DNA of 64,000 bases. Source: Cymodocea nodosa. Taxonomy: Eukaryota; Streptophyta; Magnoliopsida; Alismatales; Cymodoceaceae. Positions 1 to 64,000 of the stretch are shown piece by piece. The stretch lies in contig CM072343.1 of assembly GCA_036874045.1 (NCBI GenBank), positions 8,142,001-8,206,000 of the forward strand. The letters run 5' to 3'. Every line of letters begins with the position of its first letter. Positions within the stretch are counted from its first letter, which is position 1. The notes below the pieces were generated by a model, which ran no database searches, was not told where the DNA came from, and saw only the letters and a list, made by a program, of their open reading frames with translations. The position numbers were made by a program, and so were the translations under genes.

Positions 1-92
1 TCAAATAGTTATACCTGTAACTCTCTGGAATGTTATTTTATGTTTAAACTGATGCTGACACGTGTTGAGAGCTAGTAGATTTACTTATATTA

Positions 93-197
93 TAACTCGT
101 TAAGTTAGTATAACTGCACGCATTGAGTTACATGAAAATACACTAAGGCAATGCGTTAGGTTAGCGTTATAAACTTAAGTTGTTATTTCTGCACGTG
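93..197 (+). promoter_or_regulatory. Upstream LTR module shared with copia C2 LTRs
   Basis: This 105-bp stretch aligns without gaps to 34007-34111 in the C2 copia LTR, with about 90 of 105 positions identical by my count. It contains the motif CTCGTTAAGTTAG, the words GCGTTAGGTTAGCG and ACTTAAGTTG, and it ends in CACGTG. It lies upstream of the TATA-like site in both families, which is where plant LTR enhancers usually lie. The other G1 copy is at 13524-13628. A regulatory role is inferred. Confidence 0.7.
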
Positions 198-431
198 TTT
201 TATAGTTAAATCAACGAAGGAAGTCCGTTGACTTATCTATAACTCCACAGACTATATATTTTCTAATATGCCACTATAGCGGTTGCAGGAACAGATAGTT
301 GGAAGGAAAAACCACGTTTGCACGTATCATGTAGGAATTCAATCGCGTAGGGAGAAAGAAATCATCGTCGTTGATCTGAAGGAAGGAAATCCAACCAACC
401 ATTCAAGCAGAAGCAGTTACCACTAAAGACA

Positions 432-438
432 TATAAAA
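432..438 (+). promoter_or_regulatory. TATA box candidate of G1 5' LTR
   Basis: TATAAAA sits about 235 bp downstream of the CACGTG box and is kept at the equivalent site in the 3' LTR (13863-13869) and in G2 (39407-39413). Conservation across three LTRs supports it as the core promoter. The start of transcription cannot be placed from sequence alone. Confidence 0.6.
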
Positions 439-1296
439 GAAAAGAAGAAAAAAAAGAAAGAGTGTGATCGATGGACGGCCAATGTATACAGAGGAGGAGC
501 ACCGAGCTTTCTGCAGGCAGTATCGACGATTCTCCGAAGTATCACACCAACCATCATATCACCACTATAATCACCAATCATCGGAGGTCTGTGAGGATAT
601 TTGCCTGATGTCGGGTCGATTTCGAGCCAAACACAGTGCCTGACAACTACTGTGAGGAGTGATCGCGTCGCGGGAAGGGAAGACATTTTCACCAAGCACT
701 GACTCATATTTCAGGAGATCGTAAAGCTTTTAGCCTTGGCTTCGGGTTGATGCCTGTATGCTGAAGAGGAGATCATCTTGCAATTCTAGACTCGCGATTC
801 TATAGGGAGAGGAGACAGAATTGTAAGTGGTTCAATTTTCAGTGGTGTAATCGCGTTGCAAGTAGTGTCGGAAGTATTTACTGTCAAGTGAAATTACTTT
901 ACATTTCACCTTTCGCCCATCACATCAAAACAAAAATACCAAAAAATAATTTATCTTTGTTTGTATGTTGTATTTGAGTGTTGTATTGTTGGTGTTGTAT
1001 CGTGATTAATGTTATCTGTATCAATTTTATGATTGTTTTATGTTAGTTTTAATTTTACAGTTTACTGAAATTGGTTCGTACAAAACAACTTAAAGATTTT
1101 AATGGTTACTGTTTGAATCATCTAAATGTTAGTATTGCATAATGATAAATCCAATGTTAACTAGCATTAAAAAACTTAATTGATGTTATTTACAATCTAT
1201 GGAATCGCCCAATGGTTGGCCGAATTCCTTTGTAATTAGCAATATTATAAAGAAGAGACAGGCTCGTGGAGTTAACTTAAGTCCACGAGGATAGTC

Positions 1297-1320
1297 CGTT
1301 GAGTTATCCATAACTCAACG
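1297..1320. repeat. Perfect 10-bp inverted repeat, 4-base spacer
   Basis: Arms CGTTGAGTTA and TAACTCAACG are separated by TCCA. A second, 12-bp-arm version with one mismatch follows at 1328-1355, and a CTCGTGGA/TCCACGAG pair precedes it at 1263-1289. This is the clearest example in the LTR of a motif that recurs all over the G1 and G2 elements. Confidence 0.9.
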
Positions 1321-1617
1321 AACTTAGTCCGTTGAGTTAACTGTAACTCAATGGAGTGCTTATTGAATATAAATTTGAATTGTTCATAATCAAACATTTC
1401 TTAAGTTCATCAGCAATTTCCTATGGGATCGACCTGTACTTGCACACTGATACAATAGGCACTGTGCAAATTGGAATTAATATCTAAATTGTATTAAAGG
1501 TTGTTTGTTTACTTCTTAAAGAAAGAATAGGCATAAAGATAAATTAACTAAGTAAAAATAGAAGTAACAAATCCAAGTTTTTCTAGTGTAGTGCTGGGAA
1601 AACACGAACAAGTTTTA

Positions 1618-1635
1618 TGGCACCGTTGCTGGGGA
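1618..1635 (+). other. Primer binding site of G1 (tRNA-Asp type)
   Basis: TGGCACCGTTGCTGGGGA matches the complement of the 3' end of plant tRNA-Asp (TGGCGCCGTTGCCGGGGA) at 16 of 18 positions. It lies seven bases after the LTR end. This primer is typical of Athila and related gypsy elements. Confidence 0.88.
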
Positions 1636-1734
1636 ATTGAATAGAATTGAACTGAATTGAATAGATATAAGCAACTGTTAGAGTTGTTTCATTTTAATAG
1701 TCAGAGTTGTGTGTTTTCTTCTGTAATTGAGAAT

Positions 1735-2634
1735 ATGGCATATTCTTATGCTCAAAGATTTCTGAAACCTTTAATTAGCATATGTGAATTCTGCAATTCT
1801 GAAGGACACGACATTTCTGATTGTTTGAAATTGAGACATTTACAGATTGATAGATCCCATGAACAACAAATGAATTATCTTCAATATAATAGAGCCGAGT
1901 ATGAGAATCCTATAGTTTACCCAACTAATAGTCAGTATAGAATGTGTAATATGACGAGAGACACTGAAGTTTGGGATAGCTATGACAGACTGGAGCATAG
2001 TATAGAGCAAAATCTGGACAAACTGGAATACTTTGTGTGTCAACAACAAGAAGTCAACCAATTAAACTATAAGGAGGCATATTCAGAACCTAAACATGAT
2101 ATAATTTACGAAACTGAAAAAGCCATAAAGAAAATTGATCAAAAATTGAATGCAATGAAATTAGATGATCTGGAAACAAAATTAAAAGCATTAGACAAAA
2201 ATGCAATGAAAATACAAGTTTTACAACAGGACAATGAAAATTATAATGTTATAAACCTGCACAACCTACAAAATATACAACAAACAGAAAACACAAATGT
2301 AAGAGAATTTAAAGAATGCACTTTAAAACTAAAAACAATTGAAGATCATAATCACGAAAATGATATACAAAAACATCATGAAAGTAACGAAAATCTGGAA
2401 GATGTATGTGTAATATTAAGATCTGAAACTGATATACCACCAAGAACTCAAAATGAAAATGATATGAAGGTGGACAAGAGTAAAAATGAAAATGACAATG
2501 AAAATGTAATAGTTGAAAATCTAGAAATCACTGAAGAACAATCTGAATCTGCAATTGAAGCTAAAAATGATCAAACAAATCAACTGAAAGAAAAAAAAGT
2601 CTTTCAAATCAAAATCTTTAGCACCCTAACCTGA
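1735..2634 (+). pseudogene. G1 zinc-knuckle (C-terminal) part of gag, joined to pol region
   Basis: The likely start is the ATG at 1735, because the MAY(S/A)Y start is kept in G2 (40689). Near the start is one CCHC zinc knuckle, CEFCNSEGHDISDC (C-X2-C-X4-H-X4-C), the nucleic-acid-binding part of gag. A coiled-coil-prone, Glu/Asn/Lys-rich stretch follows. The segment CVILRSETDIPP resembles the linker between gag and protease in Athila elements. The usual Athila order would put the large gag domain before this knuckle. Here only the knuckle is present and the large domain is at 10308-11447. It is part of a broken element. Confidence 0.8.
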
Positions 2635-2710
2635 AAGATTACAACAAACAATTCCTGAAAAGCAAGAAAAAATAAGAGAAATTTTTGAAAAAGTACAAGT
2701 TAACATTCCT

Positions 2711-3478
2711 TTGTTAGATCTATTGCAGAATATGCCACCTTGTGCTAAATTTCTGAAGGATTGGTGTACTAAGAAAAGAGAGCGAAAAGTTCTTAGAAAG
2801 GTCTTTTTAGCTGAGCAAAGTAGTTACCTATTTCTACCACAAATTCCTAAAAAGTTATCTGATCCTGGAATCCTTGTTATATCATGCACCATAGGAAATA
2901 CCATTCTAGAAAGAACCTTAATAGACTTAGGTGCAGGTATAAATGTTATGCCAAGTGATATATTTGCATCCTTAGGATTAGAAGGCTTAACTCCTACTAG
3001 TACGGTTATTCAATTGGCTGATAGAAGTATAAGATACCCTAGAGGAAAAATAGAGGATGTCTTAATTAAAATCAAGAATTTTATATATCCTATTGATATT
3101 GTAATTTTGGATTCCCAACAAATTAAGCATAAAAATAGTGATACATCTTTAATTTTGGGAAGGCCATTTTTAGCAACATCAGGGGCTGTTATAAATTGTA
3201 AAATTGGAGTAATGAAATTAGCATATGGTAATGAGGATACTCAATTAAATATTTTCAAACCAGAAAGGTTTGAGGAGTTAGAAATGTCCTTACATACCAT
3301 AGACTTTTTAGAGGATGAAGGAGATATGTTAGATGATGTGATTCAAGAAGAATTAAATAGGCAAATCAATTTTGAAACTTTAGAAGAAAGTGAAAGCATA
3401 AATATAGAAGGAAATCAGGAAGAAATTAATTTAAAAAATGATGATGTTCAATTAGGAGCTCTAGCTTCTGATGGGTAG
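2711..3478 (+). pseudogene. G1 aspartic protease region
   Basis: The motif TLIDLGAGINVMPSDIF (about 2918-2970) has the DLGA form of the retropepsin active site used by Athila elements, where canonical proteases have D(T/S)GA. It is followed by ILGRPFLATSGA, the conserved end of the fold. The enzyme would cut the gag-pol polyprotein. An acidic linker follows and leads into RT. The order protease, RT, RNase H, integrase is the normal Ty3/gypsy order. It is part of a broken element. Confidence 0.85.
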
Positions 3479-3565
3479 CATTTAGAATTAAAACCTTTAC
3501 CTCCTGAATTAACCTATATATTTCTGGAAGATAAACGGACCTATCCAATCATTATTGCTTCAGAT

Positions 3566-4918
3566 TTGAAAGAGGATCAAATAGCTAAATTAAAAGAGGT
3601 AATAAAAAGTTATAAAGAAGCAATAGGATGGACTATGACTAATATAAAAGGGTTAAGTTCAACTTTATGCTGTCACTACATATATTTAGAAGAGAATGCT
3701 AAACCTGTTAGAATTCCTGAGAGGAGATTAAATCCAAACCTTAAGGAAGTAGTCAGGAAGGAAATAGTTAAATGGTTAGATAATGATATAATATATCCGA
3801 TTTCTGATAGCTCGTGGGTTAGTCCAATCTATGTAGTTCCCAAGAAATCAGGATTAACAGTTATTAGGAATGAAAGTCAAGACTTGATACCTACTAGAAT
3901 TCAATCAGGCTGGAGAGTATGTATAGACTATAGAAAGCTGAATGCTGTGACTAGGAAAGATCATTTTCCCTTACCTTTTATAGATCAAATGCTGGAAAGA
4001 TTAGCAGGGCAAGAATATTTTTGTTTCCTAGACGGGTATTCAGGGTATAATGAAATTCCAGTAGCATTAGAGGATCAAGAGAAAACAACTTTCACTTGTC
4101 CTAATGGAACTTATGCTTTTAAAAGAATGCCATTCGGATTATGCAATGCAACAGCTACCTTTCAAAAGTGTGTGGAGGGCATATTTAATGGAATGACTAA
4201 TGAATTTTTAGAAATATTTATGGATGATTTTACTATATATGGCAACTCATATGAAGTGTGTTTAAGCAATTTGGACCAAATATTAAAACGGTGTGTGGAA
4301 AAAAATCTGGTTTTAAATTGGGAAAAATGTCACTTCATGGTTAAACAAGGAATAGTCTTAAGGCATGTTGTTTCTAAAAAAGGGTTGGACGTAGATAAAG
4401 CTAAAATAGAAGTAATTTCTAATCTACCAGAACCTAAATCAGTAAAAGATATTAGATCATTTCTAGGACATGCTGGTTTTTATAGAAGATTTATTAAAGA
4501 CTTTAGCAAGATAGCTAGACCATTAACTAATCTATTAAAAGATGTTCCATTTAACTTTGATAAAAATTGCAAGGAAGCATTTTTTAGACTTAAGACTAGC
4601 TTAATTTCATCTCCTATAATTCAAGCACCTAATTGGAACCATCCATTCGAATTAATGTGCGATGCTTCTGATTTTGATGTAGGAACAGTGTTAGGACAGA
4701 AAATAAAAAAATCTCCTAGAGTGATTCATTATGCAAGCAAAACCTTAAACGATGCTCAAGTTAATTACACAACTACTGAAAAAGAATTATTAGCTGTTGT
4801 GTTTGCTTTAGAAAAGTTTAGATCATATTTGATTGGAGCTAAAGTAATAGTATACACGGATCATTCAACTCTAAAACATCTAATAAAGAAAAAAGAAACT
4901 AAACCTAGATTGATCTGA
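3566..4918 (+). pseudogene. G1 reverse transcriptase and RNase H
   Basis: RT blocks run in order: [49 protein letters not shown], then the catalytic [11 protein letters not shown] near 4210-4240. The connection domain has [22 protein letters not shown]. RNase H follows from about 4620, with [16 protein letters not shown] and [25 protein letters not shown], the LDGYSGY block and FMDD together are typical of the Athila lineage. The pair would copy element RNA to DNA inside virus-like particles. It is part of a broken element. Confidence 0.92.
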
Positions 4919-4930
4919 TGAATATTATTA

Positions 4931-6286
4931 TTGCAAGAATTCGATCTAGAAATTAAAGATAAAAAAGGTTGTGAGAATGTAGTAGCAGATCATTTATCAA
5001 GATTACAAATAAAAAAATCAAATATTGAAATTAAGGATAATTTTCCTGATGAACAATTAATGACCATCAACACAATGCCTTGGTATGCAGACATAGTTAA
5101 TTACTTAGTTACTGGTTTAACACCTAAGGATTGGAATAGACAAGATAAGAAATTGTTTTTCTCAAGAGTAAAATATTACTATTGGGAAGACCCTTACTTA
5201 TTTAAGAAATGTCTTGATCTGGTTTTAAGGAGGTGTATTCCAGAAACTGAATATTCGAGCATATTGTCTTTTTGTCATGACCAAGCTTGTAGAGTACATT
5301 TTGGTTCAGGGAAAACTACTGCAAAAATACTGCAATGTGGGTTTTATTGGCCAACACAATTCAAAGATGCTCATAAATATTCCTTAAGTTGTTTAAGATG
5401 TCAACAAATAGGAAGAATATCAAAGAGGAATATGATGCCTCTAAATCCTATTATTGAGGTTGAAATCTTTGATGTGTGGGGAATAGATTTTATGGGTCTA
5501 TTTCCTATATCTAATCAATTTAATTACATATTGTTGGGAGTGGATTATGTATCTAAATGGATAGAAGCTATTCCTACAAAAACTAACGGTAACAAAGTGG
5601 TAATACAATTTATAAGAACAAATATATTTGCCAGATTTGGAATACCTAAAGGTATTATCAGTGATAGAGGAACTCATTTCTGTAATAGAAGTTTTAAAGC
5701 CTTAATGAAGAAATATGGAGTAAACCACAAAATTGCAACATCATATCATCCGCAAACAAGTGGACAAGTAGAAAGTGTAAACAAACAAATTAAATTAATC
5801 TTGGAAAAAGTAGTAAATCCTACTAGAACAGATTGGGCTAATAGATTGATTGATGCACTTTGGGCTTATAGAACTGCTTATAAAACGAGTTTAGGTATGT
5901 CACCTTTTAGGCTAGTATATGGAAAAAGTTGTCATTTACCTGCTGAAATAGAACATAAAGCTTATTGGGCATTAAAAACTCTAAACACTAATTTAAATCA
6001 AGCTGCTAAAAATAGGAAAATGCAACTAATTGAATTAGAAGAATTTAGAAATGAAGCTTATTCAAAGACTGTAAGAGAAAAAGAGAAAATTAAATTCTGG
6101 CATGATAGAAAAATTATTCCTAAAAACTTTGAAATAGGACAAGAAGTATATCTTTATATGGCTAGACTACATAACCATCTAGGAAAATTAAGATCTAGAT
6201 GGGTAGGACCTTACATAGTTCGAAATGTTTATCCTTATGGAGCTATTGAAATTAAAATCCTAAAAATCAGAATATATTTAAGGTAA
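4931..6286 (+). pseudogene. G1 integrase
   Basis: The N-terminal zinc site has the HHCC pattern ([10 protein letters not shown] with CLRCQQIG, about 5275-5415). The DDE core shows D in VWGIDFMG, D in IISDRGTHF and E in [10 protein letters not shown] (about 5475-5785). The C-terminal part has [11 protein letters not shown], the GPY-type module common to gypsy integrases. No chromodomain is seen, as expected for Athila. The enzyme would insert the cDNA copy. It is part of a broken element. Confidence 0.92.
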
Positions 6287-6402
6287 ATGGACAAAGACTT
6301 AAACCTATTCTGAAAACACCAAAAAGCTCCTTTGGAATTATAGAAGAAATCAGAGTAGAGGACTACTCGAGTTTTACTTAGTAAGAAATCAGTTTTTATA
6401 TT

Positions 6403-6433
<31 letters not shown>

Positions 6434-6795
6434 AAAAATATATATAAAACATAAAAATAGTTGCGATTCAACTGACTGGATCCATCGGTATGGCTGGAAA
6501 ATTAAAAAAATATTTAGGTCTGACCGAAGCGTAGCATCGGTATGACCGGAACATTAAAAAAATATTGGTTTTACCGAAGCATAGTATTGGTTAAACCGGA
6601 AAAAAATTGTATATTAATTTTCAAAAAAAAATTTTGTTTTATCGAAACATAGTATCGGTTCAATCGAAAGAAAGATAAAAAAATAAAAAAATATTTAGGT
6701 CTGACCGAAGCATAGTATCGGTTAAACCTGTAAAAAAAAAAAACAGAAAAACTATTCTCTGTAATATTTTTATTATTATATTTGCTTGTACGGGG
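6287..6795 (+). repeat. Non-coding spacer after integrase: AT microsatellite and hairpin array
   Basis: There is no gene here. A TA-rich microsatellite lies at about 6395-6430. From 6523 to 6722 there are four copies of a short imperfect inverted repeat, best seen as ACCGAAGCATAGTATCGGT, at 6523-6541, 6573-6591, 6641-6659 and 6704-6722. A-rich spacers separate them. A diverged version of the array follows the integrase of G2 too (45050-45380), so it belongs to the family and not only to this copy. Confidence 0.8.
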
Positions 6796-6799
6796 AGTC

Positions 6800-6823
6800 C
6801 GTTGAGTTACGCTTAACTCAACG
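6800..6823. repeat. Perfect 10-bp inverted repeat before accessory ORF
   Basis: Arms CGTTGAGTTA and TAACTCAACG are separated by CGCT. A weaker pair follows at 6865-6890. The same class of repeat lies at the matching place in G2 (45416-45562). These repeats lie in the leader of the accessory ORF that starts at 7075. Confidence 0.85.
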
Positions 6824-7074
6824 AGCTTACTCCGTTAAGTCTTGAGTTAGTCAATGAGCTTATTCCATTGAGTTACCTGTAACACAACGGAGTACTGTAG
6901 CTAAGATCATGAATAAAATAGTAATAGTTGGTTCGGGAAATGACCCGATTACCTGCCTAAACTTAGTGCTTATTTAAACTAAAACCTACGGTTTTGGGGG
7001 CATTATCCGACAAATCATTTAGAATCTAGAATAGTAGAAATCAGAGCGATTACGTGCTATTGTGTAACTCCACG

Positions 7075-8500
7075 ATGATAAAGATGACGCCTGAATTCTG
7101 GGAAGATGTTGTTGATACATCAGAATTTCTGAAGGAATCAGAAGTGTGGCACACGCGGCAGAAGATCAGAAATACGACAAGAGAGAAAGAGCTACAGAAG
7201 GTAGAATCAGAACTTTTCAAGTTGAGAAGAGATTTAGTAGATATGGATATACGAATACCTCAAATAATGGAAACACGAATCAGAATAGCAACAGAAATAG
7301 CTGTAAGGAAAGACAAATAAGGCCAAGTAATGAAGTTGCCCTAGAATTAATCCAACGTAAGTCCCAACTCTGGTTCAAAAGATGAATCTGTAGACAAGCT
7401 AAACGAGTGATCTAGGAGCAAGAAAGGAAAGCAAATGAAGAGGCAACTGAAGAACAGGAGGAACCAACTACTGAAAAACCTGTTCCTGAGGAGCAGTAGT
7501 CTGGACCTTTAGTTCCACCATTTAAGCCATTGACACGAGCAGAAATGATGGGGCCTTCGACTGAAGAAGAAATAAGAGAATTTGCAGAACTGGTTCAAGT
7601 TGGAAAAAACCAAGGAGAATCAGAAGATTTGGCAGTGGCTAAAGCACATCTGGTGTTTGATGCACTATACAAAAAGAGGGCTGCAGAAAAGTTGAAAGCC
7701 CAATATAAAATTAAAGTGGAACAGCATCAAGAAGCTACTACCAGAACTGCTGTTAGAGATGCTGCAAAAGAAGTGGAAGCTAGTCCTTCGAGACCAGCAA
7801 TTATTAGAAGAATTAAACAAGAAGAGCCAGTACTTGTGGTTCGAAAGCCTGTAGAGACTATTTTTGTAGATTTAATTTCAGAAGATGAAGAGGAAGAACA
7901 GGCACAACTAATCAAAAAAAAGAAAGAAAAAGAAAAAGTGTTAGATTATAAAGAAATTAAATCTGAAGTACCAATTTTTACAGGGCCTGTGGAGCAAATT
8001 TTTATTAACCTACTATCCGAATCTGAGGAGGAGCAGGAGGAGCAAAGAAAAGAAAAAAATCAGGCTGAAATTAGTTAGTAGCCTATACAAGAAGAAACAG
8101 AAATTAGGGCAGAAACTGAATTGCCCGTGACTCCATCCCAATCTGTTACAGAATCAGAAAGAATAGTAACAGAACAGATTGGTAGTCAGGAGGAAGAAGA
8201 AAGAGTAGAAAATGAAGAGGCTGAAAGAAGCCATTTGGACAAAAATAATTTCACAGATTCCACTAAAGAGTAAGAAACTCTTCAGCAAATTATGGAAAGA
8301 ATTCAAGATAGAATGGAGAGTTCTGCCGGCTCACCACCACAGACAGAAGCAAAAACAAAAATTCAGGAATTTGAAGAGAATGTCCAAATGCAGCCTATGC
8401 TAGAGGAAGAGCGAGAGCAAACCCCTTTGGAGCAACAAAGTCACCTTCCTGACCCGACTGAAACAACAATTTTGAATGAAGTACATTTTTGTAGTTAGGA
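7075..8500 (+). pseudogene. G1 accessory ORF, N-terminal acidic part with SIM-like motifs
   Basis: The start at 7075 is chosen because the sequence around the ATG (ACTCCACGATG, then codons for K-M-T-(P/L)-E-F-W-E) is kept in G2 at 45731. The product is charged and coiled-coil prone. Between about 7860 and 8040 are two hydrophobic-acidic motifs, TIFVDLISEDEEEE and QIFINLLSESEEEQEE, which look like tandem SUMO-interaction motifs. G2 keeps two comparable segments near 46510 and 46650. No catalytic domain, signal peptide or membrane segment is seen, so I do not call it an envelope gene, although it is in the place where Athila env-like ORFs lie. It has a few breaks. Confidence 0.6.
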
Positions 8501-8570
8501 AGCTTATATCAAATACCAAGAAATAAGGGGTTACGATATTATTTACAGTAGACCAGTAAATTGGGATGGA

Positions 8571-9269
8571 ATGCAAGAAATCAAAGATCTATTTGAATTC
8601 CAAGGTCTACTGCAATTTATATCTCAAAATAGAGGGCATGCAGTATATGAGAATTTAGTGCCCTGTTTCTATGCAAATTTAAGAGAAGGAGAAGAAGGAG
8701 AATTAATTTCAAACATGGAGGAAGCTGATGTACAGATAACACCAGAGCTTCTCCACAACATATTTGGTTTAAAGAATGAAGGAACAAAAATTTTGGAGGA
8801 TACAACTGCAGTTGAATGGACTGAGCAGCAAATTAAGGATTGTTTAGCTATCAATCCTGGTGTGCCATTATTAAACAGATTGAAGCATTTAAATGGTAAA
8901 GCACACATGGTAGCTAACATTCTGATTAAGAATGTCTATCAACGACAGGGCCATGACATAGAATTAAGTCAATTTGTCAAATGGGCCACGTATGCAGTTG
9001 TAAATAAGATCCAAATAAATTGGTCTGTAGTTTTGATCTCCAAGTTGAAAATAGTAAAGAAGAAATTATTTTATGGAGATTTGATTCCACTGCTGATGGT
9101 GGATAGTATTGATTTCACTAAATGGACATCAAAAAGGATAAGATCTAGAACCATTTCAGTGAAAGAATACAGAAATTTTGTAGTTGCAGAATTAGTTGTA
9201 CCTTCTGGAGAAATTGCAGGAGCAGTAGAGAGGATAAATCAATTAGAGCAGCAATTAGAAAAACTCTAG
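8571..9269 (+). pseudogene. G1 accessory ORF, plant-transposon-protein-like domain
   Basis: Conserved blocks in order are DLFEFQGLL, VPCFYANL, ITPELLHNIFGLKNEG, LKHLNGKAHMVANIL, QRQGHDIEL, INWSVVLISKL and KLFYGD. FYANL, then a short-LGL block, then GH-E and INW resemble the 'putative plant transposon protein' domain often found in plant retroelement ORFs (recalled as Pfam Transposase_32; not searched here). The C-terminus ends in a short Leu/Gln coiled coil. The same domain occurs in copia elements C2 (about 32200-32767) and C1 (about 36820-37384). No transposase chemistry can be argued from the motifs, and the function is unknown. Confidence 0.7.
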
Positions 9270-9301
9270 AAGGAAGTAGATGAACTTAGGCATAGAGATT
9301 A

Positions 9302-9976
9302 AATTGTATTGTTCGTCTACTTGTGTAAAATTGTATGGAATTGTATGTACTTGTAATGTAATTGATTCATATTAATGAATATAATTTTTCAGATGCAGTT
9401 TTCATACTTATTTGAATGTGAAATGAATAGAATTTATTGAATATTATGTAATTTGTGGAACTTTATGAATATGTAACAGATTTACAATTTGCTGAATGAC
9501 AGGATAACTGCTTAAAAATTTCTGCATGTTATAAGGTAAAATGTAAATTTTGTATAACATAAAATGACCTGCAATTTAAATCTTTATATAATGTTTAGAT
9601 TTAAATGTATTTTAATCAAAATGAGGCATTAATGACATAGATTTAACTTTATTACAGTTAGTAGAATGACAAAGAAAAAAAAAAAAAAAAACAGAATAGA
9701 AAACTTATGAGAGTGAAACTTAGAAGTTGCCAAGTGTTAACTCAACGAAGTAATTCCGTTGAGTTAACCGTAACTCCACGAGGTCAGTAATATAATATAA
9801 GGTCACTCCGTTGAGTTATCTGTAACTCAACGAAATTAGTCCGTGGAGTTAGCAACAGTAACCAACTATGTTCTGTTGAGTAATCTGTAACTCAACGAGG
9901 TTAGTTCGTGGATTAAGCAGAACGATTATTCTTTTAACCACAAACGAAACTTCGTCGGTTTAGCGGTTACCAAAAT
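9302..9976 (+). other. Non-coding stretch with inverted repeats before gag
   Basis: No gene is seen. The region is AT-rich, with a poly(A) run at about 9675-9691. Between 9756 and 9935 there are several GTTGAGTTA/TAACTCAAC inverted repeats. One at 9809-9832 is perfect (10-bp arms, spacer TCTG). The same layout is kept in G2 at 48400-48570. It could be the leader of the downstream gag reading frame, but no promoter is evident. Confidence 0.65.
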
Positions 9977-10213
9977 TTGAAATTAGTAGTGGTACACGTA
10001 CCCATTAAAATAGGAACCACGATGCACGTTGCAAGACACGTTCTTGCAACGAGACTTATTCACTTTATGGATGCGTATGAAACAGAATGTTATTTACGAG
10101 TTACCAGCACTTTTAAGAGAAAAGAGAAAGCGTTGGAGGAATTGGAAGGAGAAACAGCTGATTCAACCTTCATCCGACAACAAATATTTATAGAATGGAA
10201 AGCTTTAGACTGA
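9977..10213 (+). CDS. Small ORF upstream of gag, unknown
   Basis: An open frame of 78 codons with no domain that I recognise. It is rich in His, Arg and Thr at the N-terminus (HVARHVLATRL) and charged later (KRKEKALEELEGE). A related stretch lies at 48640-48890 in G2 but does not stay open there, which argues against strong selection. It may be leader sequence rather than a gene. Confidence 0.3.
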   Translation: MKLVVVHVPIKIGTTMHVARHVLATRLIHFMDAYETECYLRVTSTFKRKEKALEELEGETADSTFIRQQIFIEWKALD

Positions 10214-10307
10214 TATGTAATTAATCTTATGTTATTTATTTATGAGCACATGGACTCATTCTCTAAGCACTAAACGATTAGTAAGAACACCTATCTAGGA
10301 ATTTTCA

Positions 10308-11447
10308 TTGCAAAGGGGTACTGAAAAATTTTCTGAACTAAACTTTAACGAAATTCTTTGGGGTGTAGCTAACCTTTCTTTAAAAGAGAACGTAGAGATG
10401 GCTGCTCCAGTAGAAAAACCATTAGGAGAGATTCTGTATCCTGAATTAATTGATGAACCTTCATGTATTCAATTGCCAAACTTTAAGGGAGATAGGTTTG
10501 AACTGAAATCTAATTATATTAGTCAATTGCCACATTTTCATGGATTAGAAAGAGAGGATGCCTATTATTTCCTTAGAGAATTTAACGAAGTTTGTCAAAT
10601 GATGAGAATGCCGAACATGAGTATAGATGCTATTAAACTTAGATATATCCATTTTGCTTTAAAAGATACAGCTAAGAAATGGTTATATACTCTATCGCCT
10701 GATTCAATTTCTACATGGACTGAATTTTGCTCTGTTTTTCTGGAAAAATACTATCCAACACATCAAAAGATTAAAAAGAAGAAAGAAATATTAATGTGTA
10801 GCCAAAAACAGGGTGAATCATTCTGGAAATATTTTGAAGGATTTAAAGATTTACTGACTCAATGTCCACATCATGCAATGAGTAAAGCACAATTAATAGG
10901 CATAATTTATGAAGGCATAGATGTTTCAACGAAATCTTTATTAGAATCTACTTGTCAAAATGGATTTTTAAAATTATGTAGTGAAGAAGCATGGGCATAT
11001 TTAGAAAATTTTGCAAAAAGATCTGCACAGTGGGAAAATTCGGCTGAAGCTATTGAAGATAAAAGATTATTGCCAAGAGGAATGCATGAAATAGATTCCA
11101 ATACTATGCTTGAGGTGAAATTTAATGAATTAACAAAGAAAATAGAAGAGTTATCATTAAATCAAAAGCTAGCAAAAAAGAATACAAGCATAAATGACTT
11201 AGATATTATTTATGCTAGAAACCAGAGAGATAACTTGGGAAATTCTTATAATCCTAATTGGAGAAATCACCCGAATTTATCTTGGAGAAACAACAATTTC
11301 CAGGGAGGAGAAAATATAAATGAGAAGAACATAAGTTATGAAGTATTAATTGAACAAGGAGCTAGAATAGAGAAATTAGAAAAGATAATCCAACAAGTAA
11401 ACAATCGTCTAGAATTTATATTTGGAAATGCTGTAAATCAAAATTAG
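10308..11447 (+). CDS. G1 main gag (capsid-like) domain, located 3' of pol
   Basis: The blocks QLPHFHGLEREDAYYFLREF, AKKWLYTLSPDSISTW, FLEKYYPT, GESFWKYFEGFKDLL and YEGID are the standard plant gypsy gag (retrotrans_gag) core. The later YNPNWRNHPNLSWRNNN is an Athila gag hallmark. A C-terminal coiled coil (IEKLEKIIQQVNN) follows. No zinc knuckle is present here; the knuckle is at the far 5' end of the element (about 1780). In usual Athila elements this domain is directly after the primer site. G2 has the same placement (49010-50132), so the order is a family feature. It has 379 codons and is open throughout in this copy. Confidence 0.9.
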   Translation: MQRGTEKFSELNFNEILWGVANLSLKENVEMAAPVEKPLGEILYPELIDEPSCIQLPNFKGDRFELKSNYISQLPHFHGLEREDAYYFLREFNEVCQMMRMPNMSIDAIKLRYIHFALKDTAKKWLYTLSPDSISTWTEFCSVFLEKYYPTHQKIKKKKEILMCSQKQGESFWKYFEGFKDLLTQCPHHAMSKAQLIGIIYEGIDVSTKSLLESTCQNGFLKLCSEEAWAYLENFAKRSAQWENSAEAIEDKRLLPRGMHEIDSNTMLEVKFNELTKKIEELSLNQKLAKKNTSINDLDIIYARNQRDNLGNSYNPNWRNHPNLSWRNNNFQGGENINEKNISYEVLIEQGARIEKLEKIIQQVNNRLEFIFGNAVNQN

Positions 11448-11738
11448 AATAGAAATATACCACTTAGATAGAAGGAACCAATGGAAGTTAGACCTACTGG
11501 AGGATTGCCAATACAAGCTATACCTAATCCTGTCAATAGAACAGTTAATGAAATTGATACCTCTTCTGGGAGGGCAGTTGAATGAAGCAACATATCTGAA
11601 GCAACTATCTGTATGTATATATGTTTTTATTTTTATTTTAAGTTAATAGTATTGTAGAGTTATGCCTTAACTCCACGAGGGTGTGCAGTAGTTATGTTAA
11701 TTTTTGTCTCTACTAAATTTTTTTTATTTATTTTACAG
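11448..11738 (+). other. Spacer between gag and F-box ORF, with splice-acceptor-like site
   Basis: The region is mostly non-coding. An inverted-repeat fragment (TTAACTCCACGAG, near 11668) is followed by a pyrimidine-rich run ending in TTTTACAG at 11738, nine bases before the ATG at 11748. G3 keeps the same arrangement on the minus strand (CAG ending at 58647, ATG at 58637). A spliced RNA for a downstream ORF is known for some plant env-class elements. Its use here is inferred. Confidence 0.45.
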
Positions 11739-11747
11739 AATCGACAA

Positions 11748-12320
11748 ATGAAATTATTGCAATTACCATGGGATGCACAAACTGAAAATTGTGGGTCAGC
11801 TTCAGGAAGACCTATAATAGGAGAAGAATGTAATGTAGGAAGACCTAATATATTTGAAGCACCAACTGAAAATTGTGGGTCAGCTTTAATATTTTTTGAT
11901 AAAAATTCTGCAATTCCTGAAAAATTATATTATTGGAGACCTACAGGAAATTGGGGTGAAGATTTACGCTTAAGTGTGTATAATTTTCTGAACAGATCTT
12001 GGAATGAAAACATTATAATATATCTAGGACAGAAATCATTAATTAACCAAACACATGTCATACTTGATGGTTATATTTATTTAGTCACGGAGATATCAAT
12101 AGCATATAGATTTGATTTATACATAGTGAGCATAGACAGTTATGATGATTATACAGAAATTTTACCTGTCCCGAGTAGAATAGCTAAACCACCAACTGAA
12201 AAATTTAATAAAATTCAAATAAGAATGTGGTATAATGAAAAAGATGATCCTACTTTATGTCTGATAAGATGGTGGGATGAACTGATGAATGATTTATGTG
12301 TAGATCTTATTAAACTATAG
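11748..12320 (+). pseudogene. G1 copy of the element-borne F-box gene (short, broken)
   Basis: This copy aligns with the G3 F-box ORF (57600-58637, minus strand) through shared blocks such as ENCGSALIF, EKLYYW, NFLNRS, IYLGQKSLIN, HVILDGYIYLVT, YIVSIDSYD and LCLIRWWDELM. These blocks correspond to the F-box-associated region of the G3 protein. This copy keeps the first residues (QLPWDA) but not a complete F-box, so it is a degraded version. It lies between gag and the 3' block, the same place as in G3. Confidence 0.75.
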
Positions 12321-13203
12321 ATAAAGTATGAACTTATTGTTATGGATTCATATCTTTAGTAAATGATAGAAGCAGGATTATATGAGATTGGTGTTTTACT
12401 GCATCTGTATTAATGAAATACGTGCATATATAGTATGTGATTAATGCTTTGTTTTGTGTGTGCATTTATTTTTAGAAAAAAAAAAAAAAAAACCTTGAGA
12501 GTTTATTGACTTGTTTGATCACGAGTCTTTTGTACTTGAGTAGATAGGTATGTAAGGATTGTTGACCTAAAAAAGGACTCTGAAAATCTGGCAACCTAAG
12601 ATCTTGATCAGATCTGGGATTGTTGACTGAAAGCTCGTTACATGGGTACATTAGAAAGCTCTTGCATGATTCAAGCTTGTCAAATTAACTTTTAAAGTAC
12701 AAAAAAAAAAAAAAACATATACTGTTCTGAAAAGATACAAGTGTTTTGTGAAATACAGATATCTTATGAATCGAGTATATTTTCTATTATCTAGAATTGC
12801 TGAAATATGAATCTGGAATTGACTTTTGAAGTTGTTTAATGGAAATACAATTCTTTATTTTACTTGTCTTAATCAGATTGAATTGGATTGTACTTTAATT
12901 TGTATGTTGTTGAAATTTCTTCTAGAAAAACTTATTGGAAAATTCAGGATTACAGATGATGAAAAGAAGAACAAACGATAATATAATTAACACCTATATG
13001 AAGATGATATACTTTGTATGTAATTTACATATATTCTAAATATCTTTACAGGTTGATTACTGAAACATACAGAATATATGTTTATGCTAAACAGAAGAAA
13101 AAAAAAAACAAAAGGGGGAGAATTAATTCTAGCACTTTTTGAAAGACCAATTAATTAAATCTTAGTTTGCTAAGGGACTAGCAAAATTTAGGTATGGGGG
13201 AAG
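12321..13203 (+). other. G1 3' non-coding block, shared with copia C2 and with G3
   Basis: No gene is seen. The stretch about 12360-13125 is homologous to 29600-30260 in copia C2 and to 55850-56600 (minus) in G3. The best part is 12494-12699, with words such as TTTGATCACGAG, GGTATGTAAGGATTGTTG, GGCAACCTAAG and GGGTACATTAGAAAGCTC. It contains three A-runs (near 12478, 12700 and 13100) and ends with a purine tract (13092-13120) that contains AAAGGGGGAGAATTAA. Confidence 0.8.
13191..13203 (+). other. Polypurine tract of G1
   Basis: The sequence AGGTATGGGGGAAG lies immediately before the TG of the 3' LTR. It is the expected primer site for plus-strand DNA. The same context occurs beside the G3 LTR (55773-55795, minus strand). 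Confidence 0.8.
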
Positions 13204-15058
13204 TGTTTAGAATGAAAAAGTGCATATTATTAACGGTTAAATGATGGTTAATTGCATAATATTTAACTTATCATATGAGAATTAAGCCATTATGTTATAA
13301 TTGCACTATTATATGCTTTAATTGAAGAATCTGCTTAATTTTGGGGAATTAATGTTAATTTAGTACATTTATGAACTGTCGGTAAATTGCAAGCTGTGAA
13401 ATTCTTAAGTATCCGAAAATGCATCTGAGCATCGGATAGTTATACCTGTAACTCTCTGGAATGTTATTTTATGTTTAAACTACTGCTGACATGTGTTGAG
13501 AGCTGGTAGATTTACTTACGTTATAACTCGTTAAGTTAGTATAACTACACGCGTTGAGTTACATGAAAATACACTAAGGCAACGTGTTAGGTTAGCGTTA
13601 TAAACTTAAGTTGTTATTTTTGCACGTGTTTTATAGTTAAATCAACGAAAGAAGTCCGTTGAGTTATCTGTAACTCCACGAACTATATATTTTCTAATAT
13701 GCCACTGTAGCGGTTGCAGGAACAGATAGTTGGAAGGAAAAACCACGTTTGCACGTATCACGTAGGAATTCAATCGCGTAGGGAGAAAGAAATCATCGTC
13801 GTTGATCTGAAGGAAGGAAATCCAACCGACCATTCAAGTAGAAGCAGTTACCACTAAAGACATATAAAAGAAAAGAAGAAAAAAAAGAAAGAGTGTGATC
13901 GATGGACGGCTAGTGTATACAGAGGAGGAGCACCGAGCTTTCTGTAAATAGTATCGGCGATTCTCCGAAGTATCACACCAACCATCGTATCACCACCATA
14001 ATCACCAATCATCGGAGGTCTATGAGGATACTTGCCTGATGTCGGGTCGATTCCGAGCCAAACACAATGCCTGACAACCATTGTGAGGAGTGATCGCGTC
14101 GCAGGAAGGGAAGACATTTTCACCAAGCGTCGACTCATATTTCCGGAGATCGTAAAGCTTTTAGCCTTGGCTTTGTGTTGATGCCTGTATGCTGAAGAGG
14201 AGATCATCTTGCAATTCTGGACTCGCGATTCTATAGGGAGAGGAGACAGAATTGTAAGTGGTTCAATTTTCAGTGGTGTAATCACGTTGCAAGTAGTGTT
14301 GGAAGTATTTACTATCAAGTGAAATTACTTTACATTTCACCTTTCGCCCATCACATCAAAACAAAAATACCAAAAAACAATTTATCTTTGTTTGTATGTT
14401 GTATTTGAGTGTTGTATTGTTGGTGTTGTATCGTGATTAATGTTATCTATATCAATTTTATGATTGTTTTATGTTAGTTTTAATTTTACAGTTTACTGAA
14501 ATTGGTTCGTACAAAACAACTTAAAGATTTTAATGGTTACTGCTTGAATCATCTGAATGTTAGTATTGCATAATGATAAATCCAATGTTAACTAGCATTA
14601 AAAAGCTTAATTGATGTTATTTACAATCTGTGGAATTGCCCAATGGTTGGCCGAATTCCTCTGTAATTAGCAGTATTATAAAGAAGAGACAGGCTCGTGG
14701 AGTTAACTTAAGTCCATGAGGATAGTCTGTTGAGTTATCCATAACTCAACGAACTTAGTCCGTTGAGTTAACTGTAACTCAACAGAGTGCTTATTGAATA
14801 TAAATTTGAATTGTTCACAATCAAACATTTCTTAAGTTCGTCAGCAATTCCCTGTGGGATCGACCTGTACTTGCACACTGATACAATAGACACTGTGCAC
14901 TTGCAGTTAAAGTACAAATTGGAATTAATATCTAAATTGTATTAAAGGTTGTTTGTTTACTTCTAAAAGAAAGAATAGGCATAAAGATAAATTAACTAAG
15001 TAAAAATAGAAGTTACAAATCCAAGTTTTTCTAGTGTAGTGTTGGGAAAACACGAACA
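13204..15058 (+). repeat. G1 3' LTR, 1855 bp
   Basis: It starts TGTTTAGAATG and ends CACGAACA. It matches 1-1610 over its last 1.6 kb, with one short length difference near 14900. The same start is seen at G2 (38738) and, reversed, at G3 (55772). The copy of the shared upstream module is at 13524-13628, and the TATA-like site is at 13863-13869. The right flank begins AGGTG. The left target repeat is off the window. Confidence 0.95.
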
Positions 15059-15500
15059 AGGTGTTTTTCATCCCTAAAAAGATTTTTCGTTTGGTGTGTA
15101 GGGATAACTGGTCAATGAGAATTCTTTGCCTTTTATATTGTATCTTCATTTCATGCATATCTTCCACGTTTAATCACTATCAATCTTCCACTTCTTCATG
15201 TCTTTTCTTTTTCCTTCATCGAAATACACACGTTCTAACCCACGTTTACATTTCGAATTTTCTTTAATCATCAATCTTAGATCTTTGAAAATTTTCCTGC
15301 AAAATAAACTTTCTCGTCAAAAATCTTTCATCAAATGTAATAAGAAGTTACTTTAATGTTAACTAAATGAGTAAAACAAGTAGATATGTAACTTAACATT
15401 TCTAACTAAACGAGTTCCTCATGTGACAAGTACTGTAGCTAACTCAACAAACTAAGTCTGTGGTGTTACGCTAACTCAATGAACCATTTTGTGGTGTTAC
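15059..15500 (-). repeat. C2-family copia LTR fragment, reversed
   Basis: The reverse complement matches the C2 LTR from about 24940 to 25400, including the TATA region (TTTTATATTG near 15131) and the CTTCATCGAAA and GTACTGTAGC blocks. G1 is inserted at its left side, so the rest of this LTR should lie left of the window. It abuts a remnant of the C1 LTR near 15520 without its own LTR terminus, so it is truncated. Confidence 0.8.
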
Positions 15501-15519
15501 GATAACTCAAGGAGCTACA

Positions 15520-15781
15520 TGCATAAAGATCAAGTTTTATATAATTCAAAATTAGTTTTGAATAAGGACTTCATTTTCTATTTGAATTGTATATTGGACA
15601 TTACAGTATCAAAATCGTTAAGAAGGGAATTGAGCTGAAAAGATATTGTAAATTCTTTCTTTAAAGTTTATAAAGAATAGAATTTTATTTATGAGTGTTT
15701 TGTGCTCTTGTTTTATTTGCTGGTAATTTTAATTACTAAAGACACAATTCACCCCCCCTCTTGTGATATAATGATCCTACA
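15520..15781 (+). repeat. C1 5' LTR, only its 3' part
   Basis: This stretch matches the reverse complement of the solo LTR end (23937-24200), including the words AATTAGTTTTGAATAAG, GACATTACAGTATCAAAA and the terminal ATCCTACA. The rest of the LTR is replaced by the C2-family fragment at 15059-15500. Confidence 0.8.
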
Positions 15782-15783
15782 AC

Positions 15784-15795
15784 TAGTATCAGAGC
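15784..15795 (+). other. C1 primer binding site (initiator tRNA-Met type)
   Basis: TAGTATCAGAGC, two bases after the LTR end, is one base away from the standard copia primer site TGGTATCAGAGC, which C2 has at 25862-25873. Confidence 0.85.
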
Positions 15796-15868
15796 ATAAT
15801 TAATAACTTTCATTTCTCTATTTAGAAATCGATTTTTCCTGTCATTTACTTAGGATCATCTGTTTAAA

Positions 15869-17580
15869 ATGGATAATACTGAAATCTTAGTTATGATTGA
15901 AGGACAGACCACTAATCGTCCTCTTATGTTCGAAGGTAGCAATTATGGCTATTGGAAATATAGAATGAAAGTATTCTTTCAATCAATTGATTTCAAACTA
16001 TGGCATATAATTAGCAATCCTATAGTGTTAGTTACGACTCCATATGATACTTGGACTTTTGATGAAATGGAGCGAATGACACTGAATGCTAAAGGTTTAA
16101 ACATCTTGTTTTATGCTTTATCTCATGATCAATTTAACAAAGTTTCTGCATATCAAACTGCATATGAGATATGGCATGCATTAGAAGTTGCCAATGAAGG
16201 TACTAATCAGGTCAAGGAATCTAAGATTAATATGTTAGTACATAAATATGATCTTTTTAAAATGCATGAAAATGAATGTATGTCTTATATGTTTTCCCGT
16301 TTTCTTGAGATTGTAAATTCATTAAAATCTTTAGGCAAGAAATTTGAGGAAAAAGACTTGGTAAGAAAGATCCTTTGATCTTTAACTAAAATTTGGGCTC
16401 AAAAGACAACATCTATTGAAGAGTCCAAAGATTTAAATACATATACTCTTGATGATCTCATAGGCAATCTGACAACCTATGAAGTACAACATTTAGATCC
16501 AAAAAGGAAGAATCCTAGAAGGGATCTAGCTTTTGAGGTTGATAAAGTCTTAGAAGTCACTAGTGATTCTAATGATGATTTACTATTGTTGACTAGAAAA
16601 TTTAGAAATCTGTTGAAGAAACGTAGGAACTTTAGGTCAGCAAAGACATTTGGAGATATGGAGAAGAAGTCATTTATGAAAGACAAAATCATATGCTACA
16701 AGTGTAATAGGCCGGGTCACTTTCAAACTGATTGTCCTCTCAATAAAAATAAGAAGAATTCGAGGAGGAATTTCAGGAATAAGAAATTCAAAAAGAGAAG
16801 GGCACTTAAAGTGACATGGGATGACTCTTCAGCTTCACAAAGTGAAGAAGCAAAGGATTCAACATCAGACAATGAATCCTCATCAACATCAGATTCAGAA
16901 GAAAATTTGGCAAATGTATGCTTCATGGCAAAATCTACTAAGGTATCCTCTGATCAAAATGCTAGTTTTGATTGTTTTGATTGTTTTGATGGATTACTTA
17001 TTGAATACAATAAACTAGCTAGAAAATATAAGTAAAAACAAAAGGAAAGAACACTAGGAAAATGCTAGATGAATCTGAAAATAAGATTGATTTTTTGAAC
17101 TTTACATTGAATAAATTTAAAGAAGAAAATCAAAAGCATGTATAGGAAATTTTAAAGTTTACTGCAATAGAAAGAAAATTGCATGCTAATTGTGAAAATT
17201 TAATTGCTAATAAAAATAAAATGATCTGTGAAATTGAAAAACTGAAACTGACTATTACTGATTTAAATTCAGAAATTGATATGTTAAAGATTAAGGTTTG
17301 CGATCAAAAGTCTACATTAAGTAAATAGAATAATAGTCAAACTATAACAAATGAACTTAGTAGTAAAATATCAAATGTAGAAAAACATGGTATTGGTTTA
17401 CATGATGCATCTTTTGAAATTTATATATTACATGATGGTACTGCTAAAAATAATGTCTTTATTTCTAGTACTAAGAATAGTAGAAGAAAAACTATTCTAT
17501 GTGTGATTAAAAAGGGAGAGAAATATGTGCAAATTGATAAAATGCAGTATATAAATGATAGCACATAATGCAAGAATTTC
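15869..17580 (+). pseudogene. C1 gag with zinc knuckle
   Basis: The N-terminus has FEGSNYGYWKYRMKVFFQSI, the usual start of the copia gag (UBN2-type) domain, followed by EIWHALEVANEGTNQVKESK and MFSRFLEIVNSLKSLGKKF. One CCHC knuckle, CYKCNRPGHFQTDC, lies near 16695-16740. A Ser-rich acidic stretch and coiled coils follow. The layout matches the long gag of SIRE-type elements and the C2 gag (26060). It is broken. Confidence 0.88.
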
Positions 17581-17924
17581 AAAAGAAATTTTCAGAAAAA
17601 TCAGGTTAAGTCATTTGAAAATTTTAATATTTTTTATTAGTTTTCTTTATATTTAAAAAATATCAGATATTGTGATCATTAATCAAATAATGTTAGAAAT
17701 AAAAATTTCAACTCGGTTTTATATAGAGATAAATGTTCTAATAATTATAATACTAAGAGAAATAAACTCAAGAATAATTATCAGAAGATAGATATGTTGA
17801 AGTCTAAAAATATTGATTATTTTGATATGACTCTCTCTAAAATTCTTGGACCCACTCAGAAATAGGTTCCAAGAAAGAAAATCTCTTCTTAACTGGTTTG
17901 TAGGTACACAAATCAAAATAGATA

Positions 17925-19150
17925 ATGGACAGTGGAGCATCCAGCCACATGACTGGAGATATACGATTACTTATAGAAGTAACAAAGACCAAGAACGGAC
18001 AAGTTACATTTGGAAATAAAAGCGAAACAAATATCCTTGGGTCTCGCAAGGTTCAAGTAACTAAAAAACATTTTATAAATGATGTCTTATTAGTGGAAAA
18101 CTTAGGTTTTAATTTATTAAGTGTTCTTGTTTTAATGAAGTTTTACAAAGTAATTTTTGAAAAAGATTCCTGTAAAATTATGGACATGTCTACAAATGAA
18201 ATTTTATTCACTACATATAAGAAAGGATCCGTTTCTATTCTGAATTTGCCTTCTGATATTGTTAAAGACAATGCTTGTTTAATTGCAAAATCGGATAAAG
18301 TTATTTTATGGCATAGAAGGCTAGGACACTCAAACTTAAAATTATTACAAAAGCTGTCTAAAAAGAATCTAGTTAGAGGTTTACCTAGTATTAAGTACTC
18401 GAAAGAGTTTATGTGTGATGCATGTCAACTAGGTAAATTACATAAAACATCATTTAAAAGTTTAAATGAAATATCAAGCAAAAGAGTATTAGAACTAGTG
18501 CATATGGATTTATTTGGACCTACCAGGACTACTAGTCTAGGAGGTAAACATTATGCTTTTGTACTAGTTGATGACTATTCTAGGTTTACTTGGGTTTATT
18601 TTCTAGCTAATAAAACTGAAGTTTTTGAAATATTTAAGATATTCTGTAATAAAGTTCAAAATGAGTAAAATGTTGAAATTCAAAAACTTAGGAGTGATCA
18701 TGGTATAGAATTTGATAATGATCAAATGAACACCTTCTGTGAAGAATTAGGCATAGATCATAGGCACTCATTTCCAAGAGCTCTTTCACAAAATGGTATA
18801 GTAGAACATAAAAATAGATCACTTCAGGAAATGTTCAGAACCATGTTAAATGAAAATAAGTTACCCCTATCTCTCTAGGCAGAAGTAGTTCATATAGCAT
18901 GTTATGTTATAAATAGAGTACATCTAAGACCAATTTTGAATAAAACTCCTTATGAGATATGGTATAATAGGTTCCCAAAATAAGTTATTTAAAACCCTTG
19001 GCTGCAAGTATTTTACTCTAAACACTAAGGAACGTAGAGACAAATTTAGAACCAAATTAGATGTGGGTATTTTTGTTGGTTATTCCATTAGAAGTAAGGC
19101 ATATAGAGTATATAGCAAATCAACAAAAACCATTGAGGAAACCCTACATG
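17925..19150 (+). pseudogene. C1 protease and integrase
   Basis: The protease shows MDSGASSHMTGD, the D-S-G-A active site of copia elements. The pre-integrase zinc domain follows with ILWHRRLGHSN and MCDACQLGKLHK (about 18300-18450). The integrase core begins at HMDLFGPTRT with VLVDDYSRFTWVYF. The C-terminal part has the copia block KLDVGIFVGYSIRSKAYRVY (about 19053-19110). Protease and integrase before RT is the Ty1/copia order. It is broken. Confidence 0.88.
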
Positions 19151-19399
19151 TGAAATTTCATGGAAATTCTCATTTGGATTTTAGACATGCTAAAAACTTT
19201 GATTCAGAAATTCTCCCAAAAATGGTACCAAATGATGTTGACAGAGAAATTGAGAGATTATCTAACGGAATAAGAAATATAAACTTAAATGACGAAGATT
19301 TAGAAGAAAATAATGTTATACCTATAGAAAATGTGGAACAACATAAAAATTGGCATTATACTTCATCTTATCCTATTGATCAGATAATAGGCGATCCTA

Positions 19400-21000
19400 A
19401 TCAAGGAGTTAGGACTAGGTCATCAGTAATCAACATTTGTGGTGCTTATTCATTTGTTTCCTTACTAGAACCTAAGAAAATTGAAGATGCCTTAGAAGAT
19501 GAATTTTGGTATTTAGCTATGCAATATGAGCTAAATCAATTTATAAGAAATGACGTGTGGGATCTAGTTCCACCACTTGAAAATTAATCTATAATAGGAA
19601 TAAGGTGGGTATTTAGAAACAAAATAGAATAGGATAGACATATGGTTAAAAATAAAGCTAGGTTAGTTGCTCAAGGTTACAAGCAAGAGGAAGGAATTGA
19701 CTATGATGAAACATTTGCTCTTGTTGCTAGACTAGAATTAATATGAATTTTTTTAGCATATGCTTGTTACATGGATTTCAAATTATATCAAATGGATGTT
19801 AAGATTGCTTTTTTAAATGGATATATAAAAGAAGAAGTTTATGTAAAACGACCTCTAGGTTTTGAAGATTTAAAACATCTCGAGTATGTTTACAAGCTTA
19901 AAAATGCATTATATAGCCTTAAACATGCCCCTAGGTCTTGGTATGAGAGATTATCTAAATTTCTTATGGAAAAGGGTACTCTATGGGAAAGGTAGATCAC
20001 ACTCTTTTTATCAAGAAGATCGAAAAAGATATATTGGTAGTTCAAATCTATGTAGATGACATCATATTTGGAGCAACAAATGATAAATTAGTTGAGTCTT
20101 TTTCAAAAGACATGACTAATCAATTTGAAATGAGTATGATGGGTGAACTATCATTTTTCCTAGGCTTACAAATTAAGTAGTTAAATCAGGGTACTTTTAT
20201 TTCACAAGAAAAATATATCCAAGATTTATTAAAGAGGTTTGGGTTAGACAACACCAAAACAAAGAATACACCAATGAGTATTATCACTAAGTTGGATAAA
20301 GATGACTCTAGAAAAACTATAAATATAAAACAATATAGAAGTATGATTAGTTCATTACTTTATTTAATAGCTAGCTGACCAGATATTATGTTTAGTGTGT
20401 GTACTTGTGCTAGATATCAATCTAATCCTAAAGAATCACACCTACTTGCTGTTAAACAAATTTTTAAATATCTATTAGGAACCATCAATTTCGGATTGTT
20501 TTACTTTAAACATAGTTCTCTAAATTTAATAGGTTATAGTGTTGCTGATTTCGTAGGATGTAAGTTTGAAAGAAAAAGCACTAGTGACACTTGTCAATTA
20601 TTAGGAAATTCTTTAGTGTCTTGGTTTAGCAAAAAGCAAAATTGTGTAGCATTATCTACAACTGAAGCTGAATATATAACTGCTACACTTTGCTGTTCTC
20701 AAATCTTATGGATCAGACAAACTTTAAAAGATTTAATTTAGCCTATGAACCAATTAAGATTTTTTGTGATAGTAGTTCTGCAATAAGTTTGTCTAAAAAT
20801 CCTGTCTTTCATTCACAAGCTAAACATATAGAAGTTTGACATCATTTTCTAAGGGATAATGTTATAAAAGGAAAAATAGTATTAAATTTTGTTCCTACCA
20901 CAGAACAATTAGCAGATCTATTTACAAAACCCTTAGATGAGAATACTTTTTCAAAATTATGATTAGAACTTGGTATCTGTAGGTTATCTGATGTTTAATT
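19400..21000 (+). pseudogene. C1 reverse transcriptase and RNase H
   Basis: The RT blocks are FKLYQMDVKIAFLNGYIKEE, ALYSLKHAPRSWYERL and the catalytic VQIYVDDIIFGAT (near 20050-20075). RNase H shows VADFVGCKFERKSTS and LSTTEAEYI, ending near 21000 with DLFTKPLDENTF. The order and motifs are those of Ty1/copia, close to C2. It is broken. Confidence 0.9.
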
Positions 21001-22961
21001 TGTCTTGTTCATTACATAATATTTTGGTTTGTTACAAAGTAGCTTTAGAATTTAAATTTCTTTATTTAAAAAAAAACTCAAAATATCTATTTTAGAATTA
21101 CTGTTTACTAGTAGTTAAGAATTTATGAAATTCTGATTTTTATTGAAATCAATGTATTTAAGAAAAATTCAGAAAAGGTTACTTAAGGAAAGTTAATTTG
21201 ATTCAATATGAGTATCAATTTTTTTTTGTTACTTATGTTTACGCCATTATAGAGATTTTAATTGAAAAATACATAGAAAATATATACCATTTATTAAAGG
21301 AAAGTTATTAACATACTGTTAGAAAAATTAAGTCTTGCAGTTGCCTCTTATTCAATTTACTATATTGTTTTCTTGTTTGTTTGCAATTGCTTGAGTAATT
21401 AAGTCCGTTGGGGGATCTTAAACCCTAGTCACTTGAACCAACTAGTTTGGGATGTGCTAACTGAAAACTCATTGTACAAGTAATTCAGATTCTATTTAAT
21501 ATAGGAAAGGTTACCTGTTCTCACTTATCATTGAGTAACTAGCTATCTTTCCCCTAAGCAAGGGATTGTGATCATGTAAAAAGATGATATTGTGGGAGGT
21601 AATATATAAAATAAAATAAAATAAAATAAAGGGGGGCAATGTACTCAAGCTTAATTTATTTTATAGGTATTATGACAATTATGTCATAATCTGTGTATAT
21701 AATCTTTGTTATTTTTCTTTGTTATTATCTATTCTTTACACATAATGTAATGCATTTATTTTCTTAGGTTTGTGTACTCATTATTGAATTCTTTTAAGTT
21801 ACCTGAAAGTATATCTCTATGAATTTTCTATTATAAACTGAATAAAATAAAAGTTAGAAGGTCTAAATTGTTAAATCTACTACTTATTTCTATATTTAAA
21901 TTTTTTTTTTCAAAAAAAATAAAATTATAGAGAGACTCAAATCTATTGAGGCTTGGCAACCTAATTTAAGTACACCAGATTTTGAACTTAAATGACAAAT
22001 TTATTTAAGGCTTAGCAACCAACTTAAGTATGCTAATCTTGGACTTTATTAACAAATCTATTAGGGCTTGGCAACCTAATATTAAGTACGCCAGATTTTG
22101 AACTTAAATGATAAATCTATTTAAGGCTTAGCAACCATCTTAAGTTAGCTAATCCTGGACTTTAATGAAAAATCTATTAGGGCTTGACAACCTAATATTA
22201 AGTATGCCATAGATTCTCTAGACTACATTTATGTAGGGGGAGCAAACAATGACAACCAATGGTACATTTAATCAAATGCAAATACTCTGGAACTTATACC
22301 GATAAAAAGTTAGACTCATTCAGTTAGTTTAACGTACAGTTATGTATTTCACTTGATTTCAGCTATTTTATCTAACCCTCTGAGTTTTTCGTATTGTTAA
22401 GTTTTTACTATTCTACAAACTCGAATAGGTAGATTTCTCTTTGAGTTTCTGTTTTAAATTCTTCTATTTTATCTTTTTAAGAAACTCGAACAGTTATGCT
22501 TAAGTCTTCAACTTTTTCACATATTTGTCCGAGAAACTTGAACAGTTAACTTAGTATTATTATATTTTTATGAAAGACTTAAAATATGACAATAACTATT
22601 TTAGTTTGTCATATAGTTATGTTCTTTACTACTCATAAAACTCAAATAGTTATCATAAGTCTTCGAGTTTTCTCAATTTTTACTTAGCCAGTAGTTATTT
22701 TCTTTACATGAATAGTTACGCTAAGTCCTCTACTTTTGTTGGTTGTAAAACTTGTATAGTTATTGTAAGCATTTGAGTTATTTATTAGTAACAGATCTTA
22801 TATTTATGATTTTAATGATTGAATCCGTTTATCCATTTATAAACTTGAGGAGTTATAAATGTTTTACTAACAACCTTTCGTGTTTCTACCTTGGTAAAAC
22901 CTTAGTTTCACAATCTTTACTTCCACTGAGTTCTATAGTGAACAGCGAAGATTAATCGACA
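21001..22961 (+). other. C1 non-coding region between RNase H and accessory ORF
   Basis: No gene is seen in about 2 kb. It holds an (AAAAT)n microsatellite at 21606-21631 followed by a G-run, a purine tract AGGGGGAG at 22235-22242, and a tandem repeat at 21943-22210. The segment near 21405-21480 has words (GGGATGTGCTAACTGAAAA) that weakly resemble the shared 3' block of G1 and C2. Repeated words CTCGAATAG and AACTCGAACAG occur at about 22420-22760. Confidence 0.7.
21943..22210 (+). repeat. Tandem repeat, five units of about 58 bp
   Basis: Units start near 21943, 22001, 22058, 22118 and 22174 with a (C/T)TATT-rich word followed by GGCTT(G/A)(G/A)CAACC. Two unit types alternate (one with TACACCAGATTTTGAA, one with GCTAATCTTGGACTTT), so the higher-order period is about 116 bp. 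Confidence 0.85.
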
Positions 22962-23931
22962 ATGTCAGGATATGGACGAGGACGTGGTAGAATGACAAAA
23001 GTGTAGCAAAGAGAGATGGAACTTCAGAAGATAGGAAATGAGATCAATGACATTTATTCAAGGTATACTTTTTCTAATGAAGTACTACATGAAATTAGAA
23101 AAGTTGTTCAAGACGAGAAAAATTTCTGTTAGAAATTTATTCGAAATTATGTTGAATCATAGTTTAAACTAAAACAGACCGAACTTTCCACATTACAAAT
23201 GTGGAAACAAACTTTACAACCTAACCTTTCGATTGTTACAAGTTCTAGACAAGTACCTGAACAATCAGTACAATCTATTACTTATTTTGGAAAGAAATAG
23301 AGACCAATGATAGAAAATGCCAACAGGAAATTAGAATCTTTGTATTCCCAACATTATTTCCCCCCAACTATTTTAGACGACATTCAACAATTTATTGATG
23401 AACAAAAAACTACCATTTGGAAAATGGGCCTTCGTAGTGAAGGACAAAAAGCTTATCAACTAAAAATGGCAGAGGTTGAGAGCTTAAAACTCTATATTCC
23501 ATTATTGCAACCTAGGCATCATGGTGAAGGACCATCAAGACCACAAGCACCTTTAATAGGAGAAATTAAGAAAACTTTAGAACCTCCTAAGCAACCAAAA
23601 ACACTATAGACAAATAGTCGAGAAAAGAAAAAGACAATAGAATATTTTGGATTGACTACAAGTATATAAGGCATATTGCAACAAAGAGAAGAATCGTTGA
23701 AAAATGGAAAACTATGTTCCATTGCACAAGCTGGACAAGATTTTGTTTCAGGAATCCCAGTAGATGTGACAAATATCGGATTACAAGCATACACTCTAAA
23801 GTATTGTGTCACATTATTACATAATGTTTCTTTTAATACAATGGATAGTTTTTCACATCATGTTGCAAGCCAACATTCTTTTCCTGTGGAAAGAGAACAT
23901 GTAGGAAATTTTGATGATATATATACAAATG
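22962..23931 (+). pseudogene. C1 accessory ORF, 5' part
   Basis: The ATG at 22962 starts MSGYGRGRGRMTK. The Arg-Gly-rich start is shared with the C2 accessory ORF (30770; KGRGRGKGKSRR). Later it has NRKLESLYSQHYFPPTILDD, similar to the C2 segment with IYRDYFFPQGILDE. The product is charged, with no membrane segment. The sequence continues beyond the solo LTR at 36134. It is broken and the function is unknown. Confidence 0.6.
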
Positions 23932-23936
23932 ATATC
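23932..23936. repeat. Target site duplication of the solo LTR (left); right copy 36129-36133
   Basis: ATATC flanks the solo LTR on both sides, so the C1 sequence can be followed across the 12.2-kb insertion. Confidence 0.9.
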
Positions 23937-24199
23937 TGTAGGATCGTCTGTATCACAAGAGGAGGGGTGAATTGTGTCTTTAGTAATTAAAATACCAACG
24001 GATAAAATAAGAGTACAAAGCACTCGTAAATTAAATTCTATTCTTTATAAACTTTAAAGATAGAATTTACAATATCTTTTTAGCTTAATTCCCTTCTTGA
24101 AGGTTTTGATACAGTAATGTCTGATATACAATTCAAATTGAAAAATGAAGTTCTTATTCAAAACTAATTTCAAATAATATAAAAACTTGATCTCTATGC

Positions 24200-24204
24200 A
24201 CATA
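24200..24204. repeat. Target site duplication of C2 (left); right copy 35169-35173
   Basis: ACATA directly flanks both ends of C2. The presence of an exact 5-bp repeat shows that C2 is a simple insertion into the solo LTR with no later rearrangement at its ends. Confidence 0.92.
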
Positions 24205-25859
24205 TGTTGAGTATTTTTGTTTTGATGATGTGTGCTGAATGAAAATAATCATATTTGCTCAATTACTATTGCTTGTGAAAAGAAGTTAAAATCATCAATT
24301 TATACAGAAAAAGCTTACTGATATAAATACTTGTCTGTATTGGATCTGAAGTTAATAACTAGTCGTTTCATTGCATTAATTTCTCATTTAGCTAAACGTT
24401 AAGTTAACGTGTGTTTTTATTGAAAAGCATGATATGTTTTAAAGTTATATCTTTTGTATCATGAATAGTGCATGTTTAGACAACTCGTTAAGTTAGAGTT
24501 TTGTTTGTTTAGAGGTCACATGAGAACTCGTTAAGTTAGAGGCTTAAAGGTTAAAATAGGTCACGTGATAACTCGTTAAGTTAGTTAGTAAAAGAAGAGA
24601 CAAACTCGTTAAGTTAGTGTTATACACGTGGTAAAATTATAAGTTACGAATGTTGTATTGTATCACGTGAGGTGCACATGTTTAACTCATTAAATTAACA
24701 TAACTAAATGCATTGAGTTGCTATATTGAACACTAAGGCAATGCGTTAGGTTAGCGTTAGAAACTTAAATTGTTATTTTTGCATGTGGTAAAATTCTTAT
24801 TATAAAAACATTTGTTTATTACTGAATCAGTGAGTTAAAGTTTTTCAGTGACTTACATCCGTAACTATCCGAAACTTAAACTGTTTTCGGTGAGTTATCG
24901 TTTAACCTTCCGAAAGAAAGGTTAAGCTGGTTCGTTGAGTTAGCACAACACCACAGACTTAGTTCATTGAGTTAGCTACAGTACTTGTCATGTGAAATGG
25001 CACATGAGGAACTCGTTAAGTTAGAAACGTTAAGTTATATATATATACTTGTGTTACTCGTTTAGTTAACATTAAAGTAACGACTTCTTATTACACTGAT
25101 GAAAAATTTTTGGACGAGAAAATTTATTTTGCAGGAAATTTTTTAGAGATCCAAGACTGGTGATTAAAGAAAATTCAAAATATAAACGTGGATTAGAACG
25201 TGTGTGTTTCGATGAAGGAAAAAGAAAAGACATGGAGAAGTGGAAAACTGGTAGTGGTTAAACGTGAAGGATATGCATGAAATGAAGATACAGTATAAAA
25301 GGCATAAAATTCTCGTTGATCAAACCATCCTTGCACACAAAACGAAAAATCTTTTCAAGGATAAAACCGTCCCTACACACCAAAAGAAATTTTTTTTTCA
25401 AGGATCAAAAACACCTCTTCGAGCAAAATCTCTCAAGTGGAAGAAAATTCAATCAAGCAGAAAAGGTTAAATTTATGTCGTTGAAGATTTGAAATATCAA
25501 GTGAAAGTAAATTCGGTGAAGTAGAGAAAGACAAGATATTCGTCATTGAGGAATTGCTGAAGAAGAAAAACAAGAAGAAGAAAGATCTCAAACAGGGAGA
25601 AATATTTTAAATTCCGCAAATTAGTTTTCTCTATTTGTAGTTATGAAATTGCATAGATGAAACATGGTATCGAAATATAATTGCATCTACAATTTCTGAG
25701 GAGAATTGAATTGTATATTGTAATTGAAACCTTGAATAAAAATGATTTTATGAAAACAATGTCTCGACTTATTTTTGAGTTTTAAAGTTTCAATTATATT
25801 TTAGAAAATATTAAAAATACACAATTCACCCCCGTCTTGTGTAGCCATACGATCCTACA
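24205..25859 (+). repeat. C2 5' LTR, 1655 bp
   Basis: It is nearly identical to 33529-35168. It contains several CTCGTTAAGTTAG words between 24485 and 25025, the upstream module shared with G1 (24683-24787), and the palindromic module with TAACTATCCGAAA near 24865. A TATA box is at 25294-25300 (GTATAAAAGG). Confidence 0.95.
25294..25300 (+). promoter_or_regulatory. C2 TATA box
   Basis: TATAAAA is followed by GGC, about 500 bp downstream of the G-box cluster. It is conserved in the 3' LTR at 34618-34624 and, reversed and diverged, in the fragment at 15059-15500. Confidence 0.65.
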
Positions 25860-25861
25860 AG

Positions 25862-25873
25862 TGGTATCAGAGC
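25862..25873 (+). other. C2 primer binding site (initiator tRNA-Met)
   Basis: TGGTATCAGAGC, two bases after the LTR end, exactly matches the standard plant copia primer site. Confidence 0.95.
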
Positions 25874-26059
25874 TTTGTTAATAATCTTTGATATAAAATC
25901 GATACCAACTTAATAAATATCATTGCTTATTCTGCCTTCCTTGTTTTTAAACAGACATTAATATCTAAGCATACGTTTAACTTCTTTGATTTAAGGTTCA
26001 AGTTGTTTTAAAGCTTCTAGACTGTTTAAAATCAAATAGGTTGAAAAATCTAAGGTAAG

Positions 26060-27530
26060 ATGACTACTGGAAATGGTAATTTTTCTTTATATGAAGGCCA
26101 AAATCTTAATCATCCTCCTTTATTTGATGGAATATATTTTGAATATTGGAAATATAGGATGATTGTTTTTCTTCAAAGTATAGATCATAAGTTGTGGTTC
26201 ATGATTTCTAAACCATATACTCCGTTAACTACTCCTTATAATACTTGGACAATTACTGAAAAAGAAAATGAAACTCTGAATGCTAAGGGCTTAAATATTT
26301 TATTTTGTGCATTGAGTTATGAACAGTTCAGTAAAGTGTCGGCATATAAATCTGCTTATGAGGTATGACATGCATTAGAAGTTTCACATGAAGGTACTTC
26401 TCAAGTTAAAGAGACTAAAATAAACATGTTGATTCATAAGTATGAATTCTTTAAGATGCATGAAGACGAAACTGTTTCTGAGATGTTTTCCAGATTTCTT
26501 GATATCATAAACTCTTTAAAATGTTTAGGAAAGAATTTTGAACAGAAGGATTTGGTGAGGAAAATTCTCAGATCCCTAAGTTCTAAATGGTCTCAAAAAG
26601 TAACATCAATTGAGGAATCACGAGATTTAAATGTTTATACTATGAATGAACTTATAGGAAATTTAACAGCTTATGAAGTTCAATTAAATGAATCACTGAG
26701 TCACAACAAACTAAAAATGAAGAAAGAAATAGCCTTCGAAATTAATTCAGATTCTGATATATCTACTAATTCTGACGAGGATTTGATTTTGCTGACTAGG
26801 AAATTCAAGAAAGCATGGAAAGCTAGGAAACAGCAAAGGAACAAAAATGATAAACCCTCAACATCAAAATCACTGAATGACAAGAATTCTTCATCCAGAA
26901 AGTATGTATGTTACAATTGTAAGAAACCTAGACATCTTTCTCCAGATTGTCCTATGAGGAAAAATGAAAAGCAAAGTAGGACAAATCAGAAGAAGACAGC
27001 TCAAAAAACTCAGAAAAAGTTTTACAAGAAAAAGTCTTTGAAGGTCACTTGGGATGATACGTCTGAAGAGTCTGAATCTGAGGAATTATCATCAAAATCT
27101 TCACATTCAGAAGGAGAACAAGAGTTAGAAGACGATGCTCATGTGTGCTTCATGGAAAATGAGTCTAAGGTAATATCTGATCCTAAAAGTCATTTAGATT
27201 TCAACTTTGATGAATTATTATGTGCTTATCAAGCATTATTACAAAAACTTAAAGTATGTAAACTGGAAAATAAGAATATAAGAAAATCTTCATCCATTAT
27301 GGAAGAAGAAAATTGTTTCCTATCTACTACTTTAGAAAAGTTTAAATGTGATAATGAAAATCATGCTAGAGATTTGCAAAAATTTAGATTTAATGAATGT
27401 ATCTTGCATGAACAAATACAGAATATAAATGCTGAAAAATTAAAGATAGAATCTGAAAATGAAATGTTGAGAAACAATATAAATGAACTTGAATTAGAGA
27501 TTGATGATTTATCTCAAACTAATGATGAAA
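26060..27530 (+). pseudogene. C2 gag with zinc knuckle
   Basis: The start MTTGNGNFSLYEGQNLN is followed by the copia gag core (LFDGIYFEYWKYRMIVFLQS; KYEFFKMHEDETVSEMFSRF; DLVRKILRSL). One CCHC knuckle, CYNCKKPRHLSPDC, lies near 26910-26955, then Lys-rich and Ser/Glu-rich stretches and a long coiled coil. The same family is seen reversed at 62743-64000. The gag is of the long SIRE type. It is part of a broken element. Confidence 0.9.
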
Positions 27531-27549
27531 GTGATGTACCTTCAGATGT

Positions 27550-29227
27550 TGATGAGAATATTGAGGACAATCAGAGAAATTGGCATTATTCTTCATCACA
27601 TCCCATTACTCAAGTAATTGGTAATATTAATGAGGGAGTTAAAACTAGAGCTTCAATAAATTTAAATAGTATGTGTATGTTTGTTTCTATGGTGGAACCA
27701 AGGAATATACAAGAAGCATTATCTGATGAAAATTGGATAGTAGCAATGCAAGAAGAACTAAATCAATTCATCAGAAATGATGTATGGGAATTAGTCTCTC
27801 CACTAGAAAATCAGTCCATAATAGGTACAAAGTGGATCTTTAGAAACAAAACTAACGAAACTGGTTAAGTTATAAGGAACAAAGCTAGATTAGTTACACA
27901 AGGGTATACACAGGAAGAAGGATTAGATTATGATGAAACATTTGCTCCTGTGGCTAGGTTAGAAAGTATTAGAATATTATTGGCCTATGCTTGTTATATG
28001 GATTTTAAATTATATCAAATGGATGTAAAGAGTGCATTTCTAAATGGTTTAATTAATAAAAAAGTCTATGTAAAACAACCACCTGGATTTGAAGATATTA
28101 AAAATCCTGACTTTGTGTATAAATTGAAGAAAGCCTTATATGGTTTGAAGCAAACACCTAGATCATGGTATGAAAGATTGTCTACTTTTTTAATAAAAAA
28201 AGGCTATATCATGGGAAAAGTGGATCATACTCTATTTATTAAGAGAGATGTTAAAGATCAGATTGTTGTTCAAATATACGTGGATGATATAATCTTTGGA
28301 GCAACCTCTGATAAGTTAATAGAAATATTCTCTAAAGAGATGACTAATCAATTTGAAATGAGTATGATAGGAGAACTTTCATATTTTCTAGGACTTCAAA
28401 TTAAGCAAATAGATAAAGGTATATTTTTAAATTAGGAAAAATATGTAGATGAAATGCTTAAGAAATTTAATTTTAATGATACAAGGATTCGAGGAACTCC
28501 TATGAGTACTACTTTAAAGTTAGATATTGATGACATAGAAAAATCTATAGATCAAAGAAAATACAGAAGTATGATTGGTTCTTTACTTTATTTGACTGCT
28601 AGTAGACCTGATATTATCTTTGCTGTGTGTGTTTGTGCTAGATTTCAATCTAATCCTAAAGAATCACACTTAATTGCAGTTAAAAGAATATTTAGATATA
28701 TATAAGGAACTAAAAATTTTGAACTGTATTATTCTAATGATAGTTCAATAGATCTTATAGGATATACTGATGCTGATTATGCAAGATCTAAATCTAATAG
28801 AAAGAGTACCAGTGGCACATGTCAATTATTGGAAAATAATTTGGTGTCATGGTTTAGTAAGAAGCAAAACTATGTAGCACTTTCTACTACAGAAGCTGAA
28901 TATGTTGTTACTGCACTGTGTTGCACTCAGATTCTGTGGATAAGGCAAACTTTAGAAGATTTTGGATTATCTTATGATACAACTGAGATTTATTGTGACA
29001 GTAGTTCTACAATAAATCTTTTCAAAAATCCTGTATTACATTCAAGAGCAAAGCATATAGAGGTTAGACATCATTTTCTAAGAGATAACATAATTAAAGG
29101 AAAAATTAAATTAGAATTTGTGTCTAGTAAAAATCAATTAGCTAAGATATTTACAAAACCTCTAGATGAAAATACATTCTACAATATTAGATTAAATTTA
29201 GGTATTTATAGGCTATGTGATGTGTAA
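27550..29227 (+). pseudogene. C2 reverse transcriptase and RNase H
   Basis: The start of the RT region is marked by NWHYSSSHPITQVIGN and WIVAMQEELNQF. RT blocks are LYQMDVKSAFLNGLI, ALYGLKQTPRSWYERL and the catalytic VQIYVDDIIFGATS (about 28267-28310). RNase H has DADYARSKSNRKSTSG, LSTTEAEYV, EIYCDSSSTINL, and ends with LAKIFTKPLDENTF near 29180. It is broken. Confidence 0.92.
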
Positions 29228-30769
29228 AATGCTTAAACTCCACATAGAAAGATAAATATTATTGATGATGTTGTTCACCTCATAGATATTATATACTTAT
29301 TATAAATATCTAAAGTAATATCTAAACTGTTGCTTAAGATACTATGTATTTATTGTAAAATCATAGTAGTATCTTATTGATTTTAAGTAGTTTATCAATT
29401 TTAATGATTTTTACGATTTTAAGTGGAAGTGTAAATGAAAAACATTAAATACTTCTGACATTCTGAAATTTTGATTAAATGTTTTCTTTGAATCAAGGAA
29501 AATGCATATGATCATGCATAAATTTGACTTAATTGATTTTAAGTGGAAGCTTATTGAAATTGATTCATATTCTCAATACAATCATAGAAGTAAAAATTGT
29601 ATGAGATTTGTGTTTTATTGCATCTATATTAATGGAATACATAAATACTGTGCTTAAAATGAAAAGTGCTTACAAAATGAAAATCTTTGAGAGTTTATTG
29701 ATCAGTTTGATCACGAGCCTTTTGTACTTGAGCAAATAGGTATGTAAGGATTGTTGTCCTGAAAAAGGATTCTTTAAATCTGGCAACCTAAGGTCCTGAT
29801 CAAATTTGGGATTGTTGACTGAAAGCTCATTACATGGGTACATTAGAAAGCTCTTGTATGATTCAAGCTTTTCAAACTAACTTTTAAAGAAAATTATCAA
29901 TATTTACTTTTTTGAAAAGAATAAGTTGTTTCATTAATTATAGATATCTTTGAATCGCATATAGTTTCTACCAATATGACTACTAATTTATTGAATCAAC
30001 ATTAGTACTTTTGAAAACGTTTATTTGAGATACATTCTTTTATTCTCTTTGAATTAATCACATTGAGTTCAAAGTTGTGTTTTGATTCATATATAGTAGG
30101 AATTGATTCTGGAAATCATTTTTGATGATGTCAGGATAACGAAAGTCTCTGAAAAGAAAATTTAAAAGTATAGTTATACTTAACATCTATTGTCACTACA
30201 AGTATATTTTGTATTTTGATTGAATATATTTGAAGTATATTTGTAGGGGGAGGATTAACAATGTCGAAAATAGATTAATATCATTCAGAATACAAATCTT
30301 AGTTAATCTTAATTAATGTCCTCTTAAAATCTTGATGAAATAATTTAAAAAGACAAATAAACTATTTTAGATTCAAAGGACAAAATGTTCAAATAGTTTA
30401 TAATGTTCTCAAGATAATGTTAAGTTTAGCATGTGTGTTGTTTTCAAAACATTTTAGTTGGAAGCATCCGAAAATTGTTTTAAGTGTACTAACTAGACGT
30501 TATGTTAGATAAGGTAACGTGTAAAACTGCCACTAGACAGCATTTTACTCGTTATGTTAGTTAACTCAACGAGTTATACTTGAATATTTTGGGTACCTTG
30601 ATTGAATAAACTTTATTCAATATTTATTTAATTTCTAAACCCGACTTCTCTTCACGTTGAGTTATACGCCTAAAAACTTTATTTAAACACTTATTACACA
30701 GGCACTTAGGTTATTTGTAAACTTTATCAAGAAAATATTTCCCGCTTGTTGCTGTTACAACCTGCGACG
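29228..30769 (+). other. C2 non-coding region with the block shared with G1 and G3
   Basis: No gene is seen. The stretch 29600-30260 is homologous to 12360-13125 of the gypsy element G1; the strongest part is 29686-29889. It ends in the purine tract AGGGGGAGGATTAAC (30245-30259), like the G1 copy. After it the sequence is AT-rich with ACTCGTTATGTTAG-type words near 30548, and leads to the accessory ORF at 30770. Confidence 0.8.
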
Positions 30770-33034
30770 ATGGTCTCCAAGTTCTACAAAGGTCGTGGCA
30801 GAGGAAAAGGCAAAAGCAGAAGAGATGCAAAAGGAAAAGAAATAGAGAATGATGAAGTTCCACGTACTTGGTTCATGAAAATATTTCAAGTGGACAAAAG
30901 GTTAGCAGAAATTTACAGAGATTACTTCTTTCCTCAAGGTATATTAGATGAAGTTAGACAAGAACTTCAACATACTAATGCAAATATTACATACATGGGT
31001 ATTCGTAGTAAATTTGATAGAGAATATAGAATGAAATGTATTGAGATTGCATTTTTGGAACAGTATGCAAAATATTTGGAAAAAGGTGTAAGTTCATAAA
31101 ATAGAACTCCTCAAACTCCTATAAACGGTACAAGACTACATGCATTTGAGGAAGAGTATGAATCAGCTATCCCTACTCCTTTATATTCAAAACAAGTAGA
31201 ATCAGATATTGTTGTAGACAAAACAAAAGTTGATAGTCTTCAAAAGGCCGTTGCAATAGAAAGTGCCTTAAAAGAATTAAAGCAGAAAACTTTTATGGAT
31301 CAATTTGAAAAGAAAACAGCAATACTTGAAAAGGAGAAACAGAAATGTTATAGAAGAAGGAAAGTCAGAAAAATTATGTCTAAGGAAACAAAGTCTATTG
31401 AAAAAGGACAATCAGATGAAAATTTATTTCCAAAGGACAATGTATGTCTAGACATTGTACCTTATTGTGCATCTGATAAACTCATCAGTTCCGAACATAC
31501 TGAAACTGATGAAGATAATGAGACTTTATTTTCCCTTGCTAGAAAGCTTGAGAAGAAATACAAGTCAAATATGAGCTCAAGTTTTTCTATTAGTACAAGT
31601 CCTGATGATGCAGAAATTGACAAATCAGAGCATCAGACACCTGACATTGAACAAGTTATTGTAGATATAATTGACAATGTTGAAGCAGTAACTAGTTCAC
31701 AGGCTGAATTGTCTAGAGTAGTAGATATTGAAAATGTTAAGACTCTAGAAGAGCTAAAAGTTAACTTGCCTTCTATAAAATCTTTAGAAGCAGAGTCTAA
31801 GAATTCACAGCATGAATCAATGGAATTATCTGTTGAACAAAATGAACAATTACAAACAGATACACCGGTTGTAGAATTTGTGGAAAAATTGAACTCTGAA
31901 CATTCTATAGAGACTAAATAGATAAATGTTGAGCATATTGACAATGTTCCTAACACTATTGAAGCTGAAGAATCAAGCTTACCTGAGCAGCTTCAAGATA
32001 ATATTTTGGAAGAGGAACAACATGACATTCATTTTGAAGAAGAGGTTCCTGAAGATGAATTAAACTCTAAATCACGGCTTCAGGTATCACCTTCTTTGTA
32101 TACAATATTAAAAATTCAAGGTGCAATTCATTTTAGATTTGAAGAAGCATCACAGAAATATAATAATCTGATTACATGTCAAATTCTGCATGCTCGTCCA
32201 ATAAAATTCAGAAATTTGATGGAAATAAGAGATCTATTTGAGTTTCAAGGCCTCATTAAATTCTTGCCAGTAGGAACAAAATGGAAGCAATACACAGAGC
32301 TTATTGCAGCTTTTTATTGCAATCTGGTCAAGAATGGAAATTTTCTGAAAACTCAAATAAATGAACAGGAGTTTATATTGTCTCCTGAGTTAATTTTTGA
32401 AGTTTTAGGATTAAAGAATGAAGGTGTTGTTGTTACCAACAAATTTGACATGATAAGACAACTAGAATGGAACATTCAGTCTTTATCAAAAATTCCAGAT
32501 GTATATTCTGAAATGAGATTAATGGAAAATCTGAATGTAGAGGCAAGGTTTATTGCAAATATATTGCATGCAAATTTATTTCAAAGAGTTGGACACAATT
32601 TGGAAGTCAGCAGAAGCTGTTTATATGCAACTTATGGCCTGCTGAATAGAATTCAAATAAATTGGTTTGATGTTTTTATATCTCAACTACAACATATGAG
32701 TTCAAAGTTATTTTATGGTGATGCTGTATGTAGAATCCTTGCAAGCCAATTGACTTTATTTAACTAGCCCTCTGAAACTAAAGGCATGAGAGCATTTAGT
32801 GTCAAAGATTTGCAAAAATTTCAGGCCATGCATAAACCTCAACGACAACAACAACAACAACCTGATACAGACCATATACAACAACAACAACAAAGTTATT
32901 CAGTTCAAGTAGAACAGCAAACCCAGCTACCTCTTGACTTAGATGTAGTGTTTAACGACATCAGAAATGATATTAGGCATCTAGGAGATAAAATATGTAA
33001 TGGTATAAGTGAGATACTTAGGAGGGTTCGATAA
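30770..33034 (+). pseudogene. C2 accessory ORF with plant-transposon-protein-like domain
   Basis: The ATG at 30770 starts an Arg/Gly/Lys-rich N-terminus (KGRGRGKGKSRR). A long acidic Ser/Glu-rich middle follows. The domain at about 32200-32767 shows NLMEIRDLFEFQGLIKFLP, IAAFYCNL, LSPELIFEVLGLKNEG, FQRVGHNLEVS, RIQINWFDVFISQL and KLFYGDA. A Gln-rich tail follows (about 32840-32930). The domain matches the one in gypsy G1 (8571-9269) block by block. No signal peptide or membrane helix is evident. It has a few breaks. The position 3' of pol is where SIRE elements carry an env-like ORF. Confidence 0.75.
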
Positions 33035-33528
33035 CTGTTTTTGTTTGTTTCTGAATACAAAATGTAATGTTTGTATTACTTGTTTGATTCATTGAACAAT
33101 ACATTTTTCTGTAAATGTGTTCAATTATTATTCTTGTTTATAGAAAGAGTTGTTGTAATTCTCTTATATATATATATATTCTCTGTAATTATCTTTTTGA
33201 TTAATGACAAAAAGGGGGAGAAATATTATAAAAAGATGATTATGAACTTAATTTCATATATATATTATAAAAGGAGATGCTATTTAAATGGTTATTGTAA
33301 TCTGACAGATGATAATTAGAAAATTGATAATTTTATAATTATTGACATCTGAGAGTTTTAGTTTTGAGAGTTGATATTTACACAAACAATAGAAATAAGC
33401 TTAAGTGAACTTAAGTCAACAAACTTGTTTGTTGAATGAAAAGTTAACCCAACAAAGGTGCTTTGTTGAGTTAAATATATTTCATACTTGATTTAATATG
33501 GTTTTGTCATCATCAAAAAGGGGGAGAT
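33035..33528 (+). other. C2 3' untranslated region and polypurine tract
   Basis: An AT-rich region without a gene; a (TA)n run is near 33165-33180. AAAAAGGGGGAG occurs at 33210-33222 and again at 33515-33526, right before the LTR, so the polypurine tract is doubled. Confidence 0.75.
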
Positions 33529-35168
33529 TGTTGAGTATTTTTGTTTTGATGATGTGTGCTGAATGAAAATAATCATATTTGCTCAATTACTATTGCTTGT
33601 GAAAAGAAATTAAAATCATCAATTTATACAAAAAAAGCTTACTGATATAAATACTTGTTTGTATTAGATCTGAAGTTAATAACTAGTCATTTCGTTGCAT
33701 TAATTTCTCATTTAGCTGAATGTTGAGTTAACGTGTGTTTTTATTGAAAAGCATGATATGTTTTAAAGTTATATCTTTTGTATCATGAACAGTGTACGTT
33801 TAGACAACTCGTTAAGTTAGAGTTTTGTTTGTTTAGAGGTCACGTGAGAACTCGTTAAGTTAGAGGCTTAAAGGTTAAAATAAGTCACGTGATAACTCGT
33901 TAAGTTAGTGAGTAAAAGGAGAGACGAACTCGTTAAGTTAGTGTTATACACGTGGTGAAATTATAAGTTATGAATGTTGTATTGTATCACGTGAGGTGCA
34001 CATGTTTAACTCGTTAAGTTAACATAACTACACACATTGAGTTGCTATATTGAACACTAAGGCAACGCGTTAGGTTAGCGTTATAAACTTAAGTTGTTAT
34101 TTTTTCACGTGGTAAAATTCTTATTATAAAAACATTTGTTTATTACTAAATCGGTGAGTTAAAGTTTTTCGGTGACTTACATCCGTAATTATCCGAAACT
34201 TAAACTGTTTTCGGTGAGTTATCGCTTAACCTTCCGAAAGAAAGGTTAAGTTGGTTCGTTGAGTTAGCATAACACCACAGACTTAGTTCGTTGAGTTAGC
34301 TACAGTACTTGTCACGTGAAATGGCACATGAGGAACTCGTTAAGTTAGAAACGTTAAGTTATATATATATACTTGTGTTACTTGTTTAGTTAACATTAAA
34401 GTAACGATTTCTTATTACATTGATAAAAAAATTTTGGACAAGAAAGTTTATTTTACAGGAAATTTTTCAGAGATCCAAGACTGGTGATTAAAGAAAATTC
34501 AAAATATAAACGTGAGTTAGAACGTGTGTGTTTCGATGAAGGAAAAAGAAAAGACGTGGAGAAGTGGAAAACTGGTAGTGGTTAAACATGAAGGATATGC
34601 ATGAAATGAAGATACAATATAAAAGGCATAGAATTCTTGTTGATCAAACTATCCTTGCACACAAAATGAAAAATCTTTTCAAAAATCAAACCATCCCTAC
34701 ACACCAAAAGAAAAAAAATTTTCAAGGATTAAAAACACCTCTTCGGGCAAAATCTCTCAAGTGGAAGAAAATTCAGTGAAGTAGAAAAGGTTAAATTTAT
34801 GTCGTTGAAGATTTGAAGTATCAAGTGAAAGCAAATTTGGTGAAGCAGAGAAAGACAAGATATTCGTCACTGAAGAATTGCTGAAGAAGAAAGATCTCAA
34901 ATAGGGAGAAATGTTTTAAATTCCGCAAATTAGTTTTCTCTATTTGTAGTTATGAAATTGTATAGATGAAACATGATATCGAAATATAATTGCATCTACA
35001 ATTTCTGAGGAGAATTGAATTGTATATTGTAATTGAAACCTTGAATAAAAATGATTTTATGAAAACAATGTCTTGACTTGTTTTTGAGTTTAAAAGTTTC
35101 AATTATATTTTAGAAAATATTAAAAATACACAATTCACCCCTCTCTTGTGTAGCCATACGATCCTACA
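33529..35168 (+). repeat. C2 3' LTR, 1640 bp
   Basis: It is the partner of the 5' LTR at 24205. The U3-like part 33808-34345 has six CACGTG boxes (33841, 33886, 33949, 33988, 34106, 34313), interleaved with six CTCGTTAAGTT words (33808, 33851, 33896, 33929, 34010, 34336). The module shared with G1 is at 34007-34111. The TATA box is at 34618-34624. Confidence 0.95.
34007..34111 (+). promoter_or_regulatory. C2 copy of the upstream LTR module shared with gypsy G1
   Basis: It aligns without gaps to 93-197 of G1, at about 86% identity by hand count. The most conserved part is the last 56 bp, from CACTAAGGCAA to CACGTG. The 5' LTR copy is at 24683-24787. It lies upstream of the TATA box in both families. 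Confidence 0.7.
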
Positions 35169-36133
35169 ACATACTTTTTTCCTTCTCTTTGCTCAGCTTC
35201 TATATCTCTTCTTCTCTAGTTGTCGAATTTCCAGACTTCTTACATTTGTTGCTCCTTTTTCTGAAATTGCTTGAAATTTTGAACTTCTTTTGATGTTGGA
35301 GAACTTTTCAAGATATGAATATTCAAACTTAACTTTTCAGTTAGAAATCTAGATTGAATATTCAGACTTGGTTTTTGAGATTGGGATCCTTGTTTGTAAT
35401 GTAGCTCGTACTCTCTATTAGTAGTCAAACTATGTCTTCATGTTCAGCATGTTCATCTACTTAATCCATAACCCATAATCCATAATCCACGTACTAATTT
35501 TTTCTTTAATCCAAATTACTATCTTTCTGAGTTTCCACTTTCTCCACTATTATTTTGAAAACACAATCTCCACTCGTAGATTCACCAAAACTTTATCTTC
35601 CTAGAGTCTTGTAGAATATCTTCTAATTTTTTGATTTAGTCGAACACTTATCCTTTAAGTCTTGTAAAAATTCGAATACTTATTTGTAATTCTTCGAGTT
35701 TTTGCACCTACAAAACACATGACTAAACATAGCAAACTTATCTATTCGTTAGTCATTTTATAAAACTTGAAGACTTATCTATTCATGCGTATAAAAACTC
35801 GAACAGTTATCTAACTATTCGATTTTCATTACCAAATGCACATGGAAAACATGTGACAACTTAAAACATTTAAAAACACACGTGTAGATAACTTAACTAT
35901 ACGAGTTTTTAACATAAACTATTCTACAAAAATGAAACGTTAACTATCCGAAAGTTTAACTATTGAAAATCTAACTCTTTGGAAAACTTTAACTTATTCG
36001 ACATAAAAATGAAACTTTCCGATAATCTGTTAACATTTAATGATGTGACAATTATACTTATAAAATATTATTTAGACTTATTTAAAAACTTTAATAAAGC
36101 ATATATCATCAAAACAAAATTCCTAACAATATC

Positions 36134-37745
36134 AATTTTGATCACATAGACATTGAGTCTATGAATTTTGAAGATATTTCATCTAAAGAGGAATGTACAA
36201 ATATTCTTCTTTTTATTGTATCTCGGATAAAGACTTTTGATTTTTGGTATAGTTGCTTATACTACATTTTATACATGTGGTTATGTCTGTTACAGTATCA
36301 GGTATATTTGTTGATAAATGTATATAATCAACAAACTACATAGTTACAAATAGAATATGACACTGCTAATGTCTCAATTATAGAAATTTCAGAATTACAG
36401 AATGACTCTATTACATAAACAGATATAGAACATTCTTTCATACAAAGATAGTTGTTGTATAGACCAATTATAGAAATAAATGTTGTTAAGAGACAGAATA
36501 GTACAGAGATTGTTGATATTGATATGTTTGAAGAAGATCACACAAAGGAAATTCAGTAGATTATTGATACGATAATAACAGATATTTTAGATATTTATAC
36601 TAGCTTTGATAGAAATTCCACCAGTTCTGAAAGATCTAAAAATATAGATGCTACTAATAATATTGAAACAAGTCTTAGATCAAAACATCATGATAGGAAA
36701 ATACCTAATCCTGAACAGAATTTAGACGAAAATATATTGTTATGGTTTAGAAATAGTTCCTGTTATGAAAAAATTCAAATATATAAAACTTTTACAGTTT
36801 TATATTCAAGACCAGTTAAGTTTGAAGGGATGGCACATATACACGAAATGCTTGCATTTCAAGGCTTGCTGACTCTACTTCCACAATAGCTAGGTCATCT
36901 TGTTATACCAGAACTTATAAGTTGTTTTTACTCAAACTTAACAATGGAAGAAGGTATTCCTATTTCCAATATACAAGACTACGATATATATTTAACTCCA
37001 AAATTACTTTATTAAGTACTTGGTCTAAAAAATGAAGGAGTTAAATTATTAGAAAGAAAACAGGTTTATTAGTTGGGATGGGACATTAAAAGTTTAGCTA
37101 AAAATTTGACTACCAACAATCCAATGAGATTATTAAATGATTTAAATGGCCAAACACGTTTTATTGCAAAAATACTACATGCTTCACTCTTTCAAAGGTT
37201 TGGTCATGGTGTAGAGGTTGGCAGATGTTGTCTTTATGCTACATATGCATTAATTAACCATATACATGTGAACTGGTATGATATATTTGTTTCTCATATC
37301 TTAAACTTGCAGAGTAAATTATTTTATGGTGATACACTTTTGAGAATTGTCCCAAGTCAAACAGATATTATACCTTGGCCATAAAAAAGATTAAAGTCAA
37401 TATCTTTCTCTACAAAGGAACTACAAAAATACTAGGAAGTAGATACACTTGTAATTCGACAGCAACAATAACAACAAGATTGATAAACTTAGTCACAATA
37501 GCAATAGCAATAGTCGACACAATTTTCAGAACAACATATAGATACAAATACAAGTATACATGTAGATACAAATATAGGTATACATACAAATACACATACA
37601 AATTTACATATAGACATAAATACTAAATTTTTACAACAATTGTCACAAGTTTCACAAACTAATTTAGATCAAGCAATAATTGATTAGATAAATAGAGTAA
37701 GTACAGATATTGCAAGGCAAATTTTAGATACTCTGATCAATATTT
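36134..37745 (+). pseudogene. C1 accessory region, 3' part, with plant-transposon-protein-like domain
   Basis: This continues the C1 accessory sequence to the right of the solo LTR. The domain at about 36820-37384 has LAFQGLLTLLP, CFYSNLTMEEG, VLGLKNEGVKLL, FIAKILHASLFQRFGHGVEV, HVNWYDIFVSHIL and KLFYGDTLL, matching both C2 and G1. It is more decayed than the C2 copy. A stretch of repeats follows (37540-37625). Confidence 0.65.
37540..37625 (+). repeat. Short tandem repeat of TACAAATA-type words
   Basis: Imperfect repeats of ACATA(C/T)AAATA(C/T)A words lie in the tail of the C1 accessory region. Any translation is just a Tyr/Lys/Thr low-complexity string and should not be taken as a gene. 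Confidence 0.7.
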
Positions 37746-38092
37746 TTTGAAGACAAAGAGGCTTGTGATTATACAAATTATGTATTGCATGATTTATTTA
37801 TTGTAATTTGTTACGAAAAATTACTTATGTAAAGCAATCACATTATGTAAACTGTTTACTGCATTTAATGACCATATACTTGTTTTTGACAATTTTTGTT
37901 TCAAACAGTTTTATTTAAATAGTTTATTCTTATCCATGAAAGTTATGCATGTTTAAAAATGTCTTTTTGAACAATATATACTTAGCAAGTTTTTCTTCCT
38001 TACATTTTATTTACTTTTTTATAATGCCAAAAAGAGGGAGAAGATAGATTATTTGACATATTAGGTTTTAACATCATCAAAAAGGGAGAAAT
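37746..38092 (+). other. C1 3' untranslated region and polypurine tract
   Basis: AT-rich with no gene. AAAAAGAGGGAGAAG lies at about 38028-38042 and AAAAAGGGAGAAAT at 38079-38092, right before the LTR start. The doubled tract parallels C2. Confidence 0.75.
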
Positions 38093-38737
38093 TGTTAGGA
38101 ATTTTGTTTTGATGATAAATGCTTTATTAAAGTTTATAAATAAGTCTAAATAATATTTTCCAAGTATAATAGACACGTAATTAAATGTTGACAAGTTATC
38201 AGAAAGTTTCATTTAAAATTTTGGATAGTTAACTTACGGATAGTTAGATTTTTGAATAGTTAAAGTTTTCGGATAGTTAATGTTTCAATTTAGTTGAAGA
38301 GTTATGTTAAAAACTCGTATAGTTAAGTTATCTACATGTGTGTTTTTAATGTTTTAATTTGTCACGTGTTTTTCATATGTGTTCGGTAATGAAAATCAAA
38401 GAGTTAGATAACTGTTAGAGTTTTTATACACATGGATAGATAATTGTTCGAGTTTTATAAAATGACTAACAAATAGATAAGTTTTCTATGTTCAATCACG
38501 TGTTTTGCAAGTGTAAAACCTCAAAGAGTTATAGATAAGTGTTTGAGTTTTTACAAGACTTAAAGGATAAGTGTTCAACTAAAACGAAGACTTAGAAGAT
38601 ATTCTACAAGTCTCCAGCAAGATAAAGTTTCGGTGAATCTACGAGTGGAAATTCAAAATGATAGTGGAGAAAGTAGAAATTCAAAAAGATAGTGGAAATC
38701 GTGGATGATTTGAATTTGAAATTAGTACGTGAATTAT
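38093..38737 (+). repeat. C1 3' LTR, left part
   Basis: It starts TGTTAGGAATTTTG, the same as the solo LTR read on the minus strand from 36128. It carries repeated GGATAGTTA-like words. It is interrupted by G2 at 38738; the remainder is not found in the window. Confidence 0.88.
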
Positions 38738-40582
38738 TGTTTAGAATGAAAAAATGCATAATATTAAGGGTTAAATGATGGTTAATTGCATAATATTTAG
38801 CTTATCATATGAGAATTAAGCCATTATGTTATAATTGTACTATTATATGCGTTAATGAAAGAATCTACATAATTTCAAGGAAATAATGTTAATTAAGTAC
38901 ATTTCTAAATTGTTAGTGAATTGCAAGCTATGAAATTCTTAAGTATCTGAATTTTTTGGTATTTCGAAGAGTTATGTTTAATGTACCGGACAGTTATGTT
39001 TTAAATGCTAAAAGAATATTCAAGTACAAGTAACAACTCGTTAAGTTAGTGAGTAAAAACTATAAGTTATATATCTGAACTTGTTAAGTTAGCATAACTA
39101 TACACATTAAGTTACATGAATACACACTAAGGTAACGCGTTATGTTAGCAGCTTATTTCTTTATTGCACGTGTTTTATAGTTAAATTAACAAAGTAAGTC
39201 CGTTGAGTTTTCTATAACTCTATGGATCATTTATTTTCTAATATGCCACTGTAGCAGTTACAAAAATAGAACATTCGAAGGAAAACCACGATTACACGTA
39301 TCACATAGGAATTCACTCGTGGAAGGAAGAAGAAATCATCATCGTTCATATGAATGAAGGAAATCCAACCGATCATCTAAGCAAAAGCAGTTGCTATTGA
39401 AAGAAATATAAAAGAAGAGGAGAAAGACGAAGAAAGTGTGGTGGGCAGTGTGTGCAGAGGTGGAGGGCTGTGCTAACTGTAAGTAGCATTGGAAGTTCAC
39501 TGAAACTCCACACCATCACCAAAATCACCAACCATCGAAGGTCTGTAAGGATACTTTCCTGATGTTGGGTTGATTCCAATCCAAACATGGTGCTTGACAA
39601 CCATTGTGAGGAGTGATCACGTTGTGGGAAGGGAAGCCATTTTCACCAAGCACCGATTCATATCTCAAGAGATTGTAAAGCTTTTAGCCTTGGTTTCAGG
39701 TTGATGCCAGTATGCTGAAGAGGAGATCATCTTACAATTTTGGACTCGCGATTCTATAGGGAGAGGAGGCAAGATTGTAAGTGATTAAGTTTTTAGTGGT
39801 GTAATCATGTCACATGTAGTGATAGAAGTATTTACTGTCGATAGATATTTTTACATTTCACCTTTCATTCATCTTCATGAACATATCAAAACAAAAATAC
39901 CAAAAACAACAAATTATCTGTGTTTACATTTAGTATTTAAGTGTTGTATTGTTTGTTTGGTATCGTGATTAATGTTACCATTGTTAGTATTGTGAGTGTT
40001 TTATGTTTGTTTGATTCAGAAAATAGAAAATAGTTTTACAGTTTATTGAAATTGATTTGTTCCAAATACTTAATGATTTTAATGGTTACTGTTTGAAATA
40101 TCTGAATGTTAGTGTTGCTTAATAATAAATTTAATATTAATTAACATTGAAGAGCTTAATTGATGTTATTTACAATCTGTGGAACTGCCTAATGGTTAGC
40201 TGAATCCCTCTGTAAATAGCAGTATTTAATTGGAAAGATAGGCTTGTGGAGTTAACTTAAGTTCACGAGGTTAGTATGTTGAGTTAGCCATAACTCTACG
40301 AACTAGGTCCGTTGTGTTAACTGTAACTCAACGGAGTGCTTACTGAACACATATACTCCAATATAAAAATCAGAACAGTACACAATTCTTACTCAATCTC
40401 TGTGGGATCGACCTATACTTGCACACAAATACAATATACACTATGCACTTGTAGTTAAAATACAAATTGGAATTAATATCTAATTTATGTGAAAGGTTGT
40501 TAGTTTACTTCTAAAACTAATTATTGATATAAGCATAAAGACAAATTAAACAAGTAAAAACAGAAGTAACAAACCCCAAACA
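38738..40582 (+). repeat. G2 5' LTR, 1845 bp
   Basis: It starts TGTTTAGAATG and ends CCAAACA. It is similar in length and layout to the G1 LTR but clearly diverged from it. A TATA-like TATAAAA lies at 39407-39413, a diverged copy of the shared upstream module at about 39076-39173 (ending in GCACGTG), and inverted-repeat words at 40280-40335. Confidence 0.93.
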
Positions 40583-40589
40583 AGTTTTC

Positions 40590-40607
40590 TAGCACCATTG
40601 CTAGGGA
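40590..40607 (+). other. G2 primer binding site (tRNA-Asp type, diverged)
   Basis: TAGCACCATTGCTAGGGA is a diverged version of the G1 primer site at the same distance from the LTR end. Confidence 0.75.
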
Positions 40608-40688
40608 TTGAGAAGTTACGCAACTGTGAGTGTTGTTTTGTTTTAATAGCAAGAGGAGTGTTGTGTGTTTTATTCTATAATTGAGAAT

Positions 40689-42350
40689 ATGGCATATGCT
40701 TATGTTCCAAGATTTTTGAAACCTGTAGTTAGCATATGTGAATTCTGCAATTTGGCAGGTCACGACATCTCTGATTGTTTGAAAATAAGACGGTTGTAGA
40801 TGGTTAGATTACATGAACAACAAATGAATTATCTTCAATATAGTAGAGTTGAGTATGAGAATCTTATAGTTTACCCAACTGATGGTCAATTTAGAATGTG
40901 TAATATGTTGAGAGACAAGGAAGTTTGGGATAGGTATGACAGACTAGAGCGTAGCTTAGAGAAAAACATGGACAAATTGGAACAATACATGTGTCAGCAA
41001 CAAGAATTCAACCAATTAAACTATAGAGAAGAATATTCAGAACCTAAAATTGATATCATTTACGAAACTGAAAAAACCAGAACGAAAATTGATAAGAAAT
41101 TGAATGCAATGAGATTAAATGATTTGGAAAGAAAACTAAAAGCATTGGATGAATTTACAATGAAATTACAAGTTATGCAACAGGAAAACACAAACAAATG
41201 AAAACTTTAATGTTACAAAAGTGCATAATTTGCAAGACATACAAACAAAAGAAAATACCAATGCAATAGAATTTAAAGAATGCAATTTAAAATTAAAAAC
41301 AGTTGAAGATCATAATCATGAAAATGATATACAAGAACATCATGAAAGTAACGAAAATCTGGAAGATGTATGTATAACATTAAGATCTAGAACTGATATA
41401 CCACCAAGAATTCAAAAAGAAAGTAATATGAAGGTGGATAAGAGCAAAAATCAAAATGATAATGAAAATGTAATATCTGAAAACATAGAAATTAATGAAG
41501 AAAAATCTAAATCTGAAAATGAGACTAAAAATGATCAAACAAATCAAATAAAAGAAAAAAAATCTTTTAAATCACAATCATTAACACCCTATCCTCAAAT
41601 ATTACAACAAACATTTCTTGAAAAGCAAGAAAAAATTAAAGAAATTTTTGAAAAATTACAAGTTAACATTCCTTTGTTAGACTTATTGTAGAAAATGCCA
41701 CCTTGTGCTAAATTTCTTAAGGATTGGTGTACTAAGAAAAAAGAGTGAAAAGTTTTAAGGAAATTCTTTTTAGCTAAGCAAAGTAGTTCCCTATTTCTGC
41801 CACAAATTCCTAAAAAGTTATTTAATCTTGGAATTCCTATTGTATCATGCACTATAAGAAATACCATCCTAGAAAGAACTTTAATAGACCTAGGTGCAGG
41901 TATAAATGTTATGCCAAGTGATATATTTGCATCCTTAGGATTTGAAGGCTTAATCCCTACTAGGACTATTATTCAATTAGCTGATAAAAGTATAAGATAC
42001 CCTAGAAGAAAAATAGACGGTCTTAATTAAAATAAAAAATTTCATATATCCAATTGATATTGTAATTTTGGATTCCCAAGAAATTAAGTATAAAAATCGT
42101 GATACATCTTTAATCTTGGGAAGGCCATTCTTAGCAACATCAGGGGCTATTGTAAATTGTAAAACTAGAGTAATGAAGTTAGCATATGTTAATGAGGATA
42201 CTCAATTAAATATTTTTAAACTAGAAAAGTTTGAGGAGTTAGAAATGTCCTTACATACTATAGACTTTTTAGAGGATGAAGGAGATATGCTAGATGATGT
42301 GATTCAAGAAGAACTAAATAGGCAACTAAATTCTAAAACTTTAAGAGAAA
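40689..42350 (+). pseudogene. G2 zinc-knuckle gag part and protease
   Basis: It starts MAYAYVPRFLKPVVSI, with the knuckle CEFCNLAGHDISDC. The charged linker with CITLRSRTDIPPRIQ follows. The protease region has LGAGINVMPSDIFASLG near 41890-41945 and LILGRPFLATSGA near 42110. It is parallel to 1735-3478 in G1. It is broken. Confidence 0.82.
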
Positions 42351-42365
42351 GTGAAAGCATAAATA

Positions 42366-43550
42366 TAGAAGTAGTCAGGAAGGAAATAGTGAAATGGTTA
42401 GATAATGACATAATTTATCCGATTTTTGATAGCTCACGGGTTAGTCTAATCCATGTAGTTCCCAAGAAATCAGGATTAACAATTATTAGGAACAAAAGTG
42501 AGGACTTGATACCTACTAGAATTCAATTAGGCTGGAGAGTGTGTATATACTATAGAAAGCTAAATGCTGTGACTAGTAAAGATCATTTTCCCTTAGCTTT
42601 TATAGATCAAATGTTAGAGAAATTAGCAGGGCAAGAATATTTTTGTTTCCTAAACGGGTATTCAGGATATAACCAAGTGTCAGTAAGTAGCATTAGAGGA
42701 TCAAGAGAAAACAACTTTCACCTGTCCTAATGGAACTTATGCTTTTAAGAGAATGCCATTTGGATTACACAATGCACTAGCCACCTTTCAAAGGTGTATG
42801 CAGGGCATATTCACTAGAATGATTGAAGATTTTTTAGAAATATTTATGGATGATTTTACTATTTATGGAACTTCATATGAAATGTGTTTAAATAATTTAA
42901 ACCAAATGTTAAAACGCTGTGTGGAAAAAAATCTGGTTCTAAATTGGGAAAAATGTCACTTCATGGTTAAACAAGGAATAATCTTGGGACATGTTATTTC
43001 AAAGAAAGGGTTGGAAGTAGATAAAGCTAAAATAGAAGTAATTTCTAATCTACCAGAACCTAAATCAGTAAAAGATATTAGATCATTTCTAGGACATGCT
43101 GGATTATATAGAAGATTTATTAAAGACTTTAGCAAAATAGCTAGACCTTTAACTAATCTATTAAAAGATGTCTCATTTAACTTTGATAAAAATTGCAAAG
43201 AAGCATTTTTCAAGCTTAAACAAGCTTAATTTCAACTCCTATAATACAAGCACCTGATTGGAGCCATCTATTTGAATTAATGTGCAATGCATCTGATTTT
43301 TCTGTAAGAGCAGTGTTGGGACAAAAGATAAACAAATCTCCTAGAGTGATTCATTATGTATGCAAAACCTTAAATGATACTCAAGTTAATTATACAACTA
43401 TTGAAAAAGAGCTGTTAGCTGTTGTGTTTGCCTTAGAAAAGTTTAGGTCATATCTGATTGGAGCTAAAGTGATAGTTTACATGGATCATTCAGCTTTAAA
43501 ACACCTAATAGCAATGAAAGAGACTAAACCTTGATTGATCCGATGGATAT
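42366..43550 (+). pseudogene. G2 reverse transcriptase and RNase H
   Basis: Blocks seen are [44 protein letters not shown] (near 42840-42880), [15 protein letters not shown], and RNase H with [18 protein letters not shown]. Same lineage as G1. It is broken. Confidence 0.9.
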
Positions 43551-44950
43551 TATTATTGCAAGAATTTGATCAAGAAATTAAAGATAAAAAAGGTTGTGAG
43601 AATGTAGTAGCAAATCATTTATCAAGATTACAAATAGAAAAGTCAAATATTGAAATTAAGGATAATTTTCTTGATGAACAATTAATGACCATCAACACAA
43701 TGCCTTGGTATGCAAACATAGTTAATTACTTAGTTACTAGTTTAACACCTAAGGATTGGAATAGATAGGATAAGAAATTGTTCTTTTCAAGAGTAAAATA
43801 TTACTATTGGGAAGACCCATACTTATTTAAGAAATGTCCTGATCTGGTTTTAAGGAGGTGTGTTCCAGAAACTGAATATTAGAGCATATTGTCTTTTTGC
43901 CATGACCAAGCATGTGGAGGGCATTTTGGTTCAGGGAAAATTGCTACCAAAATTCTGCAATGTGGATTTTATTGGCCAACACTATTCAAAAATGCTCATA
44001 AATACTGCTTAAGTTGTTTAAGATGTCAACAAATAGGAAGAATATCAAAGAGGAATATGATGCCTCTCAATCCTATTGTTGAGGTTGAAATCTTTGATGT
44101 GTGGGGAATAGATTTTATGGGTCCATTTCCTATGTCTAATCAATTTAATTATATATTGTTGGGGGTGGATTATGCATCTAAATGGATAGAAGCTATTCCT
44201 ATAAAAACTAATGACAATAAAGTGGTAATACATTTTATAAGAACTAATATAATTGCTAGATTTGGAGTACCTAAAACTATTATCAGTGATAGAGGAACTC
44301 ATTTTTATAATAGAAGTTTTGAAACCTTAATGAAGAAATATGGAGTAAATCACAAAATTGCAACATTATATCATCCGCAAACAAGTGGACAAGTAGAAAG
44401 TGCAAACAAACAAATTAAGTTAATCTTAGAAAAAGTAGTAAATCATACTAGAAAAGATTGGGCTAATAGATTAATAGATGCACTTTGGGTTTATAGAATT
44501 GCTTATAAGACAAGCTTAGGTATGTCACCTTTTAGGCTAGTATATGGAAAAACTGTCATTTGCTAGCTGAAATTGAACATAAAGCTTATTGGGCATTAAA
44601 AACTCTAAATACTAATTTAAATCAAGCTGCTGAAAATAGGAAAATGTAATTGATTGAATTGGAAGAATTTAGGAATAAGCTTATTCGAAAACTGTAAGAG
44701 AAAAAGAGAAAATGAAGTTCTGGCATGACAAGAAAATTATTCCAAAAACCTTTCAAATAGGACAAGAAGTATATCTTTACATGACTAGACTTCATAACCA
44801 TCTAGGAAAATTAAGATCTAGATGGCAAGACCTTACATAATTTGAAATATTTATTCCTATAGAGCTATTGAAATTGAAAATCCTAAAAATCAAAATATAT
44901 TTAAAGTAAATGGACAAAGACTTAGATCTATTCTGAAAATACCAAAAAGT
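43551..44950 (+). pseudogene. G2 integrase
   Basis: The zinc site (CHDQACGGHFG with CLRCQQIG, about 43897-44035) is followed by the DDE core with [22 protein letters not shown] and TSGQVESANKQ. The C-terminal half is more decayed than in G1. Confidence 0.88.
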
Positions 44951-45730
44951 TCCTTTAGAATCATAGAAGAAGTAAGAGTAGAGGACTACTCGAGCTTTAC
45001 TTAGTAAAAATTAGCTAAGTGTTTGTTTTGTCAAAAAAAAAACCTTATTTAAACATAGTCACGGTTCAACTGAAAGGAATTATCGATTTTACCAAAACAT
45101 ATTTTAAAAGAAAAAAAATCATTGCGGTTCAACCGATAAGATCCAACGGATTGATTGAATCTCAAAAACATAAAAAAATCTATATATTATATTCAGTATA
45201 ATGTTGGTGTTACCGAAGTATAGTATCGGTTCAACTGATAGATAGAAAAGAAGAAAAAAAAAATTAATTTTGGTGCAACCGAGGAATATAACGGTTTGAC
45301 TAAATTTTAAAATGTTGGAAAATTAAGAGTCGATTAGACCAAAAATTCTTCGATTTGACCGAAGTAAAAATTATTATTATAAATATTTTTATTAGATATA
45401 ACTTTACAAAAAGTTCGTTGAGTTATGCTTAACTCAACAAACTTATTTCGTTGAGTCTAGAATAAGTTAACAAATTTACCCCATTGAGTTAACTATAACT
45501 CAACGGAGTACTGTAGTTAAGTCTATAGACTTAGTCCGTGGAGTTAACTGTAATTCCACGGAGAGGTAGATGAGAGAGCAAGAGTTTGTGTGGAAAAATG
45601 ACCCGATTACCCGCTTAAACTTAAGGCTTATTTATACTAAACTTAGGGTTTGAGGGCATTATCCACAAAATCATTTAGAATTTAGAACAGTAGAGATCAG
45701 AGCGATTCCGTTCCATTTCATAACTCCACG
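44951..45730 (+). repeat. G2 spacer: hairpin array and inverted repeats
   Basis: No gene. Between about 45050 and 45380 are diverged copies of the ACCGAAG...CGGT inverted repeats (for example ACCGAAGTATAGTATCGGT at 45210-45228). Then GTTGAGTTA-type inverted repeats follow at 45416-45440 and 45484-45505, and TCCGTGGAGTTA with TAATTCCACGGA at 45535-45562. The layout matches G1 6287-7074. Confidence 0.75.
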
Positions 45731-47943
45731 ATGAAAAAGATGACACTAGAATTTTGGGAGGAAGTAGTTGACACAACAACATTTCTTAAAGAATCAGAAG
45801 AATAGCACACAAGCCAAAAGATTAGAAATACGACGAGGGAAAAAGAGCTACAAAAGGTAGAATCTGTCCTGTTTTACTAGAAAAAAGTTTTAGTGGATTT
45901 AAGCATACAAATACCTCAGATTATGGAAACGAGAATTAGAGTAGCTATAGAAGTTGCATTAAATAGAGAGAAAAATCAGACCAAATAATGAAGTTGCCTT
46001 AGAATTGATCCAACGTAAGTCCCAACTATAGTTCAAAAGACGCATAGGTGGACATGCACGGTGGGCAATCTAAGAGCAACAGAGGAAAGGAATTGAAGAA
46101 TATGCAACTGAAGAACAAGAGGAACTAACTGCTGAAAGACCTATCCTTGAGGAACAACAGCCAAGACCTTTAGTTCCGCCAACAGAACCATTACCACGAA
46201 TAGCATTTGTTTAGCTGAGAACTGAAGAAGAAGATAAAGAGTTTGCTAGCTTGGTCAAAATAGCAAAAGACCAAGGAGATAATGAAGAATTGGCTATAGC
46301 CAAGGCACATATTCTATATGATGCCATAAAGAGAAGGCAGACAGAAGAAAAGTTGAAAGGCCAATACAAAATTAAAGTAGAGCAACATTAAGAAGAAGCT
46401 AGATTAAGTGCTGCAAAAGGAACTAAAGCTGGTCCTTCGAGACCAGTAATTATAGAAAAAGTTAAATAGGAAGAGCTAGTACTTGTGGCTCGAGGGCCTG
46501 CAAAGCCTATTTTTGTAGATTTAATCTCAAAAGAAGAAGAGGAAGACTAGGTACAATTAATTAGAAAAAGGAAAAGAAAAGAGATAGTGCTTGAACATTA
46601 AGAAGAGATTAAATCTGAGATGCAAATATTAGTAGGGCCTATAGAGTCGATTTTTGTAGACCTGCTATTCGATTTTAAGGATGAGTAGGAGCAGCAACAG
46701 CAAGAGAAAAGAGAAGAAGAAAATTAGGTTGAAAATAATCTATAGCCTATACAAATAGAAATTAGGGTAGAAGATGATTTGCCCGTAACTCCATCCCAAT
46801 CTGCCATAGAATAAAAAAGAACAGTGACAATGCAGATTGGTAGTCAGGAGGAAGAAGGAGCATATTGAACAAGAACGAAATGACTCGACAGATTCCACTA
46901 AAGAGCAAGAAACTCTTCAGCAAATTTTGGAAAGAATTCAAGATAAAGTGGAGAGTTCTGCAGGCTCACCACCATAGAAAGAAGTAGAAGCAAAAATGTA
47001 GGAATCTCTAGAGCATTTTCAGCCAATTCAAGTTAAGCACATGGAAGAGGAAGTTCAAGAACAAACCCCTTTGGAGCAACAAATTCAAATACCTGACCTA
47101 ACGGAAGCAATAGTTTTCGAATGAAGTACACTTTTGGCGTTAGGAAGCATATAATAAATATCAAGAGATTAGGGGTTATAATATCATTTATAGTAGACCA
47201 GTAAACTAGGACGGGATGTAAGAAATTAAGGATTTATTTGAGTTCTAGGGTCTACTGCAATTTATTTCTCAATATAGAGGGCATGTAGTATATGAGAATC
47301 TAGTGCTCTACTTCTATGCAAATTTAAGAGAGGAGAAAGTGGATTAATTTCCAACGTGGAGCAAGTTGATGTACAGATAACACCAGAGCTTCTCCACAAC
47401 ATTTTAGGATTGAAGAATGAAGGAATAGAAATTCTAGAAAGCACAATTGTAGTTGAATGGACAAAACAAATAATAAAGGATTGTTTAGATATCAATCTTG
47501 GTGTGCCATTATTATATAGACTGAAGCACTTAAATGGTAAAACACACATGATAGCTAACATTTTGATTAAGAATGTCTACCAATGACAAGGCCATGATAT
47601 AGAACTAAGTCAATTTGTCAAATGGGCCACATATGTAGTTGTGAACAAAATTTAGATTAATTGGTCTATTGTTTTTATCTCTAAGCTAAGAGTAGTAAAG
47701 AAGAAACTATTTTATGGAGATCTGATTCCATTGCTGATGGTGGACAGTATTGATTTCACAAAATGAGCATCCAAAAGGATCAGATCAAGAACCATTTCAG
47801 TGAAAGAATACAGAAATTATGTTGCTGTTGAGATTGCTGAACCTTCTAGAGGCATTATTGGACCTGTAGAGAAGATAAATCTATTAGAGCAACAATTAGA
47901 AAAACTCCAGAAGGAAGTAGATGAACTTAGGAAGAAAGATTAA
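45731..47943 (+). pseudogene. G2 accessory ORF region (decayed)
   Basis: It has the same start context as G1. It contains two SIM-like segments (PIFVDLIS near 46510, SIFVDLL near 46650) and the plant-transposon-protein-like domain (about 47210-47760, with ITPELLHNILGLKNEG and LKHLNGKTHMIANIL). It ends in the same coiled-coil tail. Many breaks. Confidence 0.7.
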
Positions 47944-49009
47944 ATTGTATTGGTCATCTACTTGTACTTATATTTGTATAAAAATATCTGATTGATTGTA
48001 ATGTAAACTATTCATATAAATGAATGTATGTTTTTCAGATGTATTTTTCATTCGTGTTTAAGAATGATATAATAGAGAACTATCTTGAATATTATATAAC
48101 TATTTAAACAATGAGCAAGACTGTTTAAAAGATTTACAAATTTGTTGAATGACAGGATTAAATACATGATAATTGGTTAATGTTTGAATATATCTATATG
48201 TTGAAAAGTAAAATGTAAATTTTGCACAGTAGGAAATGAACTGTAAGTTAAATATGCATATAATGTTCAGATTTAAATGAGTTTTATTTAGAACACTACA
48301 GTAATGACATGTATTTAACTTTATTTAAGTTAACAAAATACAGCAGAAGAAAAAATATATAGAAGTTAATACGAGGAGTAAGTTTTAGAAATTTGCTAAG
48401 TGTTAACTCAACAGAGTAAGTTCGTTGAGTTAACCTTAACTCCACGAGGTCAATAATATAATATAAGGTCACTCCGTTGAGTTATTTGTAACTCAACGAA
48501 GTTAGTCCGTAGAGTTAGCAACAGTAACCGAAGCTAGTCCGTTGAATTAACTGTAACTCAACGAGGTTAGTTCATGGATTAAGCTAAACAGTTATTCTTT
48601 TAGCCACGAAATAAACTTTGTGGGTTTAGCGGTTACTAAAATTTGAAATTAGAAGTAGAACACGTATCCATAAAAATAGGAACCACACTACACATTTCAA
48701 GACACATTCTTGCAACAAGATTCATTTACTTTATAGACATGCATTATAAATATAGAACAGAATGTTATTTACGAGCTACCAGCACTTGAGGGGAGAAAAG
48801 GAAATTCGTTGGGGAACTAGAAGGAGAAGCAATTGATTGAACTTCATCCGTCAACGACTATTTACTAAATATAAAGCTTTAGCCAGGTATGTAATTAATC
48901 TTCTGATTTTTTACTTTATGTTAAGAGTTTATGAGCACATGGATTTGTTCTCCTAGCACTAAATGATTAGTAAGAACAACTACATAGGATTATTCAACAC
49001 AGAGGCATA
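47944..49009 (+). other. G2 non-coding stretch before gag
   Basis: AT-rich with no gene. From 48420 to 48570 it has a cluster of inverted repeats, one perfect at 48475-48498 (CGTTGAGTTA, spacer TTTG, TAACTCAACG). The remains of the small ORF seen at 9977 in G1 lie at 48640-48890. Confidence 0.65.
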
Positions 49010-50132
49010 TTGAAATATTTTCTGAATTGAACTTTAATGAAATCCTTAGGAGTGTAGCTAACCTTTCTTTAAAAGAGAACGAAGATATGGATGCTCAAGT
49101 AGAAAAACCATTAGGGAAAATTCTGTATCCTAAATTAGTTGATGAACCTTTATGTATTCGATTGCCAAACTTTGAGAGAGATAGGTTTGAATTGAAATAT
49201 AATTATATTAGTCAATTGCCACATTTTCATGGATTAGAAAGAGAGGATCCTATTATTTCCTTAGAAAATTTAACGAAGTTTGTCAAATGATAAAAATGCC
49301 GAACATGAATATAAATGCTATTAAACTTAGATATATTCCTTTTGCTTTAAAAGACACAACTAAGAGATGGTTATATACTCTATTGTCTGATTCAATTTCT
49401 ACATGGATTAAATTTTTCTTTGTTTTTCTGGAAAAATATTATTCGACACATCAAATGATTAAAAAGAAAAAGAAAATATTAATGTGTAGCCAAAAACAAG
49501 GAGAATCATTCTAGAAATATTTTGAAAGATTTACTGATTCAATGTCTATATCATGTAATGAGTAAAGCACAATTAATAGGTATAATTTATGAAGGCATAG
49601 ATGTTTCAACGAAATATTTATTAGAATCTACTTGTCAGAATGGATTTTTAAAACTATGTAGTGAAGAAGCATGGGCATACTTAGAAAACTTTGTTAAAAG
49701 AACTACACAATGAGAAAACTCGACTAAAGCTATTACAAATAAAAGAATATTGCTAAGGGGAATGCATGAAATAGATTCAAGCATTATGCTTGAAGTTAAA
49801 TTAACTGAATTAACAAAGAAAATAGATGAGTTATCATTAAATTAGAAGCTAGCAGAAAAGAATGCAAATGTTCATGATTTAGATATTATTTATGCTAGAA
49901 ACCAGAAAGATAACTTTGGAAATTCTTATAACCCTAATTGGAGAAATCACCCGAATCTATCTTGGAGAAACAACAATTTCGAGTGAGGAGAAAATATAAA
50001 TGACAAAAATATAAGTTATGAAGCATTAATTGGACATGGATCTAGAATAGAGAAATTAGAAAAGATAATCCAACAATTAAACAATCATCTAGATCTTGTA
50101 TTTGGAAATGCTGCCATTCAAAATCAAAATAT
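49010..50132 (+). pseudogene. G2 main gag domain, located 3' of pol
   Basis: It matches G1 gag block by block (SLKENEDMDAQVEKPLGKIL, QLPHFHGLERED, ALKDTTKRWLYTL, FLEKYYSTHQ, LLESTCQNGFLKLCSEEAWA, then YNPNWRNHPNLSWRNNN). It is decayed. It confirms that the gag-after-pol order is a family property. C3a begins at its end. Confidence 0.88.
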
Positions 50133-51354
50133 TGTTAGGACGCTAGTATTTTGATAATGCAAAAACCTATGTGAGGAAACATATTGTATTTCACAATGAA
50201 GACAATGCAGTAAAAGATCGGAAGGCAGATAAACAGATACAGGTAGTTCAAAAATTACTGCTATAAAGCTGCAAGAAAATCGAATAGTTACCAAGCCAAG
50301 TATCCGGAAGAAAGTTAATTTTCGATAAGTTACAGGCTTAAGTATCCAAAGAGTAAAGTAGTAGAAATATCATCGGACAGTTAGAAGAATAACTATCCGA
50401 ATTTATAAAGCCTTCGGAGAGTTAAATAATTGGACAATTAAGAAAGATTGAATGATCGGAGAGGTAAGGAGTTAACTATTCGGAAGCTAAAGGAGTTTTT
50501 GGTAAGTTAGAAAAGATAACAATCTGAAACTTAAGTCAATCAAATACCCATGTGTAGAAATCCAGAACAAAAGACTTAAGTGATTTTTCGGTGAGTTAGA
50601 AAGCTAACTATCCGAAAAACAGGAATTTTCGGAAGGTTACAGACTTATCTATCTGAAAACTTAAGTTATTCTTTTATGCACGTGCTGAAATAAGAAAGCA
50701 GTTGAAAACTTAAAGAGAAGGATTTTGAAGGATTACTGTAGCTAACTATCTGACAATCAAAGGATAGTTCAGTAAGTTATAGTTACAAGTATCCGATCGG
50801 GTGACAACTCATTGTACGATCTGAAATTCTACATGGCAGAAAGACTTAAGTGATTTCTCGGTGAGTTACAAACATCCTTCGAAGAGTTACTCAGCTAACT
50901 ATCCGAAAGTTTGAGAAAATCGAAAGGGTATCTTAAAATACCTCCCTGAACGATAACTTACCAAATTTAGGTTAAGTTTAAAACTGTTGGTTCGTGAGTT
51001 TCAACCTGAAAACTCATTGTTGATTGAGAGCTTCAACTTGAAAGCTCGAAGAAAGGTTGGTTATTGAGCTTATACTTGAAATCTCTAAGTGTTGGTTTTT
51101 GCTTCAACCTGAAAGCAAGTGTTGTAAGTACTTGTTTACTTAGTGAAGCTCAAGTGTATCTTGGGGGTGGACTAGCTATGTTGGTGAACCACCTAAAATT
51201 TGCCTTGTGTTCCTTCTTTTTTTTCTTCTGTTTAGCTTTGAGTTAATTTATTTCTTCTCCTCACTTTTAAAATCAGTCGATTCTAAATTAAAAGAAGTAA
51301 AATTTACACACTTCACCATTCACCCCCCCTCTAGTGAGCCTATTGATCCTAACA
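50133..51354 (+). repeat. C3a 5' LTR, 1222 bp
   Basis: It starts TGTTAGGACGC and ends GATCCTAACA. It has many words of the types TAACTATCCGAA, TTCGGTGAGTTA and ACTTAAGT, forming loose inverted repeats, plus GCACGTGCTG near 50689. It is shorter than the other two C3-family LTRs in the window (1686 and 1408 bp), and the number of internal repeat units appears to vary. Confidence 0.9.
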
Positions 51355-51356
51355 AT

Positions 51357-51368
51357 TGGTATCAAAGC
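51357..51368 (+). other. C3a primer binding site (initiator tRNA-Met type)
   Basis: TGGTATCAAAGC differs in one base from the standard TGGTATCAGAGC and lies two bases after the LTR end. Confidence 0.88.
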
Positions 51369-51405
51369 TTGGTTAATCCGTCATAAGATTTAACCATCTA
51401 GATTT

Positions 51406-52972
51406 ATGGCTCAATTTGCTGAGGGACAAAACATCCACAGACCTTCTCTATTTGATGGTTCCAATTATAATTATTGGAAGAATAGAATGGAGTGTTTCCT
51501 TAGGAGTTTTGATGTAAAACTCTAGAAGATTGTTGTTCTTGGAACTTCACTTCCAACAAGTAATGTGATGGACTAGTCTGAGGAGGATGAAAGAATCATC
51601 TAGTTGGATGCTAGAGGGCTGAATGCCATATATTGTGCACTAACTGCTGAACAATATAACAAAGTGTTTGCATGTAAGTCTGCACATGAGGCTTGGAAAA
51701 TCCTTCAAGTTACTCACGAAGGTACAAGCCAAGTGAAGGATACTAAAATAAGCATTCTGTTGAGAAAACTAGAACTATTTAAAATAGATGATAAGGAAAA
51801 CATAACTGAAATGTTTTCAAGATTTACTGAAATTATTAACAGTTTGAAAGGCTTGGGAAAGGAATTTTCTTCCCGTGAGTAAGTACAGAAGATCTTGAGA
51901 AGTTTAATTGTGGAATCTTGGATAGAAGTGGAAACAGAAATCCACATCTATCCAAGATTCCAAGAATCTCAACAATTACACGATTGAAGAACTGTTGGGA
52001 AATCTTCTAGCCCATGAAGTTCAAATGAAAGACTGGAAGGAATAGGAGGGAATAGTTGAAAAGAAAGCTGAAAAGAAAAAGGAAATTGCATTTCCTTCAA
52101 CTAAAGAAGCTCTAAGTTCAGATGATGATGAGATCATGCTACTGGTAAGGAACTTCAGAAAGTTCATGAAGAAAAAGAATAAGACCAGCTCCTCCAAAAG
52201 AACTATTCCCACATGCTTCAAATGCAAAAGGCAAAGACACATACAAACTTTTTGTCCATTGCAAACAAAAGAAGAGCAATCAAAAAGGAAGAAAAGGTGG
52301 AAGAACAAAAAGAAAATGGTACTCAAAGCTACTTGGGATGATAGTAGCTCATCAGATAGTTCTTCAAACTCTGAAAGTGAAGTTGCAGCCAATGTGTGCT
52401 TTGTAACTCAGGGGGTATGTTCCACTTCCTCCTTTTGCTTGGAAAATGAGCATGATGAATTAGATATTAGTAGTTTTCTGTCTACTGTAGATAATCTATA
52501 TGTTAAATGTAGAGAATTTAAGAAAGAAATTAAAAGGTTGAATAATTGTTTAGAAGATTCCCTTGCTGAATTAGAAATAGCTGTAGTTGAAAAGAGAAAT
52601 CTGAAATCTAACTTGGATGAATATAGTTGTGATAACTATGAATTAAAAGAAGAAAATAAAAACTTATTAATTACAATATCTGATCTGAAAAATACCATAT
52701 GTAAATTCACCCAAGGTCAAAAAGGACTAAATAAAATGATAGGATCTCAACAACCTAATGGAAGTAAATATGGCCTAGGGTATGCTATACCACAGGAAGT
52801 ACCTTATTGTGGTGGATTGATTCGATCTTATAGAGATGGGACCACTGTGTTTGTTATTAGAAGAAGATCGGGTCATATGTGGCTACCTAGAGGCAACAAA
52901 TTTAATATTTTAAGGAGTAACTCTGGTGGACCCAAGAAGATTTGGGTACCAAAAGCCTTAATTTTAGTATAA
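51406..52972 (+). pseudogene. C3a gag with zinc knuckle
   Basis: The start MAQFAEGQNIHRPSLFDG is followed by YNYWKNRMECFLRSFDVKL and EAWKILQVTHEGTSQVKDTK, the copia gag core. The knuckle CFKCKRQRHIQTFC lies near 52215. A coiled coil and the segment YGLGYAIPQEVPYCGGLIRS near the protease border follow. It is broken. Confidence 0.88.
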
Positions 52973-52973
52973 A

Positions 52974-54272
52974 TTGCAAGATGACAAGGAGCTCGAAGCA
53001 CATACAACAAAATGGATTGTGGACAGTGGATGTTCAAAGTACATGAAAGGTAAGAAAATATTTCTTGATTCAGTCAAATATTTAAGTTCAGGATCTGTTA
53101 AATTTGAAAATAATGAAAAGTGTAAAATAACTGCAATAGGAAATATTACATCTAAAAATGGTAGAATTGAGAATGTCTTGCATGTCAATGGTCTAAAACA
53201 GAATTTATTAAGTGTAGGACAATTATGTGATAAAGGCTACATAGTCATATTTACTGTTGAGAATTGTCTTATTATTGATCCAACTTCAAATGAAATAAAA
53301 TTTACTGGTGATAGAAATTGCTCAATTTATACTATAAACTTTCCATGTGAAAATTCTGCAAGTAATTCCTGTTTGGTAGCATCTAGTGAAGATGATTGGT
53401 TGTGCCATAAAAGACTTGGTCACGTTAGTATGAAGACTCTCAGAAAGTTATCCAAGGGTGATCTTGTCAGGGGACTACCTAAACTTACATTTAAGAAAGA
53501 TAGGGTGTGTAGTGATTGTATGCTAGGCAAGTAGAAGAGAACTTCTCTTCATAGCAAAAATGCATTTACCACCAAAAGGCCATTAGAACTGTTACATCTG
53601 GATTTGTTTGGCCCATCTCAAGTATCAAGTCTTGGGGGTCGAAAATATACCTTTGTTATTGTTGATGATTTCTCTAGATTAACTTGGGTAATATTTTTGA
53701 CACATAAAAATGAGACTTGCAATGAGTTCAGAAACTTCTACATAAGAGTTCAGAATCAGAAGGATCTAATAGTGAAGAAAATCAGAAGTGATCGTGGAGG
53801 CGAATTTGAAAACTATGAATTTGAAAATCTTTGCAATGCATTTGGAATCCTACATGAATTCTCCTGTCCTAGAACACCAGCACAAAATGGAGTTGTGGAA
53901 AGGAAAAATAGAACATTGCAAGAAATGACTAGAACTATGTTGAATGCAACTAATTTGCCAAAATTTCTTTGGGCTGAAGTTGTAGGTACAGCCTGTCACA
54001 TATCCAACAGGACTCATATCAAATCTTTGAAGAATAAAACTCCTTTTGAACTTTGGTTTGATAAGACTCCAAATGTTGGTCATTTTAAGACTTTCGGATG
54101 TAGATGCTTTGTATTAAATACTGGAAATGCTAAAGACAAGTTTGATGCAAAATCTGAAACTACTATACTTGTTGGATACTCATCCAGAAGCAAAGCATAC
54201 AGAGTATACTTTGCCAAAGACAAAAGAGTAGAAGAAAGCATAAATGTTCAGTTTGATGAAGAATTGATATAG
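52974..54272 (+). pseudogene. C3a protease and integrase
   Basis: The protease has TKWIVDSGCSKYMKGKK (about 53007-53057). The zinc domain has CHKRLGHVSMKTL and CSDCMLGK. The integrase core has LDLFGPSQVSSLGGRKYTF, VDDFSRLTWV, IRSDRGGEFEN and NGVVERKNRTLQEM, with D, D and E in place, and ends with TILVGYSSRSKAYRVY. It is the best-preserved copia integrase in the window. Confidence 0.92.
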
Positions 54273-54499
54273 AATTTTAGAAATTTGAAGATTCACAATG
54301 AAAGTGATAATGAAAGTTTTGAAAAAGATAATTGCAAGTAGAAACTCAAATCCCAAGCTTCAGATCAAAATCATAACAATAGGTATTAGAATCATAACAA
54401 TTGGAAGTTCAAATCTGAAAATCCCTTGGAACAAATAATTGGAAATATAACTAAAGGGGTACAAACTCAAAGCAAAGCACAAGATATTTGCAATTTTTG

Positions 54500-55003
54500 T
54501 GCATTTGTGTCAGAAATAGAGTCAAAATCAATAGATGAAGCCTGTAAGGATACTTACTGGACAATGGCTATGTAAGAAGAATTAAATTAGTTCTAGAAAA
54601 ATAATGTTTGGGAACTAGTGGAAAAACCTGTAGGAAAATCCATCATTGGAACTAAATGGATTTTCAAAAACAAATTAGACGAAGAAGGAAAGATACTCAG
54701 AAATAAAGCTAGACTAGTTGCACAAGACTATAATCAACAAGAAGGTATTGACTATGAAGAAACTTTTGCCCCTGTAGCCAAAATTGAAGCTATCAAAATG
54801 TTGCTTGCTTTTGCAAGTAATATGAAAATAAAATTGTTTCAGATGGATGTGAAAAGTGCCTTTTTAAATGGAGAAATTCAAGAAGAAGTTTTTGTTAAAC
54901 AACCTCTCAAATTTGAAGATGAAGTCAAGTCAGATCATGTCTACAAACTAAGAAAGGCTTTATATGGTCTGAAACAAGCACCTAGGGCTTGCAAAAATTT
55001 AAC
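54500..55003 (+). pseudogene. C3a reverse transcriptase, N-terminal part
   Basis: Blocks [60 protein letters not shown] and ALYGLKQAPRA are seen. The catalytic YVDD block and RNase H are absent because the element is cut by G3. Confidence 0.9.
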
Positions 55004-55772
55004 TATCTGATGCTCAGGTGTATTTCGAATACTTACAAACTTAACTATCCGATGCCTAAATGCATTTCAGATAGTTACAGACTTAATTATCCGATGCTCA
55101 GATGCATTTCAGATAGTTATAGATAACTCATCGATATATAACTTAAGTCAATCTTCTAGATCACAACACGTGTCATCAGCAGTTTTAGAATAAAGAAATA
55201 TTTCGGAGAGTTACAAGTCTAACTATCCGATGCCTAGATGCATTTTGGATAGTTACAGATAACTCATCGAAAATTCACTTAAGTCATTCTTCCAAAACAT
55301 GACACGTGTCCATAGCTATTTTATAATAAAAGGAGATTTTAGAGAGTTACACATATAACTATCCGATGCCCAGCTGTAATTTCGGATACTTAGAGATAAC
55401 TCACCGAAAGTTCACTTAAGTCATGAATTATGGTTTCGACACGTGTACTTCAGGAAATAATAAAATATTCTTTTAAAACATAACTATTCGGCAGTTTAAA
55501 TATAATTATCCTGTACATGTTCGGTACGTTAAACATAACTATCCGAAATAACAGAAAATTTGGATACTTAAGAATTTCATAGCCTACAATTTACCAACAG
55601 TTCAAAAATGCACTAAATTATCATTAATTTCCTAAAATTAAGTAGATTCTTTCATTAAAGAATATAATAGTGCAATTATAACATAATGGCTTAATTCTCA
55701 TATGATAAGCTAAATATTATGCAATTAACCATCATTTAACCGTTAATATTATGCACTTTTTCATTCTAAACA
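55004..55772 (-). repeat. G3 3' LTR, partial, with 136-bp tandem repeats
   Basis: The LTR start on the minus strand is at 55772. Three tandem units begin at 55085, 55221 and 55357 on the plus strand with AA(C/T)TATCCGATGC, 136 bp apart, and a diverged fourth start lies at 55492. Each unit holds, in plus-strand order, an inverted repeat (ATCCGATGC with GCATTT and GGATAGTTA), then ATAACTCA(C/T)CGA, then ACTTAAGTCA, then ACACGTGT. G1 has only one comparable palindrome at the matching place. Confidence 0.82.
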
Positions 55773-57599
55773 CTCCCCCCATACCTAAATTTTGCTAGTC
55801 CCTTAGCAAACTAAGATCTAATTAATTGGTCTTTCTAAAAGTGCTAGAATTAACTCTTCTTTTTTTCTTATGTTCAGCATAAGAACTTGTATTATTATAT
55901 AGATATTCTGTATGTTTCAGTAATCAACCTGCAAATATACTTGGAATATATGCAAATTACATACAATGTATCATCATCACATAAGTGTTAATTATATGAT
56001 CATTTGTTCTTCTTTTCATCATCTGTCATCCTGAATTTTCCAATAAGATTTCTAGAAGAAATTTCAACAACATATGAATCAAAGTACAATCCAATTCAAT
56101 CTGATTAAGACAAGTAGAATAAAGAATTGTATCTCCATAAAACAACTTCAAAAGTCAATTCTAGATTCATATTTTAGCAATTCTAGATAACAAAAAATAT
56201 ACTCGATTCAAAAGATATCTGTATTTCACAAAACAGTTGTATCTTTCAGAACAATATATGTATTTGTGTACTTTAAAAGTTAATTTGACAAGCTTGAATC
56301 ATACAAGAGCTTTCTAATGTACCCATGTAACAAGCTTTCAGTCAACAATCCCAAATCTGATCAGGATCTTAGGTTGCTAGATTTTAAGATTCCTTTTTCA
56401 GGTCAATAATCCTTACATACCTATCTACTCAAGTCCAAAAGGCTTGTGATCAAACAAGTCAATAAACTCTCAAAGTTTTTTTTTTCAAAACAAAAAACAT
56501 TAATCATATACTATATATGTACGTATTTCATTAATATAGATGCAATAAAACACTAATCTCATATAGTCCTGCTTCTATCATTTCATGAAAATATGAATCC
56601 ATAACAATAAGCTCATACTTTTTCTGTAGTTTAATAAGATCTACACATAAATCATTCTACAAGTCTAATCAGTCAAATTAAATGTATCTTTAATCATATG
56701 TGTTTTATTTAATCTAGAATTTACATCTCAGCTCTTTTAGGACTTTAGATAATTTACTGATTTCATTTTAAAATCATGAAACTGTTAAACTCATGAAATT
56801 CAGAAAAAACATAAGATACTATATCTAGATTTGCATAAATAGTAAATTCTATAGCATCTTATATAGCCTTCTAAATATAACATTCAAGTAGTTACAGTTT
56901 ATAAAAATTTTACAATCTCAATTATTGGATAGTTACAGCAAGTTCATAAAAAATTTTCAATTTCCACAAAACTTTTCTATACCATTTTAATTTCTTTAAT
57001 TAACAAACTTACATGGTTGTTACTTTAATTACCTCCCCCCCATACCTACATTTTGCATTGTTCTCAATGTAAAAGTTTTGACAATAAATACGGTAATTGT
57101 AGCAGGCATGAATATAGTTTCGTTGATTTAGCACCTAACTCAACAAATGGGTTTAAATCTAAATTCAGGATAAGTAATCAGTTACATACCTTGTTTCGTT
57201 TGTATCTCCTTCTACATATTTCGATTTTTGATTCTCAAAAACTTTTCATTCACAGATAAAAGCAAAATATATAACAAAATAACATTTAACAGATATTTAT
57301 AAATCATTGTCTTGTGTGGAACCTAGGCTCCTACACCTTTGGTGGCTCACAAGCAAGCCAGTTGGTTTCCTAGAACAGATACCAACAAACTAGATTGATA
57401 TTTTGTTTTTGTTTTTTTTTTTTATAAAATAAACTAAAACTAAAATTTTTTTGAAAGAAAATGCAGAAAACACACAACATTAAAAGCACAAAATCACAAC
57501 TTAAGAACATGATTGAAAAGTAGAAACAAATGGAATAAACATTTCAGTCCAAGCAAACTTTTTAGGCATAATTCTTCTTGCTATTAATTCTAATTTAAT
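55773..57599 (-). other. G3 3' non-coding region: polypurine tract and shared block
   Basis: No gene. The polypurine tract context is 55773-55795 (minus strand GTATGGGGGGAG). The block shared with G1 and copia C2 covers about 55850-56600, best at 56278-56475. A second copy of the polypurine context (minus strand GTAGGTATGGGGGGGAGG) lies at 57032-57056. The remainder between the F-box stop and 57032 is AT-rich with a poly(T) run near 57411-57423. Confidence 0.78.
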
Positions 57600-58637
57600 T
57601 TAGTTCGTGTTCCTTCTTAATTTGTAAACTTGTAGTATATTATCAATGCTAAATACAAGTGTATTACCATTAGTGAAATGAAATGCAAAAAGGGATTCTT
57701 TTCGGTTCCAGGATAATGAAGTAGTTTCTATTTCTACATCTATTTCAATATATTTCTTTTCCCACTTCCATTCATTTATGTATTTCATAATACACATTTG
57801 AAATTTCATCAATTCATCCCACCATCTTATCAGACATAAAGTAGGATCATCATATTCATTATACCACATCCATATTTGAATTTTATCAAATTCTGTAGAT
57901 GGTGGTTTAGCTATTTTTCTTGGTATAGGCAAAATTTCTATATATTCATCATAACTATCTATGCTTACTATGTATAAATCAGATCTAAATGCAACTGATA
58001 TATTTGTGACTAGATATATATATCCATCAAGTATGACATGCATGTTGTTAATTAATGATTTTTGTCCTAGATATATCATAATGTTTTCAGTCAAAGATCT
58101 ATTCAGAAAATTATACACACTCAAGCATAAATCTTCATCCCATTTTCCTGTAAGACTCCAATAATATAATTTTTCAAGAATGGTCAAATTTTTATCAGAA
58201 AATATTAAAGCCGACCCACAATTTTCAATTGGTACTTCATATCTATCAGGTCTTCCTATATTCCATTCTTCTCTTGTGATAAGATTTCTGATCAAAATAT
58301 CAGGTAATAGAATTGCATACATTGGTTTGGTCCTGTATATAATTACTCCTTCATCCATCCCCATAATATGATCTATTCCTTCTAATGTATTGAATGGAAT
58401 TCCAGTAGTTTCCTCCATATTCAGATATTCATGGCTAATTGAACTACGATTAAATGACTTCCATATGAATCCATCTCTAGTCTTAGTCATTTTTGTAGCT
58501 TGTAGTCCCTGAAAATATTTTTCTCCAACACAGCCTTTAATTTCCTTTGATACACAACACAGCCTACACAGATCTTTAGTTGACAAGTTACTCAGTACTT
58601 CCCTTAGTGCATCTAGCGGTAATTGCATCAATTCCAT
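57600..58637 (-). CDS. F-box protein gene carried by the Athila-type element G3
   Basis: An open frame of 345 codons from the ATG at 58637. I chose this ATG, not the upstream in-frame one, because an F-box should start near the N-terminus and because a splice-acceptor-like CAG (58647) lies just before it. Residues 4-45 form an F-box (LPLDALREVLSNLSTKDL, then CRLCCVSKEIKG), the Skp1-binding part of SCF ubiquitin ligases. Residues about 140-280 resemble the plant F-box-associated region (CGSALIFSDKN; HVILDGYIYLV; LYIVSIDSYDEYIEILPIP; LCLIRWWDELM). It lies between the gag tail and the 3' LTR, as in G1 (11748-12320). F-box genes are host genes, so capture is inferred. No signal peptide or membrane segment is seen. 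The substrate is unknown. Confidence 0.8.
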   Translation of the reverse strand: MELMQLPLDALREVLSNLSTKDLCRLCCVSKEIKGCVGEKYFQGLQATKMTKTRDGFIWKSFNRSSISHEYLNMEETTGIPFNTLEGIDHIMGMDEGVIIYRTKPMYAILLPDILIRNLITREEWNIGRPDRYEVPIENCGSALIFSDKNLTILEKLYYWSLTGKWDEDLCLSVYNFLNRSLTENIMIYLGQKSLINNMHVILDGYIYLVTNISVAFRSDLYIVSIDSYDEYIEILPIPRKIAKPPSTEFDKIQIWMWYNEYDDPTLCLIRWWDELMKFQMCIMKYINEWKWEKKYIEIDVEIETTSLSWNRKESLFAFHFTNGNTLVFSIDNILQVYKLRRNTN

Positions 58638-59020
58638 TTGTTGATTCTGTATAACACAAACAAAAATTTTAGTAGAGACAAAAATTAACATAACTACTAC
58701 ACTCCCTCGTGGAGTTAGGGCATAACTCAATGAACTAAGTTCGTTGAGTTAAGGACTAACTCTACGATACTATTAACTATAAATAAACTTATATATATAT
58801 AGTTACTTCAGTTATATTGCTTCATTCAGCTATCCTCCTAGAAGAGGTATCAATTTCATTAATAGTTCTATTGATAGGGTTAGGTATTGCTTATATTGGC
58901 AATCCTCTAGTGGGTCTAACTTCCATTGATTCCTTCTGTCTAAGTGGTATGTTTCTATTCTGATTTTGAATTACAGCATTTTCAAATACAAAATCTAGAC
59001 AATTGTCTAATTGTTGGATT
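58638..59020 (-). other. G3 spacer and gag tail
   Basis: Next to the F-box start is a splice-acceptor-like site (minus strand, CAG ending at 58646-58648). Inverted-repeat words (CTCGTGGAGTTA near 58705; GTTCGTTGAGTTA near 58740) lie upstream. From about 58830 to 59020 the minus strand matches the end of G1 gag and the following spacer (G1 11400-11580). C3b begins at 59021. Confidence 0.7.
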
Positions 59021-60706
59021 TGTTAGGATCGGTAGGCTCACTAGAGGGGGGGTGAATGGTGAAAGTGTGTAGTTTTTAAAATTCTTTTGATGTTGAATCG
59101 AATGATCTAACAGAAATGTAATGAGATGAAATTAAATGAATGCAAATCAGAGAGAAAAGAATCACACAGCAAATTTTTAGATGGTTCACCAACTTGGCTA
59201 GTCCACTCCCAAGATTCACTTGGGCTTCACTAAGTGTTTCAACACTTACACACTTGCTTTCAGGTCAAAGCAAGAACCAACTACACAGAGTTTTCAGGTA
59301 TAAACTTCAGTAAACCAACCTCTAGAGTTTTCAGGTCAAAACTCAAACCAACACTGAATGTAGCTTTCAAGTTGAAGCCACGAACCAACAGCTTGAATCT
59401 TTCAATCAGAGTTTTGGCGCACAGAGCTTTTTCTGTAGTAGGTCTTTAGAATATTCTTCACTATTTGTAGACTTGAGTGTAATTGGAATTGGAGTGTAGC
59501 TCACTGTATGTGGTATATCCGTTATCTCTGTATTTTCCTTTCTTAAACTCCTCATATTTATACCAAAGGTATAACGATCATATTTCTCTGTCAACATATA
59601 TATTCTACTATACTTGATTAGACACCAGTCAAATATGGTAAGTTACTGTTCAGAAAGTTATTTCAAGATGTCTTACGGATTTTCCTAACCTTTCGGATAA
59701 TTAGCTATGTAACTCTCAGAAGAAAATTTGTAACTCACTGAAAGATCACTTAAACCTTTCTAACAGGTAGGATTTCAGAATATTTACTGCAAGCTGTCAT
59801 TCAGTCGGATACTTATAACTATAACTCACCGAACAGTTATATAACTGTCAGATAGTTGGTTACAGTAACCCTTTGTTAACTTTTTGATTGCTTCAATTCA
59901 GCACGTGCATAAAATGCTGACTTAAGTTTCGGATGGTAATCCCTGTAACTCACCGAAACGCTTCAGGATTTCGGATAGTTATCTTTCTAACTCTCCAAAA
60001 ACTTATTTGAGCTTCTCGTTGGAATTCTGCACGTGGGAAATTCAATGACTTAAGTTTCGGATGGTTATCCTTGTAACTCACCGAAAAACTTATTTCGGAT
60101 AGTTATCTAACTCTCTGATTTTCCCTTTTAAGCTTTCAATTGCCGGCTTCTCCATTTTGCACGTGCATAATAAGATGACTTAAGTTCCAGAAAGTTATAC
60201 CTGTAACTTACCGAAAAACTCGAATAGTTATCTAACTCTCCAAAAAGAAAACTCGGAGAGTTATCTAACTCTCCGACAAGTCCTTTAAGCTTCCGTTCTG
60301 TATTTCTACACGTGATTTATTGAATGACTTAAGTTTCGGATAGTTAGCCTTTCTAACTTTCTGATTTTCTTTTTCTTTCGGATAGTTAACTCCTTAACTC
60401 TCTAATCATTCAACCAACTTAACTGTCCGATTATTTAACTCTCCGAAGGCTTTGAAAACTTCGGATAGTTATCTTTCTAAATGTTCGATAGTCTTGTAGC
60501 TGTTTTACTCTTCGAATACTTGGACCTGTAACTGTCCGAATTTCCTATAGCTTTAAGGCAGTATCTTCTAGAACTTCCTCCATCTGTTCGTCTGTTTGGA
60601 ATTTGTTCTATCTGCCTTCTAATCTAATGCTGCTCTAACTTAACTGTGAAATATAATATGTTTCCTCACATAGGTTTTGCATTATCAAAATACTAGAGTC
60701 CTAACA
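59021..60706 (-). repeat. C3b 3' LTR, 1686 bp, with composite repeat array
   Basis: On the minus strand it starts TGTTAGGACTC and ends GATCCTAACA. Plus-strand CACGTG boxes at 59902, 60030, 60160 and 60309 are about 130-150 bp apart. Each is followed by ATGACTTAAGT or a close variant and then by inverted repeats of GGATAGTTA with TAACT(C)(A/T)CCGA. One repeat at 60254-60275 is perfect (CGGAGAGTTA, spacer TC, TAACTCTCCG). A TATA-like TATAAAT lies at 59556-59562 on the minus strand. Confidence 0.88.
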
Positions 60707-61272
60707 ATCTCCTCCTTTTTGATAATGACAAAATCTTTTACATTAAATTACATGTATTTCACTCCCTAGTGTATTTCTATACATTTAGTCACATAGAGAA
60801 CCAAATAAACAGGAATTTATCAAGACTATATTGAAGTGTAGGGATTCCTCCCCCTGACTTTGTGTTGTCTTCTCCCCCTATCTGTGTGCTGAGTTTTTTC
60901 TTCACCTCTTTTAATAATTCTCTTTCAGTTCTTGCTGGAAATACTATAAGGGACATATACTTTACTAATTTCCAAAATCTTCTACCCCTTTTTGTCATTA
61001 TATAAATAGGTGAGGATAGTAAAACTGATATTGAATATATCCTGCACAAGTAAGTTAGCAGAAAACAAGCTCCGATATGGTGAGCTTGATGAAAAAAATA
61101 TTTAAAGATCTAGTAAAGAACATATGGCTAGATTTCTTCTAATATGATTAAAAGTTGATTTAATTAAAGGTTTGGTGAAAATATCTGCAAGTTGATTTTC
61201 TATTGGCACAAACTTAAGTGAGATGTTCTCTTTTTCCACATGATCTCTCAGAAAATGATGTCTGATCTCGAT
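60707..61272 (-). pseudogene. C3b RNase H tail and untranslated region
   Basis: The minus strand from about 61270 to 61102 encodes IEIRHHFLRDHVEKENISL and LADIFTKPLIKSTFNHIRR, the end of copia RNase H. Between it and the LTR are two GGGGGAG tracts (minus strand, 60848-60855 and 60870-60880) and the polypurine tract AAAAAGGAGGAGAT (60707-60720). No accessory ORF is seen here, unlike C1 and C2. Confidence 0.8.
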
Positions 61273-62742
61273 TAAGGAGTGAAATACATGTAAATAAATG
61301 TAAAGGATTTTGTCATTATCAAAAAGGGGGAGATTGTTAGGACCCAAGTATTTTGATAATGCAAAAACCTATGTGAGGAAACATATTGTATTTCACAGAT
61401 AAGTCAGTGCAACAAAAGATCAGAAGGCAAACAAACAAGATGTAGTTAATTCCAGAATGTGCTGCTATAGAGTTACAGAAAATCAGACAGTTCCAGACTT
61501 AAGTATTCGAAGAGCAAGTCTAAAGCAGTAGCAACATTGTCGGACAGTTAGAAGAATAACTATCCAAAATCATAAAGCCTTCGGAGAGTTGTGAAAGGTA
61601 GTTGGTTGAATGATCAGAAAGATAAGAAGTTAACTATCCGAAAGCTCAAGGAAAATCGGAAAGTTAGAAAGGCTAACTATCTGAAACTTAAGTCATTCAA
61701 TTAACCACGTGTAGAAATCCAGAACATAAGCTTAAAGGACTTTTTGGAGAGTTAGAAAGATAACTATCCGAAATTTGAAGAATTTCAGTGAGTTACAAGT
61801 ATAACCATCCGGAACATAAGTTATCCTATTACGTGTGTGCAGAATTAAAAAGATAGCAGTCAAAAGCTCAAAAGAAAAATCGGAGAGTTACTGTAGTTAA
61901 CTATCTGGAAGTCAAGAGTTTTTCGGTAAGTTAAAACTACAAGTCTCCGAATACTTGACACCTCACGTGAACAACTTAAAATCCTCACGTGACACAAACA
62001 ACAGGATGTAAGTGAAGTTTCGGTAAGTTATAGACACTTTTCGGTGAGTTATTCATATAACCATCCGAAAATCAAAGGAAATCGGAGGGTTACTTACTAA
62101 ACATCAGACAGAACGGTAATTTACCATATTTAGGTCTGATTATTTAGCAAGTACAGTAGAATACATCCATTGGAAGAAAAATATGATTGTTATACCTTTT
62201 GGTATAATATGAGAAGTTTAAGAGAAGATCAGATAGAGATAACGATCATACATTATACTGTGAGCTACACAAAATTCCAAATACACTCTCAAATCTACAA
62301 CAGTCAAGTATACTCTTAAATATTCATTGTAGAAAAGTGCCCTTTGCCAAAACTCTAATAGAAAAATTCAAAGTTGTTGGTTCATGAGTTTCAACCTGAG
62401 AACTCATTGTTGGTTGAGAGCTTCAACAACCTGAAAGCTCAAAAGAAAGGTTGGTTATTGAGTTTATACTTGAAAGCTCTAAGTGTTGGTTCTTGCTTCA
62501 ACTCGAAAGCAAGTGTTGTAAGTACTTGTGTACTTAGTGAAGCCCAAGTGTATCTTGGGGGTGAACTAGCCAAGTTGGTGAACCACCTAAAATTTGTTGT
62601 GTGTTATTTTCTTACTATTTTGTTTACATTTAAGTCATTTCATCTCACTATGTTGTAGAATCAATCAATTCTAAGATAAAAGAATTAAAAATTACACACA
62701 TTCACCATTCACCTCGCTCTGGTGACCCTTTCGATCCTAACA
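61273..62742 (+). mobile_element. C3c: 3' end of another C3-family copia element
   Basis: A short piece of untranslated region (GAGTGAAATACATG onward) and the polypurine tract AAAAAGGGGGAGAT (61321-61334) precede a complete LTR at 61335-62742 (1408 bp, TGTTAGGACCC to GATCCTAACA). It is the mirror partner of C3b, making an inverted pair. The two are clearly diverged, so they are separate insertions or an old rearrangement. The right flank starts AGAAG. Confidence 0.88.
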
Positions 62743-64000
62743 AGAAGTACAGTTAAACAAATCACATTGATTTATATTATACTGCATGATTCATCCCTTG
62801 AATTACCTACTTCTACGTATTTATTACCTTGTTTCATGATAAAAGGAATTTTAGTCTTAGATTTACTTGAACTGCAACTAATAAATCCTTTATTAGCTTG
62901 AGATTTAAGATATTCAAGATAATCAAATCCTAAGCCAAATTTATATGACACCACAGGGGTACTAGTTAGTTTGACTTAAATTCCATTTCTCAATGGCAGA
63001 ATTTAAATCTAGCTCTCTCATTTTTAAGTTATCAATCTCTACCTCAAAATCATTTTTATTGTTTTTCAACATTTCATTTTCAAATTATATCTTTAATTTT
63101 TCAGCATTTATATTCTGTATTTGTTCATGAAAGACACATTCTTTAAATCTAAATTTATGCAAATCTTTAGCATGATTTTCATTATCACATTTAAACTTTT
63201 CTAAAGTAGTAGACAGGAAACAATTTTCTTCTTCCACAATGGATAAAGAGTTTCTGATATTCTTATTTTCTAGTTTACAAACTTTAAGTTTTTGTAATAA
63301 TGCATAATAAGCACATAATAATTCATCAAAGTTAAAATCTGAATAACTTTCAAGATCAGATATTACCTCAGACTCATCTACCATGAAGCACACATGAGCA
63401 ACGTCTGCTAACACTTGTTCTTCTTCTGAATGTGAAGATTTTGATGATGATTCCTTAGATTCAGACTCTTCAGACGTGTCATCCCAAGTGACCTTCAAAG
63501 CCTTTTTCTTGTAAAACTTTTTCTGAGTTTTCTAAGTCGTCTTCTTCTGATTTGTCCTATTATGCTTTTCATTTTTCCTTATAGGACAATCTGGAGAAAG
63601 ATGTCCAGGTTTCTTACAATTGTAACATACATACTTTCTAGATGAAGAAGTCTTGTTATTCAGTGATTTTGACGTTGAGGGTTTATCATTCTTGTTCCTT
63701 TGTTGTTTCCTAGCTTTCCATGCTTTCCTGAATTTCCTAGTTAGCAAAATCAAATCTTCGTCAAAATCAGTAGATATATTAGAATCTGAATTAATTTCGA
63801 AAGCTATTTCTTTCTTCATTTTTAATTTATTTTGACTTAGTGATTCATTTAATTAAACTTCATAAGCAGTTAAGTTTCCTATAAGTTCATTCATGGTATA
63901 AACATTTAAATCTTGTGATTCTTCAATTGATGTTACTTTCTGAGACCATTTAGAACTTAGGGATCTGAGAATTTTCCTCACCAAATCCTTTTGTTCAAAA
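62743..64000 (-). mobile_element. C2-family copia element, reversed, gag part, leaves window
   Basis: On the minus strand, gag of the C2 type is seen: zinc knuckle CYNCKKPGHLSPDC (about 63635-63595), LILLTRKFRKAWKARKQQRN, Ser/Glu-rich stretch, coiled coil, and then KFGLGFDYLEYLKSQAN, the segment before protease. It is closely related to 26650-27500 of C2 and extends into sequence that C2 does not have. It has a few breaks. Confidence 0.88.

Follow-up and report, generated by a model that had tools for sequence, protein, structure and literature searches.

The window, by which we mean the whole 64,000-nucleotide stretch of Cymodocea nodosa DNA analyzed here, contains three insertions of one LTR retrotransposon family, which we call G1, G2 and G3. 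Their features are collected in Table 1. G3 carries the gene that is the subject of this analysis, an open reading frame (ORF) for an F-box protein. Across 57600-58637 the plus strand contains many stops, and the frame is open only on the complement. No Rfam family matched anywhere within the 64-kb window.

Table 1. Features of the G1, G2 and G3 insertions. Positions are counted from the first nucleotide of the window.
Feature	Position	Strand	Remarks
G1 5′ LTR	1..1610	plus	first 228 bases fall to the left of the window
Primer binding site, tRNA-Asp-like (G1)	1618..1635	plus	16/18 against the presumed tRNA-Asp end
G1 5′ ORF	1657..2634	plus	CCHC zinc knuckle at 1783; capsid domain not found
Aspartic protease, G1	2711..3478	plus	Pfam match below threshold
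Reverse transcriptase + RNase H, G1	3566..4918	plus	Pfam
Integrase, G1	4931..6286	plus	Pfam
Transposase_32-like ORF, G1	8571..9269	plus	PF20167, E 8.7e-6, 26.2 bits against a cut-off of 45
Capsid gag, G1	10308..11447	plus	PF03732, E 9.9e-20; downstream of pol
Degraded F-box gene, G1	11694..12320	plus	F-box domain gone
G1 3′ LTR	13204..15058	plus	TG...CA
Target site duplication AGGTG (G1)	15059..15063	plus	partner just left of the window (locus L035, 1768-1772)
G2	39067..50131	plus	same family and order through the end of gag; broken before the F-box position
G3 3′ LTR start, partial	55114..55772	minus	piecewise matches to G1 13204-13547
F-box ORF of fragment G3	57600..58637	minus	345 codons from ATG, single open frame
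FBA_1-like stretch	57702..58037	minus	residues 201-312, placed from matches in sister copies; below cut-off
F-box domain	58527..58628	minus	residues 4-37; PF00646 E 1e-9, PF12937 E 1.4e-5
Candidate 3′ splice site	58647..58685	minus	T-rich tract with a conserved AG at its end, 9 nt ahead of the ATG
gag tail of G3	58960..59020	minus	upstream of the F-box ORF; matches G1 11387-11447

G1 has the structure of a complete LTR retrotransposon, with LTRs of about 1.84-1.86 kb bounded by TG...CA, a primer binding site, and AGGTG on both sides. Its two LTRs are separated by a K2P distance of 0.045 (63 transitions and 6 transversions over the 1,610 sites inside the window), corresponding to an insertion age of 1.7-3.2 million years at substitution rates that we take to be 1.3e-8 and 7e-9. 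In G1 gag is split: the capsid part lies behind pol, a point on which the original prediction is silent, and the CCHC zinc knuckle is encoded in a separate 5′ ORF. Capsid gag also follows integrase (INT) in the genomic loci L031, L032 and L034, and in G2 the arrangement is the same as far as gag. By eye, the gag frame of L031 and of L032 can be followed upstream to its own ATG.

The primer binding site was identified by comparison with what we take to be the 3′ sequence of tRNA-Asp. Such a primer site is reported for the Athila group (PMC1142308), and the Tat group is marked by an additional archaeal-type RNase H that Athila elements are without (PMC6317226, PMC1142308). No match to this second RNase H was obtained among the seven G1 ORFs scanned, pol ORFs included. 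The PF20167 domain is known from the extra ORF of a sunflower Athila element (PMC11728184). Measured against the Ty3/gypsy domain order GAG-PROT-RT-RH-INT (PMC6317226), PROT-RT-RH-INT is retained and the position of GAG departs, since it comes after INT. Judged from these sequence features, the family fits an Athila-like Ty3/gypsy lineage, with the tRNA-Asp site and the missing extra RNase H pointing to Athila and not Tat. The original prediction had called it Athila-type; the primer site and the absence of the second RNase H agree with that name, but the position of GAG does not, and it is because capsid GAG follows INT that we write Athila-like and not Athila. No description of a gag displaced behind pol was found in the portions of the literature covered, including those of PMC1142308 and PMC6317226, and the displacement raises the question of how Gag was produced in a family in which gag occurs at about 2,200 places.

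The F-box ORF of G3 had been placed between the gag tail and the 3′ LTR. That order is seen, but in an element that is merely a fragment with a partial LTR, and structural evidence was for this reason taken from G1 and from other genomic copies. The degraded copy predicted at the same place in G1 is present: G1 11821-12289 aligns at 87.7% to 57805-58273, in inverted orientation, although the F-box domain itself is gone and the remnant ORF matched no Pfam family in a Pfam scan. Within the family, the F-box gene lies in sense orientation about 0.33 kb after capsid gag. Upstream gag in the same sense was found in 26 of 30 loci of 4 kb, and gag was covered to at least 70% in 58 of the 70 copies aligned below (the remaining 12 fell below 70%). 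The order INT, Transposase_32-like ORF, gag, F-box was seen in three of four loci of 10 kb; the fourth is interrupted, with different sequence upstream of gag. The distance from the F-box gene to the 3′ LTR varies: about 1.8 kb for G3, 1.2 kb for L031 and 0.3 kb for L003.

The extent of the family was determined in the assembly, which comprises 375 Mb in 28 contigs. A query with the F-box protein produced 6,756 first-look candidates, of which 117 were scored, and every one of the 117 scored matches extends from residue 1-2 to residue 343-345, with identities of 83-100%. With matches of near-full length at all 117 scored places, the ORF belongs to many copies of the family and not to just two, in line with the proposal that it moved with the family. 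An 18-mer from the gag tail occurs 2,204 times genome-wide, compared with a single occurrence of its reversed control. On contig C1, where positions were compared by eye, the gag 18-mer lies at a distance of 384-408 bases, in the direction of gag, from seven of the nine F-box places.

For alignment we used the best 70 of the 117 matches, ranked by similarity to the F-box protein of the window. Loci L031, L032 and L033 were left out as the same places as L002, L008 and L020, along with L035, which is not a copy; 70 of 72 rows were kept, and G1 and G2 of the window were dropped with F-box coverage below 70%. In these 70 copies the coding frame contains 0-4 stops, as opposed to means of 36 and 45 in the other two forward frames. 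This off-frame stop load, together with the near-full-length matches at all scored places, rejects a chance origin of the open frame. When the position of the stop was examined in 30 loci, it was found 33 codons beyond that of the window copy in 24, 17 codons beyond in four and 13 codons beyond in one, with the window copy itself at +0. Because the +33 stop is common to 24 of 30 loci, the gene usually comprises about 378 codons, of which the window copy has lost a small part at its 3′ end. The ORF had been described as intact: it is free of stops over 345 codons, but 33 codons shorter than the form found in 24 of the 30 loci.

The 70 aligned copies differ by K2P distances of 0.007-0.087 (median 0.056), and 58 of them have at least one stop. 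Stop-free copies occupy 18 of the 117 scored places and are spread over 10 contigs. A cluster of F-box places on contig C18 (L002, L003, L004, L005 and L009) stands out with pairwise distances of 0.007-0.019 against the median of 0.056, which suggests recent local copies or a segmental duplication.

The identity of the protein was examined with Pfam profiles. The window protein matches PF00646 with E 1.2e-9 and 38.1 bits, above the cut-off of 20.5, and the F-box is present in all 12 stop-free copies scanned (that of the window and 11 genomic), which confirms the F-box domain. The F-box-associated region is less clear. FBA_1, which in one large class of plant F-box proteins comes after the F-box, was reported in 6 of the 12 copies in a scan with E up to 10; its best match (E 0.012, 16.0 bits) falls below the cut-off of 21.1. 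In three of the five copies with rows showing, it lies at residues 201-310 or 201-312 with 14.4-16.0 bits, and the Pfam scan did not report it in the window copy. The predicted region is thus represented by sub-cut-off matches in sister copies but by none in the window copy itself. Host F-box/FBA_1 proteins share the N-terminal F-box and the FBA_1-like stretch; the protein described here differs in that its FBA_1 match is below cut-off and its gene is carried by a retrotransposon. One stop-free copy, L071, has an in-frame insertion of five residues near residue 210 that resembles the adjoining residues. A single-sequence AlphaFold model of the protein (pLDDT 35) was of no use.

The original prediction proposed that the element captured a host gene; the source may have been an F-box/FBA gene, and a parent was sought among known proteins. 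A one-copy protein query gave 867 candidates, none at E 1e-3, and of the 2,341 candidates from a 12-copy query none reached E 1, in a collection that may hold few plant proteins. A search of the PDB returned a single chance-level row at E 1.3 with one copy and none with the set of copies, and among viral contigs 96 pattern stretches were obtained, none of which was confirmed. The F-box match is supported by its profile score; for the proposed capture from a host gene, no parent appeared among the protein candidates, and FBA_1 stayed below cut-off.

We then considered selection. Copies decay after insertion mainly by transitions (kappa is about 8.5), as might be expected of methylated DNA, and raw pairwise ratios are for this reason uninformative. 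A codon model was used in which ω was estimated separately for internal branches, which represent source elements, and terminal branches, which are mostly post-insertion. For the 70 F-box copies ω was 0.319 on internal and 0.730 on terminal branches (lnL -9847.24), compared with lnL -9859.72 for a single ω and -9874.81 with internal ω fixed at 1. Internal branches are short (0.215 against 1.893 for terminal branches). Among the 58 copies with both genes, internal ω was 0.311 for the F-box gene and 0.362 for gag. Fixing it at 1 cost 27.6 (70 copies) and 24.2 (58 copies) lnL units for the F-box gene and 16.9 for gag. On a tree built from gag and spacer only, internal ω of the F-box gene was 0.274, with a profile drop of 1.65 at 0.20 and 2.40 at 0.40, giving a range of roughly 0.2-0.4; on a three-piece tree it was 0.322. 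For gag, the two alternative trees gave 0.375 and 0.390.

As controls, the same model was fitted to sequences and frames other than the true ones. Internal ω was 0.63 and 1.05 in the off-frames of the F-box gene, 0.59 and 1.33 in those of gag, 1.79, 0.66 and 0.80 in the three frames of downstream DNA (29 copies), and 0.96 in the spacer (67 copies). Two ω values improved on one by 12.5 lnL units for the F-box gene and 9.6 for gag, and by no more than 3.0 in any control; for downstream DNA in frame 1, the one-ω fit was 0.14 lnL better than the two-ω fit, a small optimiser shortfall. An ω below 1 is not in itself proof of selection, since an internal ω of 1 was also worse in frame 1 of the F-box and gag controls, by 3.7 and 4.2 lnL units. 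The true frames are distinguished by a lower internal ω together with the difference between the internal and terminal values. With a single ω, the eight control frames gave a baseline of 0.58-0.99, and against this baseline the terminal value of 0.73 is no evidence of selection. Individual copies appear to decay about neutrally after insertion. The original prediction had asked whether dN/dS among copies is close to 1: on internal branches, at 0.27-0.32, it is not, whereas terminal branches look neutral.

Counts of variants and stops were also compared. With C/T and G/A changes left out, nonsynonymous and synonymous variants of the F-box gene stood at 189:17 among private and 41:14 among shared variants (Fisher p 0.0015), and the corresponding p values were 0.69 for gag, 1.0 for the spacer and 0.19 for downstream DNA. 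With all variants included they were 0.0003 for the F-box gene, 0.16 for gag, 0.04 for the spacer and 0.19 for downstream DNA; judging by the spacer value, the test is probably blurred by mutation hot spots, which is why those changes were omitted. The test has little power, as it is null for gag, which should be functional. Plain codon-position counts showed no clear bias in either gene. Stops per copy averaged 1.7 in the F-box gene and 3.7 in gag over the same 58 copies, a comparison to be read in the knowledge that ranking by F-box protein similarity favours well-kept F-box genes and can lower both F-box ω and stop counts. Nonetheless gag, which lies outside the similarity ranking, behaves like the F-box gene in ω. 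In the best 70 of 117 copies, the F-box gene looks to have been under purifying selection on internal branches.

These results bear on two accounts in which the element has no use for the gene. In the first, a source element picked up a host F-box gene on a single occasion, and the gene has since been copied along as a useless passenger. Transduced host genes are known in plant LTR elements (PMC7264820), and the decay of copies after insertion, with stops in 58 of 70, is what a passenger would undergo. A passenger should also resemble the controls, yet internal ω is as low as that of gag, and the gap between internal and terminal branches appears in true frames only; we consider this account unlikely. 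In the second, a domesticated host gene merely overlaps copies of the element. The existence of stop-free copies would be compatible with it, but those copies are scattered over 10 contigs, and terminal ω falls within the one-ω range of the controls, making this the least credible reading of all, with very little probability left to it.

We consider it probable, although well short of certain, that a high-copy Athila-like family has this ORF as a resident accessory gene, selected while source elements replicated, and that the element gains from it. The observations behind this reading are the F-box match, the presence and position of the gene in many copies, and low ω on internal branches. The sequence seems to have been maintained through the multiplication of the element, which makes some use to the element probable. 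An F-box docks the protein that carries it on SKP1, and hence on a cullin ubiquitin ligase, and the remainder of the protein picks the target. The element's F-box protein would most likely be made from the mRNA of the element, probably after splicing, and would dock on host SKP1/ASK to form an SCF ubiquitin ligase. Its C-terminal part may then recruit a protein whose removal or control aids the element; candidate targets include silencing factors, other host restriction factors, and the element's own proteins.

As a special case of this accessory-gene reading, the protein could be an SCF receptor that removes a silencing factor, as has been proposed for polerovirus P0. Plant viruses have F-box-like silencing suppressors that interact with SKP1 (PMC6593998, PMC6784205), and the copies bear heavy transition decay, as might be expected of methylated DNA. 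The P0 precedent is itself not simple, because autophagy contributes to AGO1 degradation, and the role of P0-SKP1 binding in suppression has been left open (PMC6593998). We hold counter-defence to be a tentative idea, rather improbable in this specific form. Alternatively, the F-box protein may control how much Gag or Pol the element itself has, or may sequester SKP1 and have no target. The F-box gene adjoins gag, and the two are similar in internal-branch ω, but position and selection are the sole support for self-control, and it appears to us somewhat more doubtful than counter-defence and about as unlikely as a passenger.

A route to expression is suggested by the sequence just upstream of the ATG. 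In 67 aligned copies the commonest letter has a share of 0.99 for the A and 0.88 for the G of the AG that ends the T-rich tract, and this AG looks like a putative 3′ splice site. The extra gene of Bagy2, an element of barley, is reported to be spliced (cited in PMC7264820). On a more speculative view, which we would not expect to hold in full, a selected SCF substrate receptor acting in counter-defence and the capsid gene behind pol might form a joint 3′ module, both expressed from spliced messages. If this were true, the retroviral accessory-gene strategy of hijacking a ubiquitin ligase would have evolved independently in a plant retrotransposon.

The location of the gene has parallels. Athila, Calypso and Bagy2 have sense ORFs between pol and the 3′ LTR (aORF-3S, eORF-3′F, env-like) that belong to the same location class (PMC6317226). 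Those ORFs are env-like, transposase-like or of unknown kind, in contrast to an F-box protein here, and in the Cymodocea family gag sits between pol and the extra ORF. Extra ORFs are common in plant LTR retrotransposons and are mostly of unknown kind and function (PMC7264820); REXdb places the extra-ORF proteins of Ty3/gypsy elements in 314 groups, and overall only 21.4% of eORF proteins are reported to have a CDD match (PMC6317226). The F-box goes unmentioned in the REXdb main text (PMC6317226), and the term does not occur in PMC7264820, PMC11963269, PMC13317346 or PMC9289625. Among the literature titles covered, a scope that takes in neither subscription papers nor supplements, none concerns an LTR retrotransposon that has an F-box protein as its accessory gene product. 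The type of gene, a sense accessory ORF, is known; the F-box protein and the gene order are unusual.

Other systems are comparable in part. Orchid Ty3/gypsy elements likewise keep a recognisable acquired domain within a family, an ORF for a 2-ODD (m6A demethylase) (PMC9289625), which is a different protein in a different pathway and, by the title of that report, a functional domain, whereas the F-box here is known from its sequence. Maize Bs1 and other transduced genes also place a host-like gene within an LTR element, but in one or few copies (PMC7264820), as against an F-box gene in at least 117 places that appears to have been selected. Polerovirus P0 and crinivirus p22 are likewise parasite-encoded and could engage SKP1 through a motif of F-box or F-box-like type (PMC6593998, PMC6784205); both belong to plant RNA viruses, and their likeness to the retrotransposon protein would be one of motif class. 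Members of the F-box family have been described as host retrogenes, with one 'LTR-gene', and not as an element's own gene (PMC8764390), and in nematodes the transfer ran in the reverse direction, with a transposase domain taken up by F-box genes (PMC12062965). Compared with most extra genes, that of the Cymodocea family offers a recognisable biochemical handle in its predicted docking on SKP1. With this handle and a gag-like pattern of selection, the role of such genes becomes directly testable through the target of the ubiquitin ligase.

Several minor features of the window were noted around the three insertions. G2 and G3 both break off where gag ends, with related sequence alongside (50131-51355 and 59020-62743), and the second of these stretches has inverted ends of about 0.65 kb and is fold-back-like. 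The first part of the G3 LTR contains a 136-bp tandem repeat at 55064-55424. A second Transposase_32-like ORF lies outside G1-G3 at 32006-32767 (E 8.6e-5, below cut-off), and pieces of Ty1/copia type, comprising copia gag, RVT_2, integrase and adjoining domains, are found between the Athila-like elements at 17925-19587, 26426-28435 and 52974-54272.
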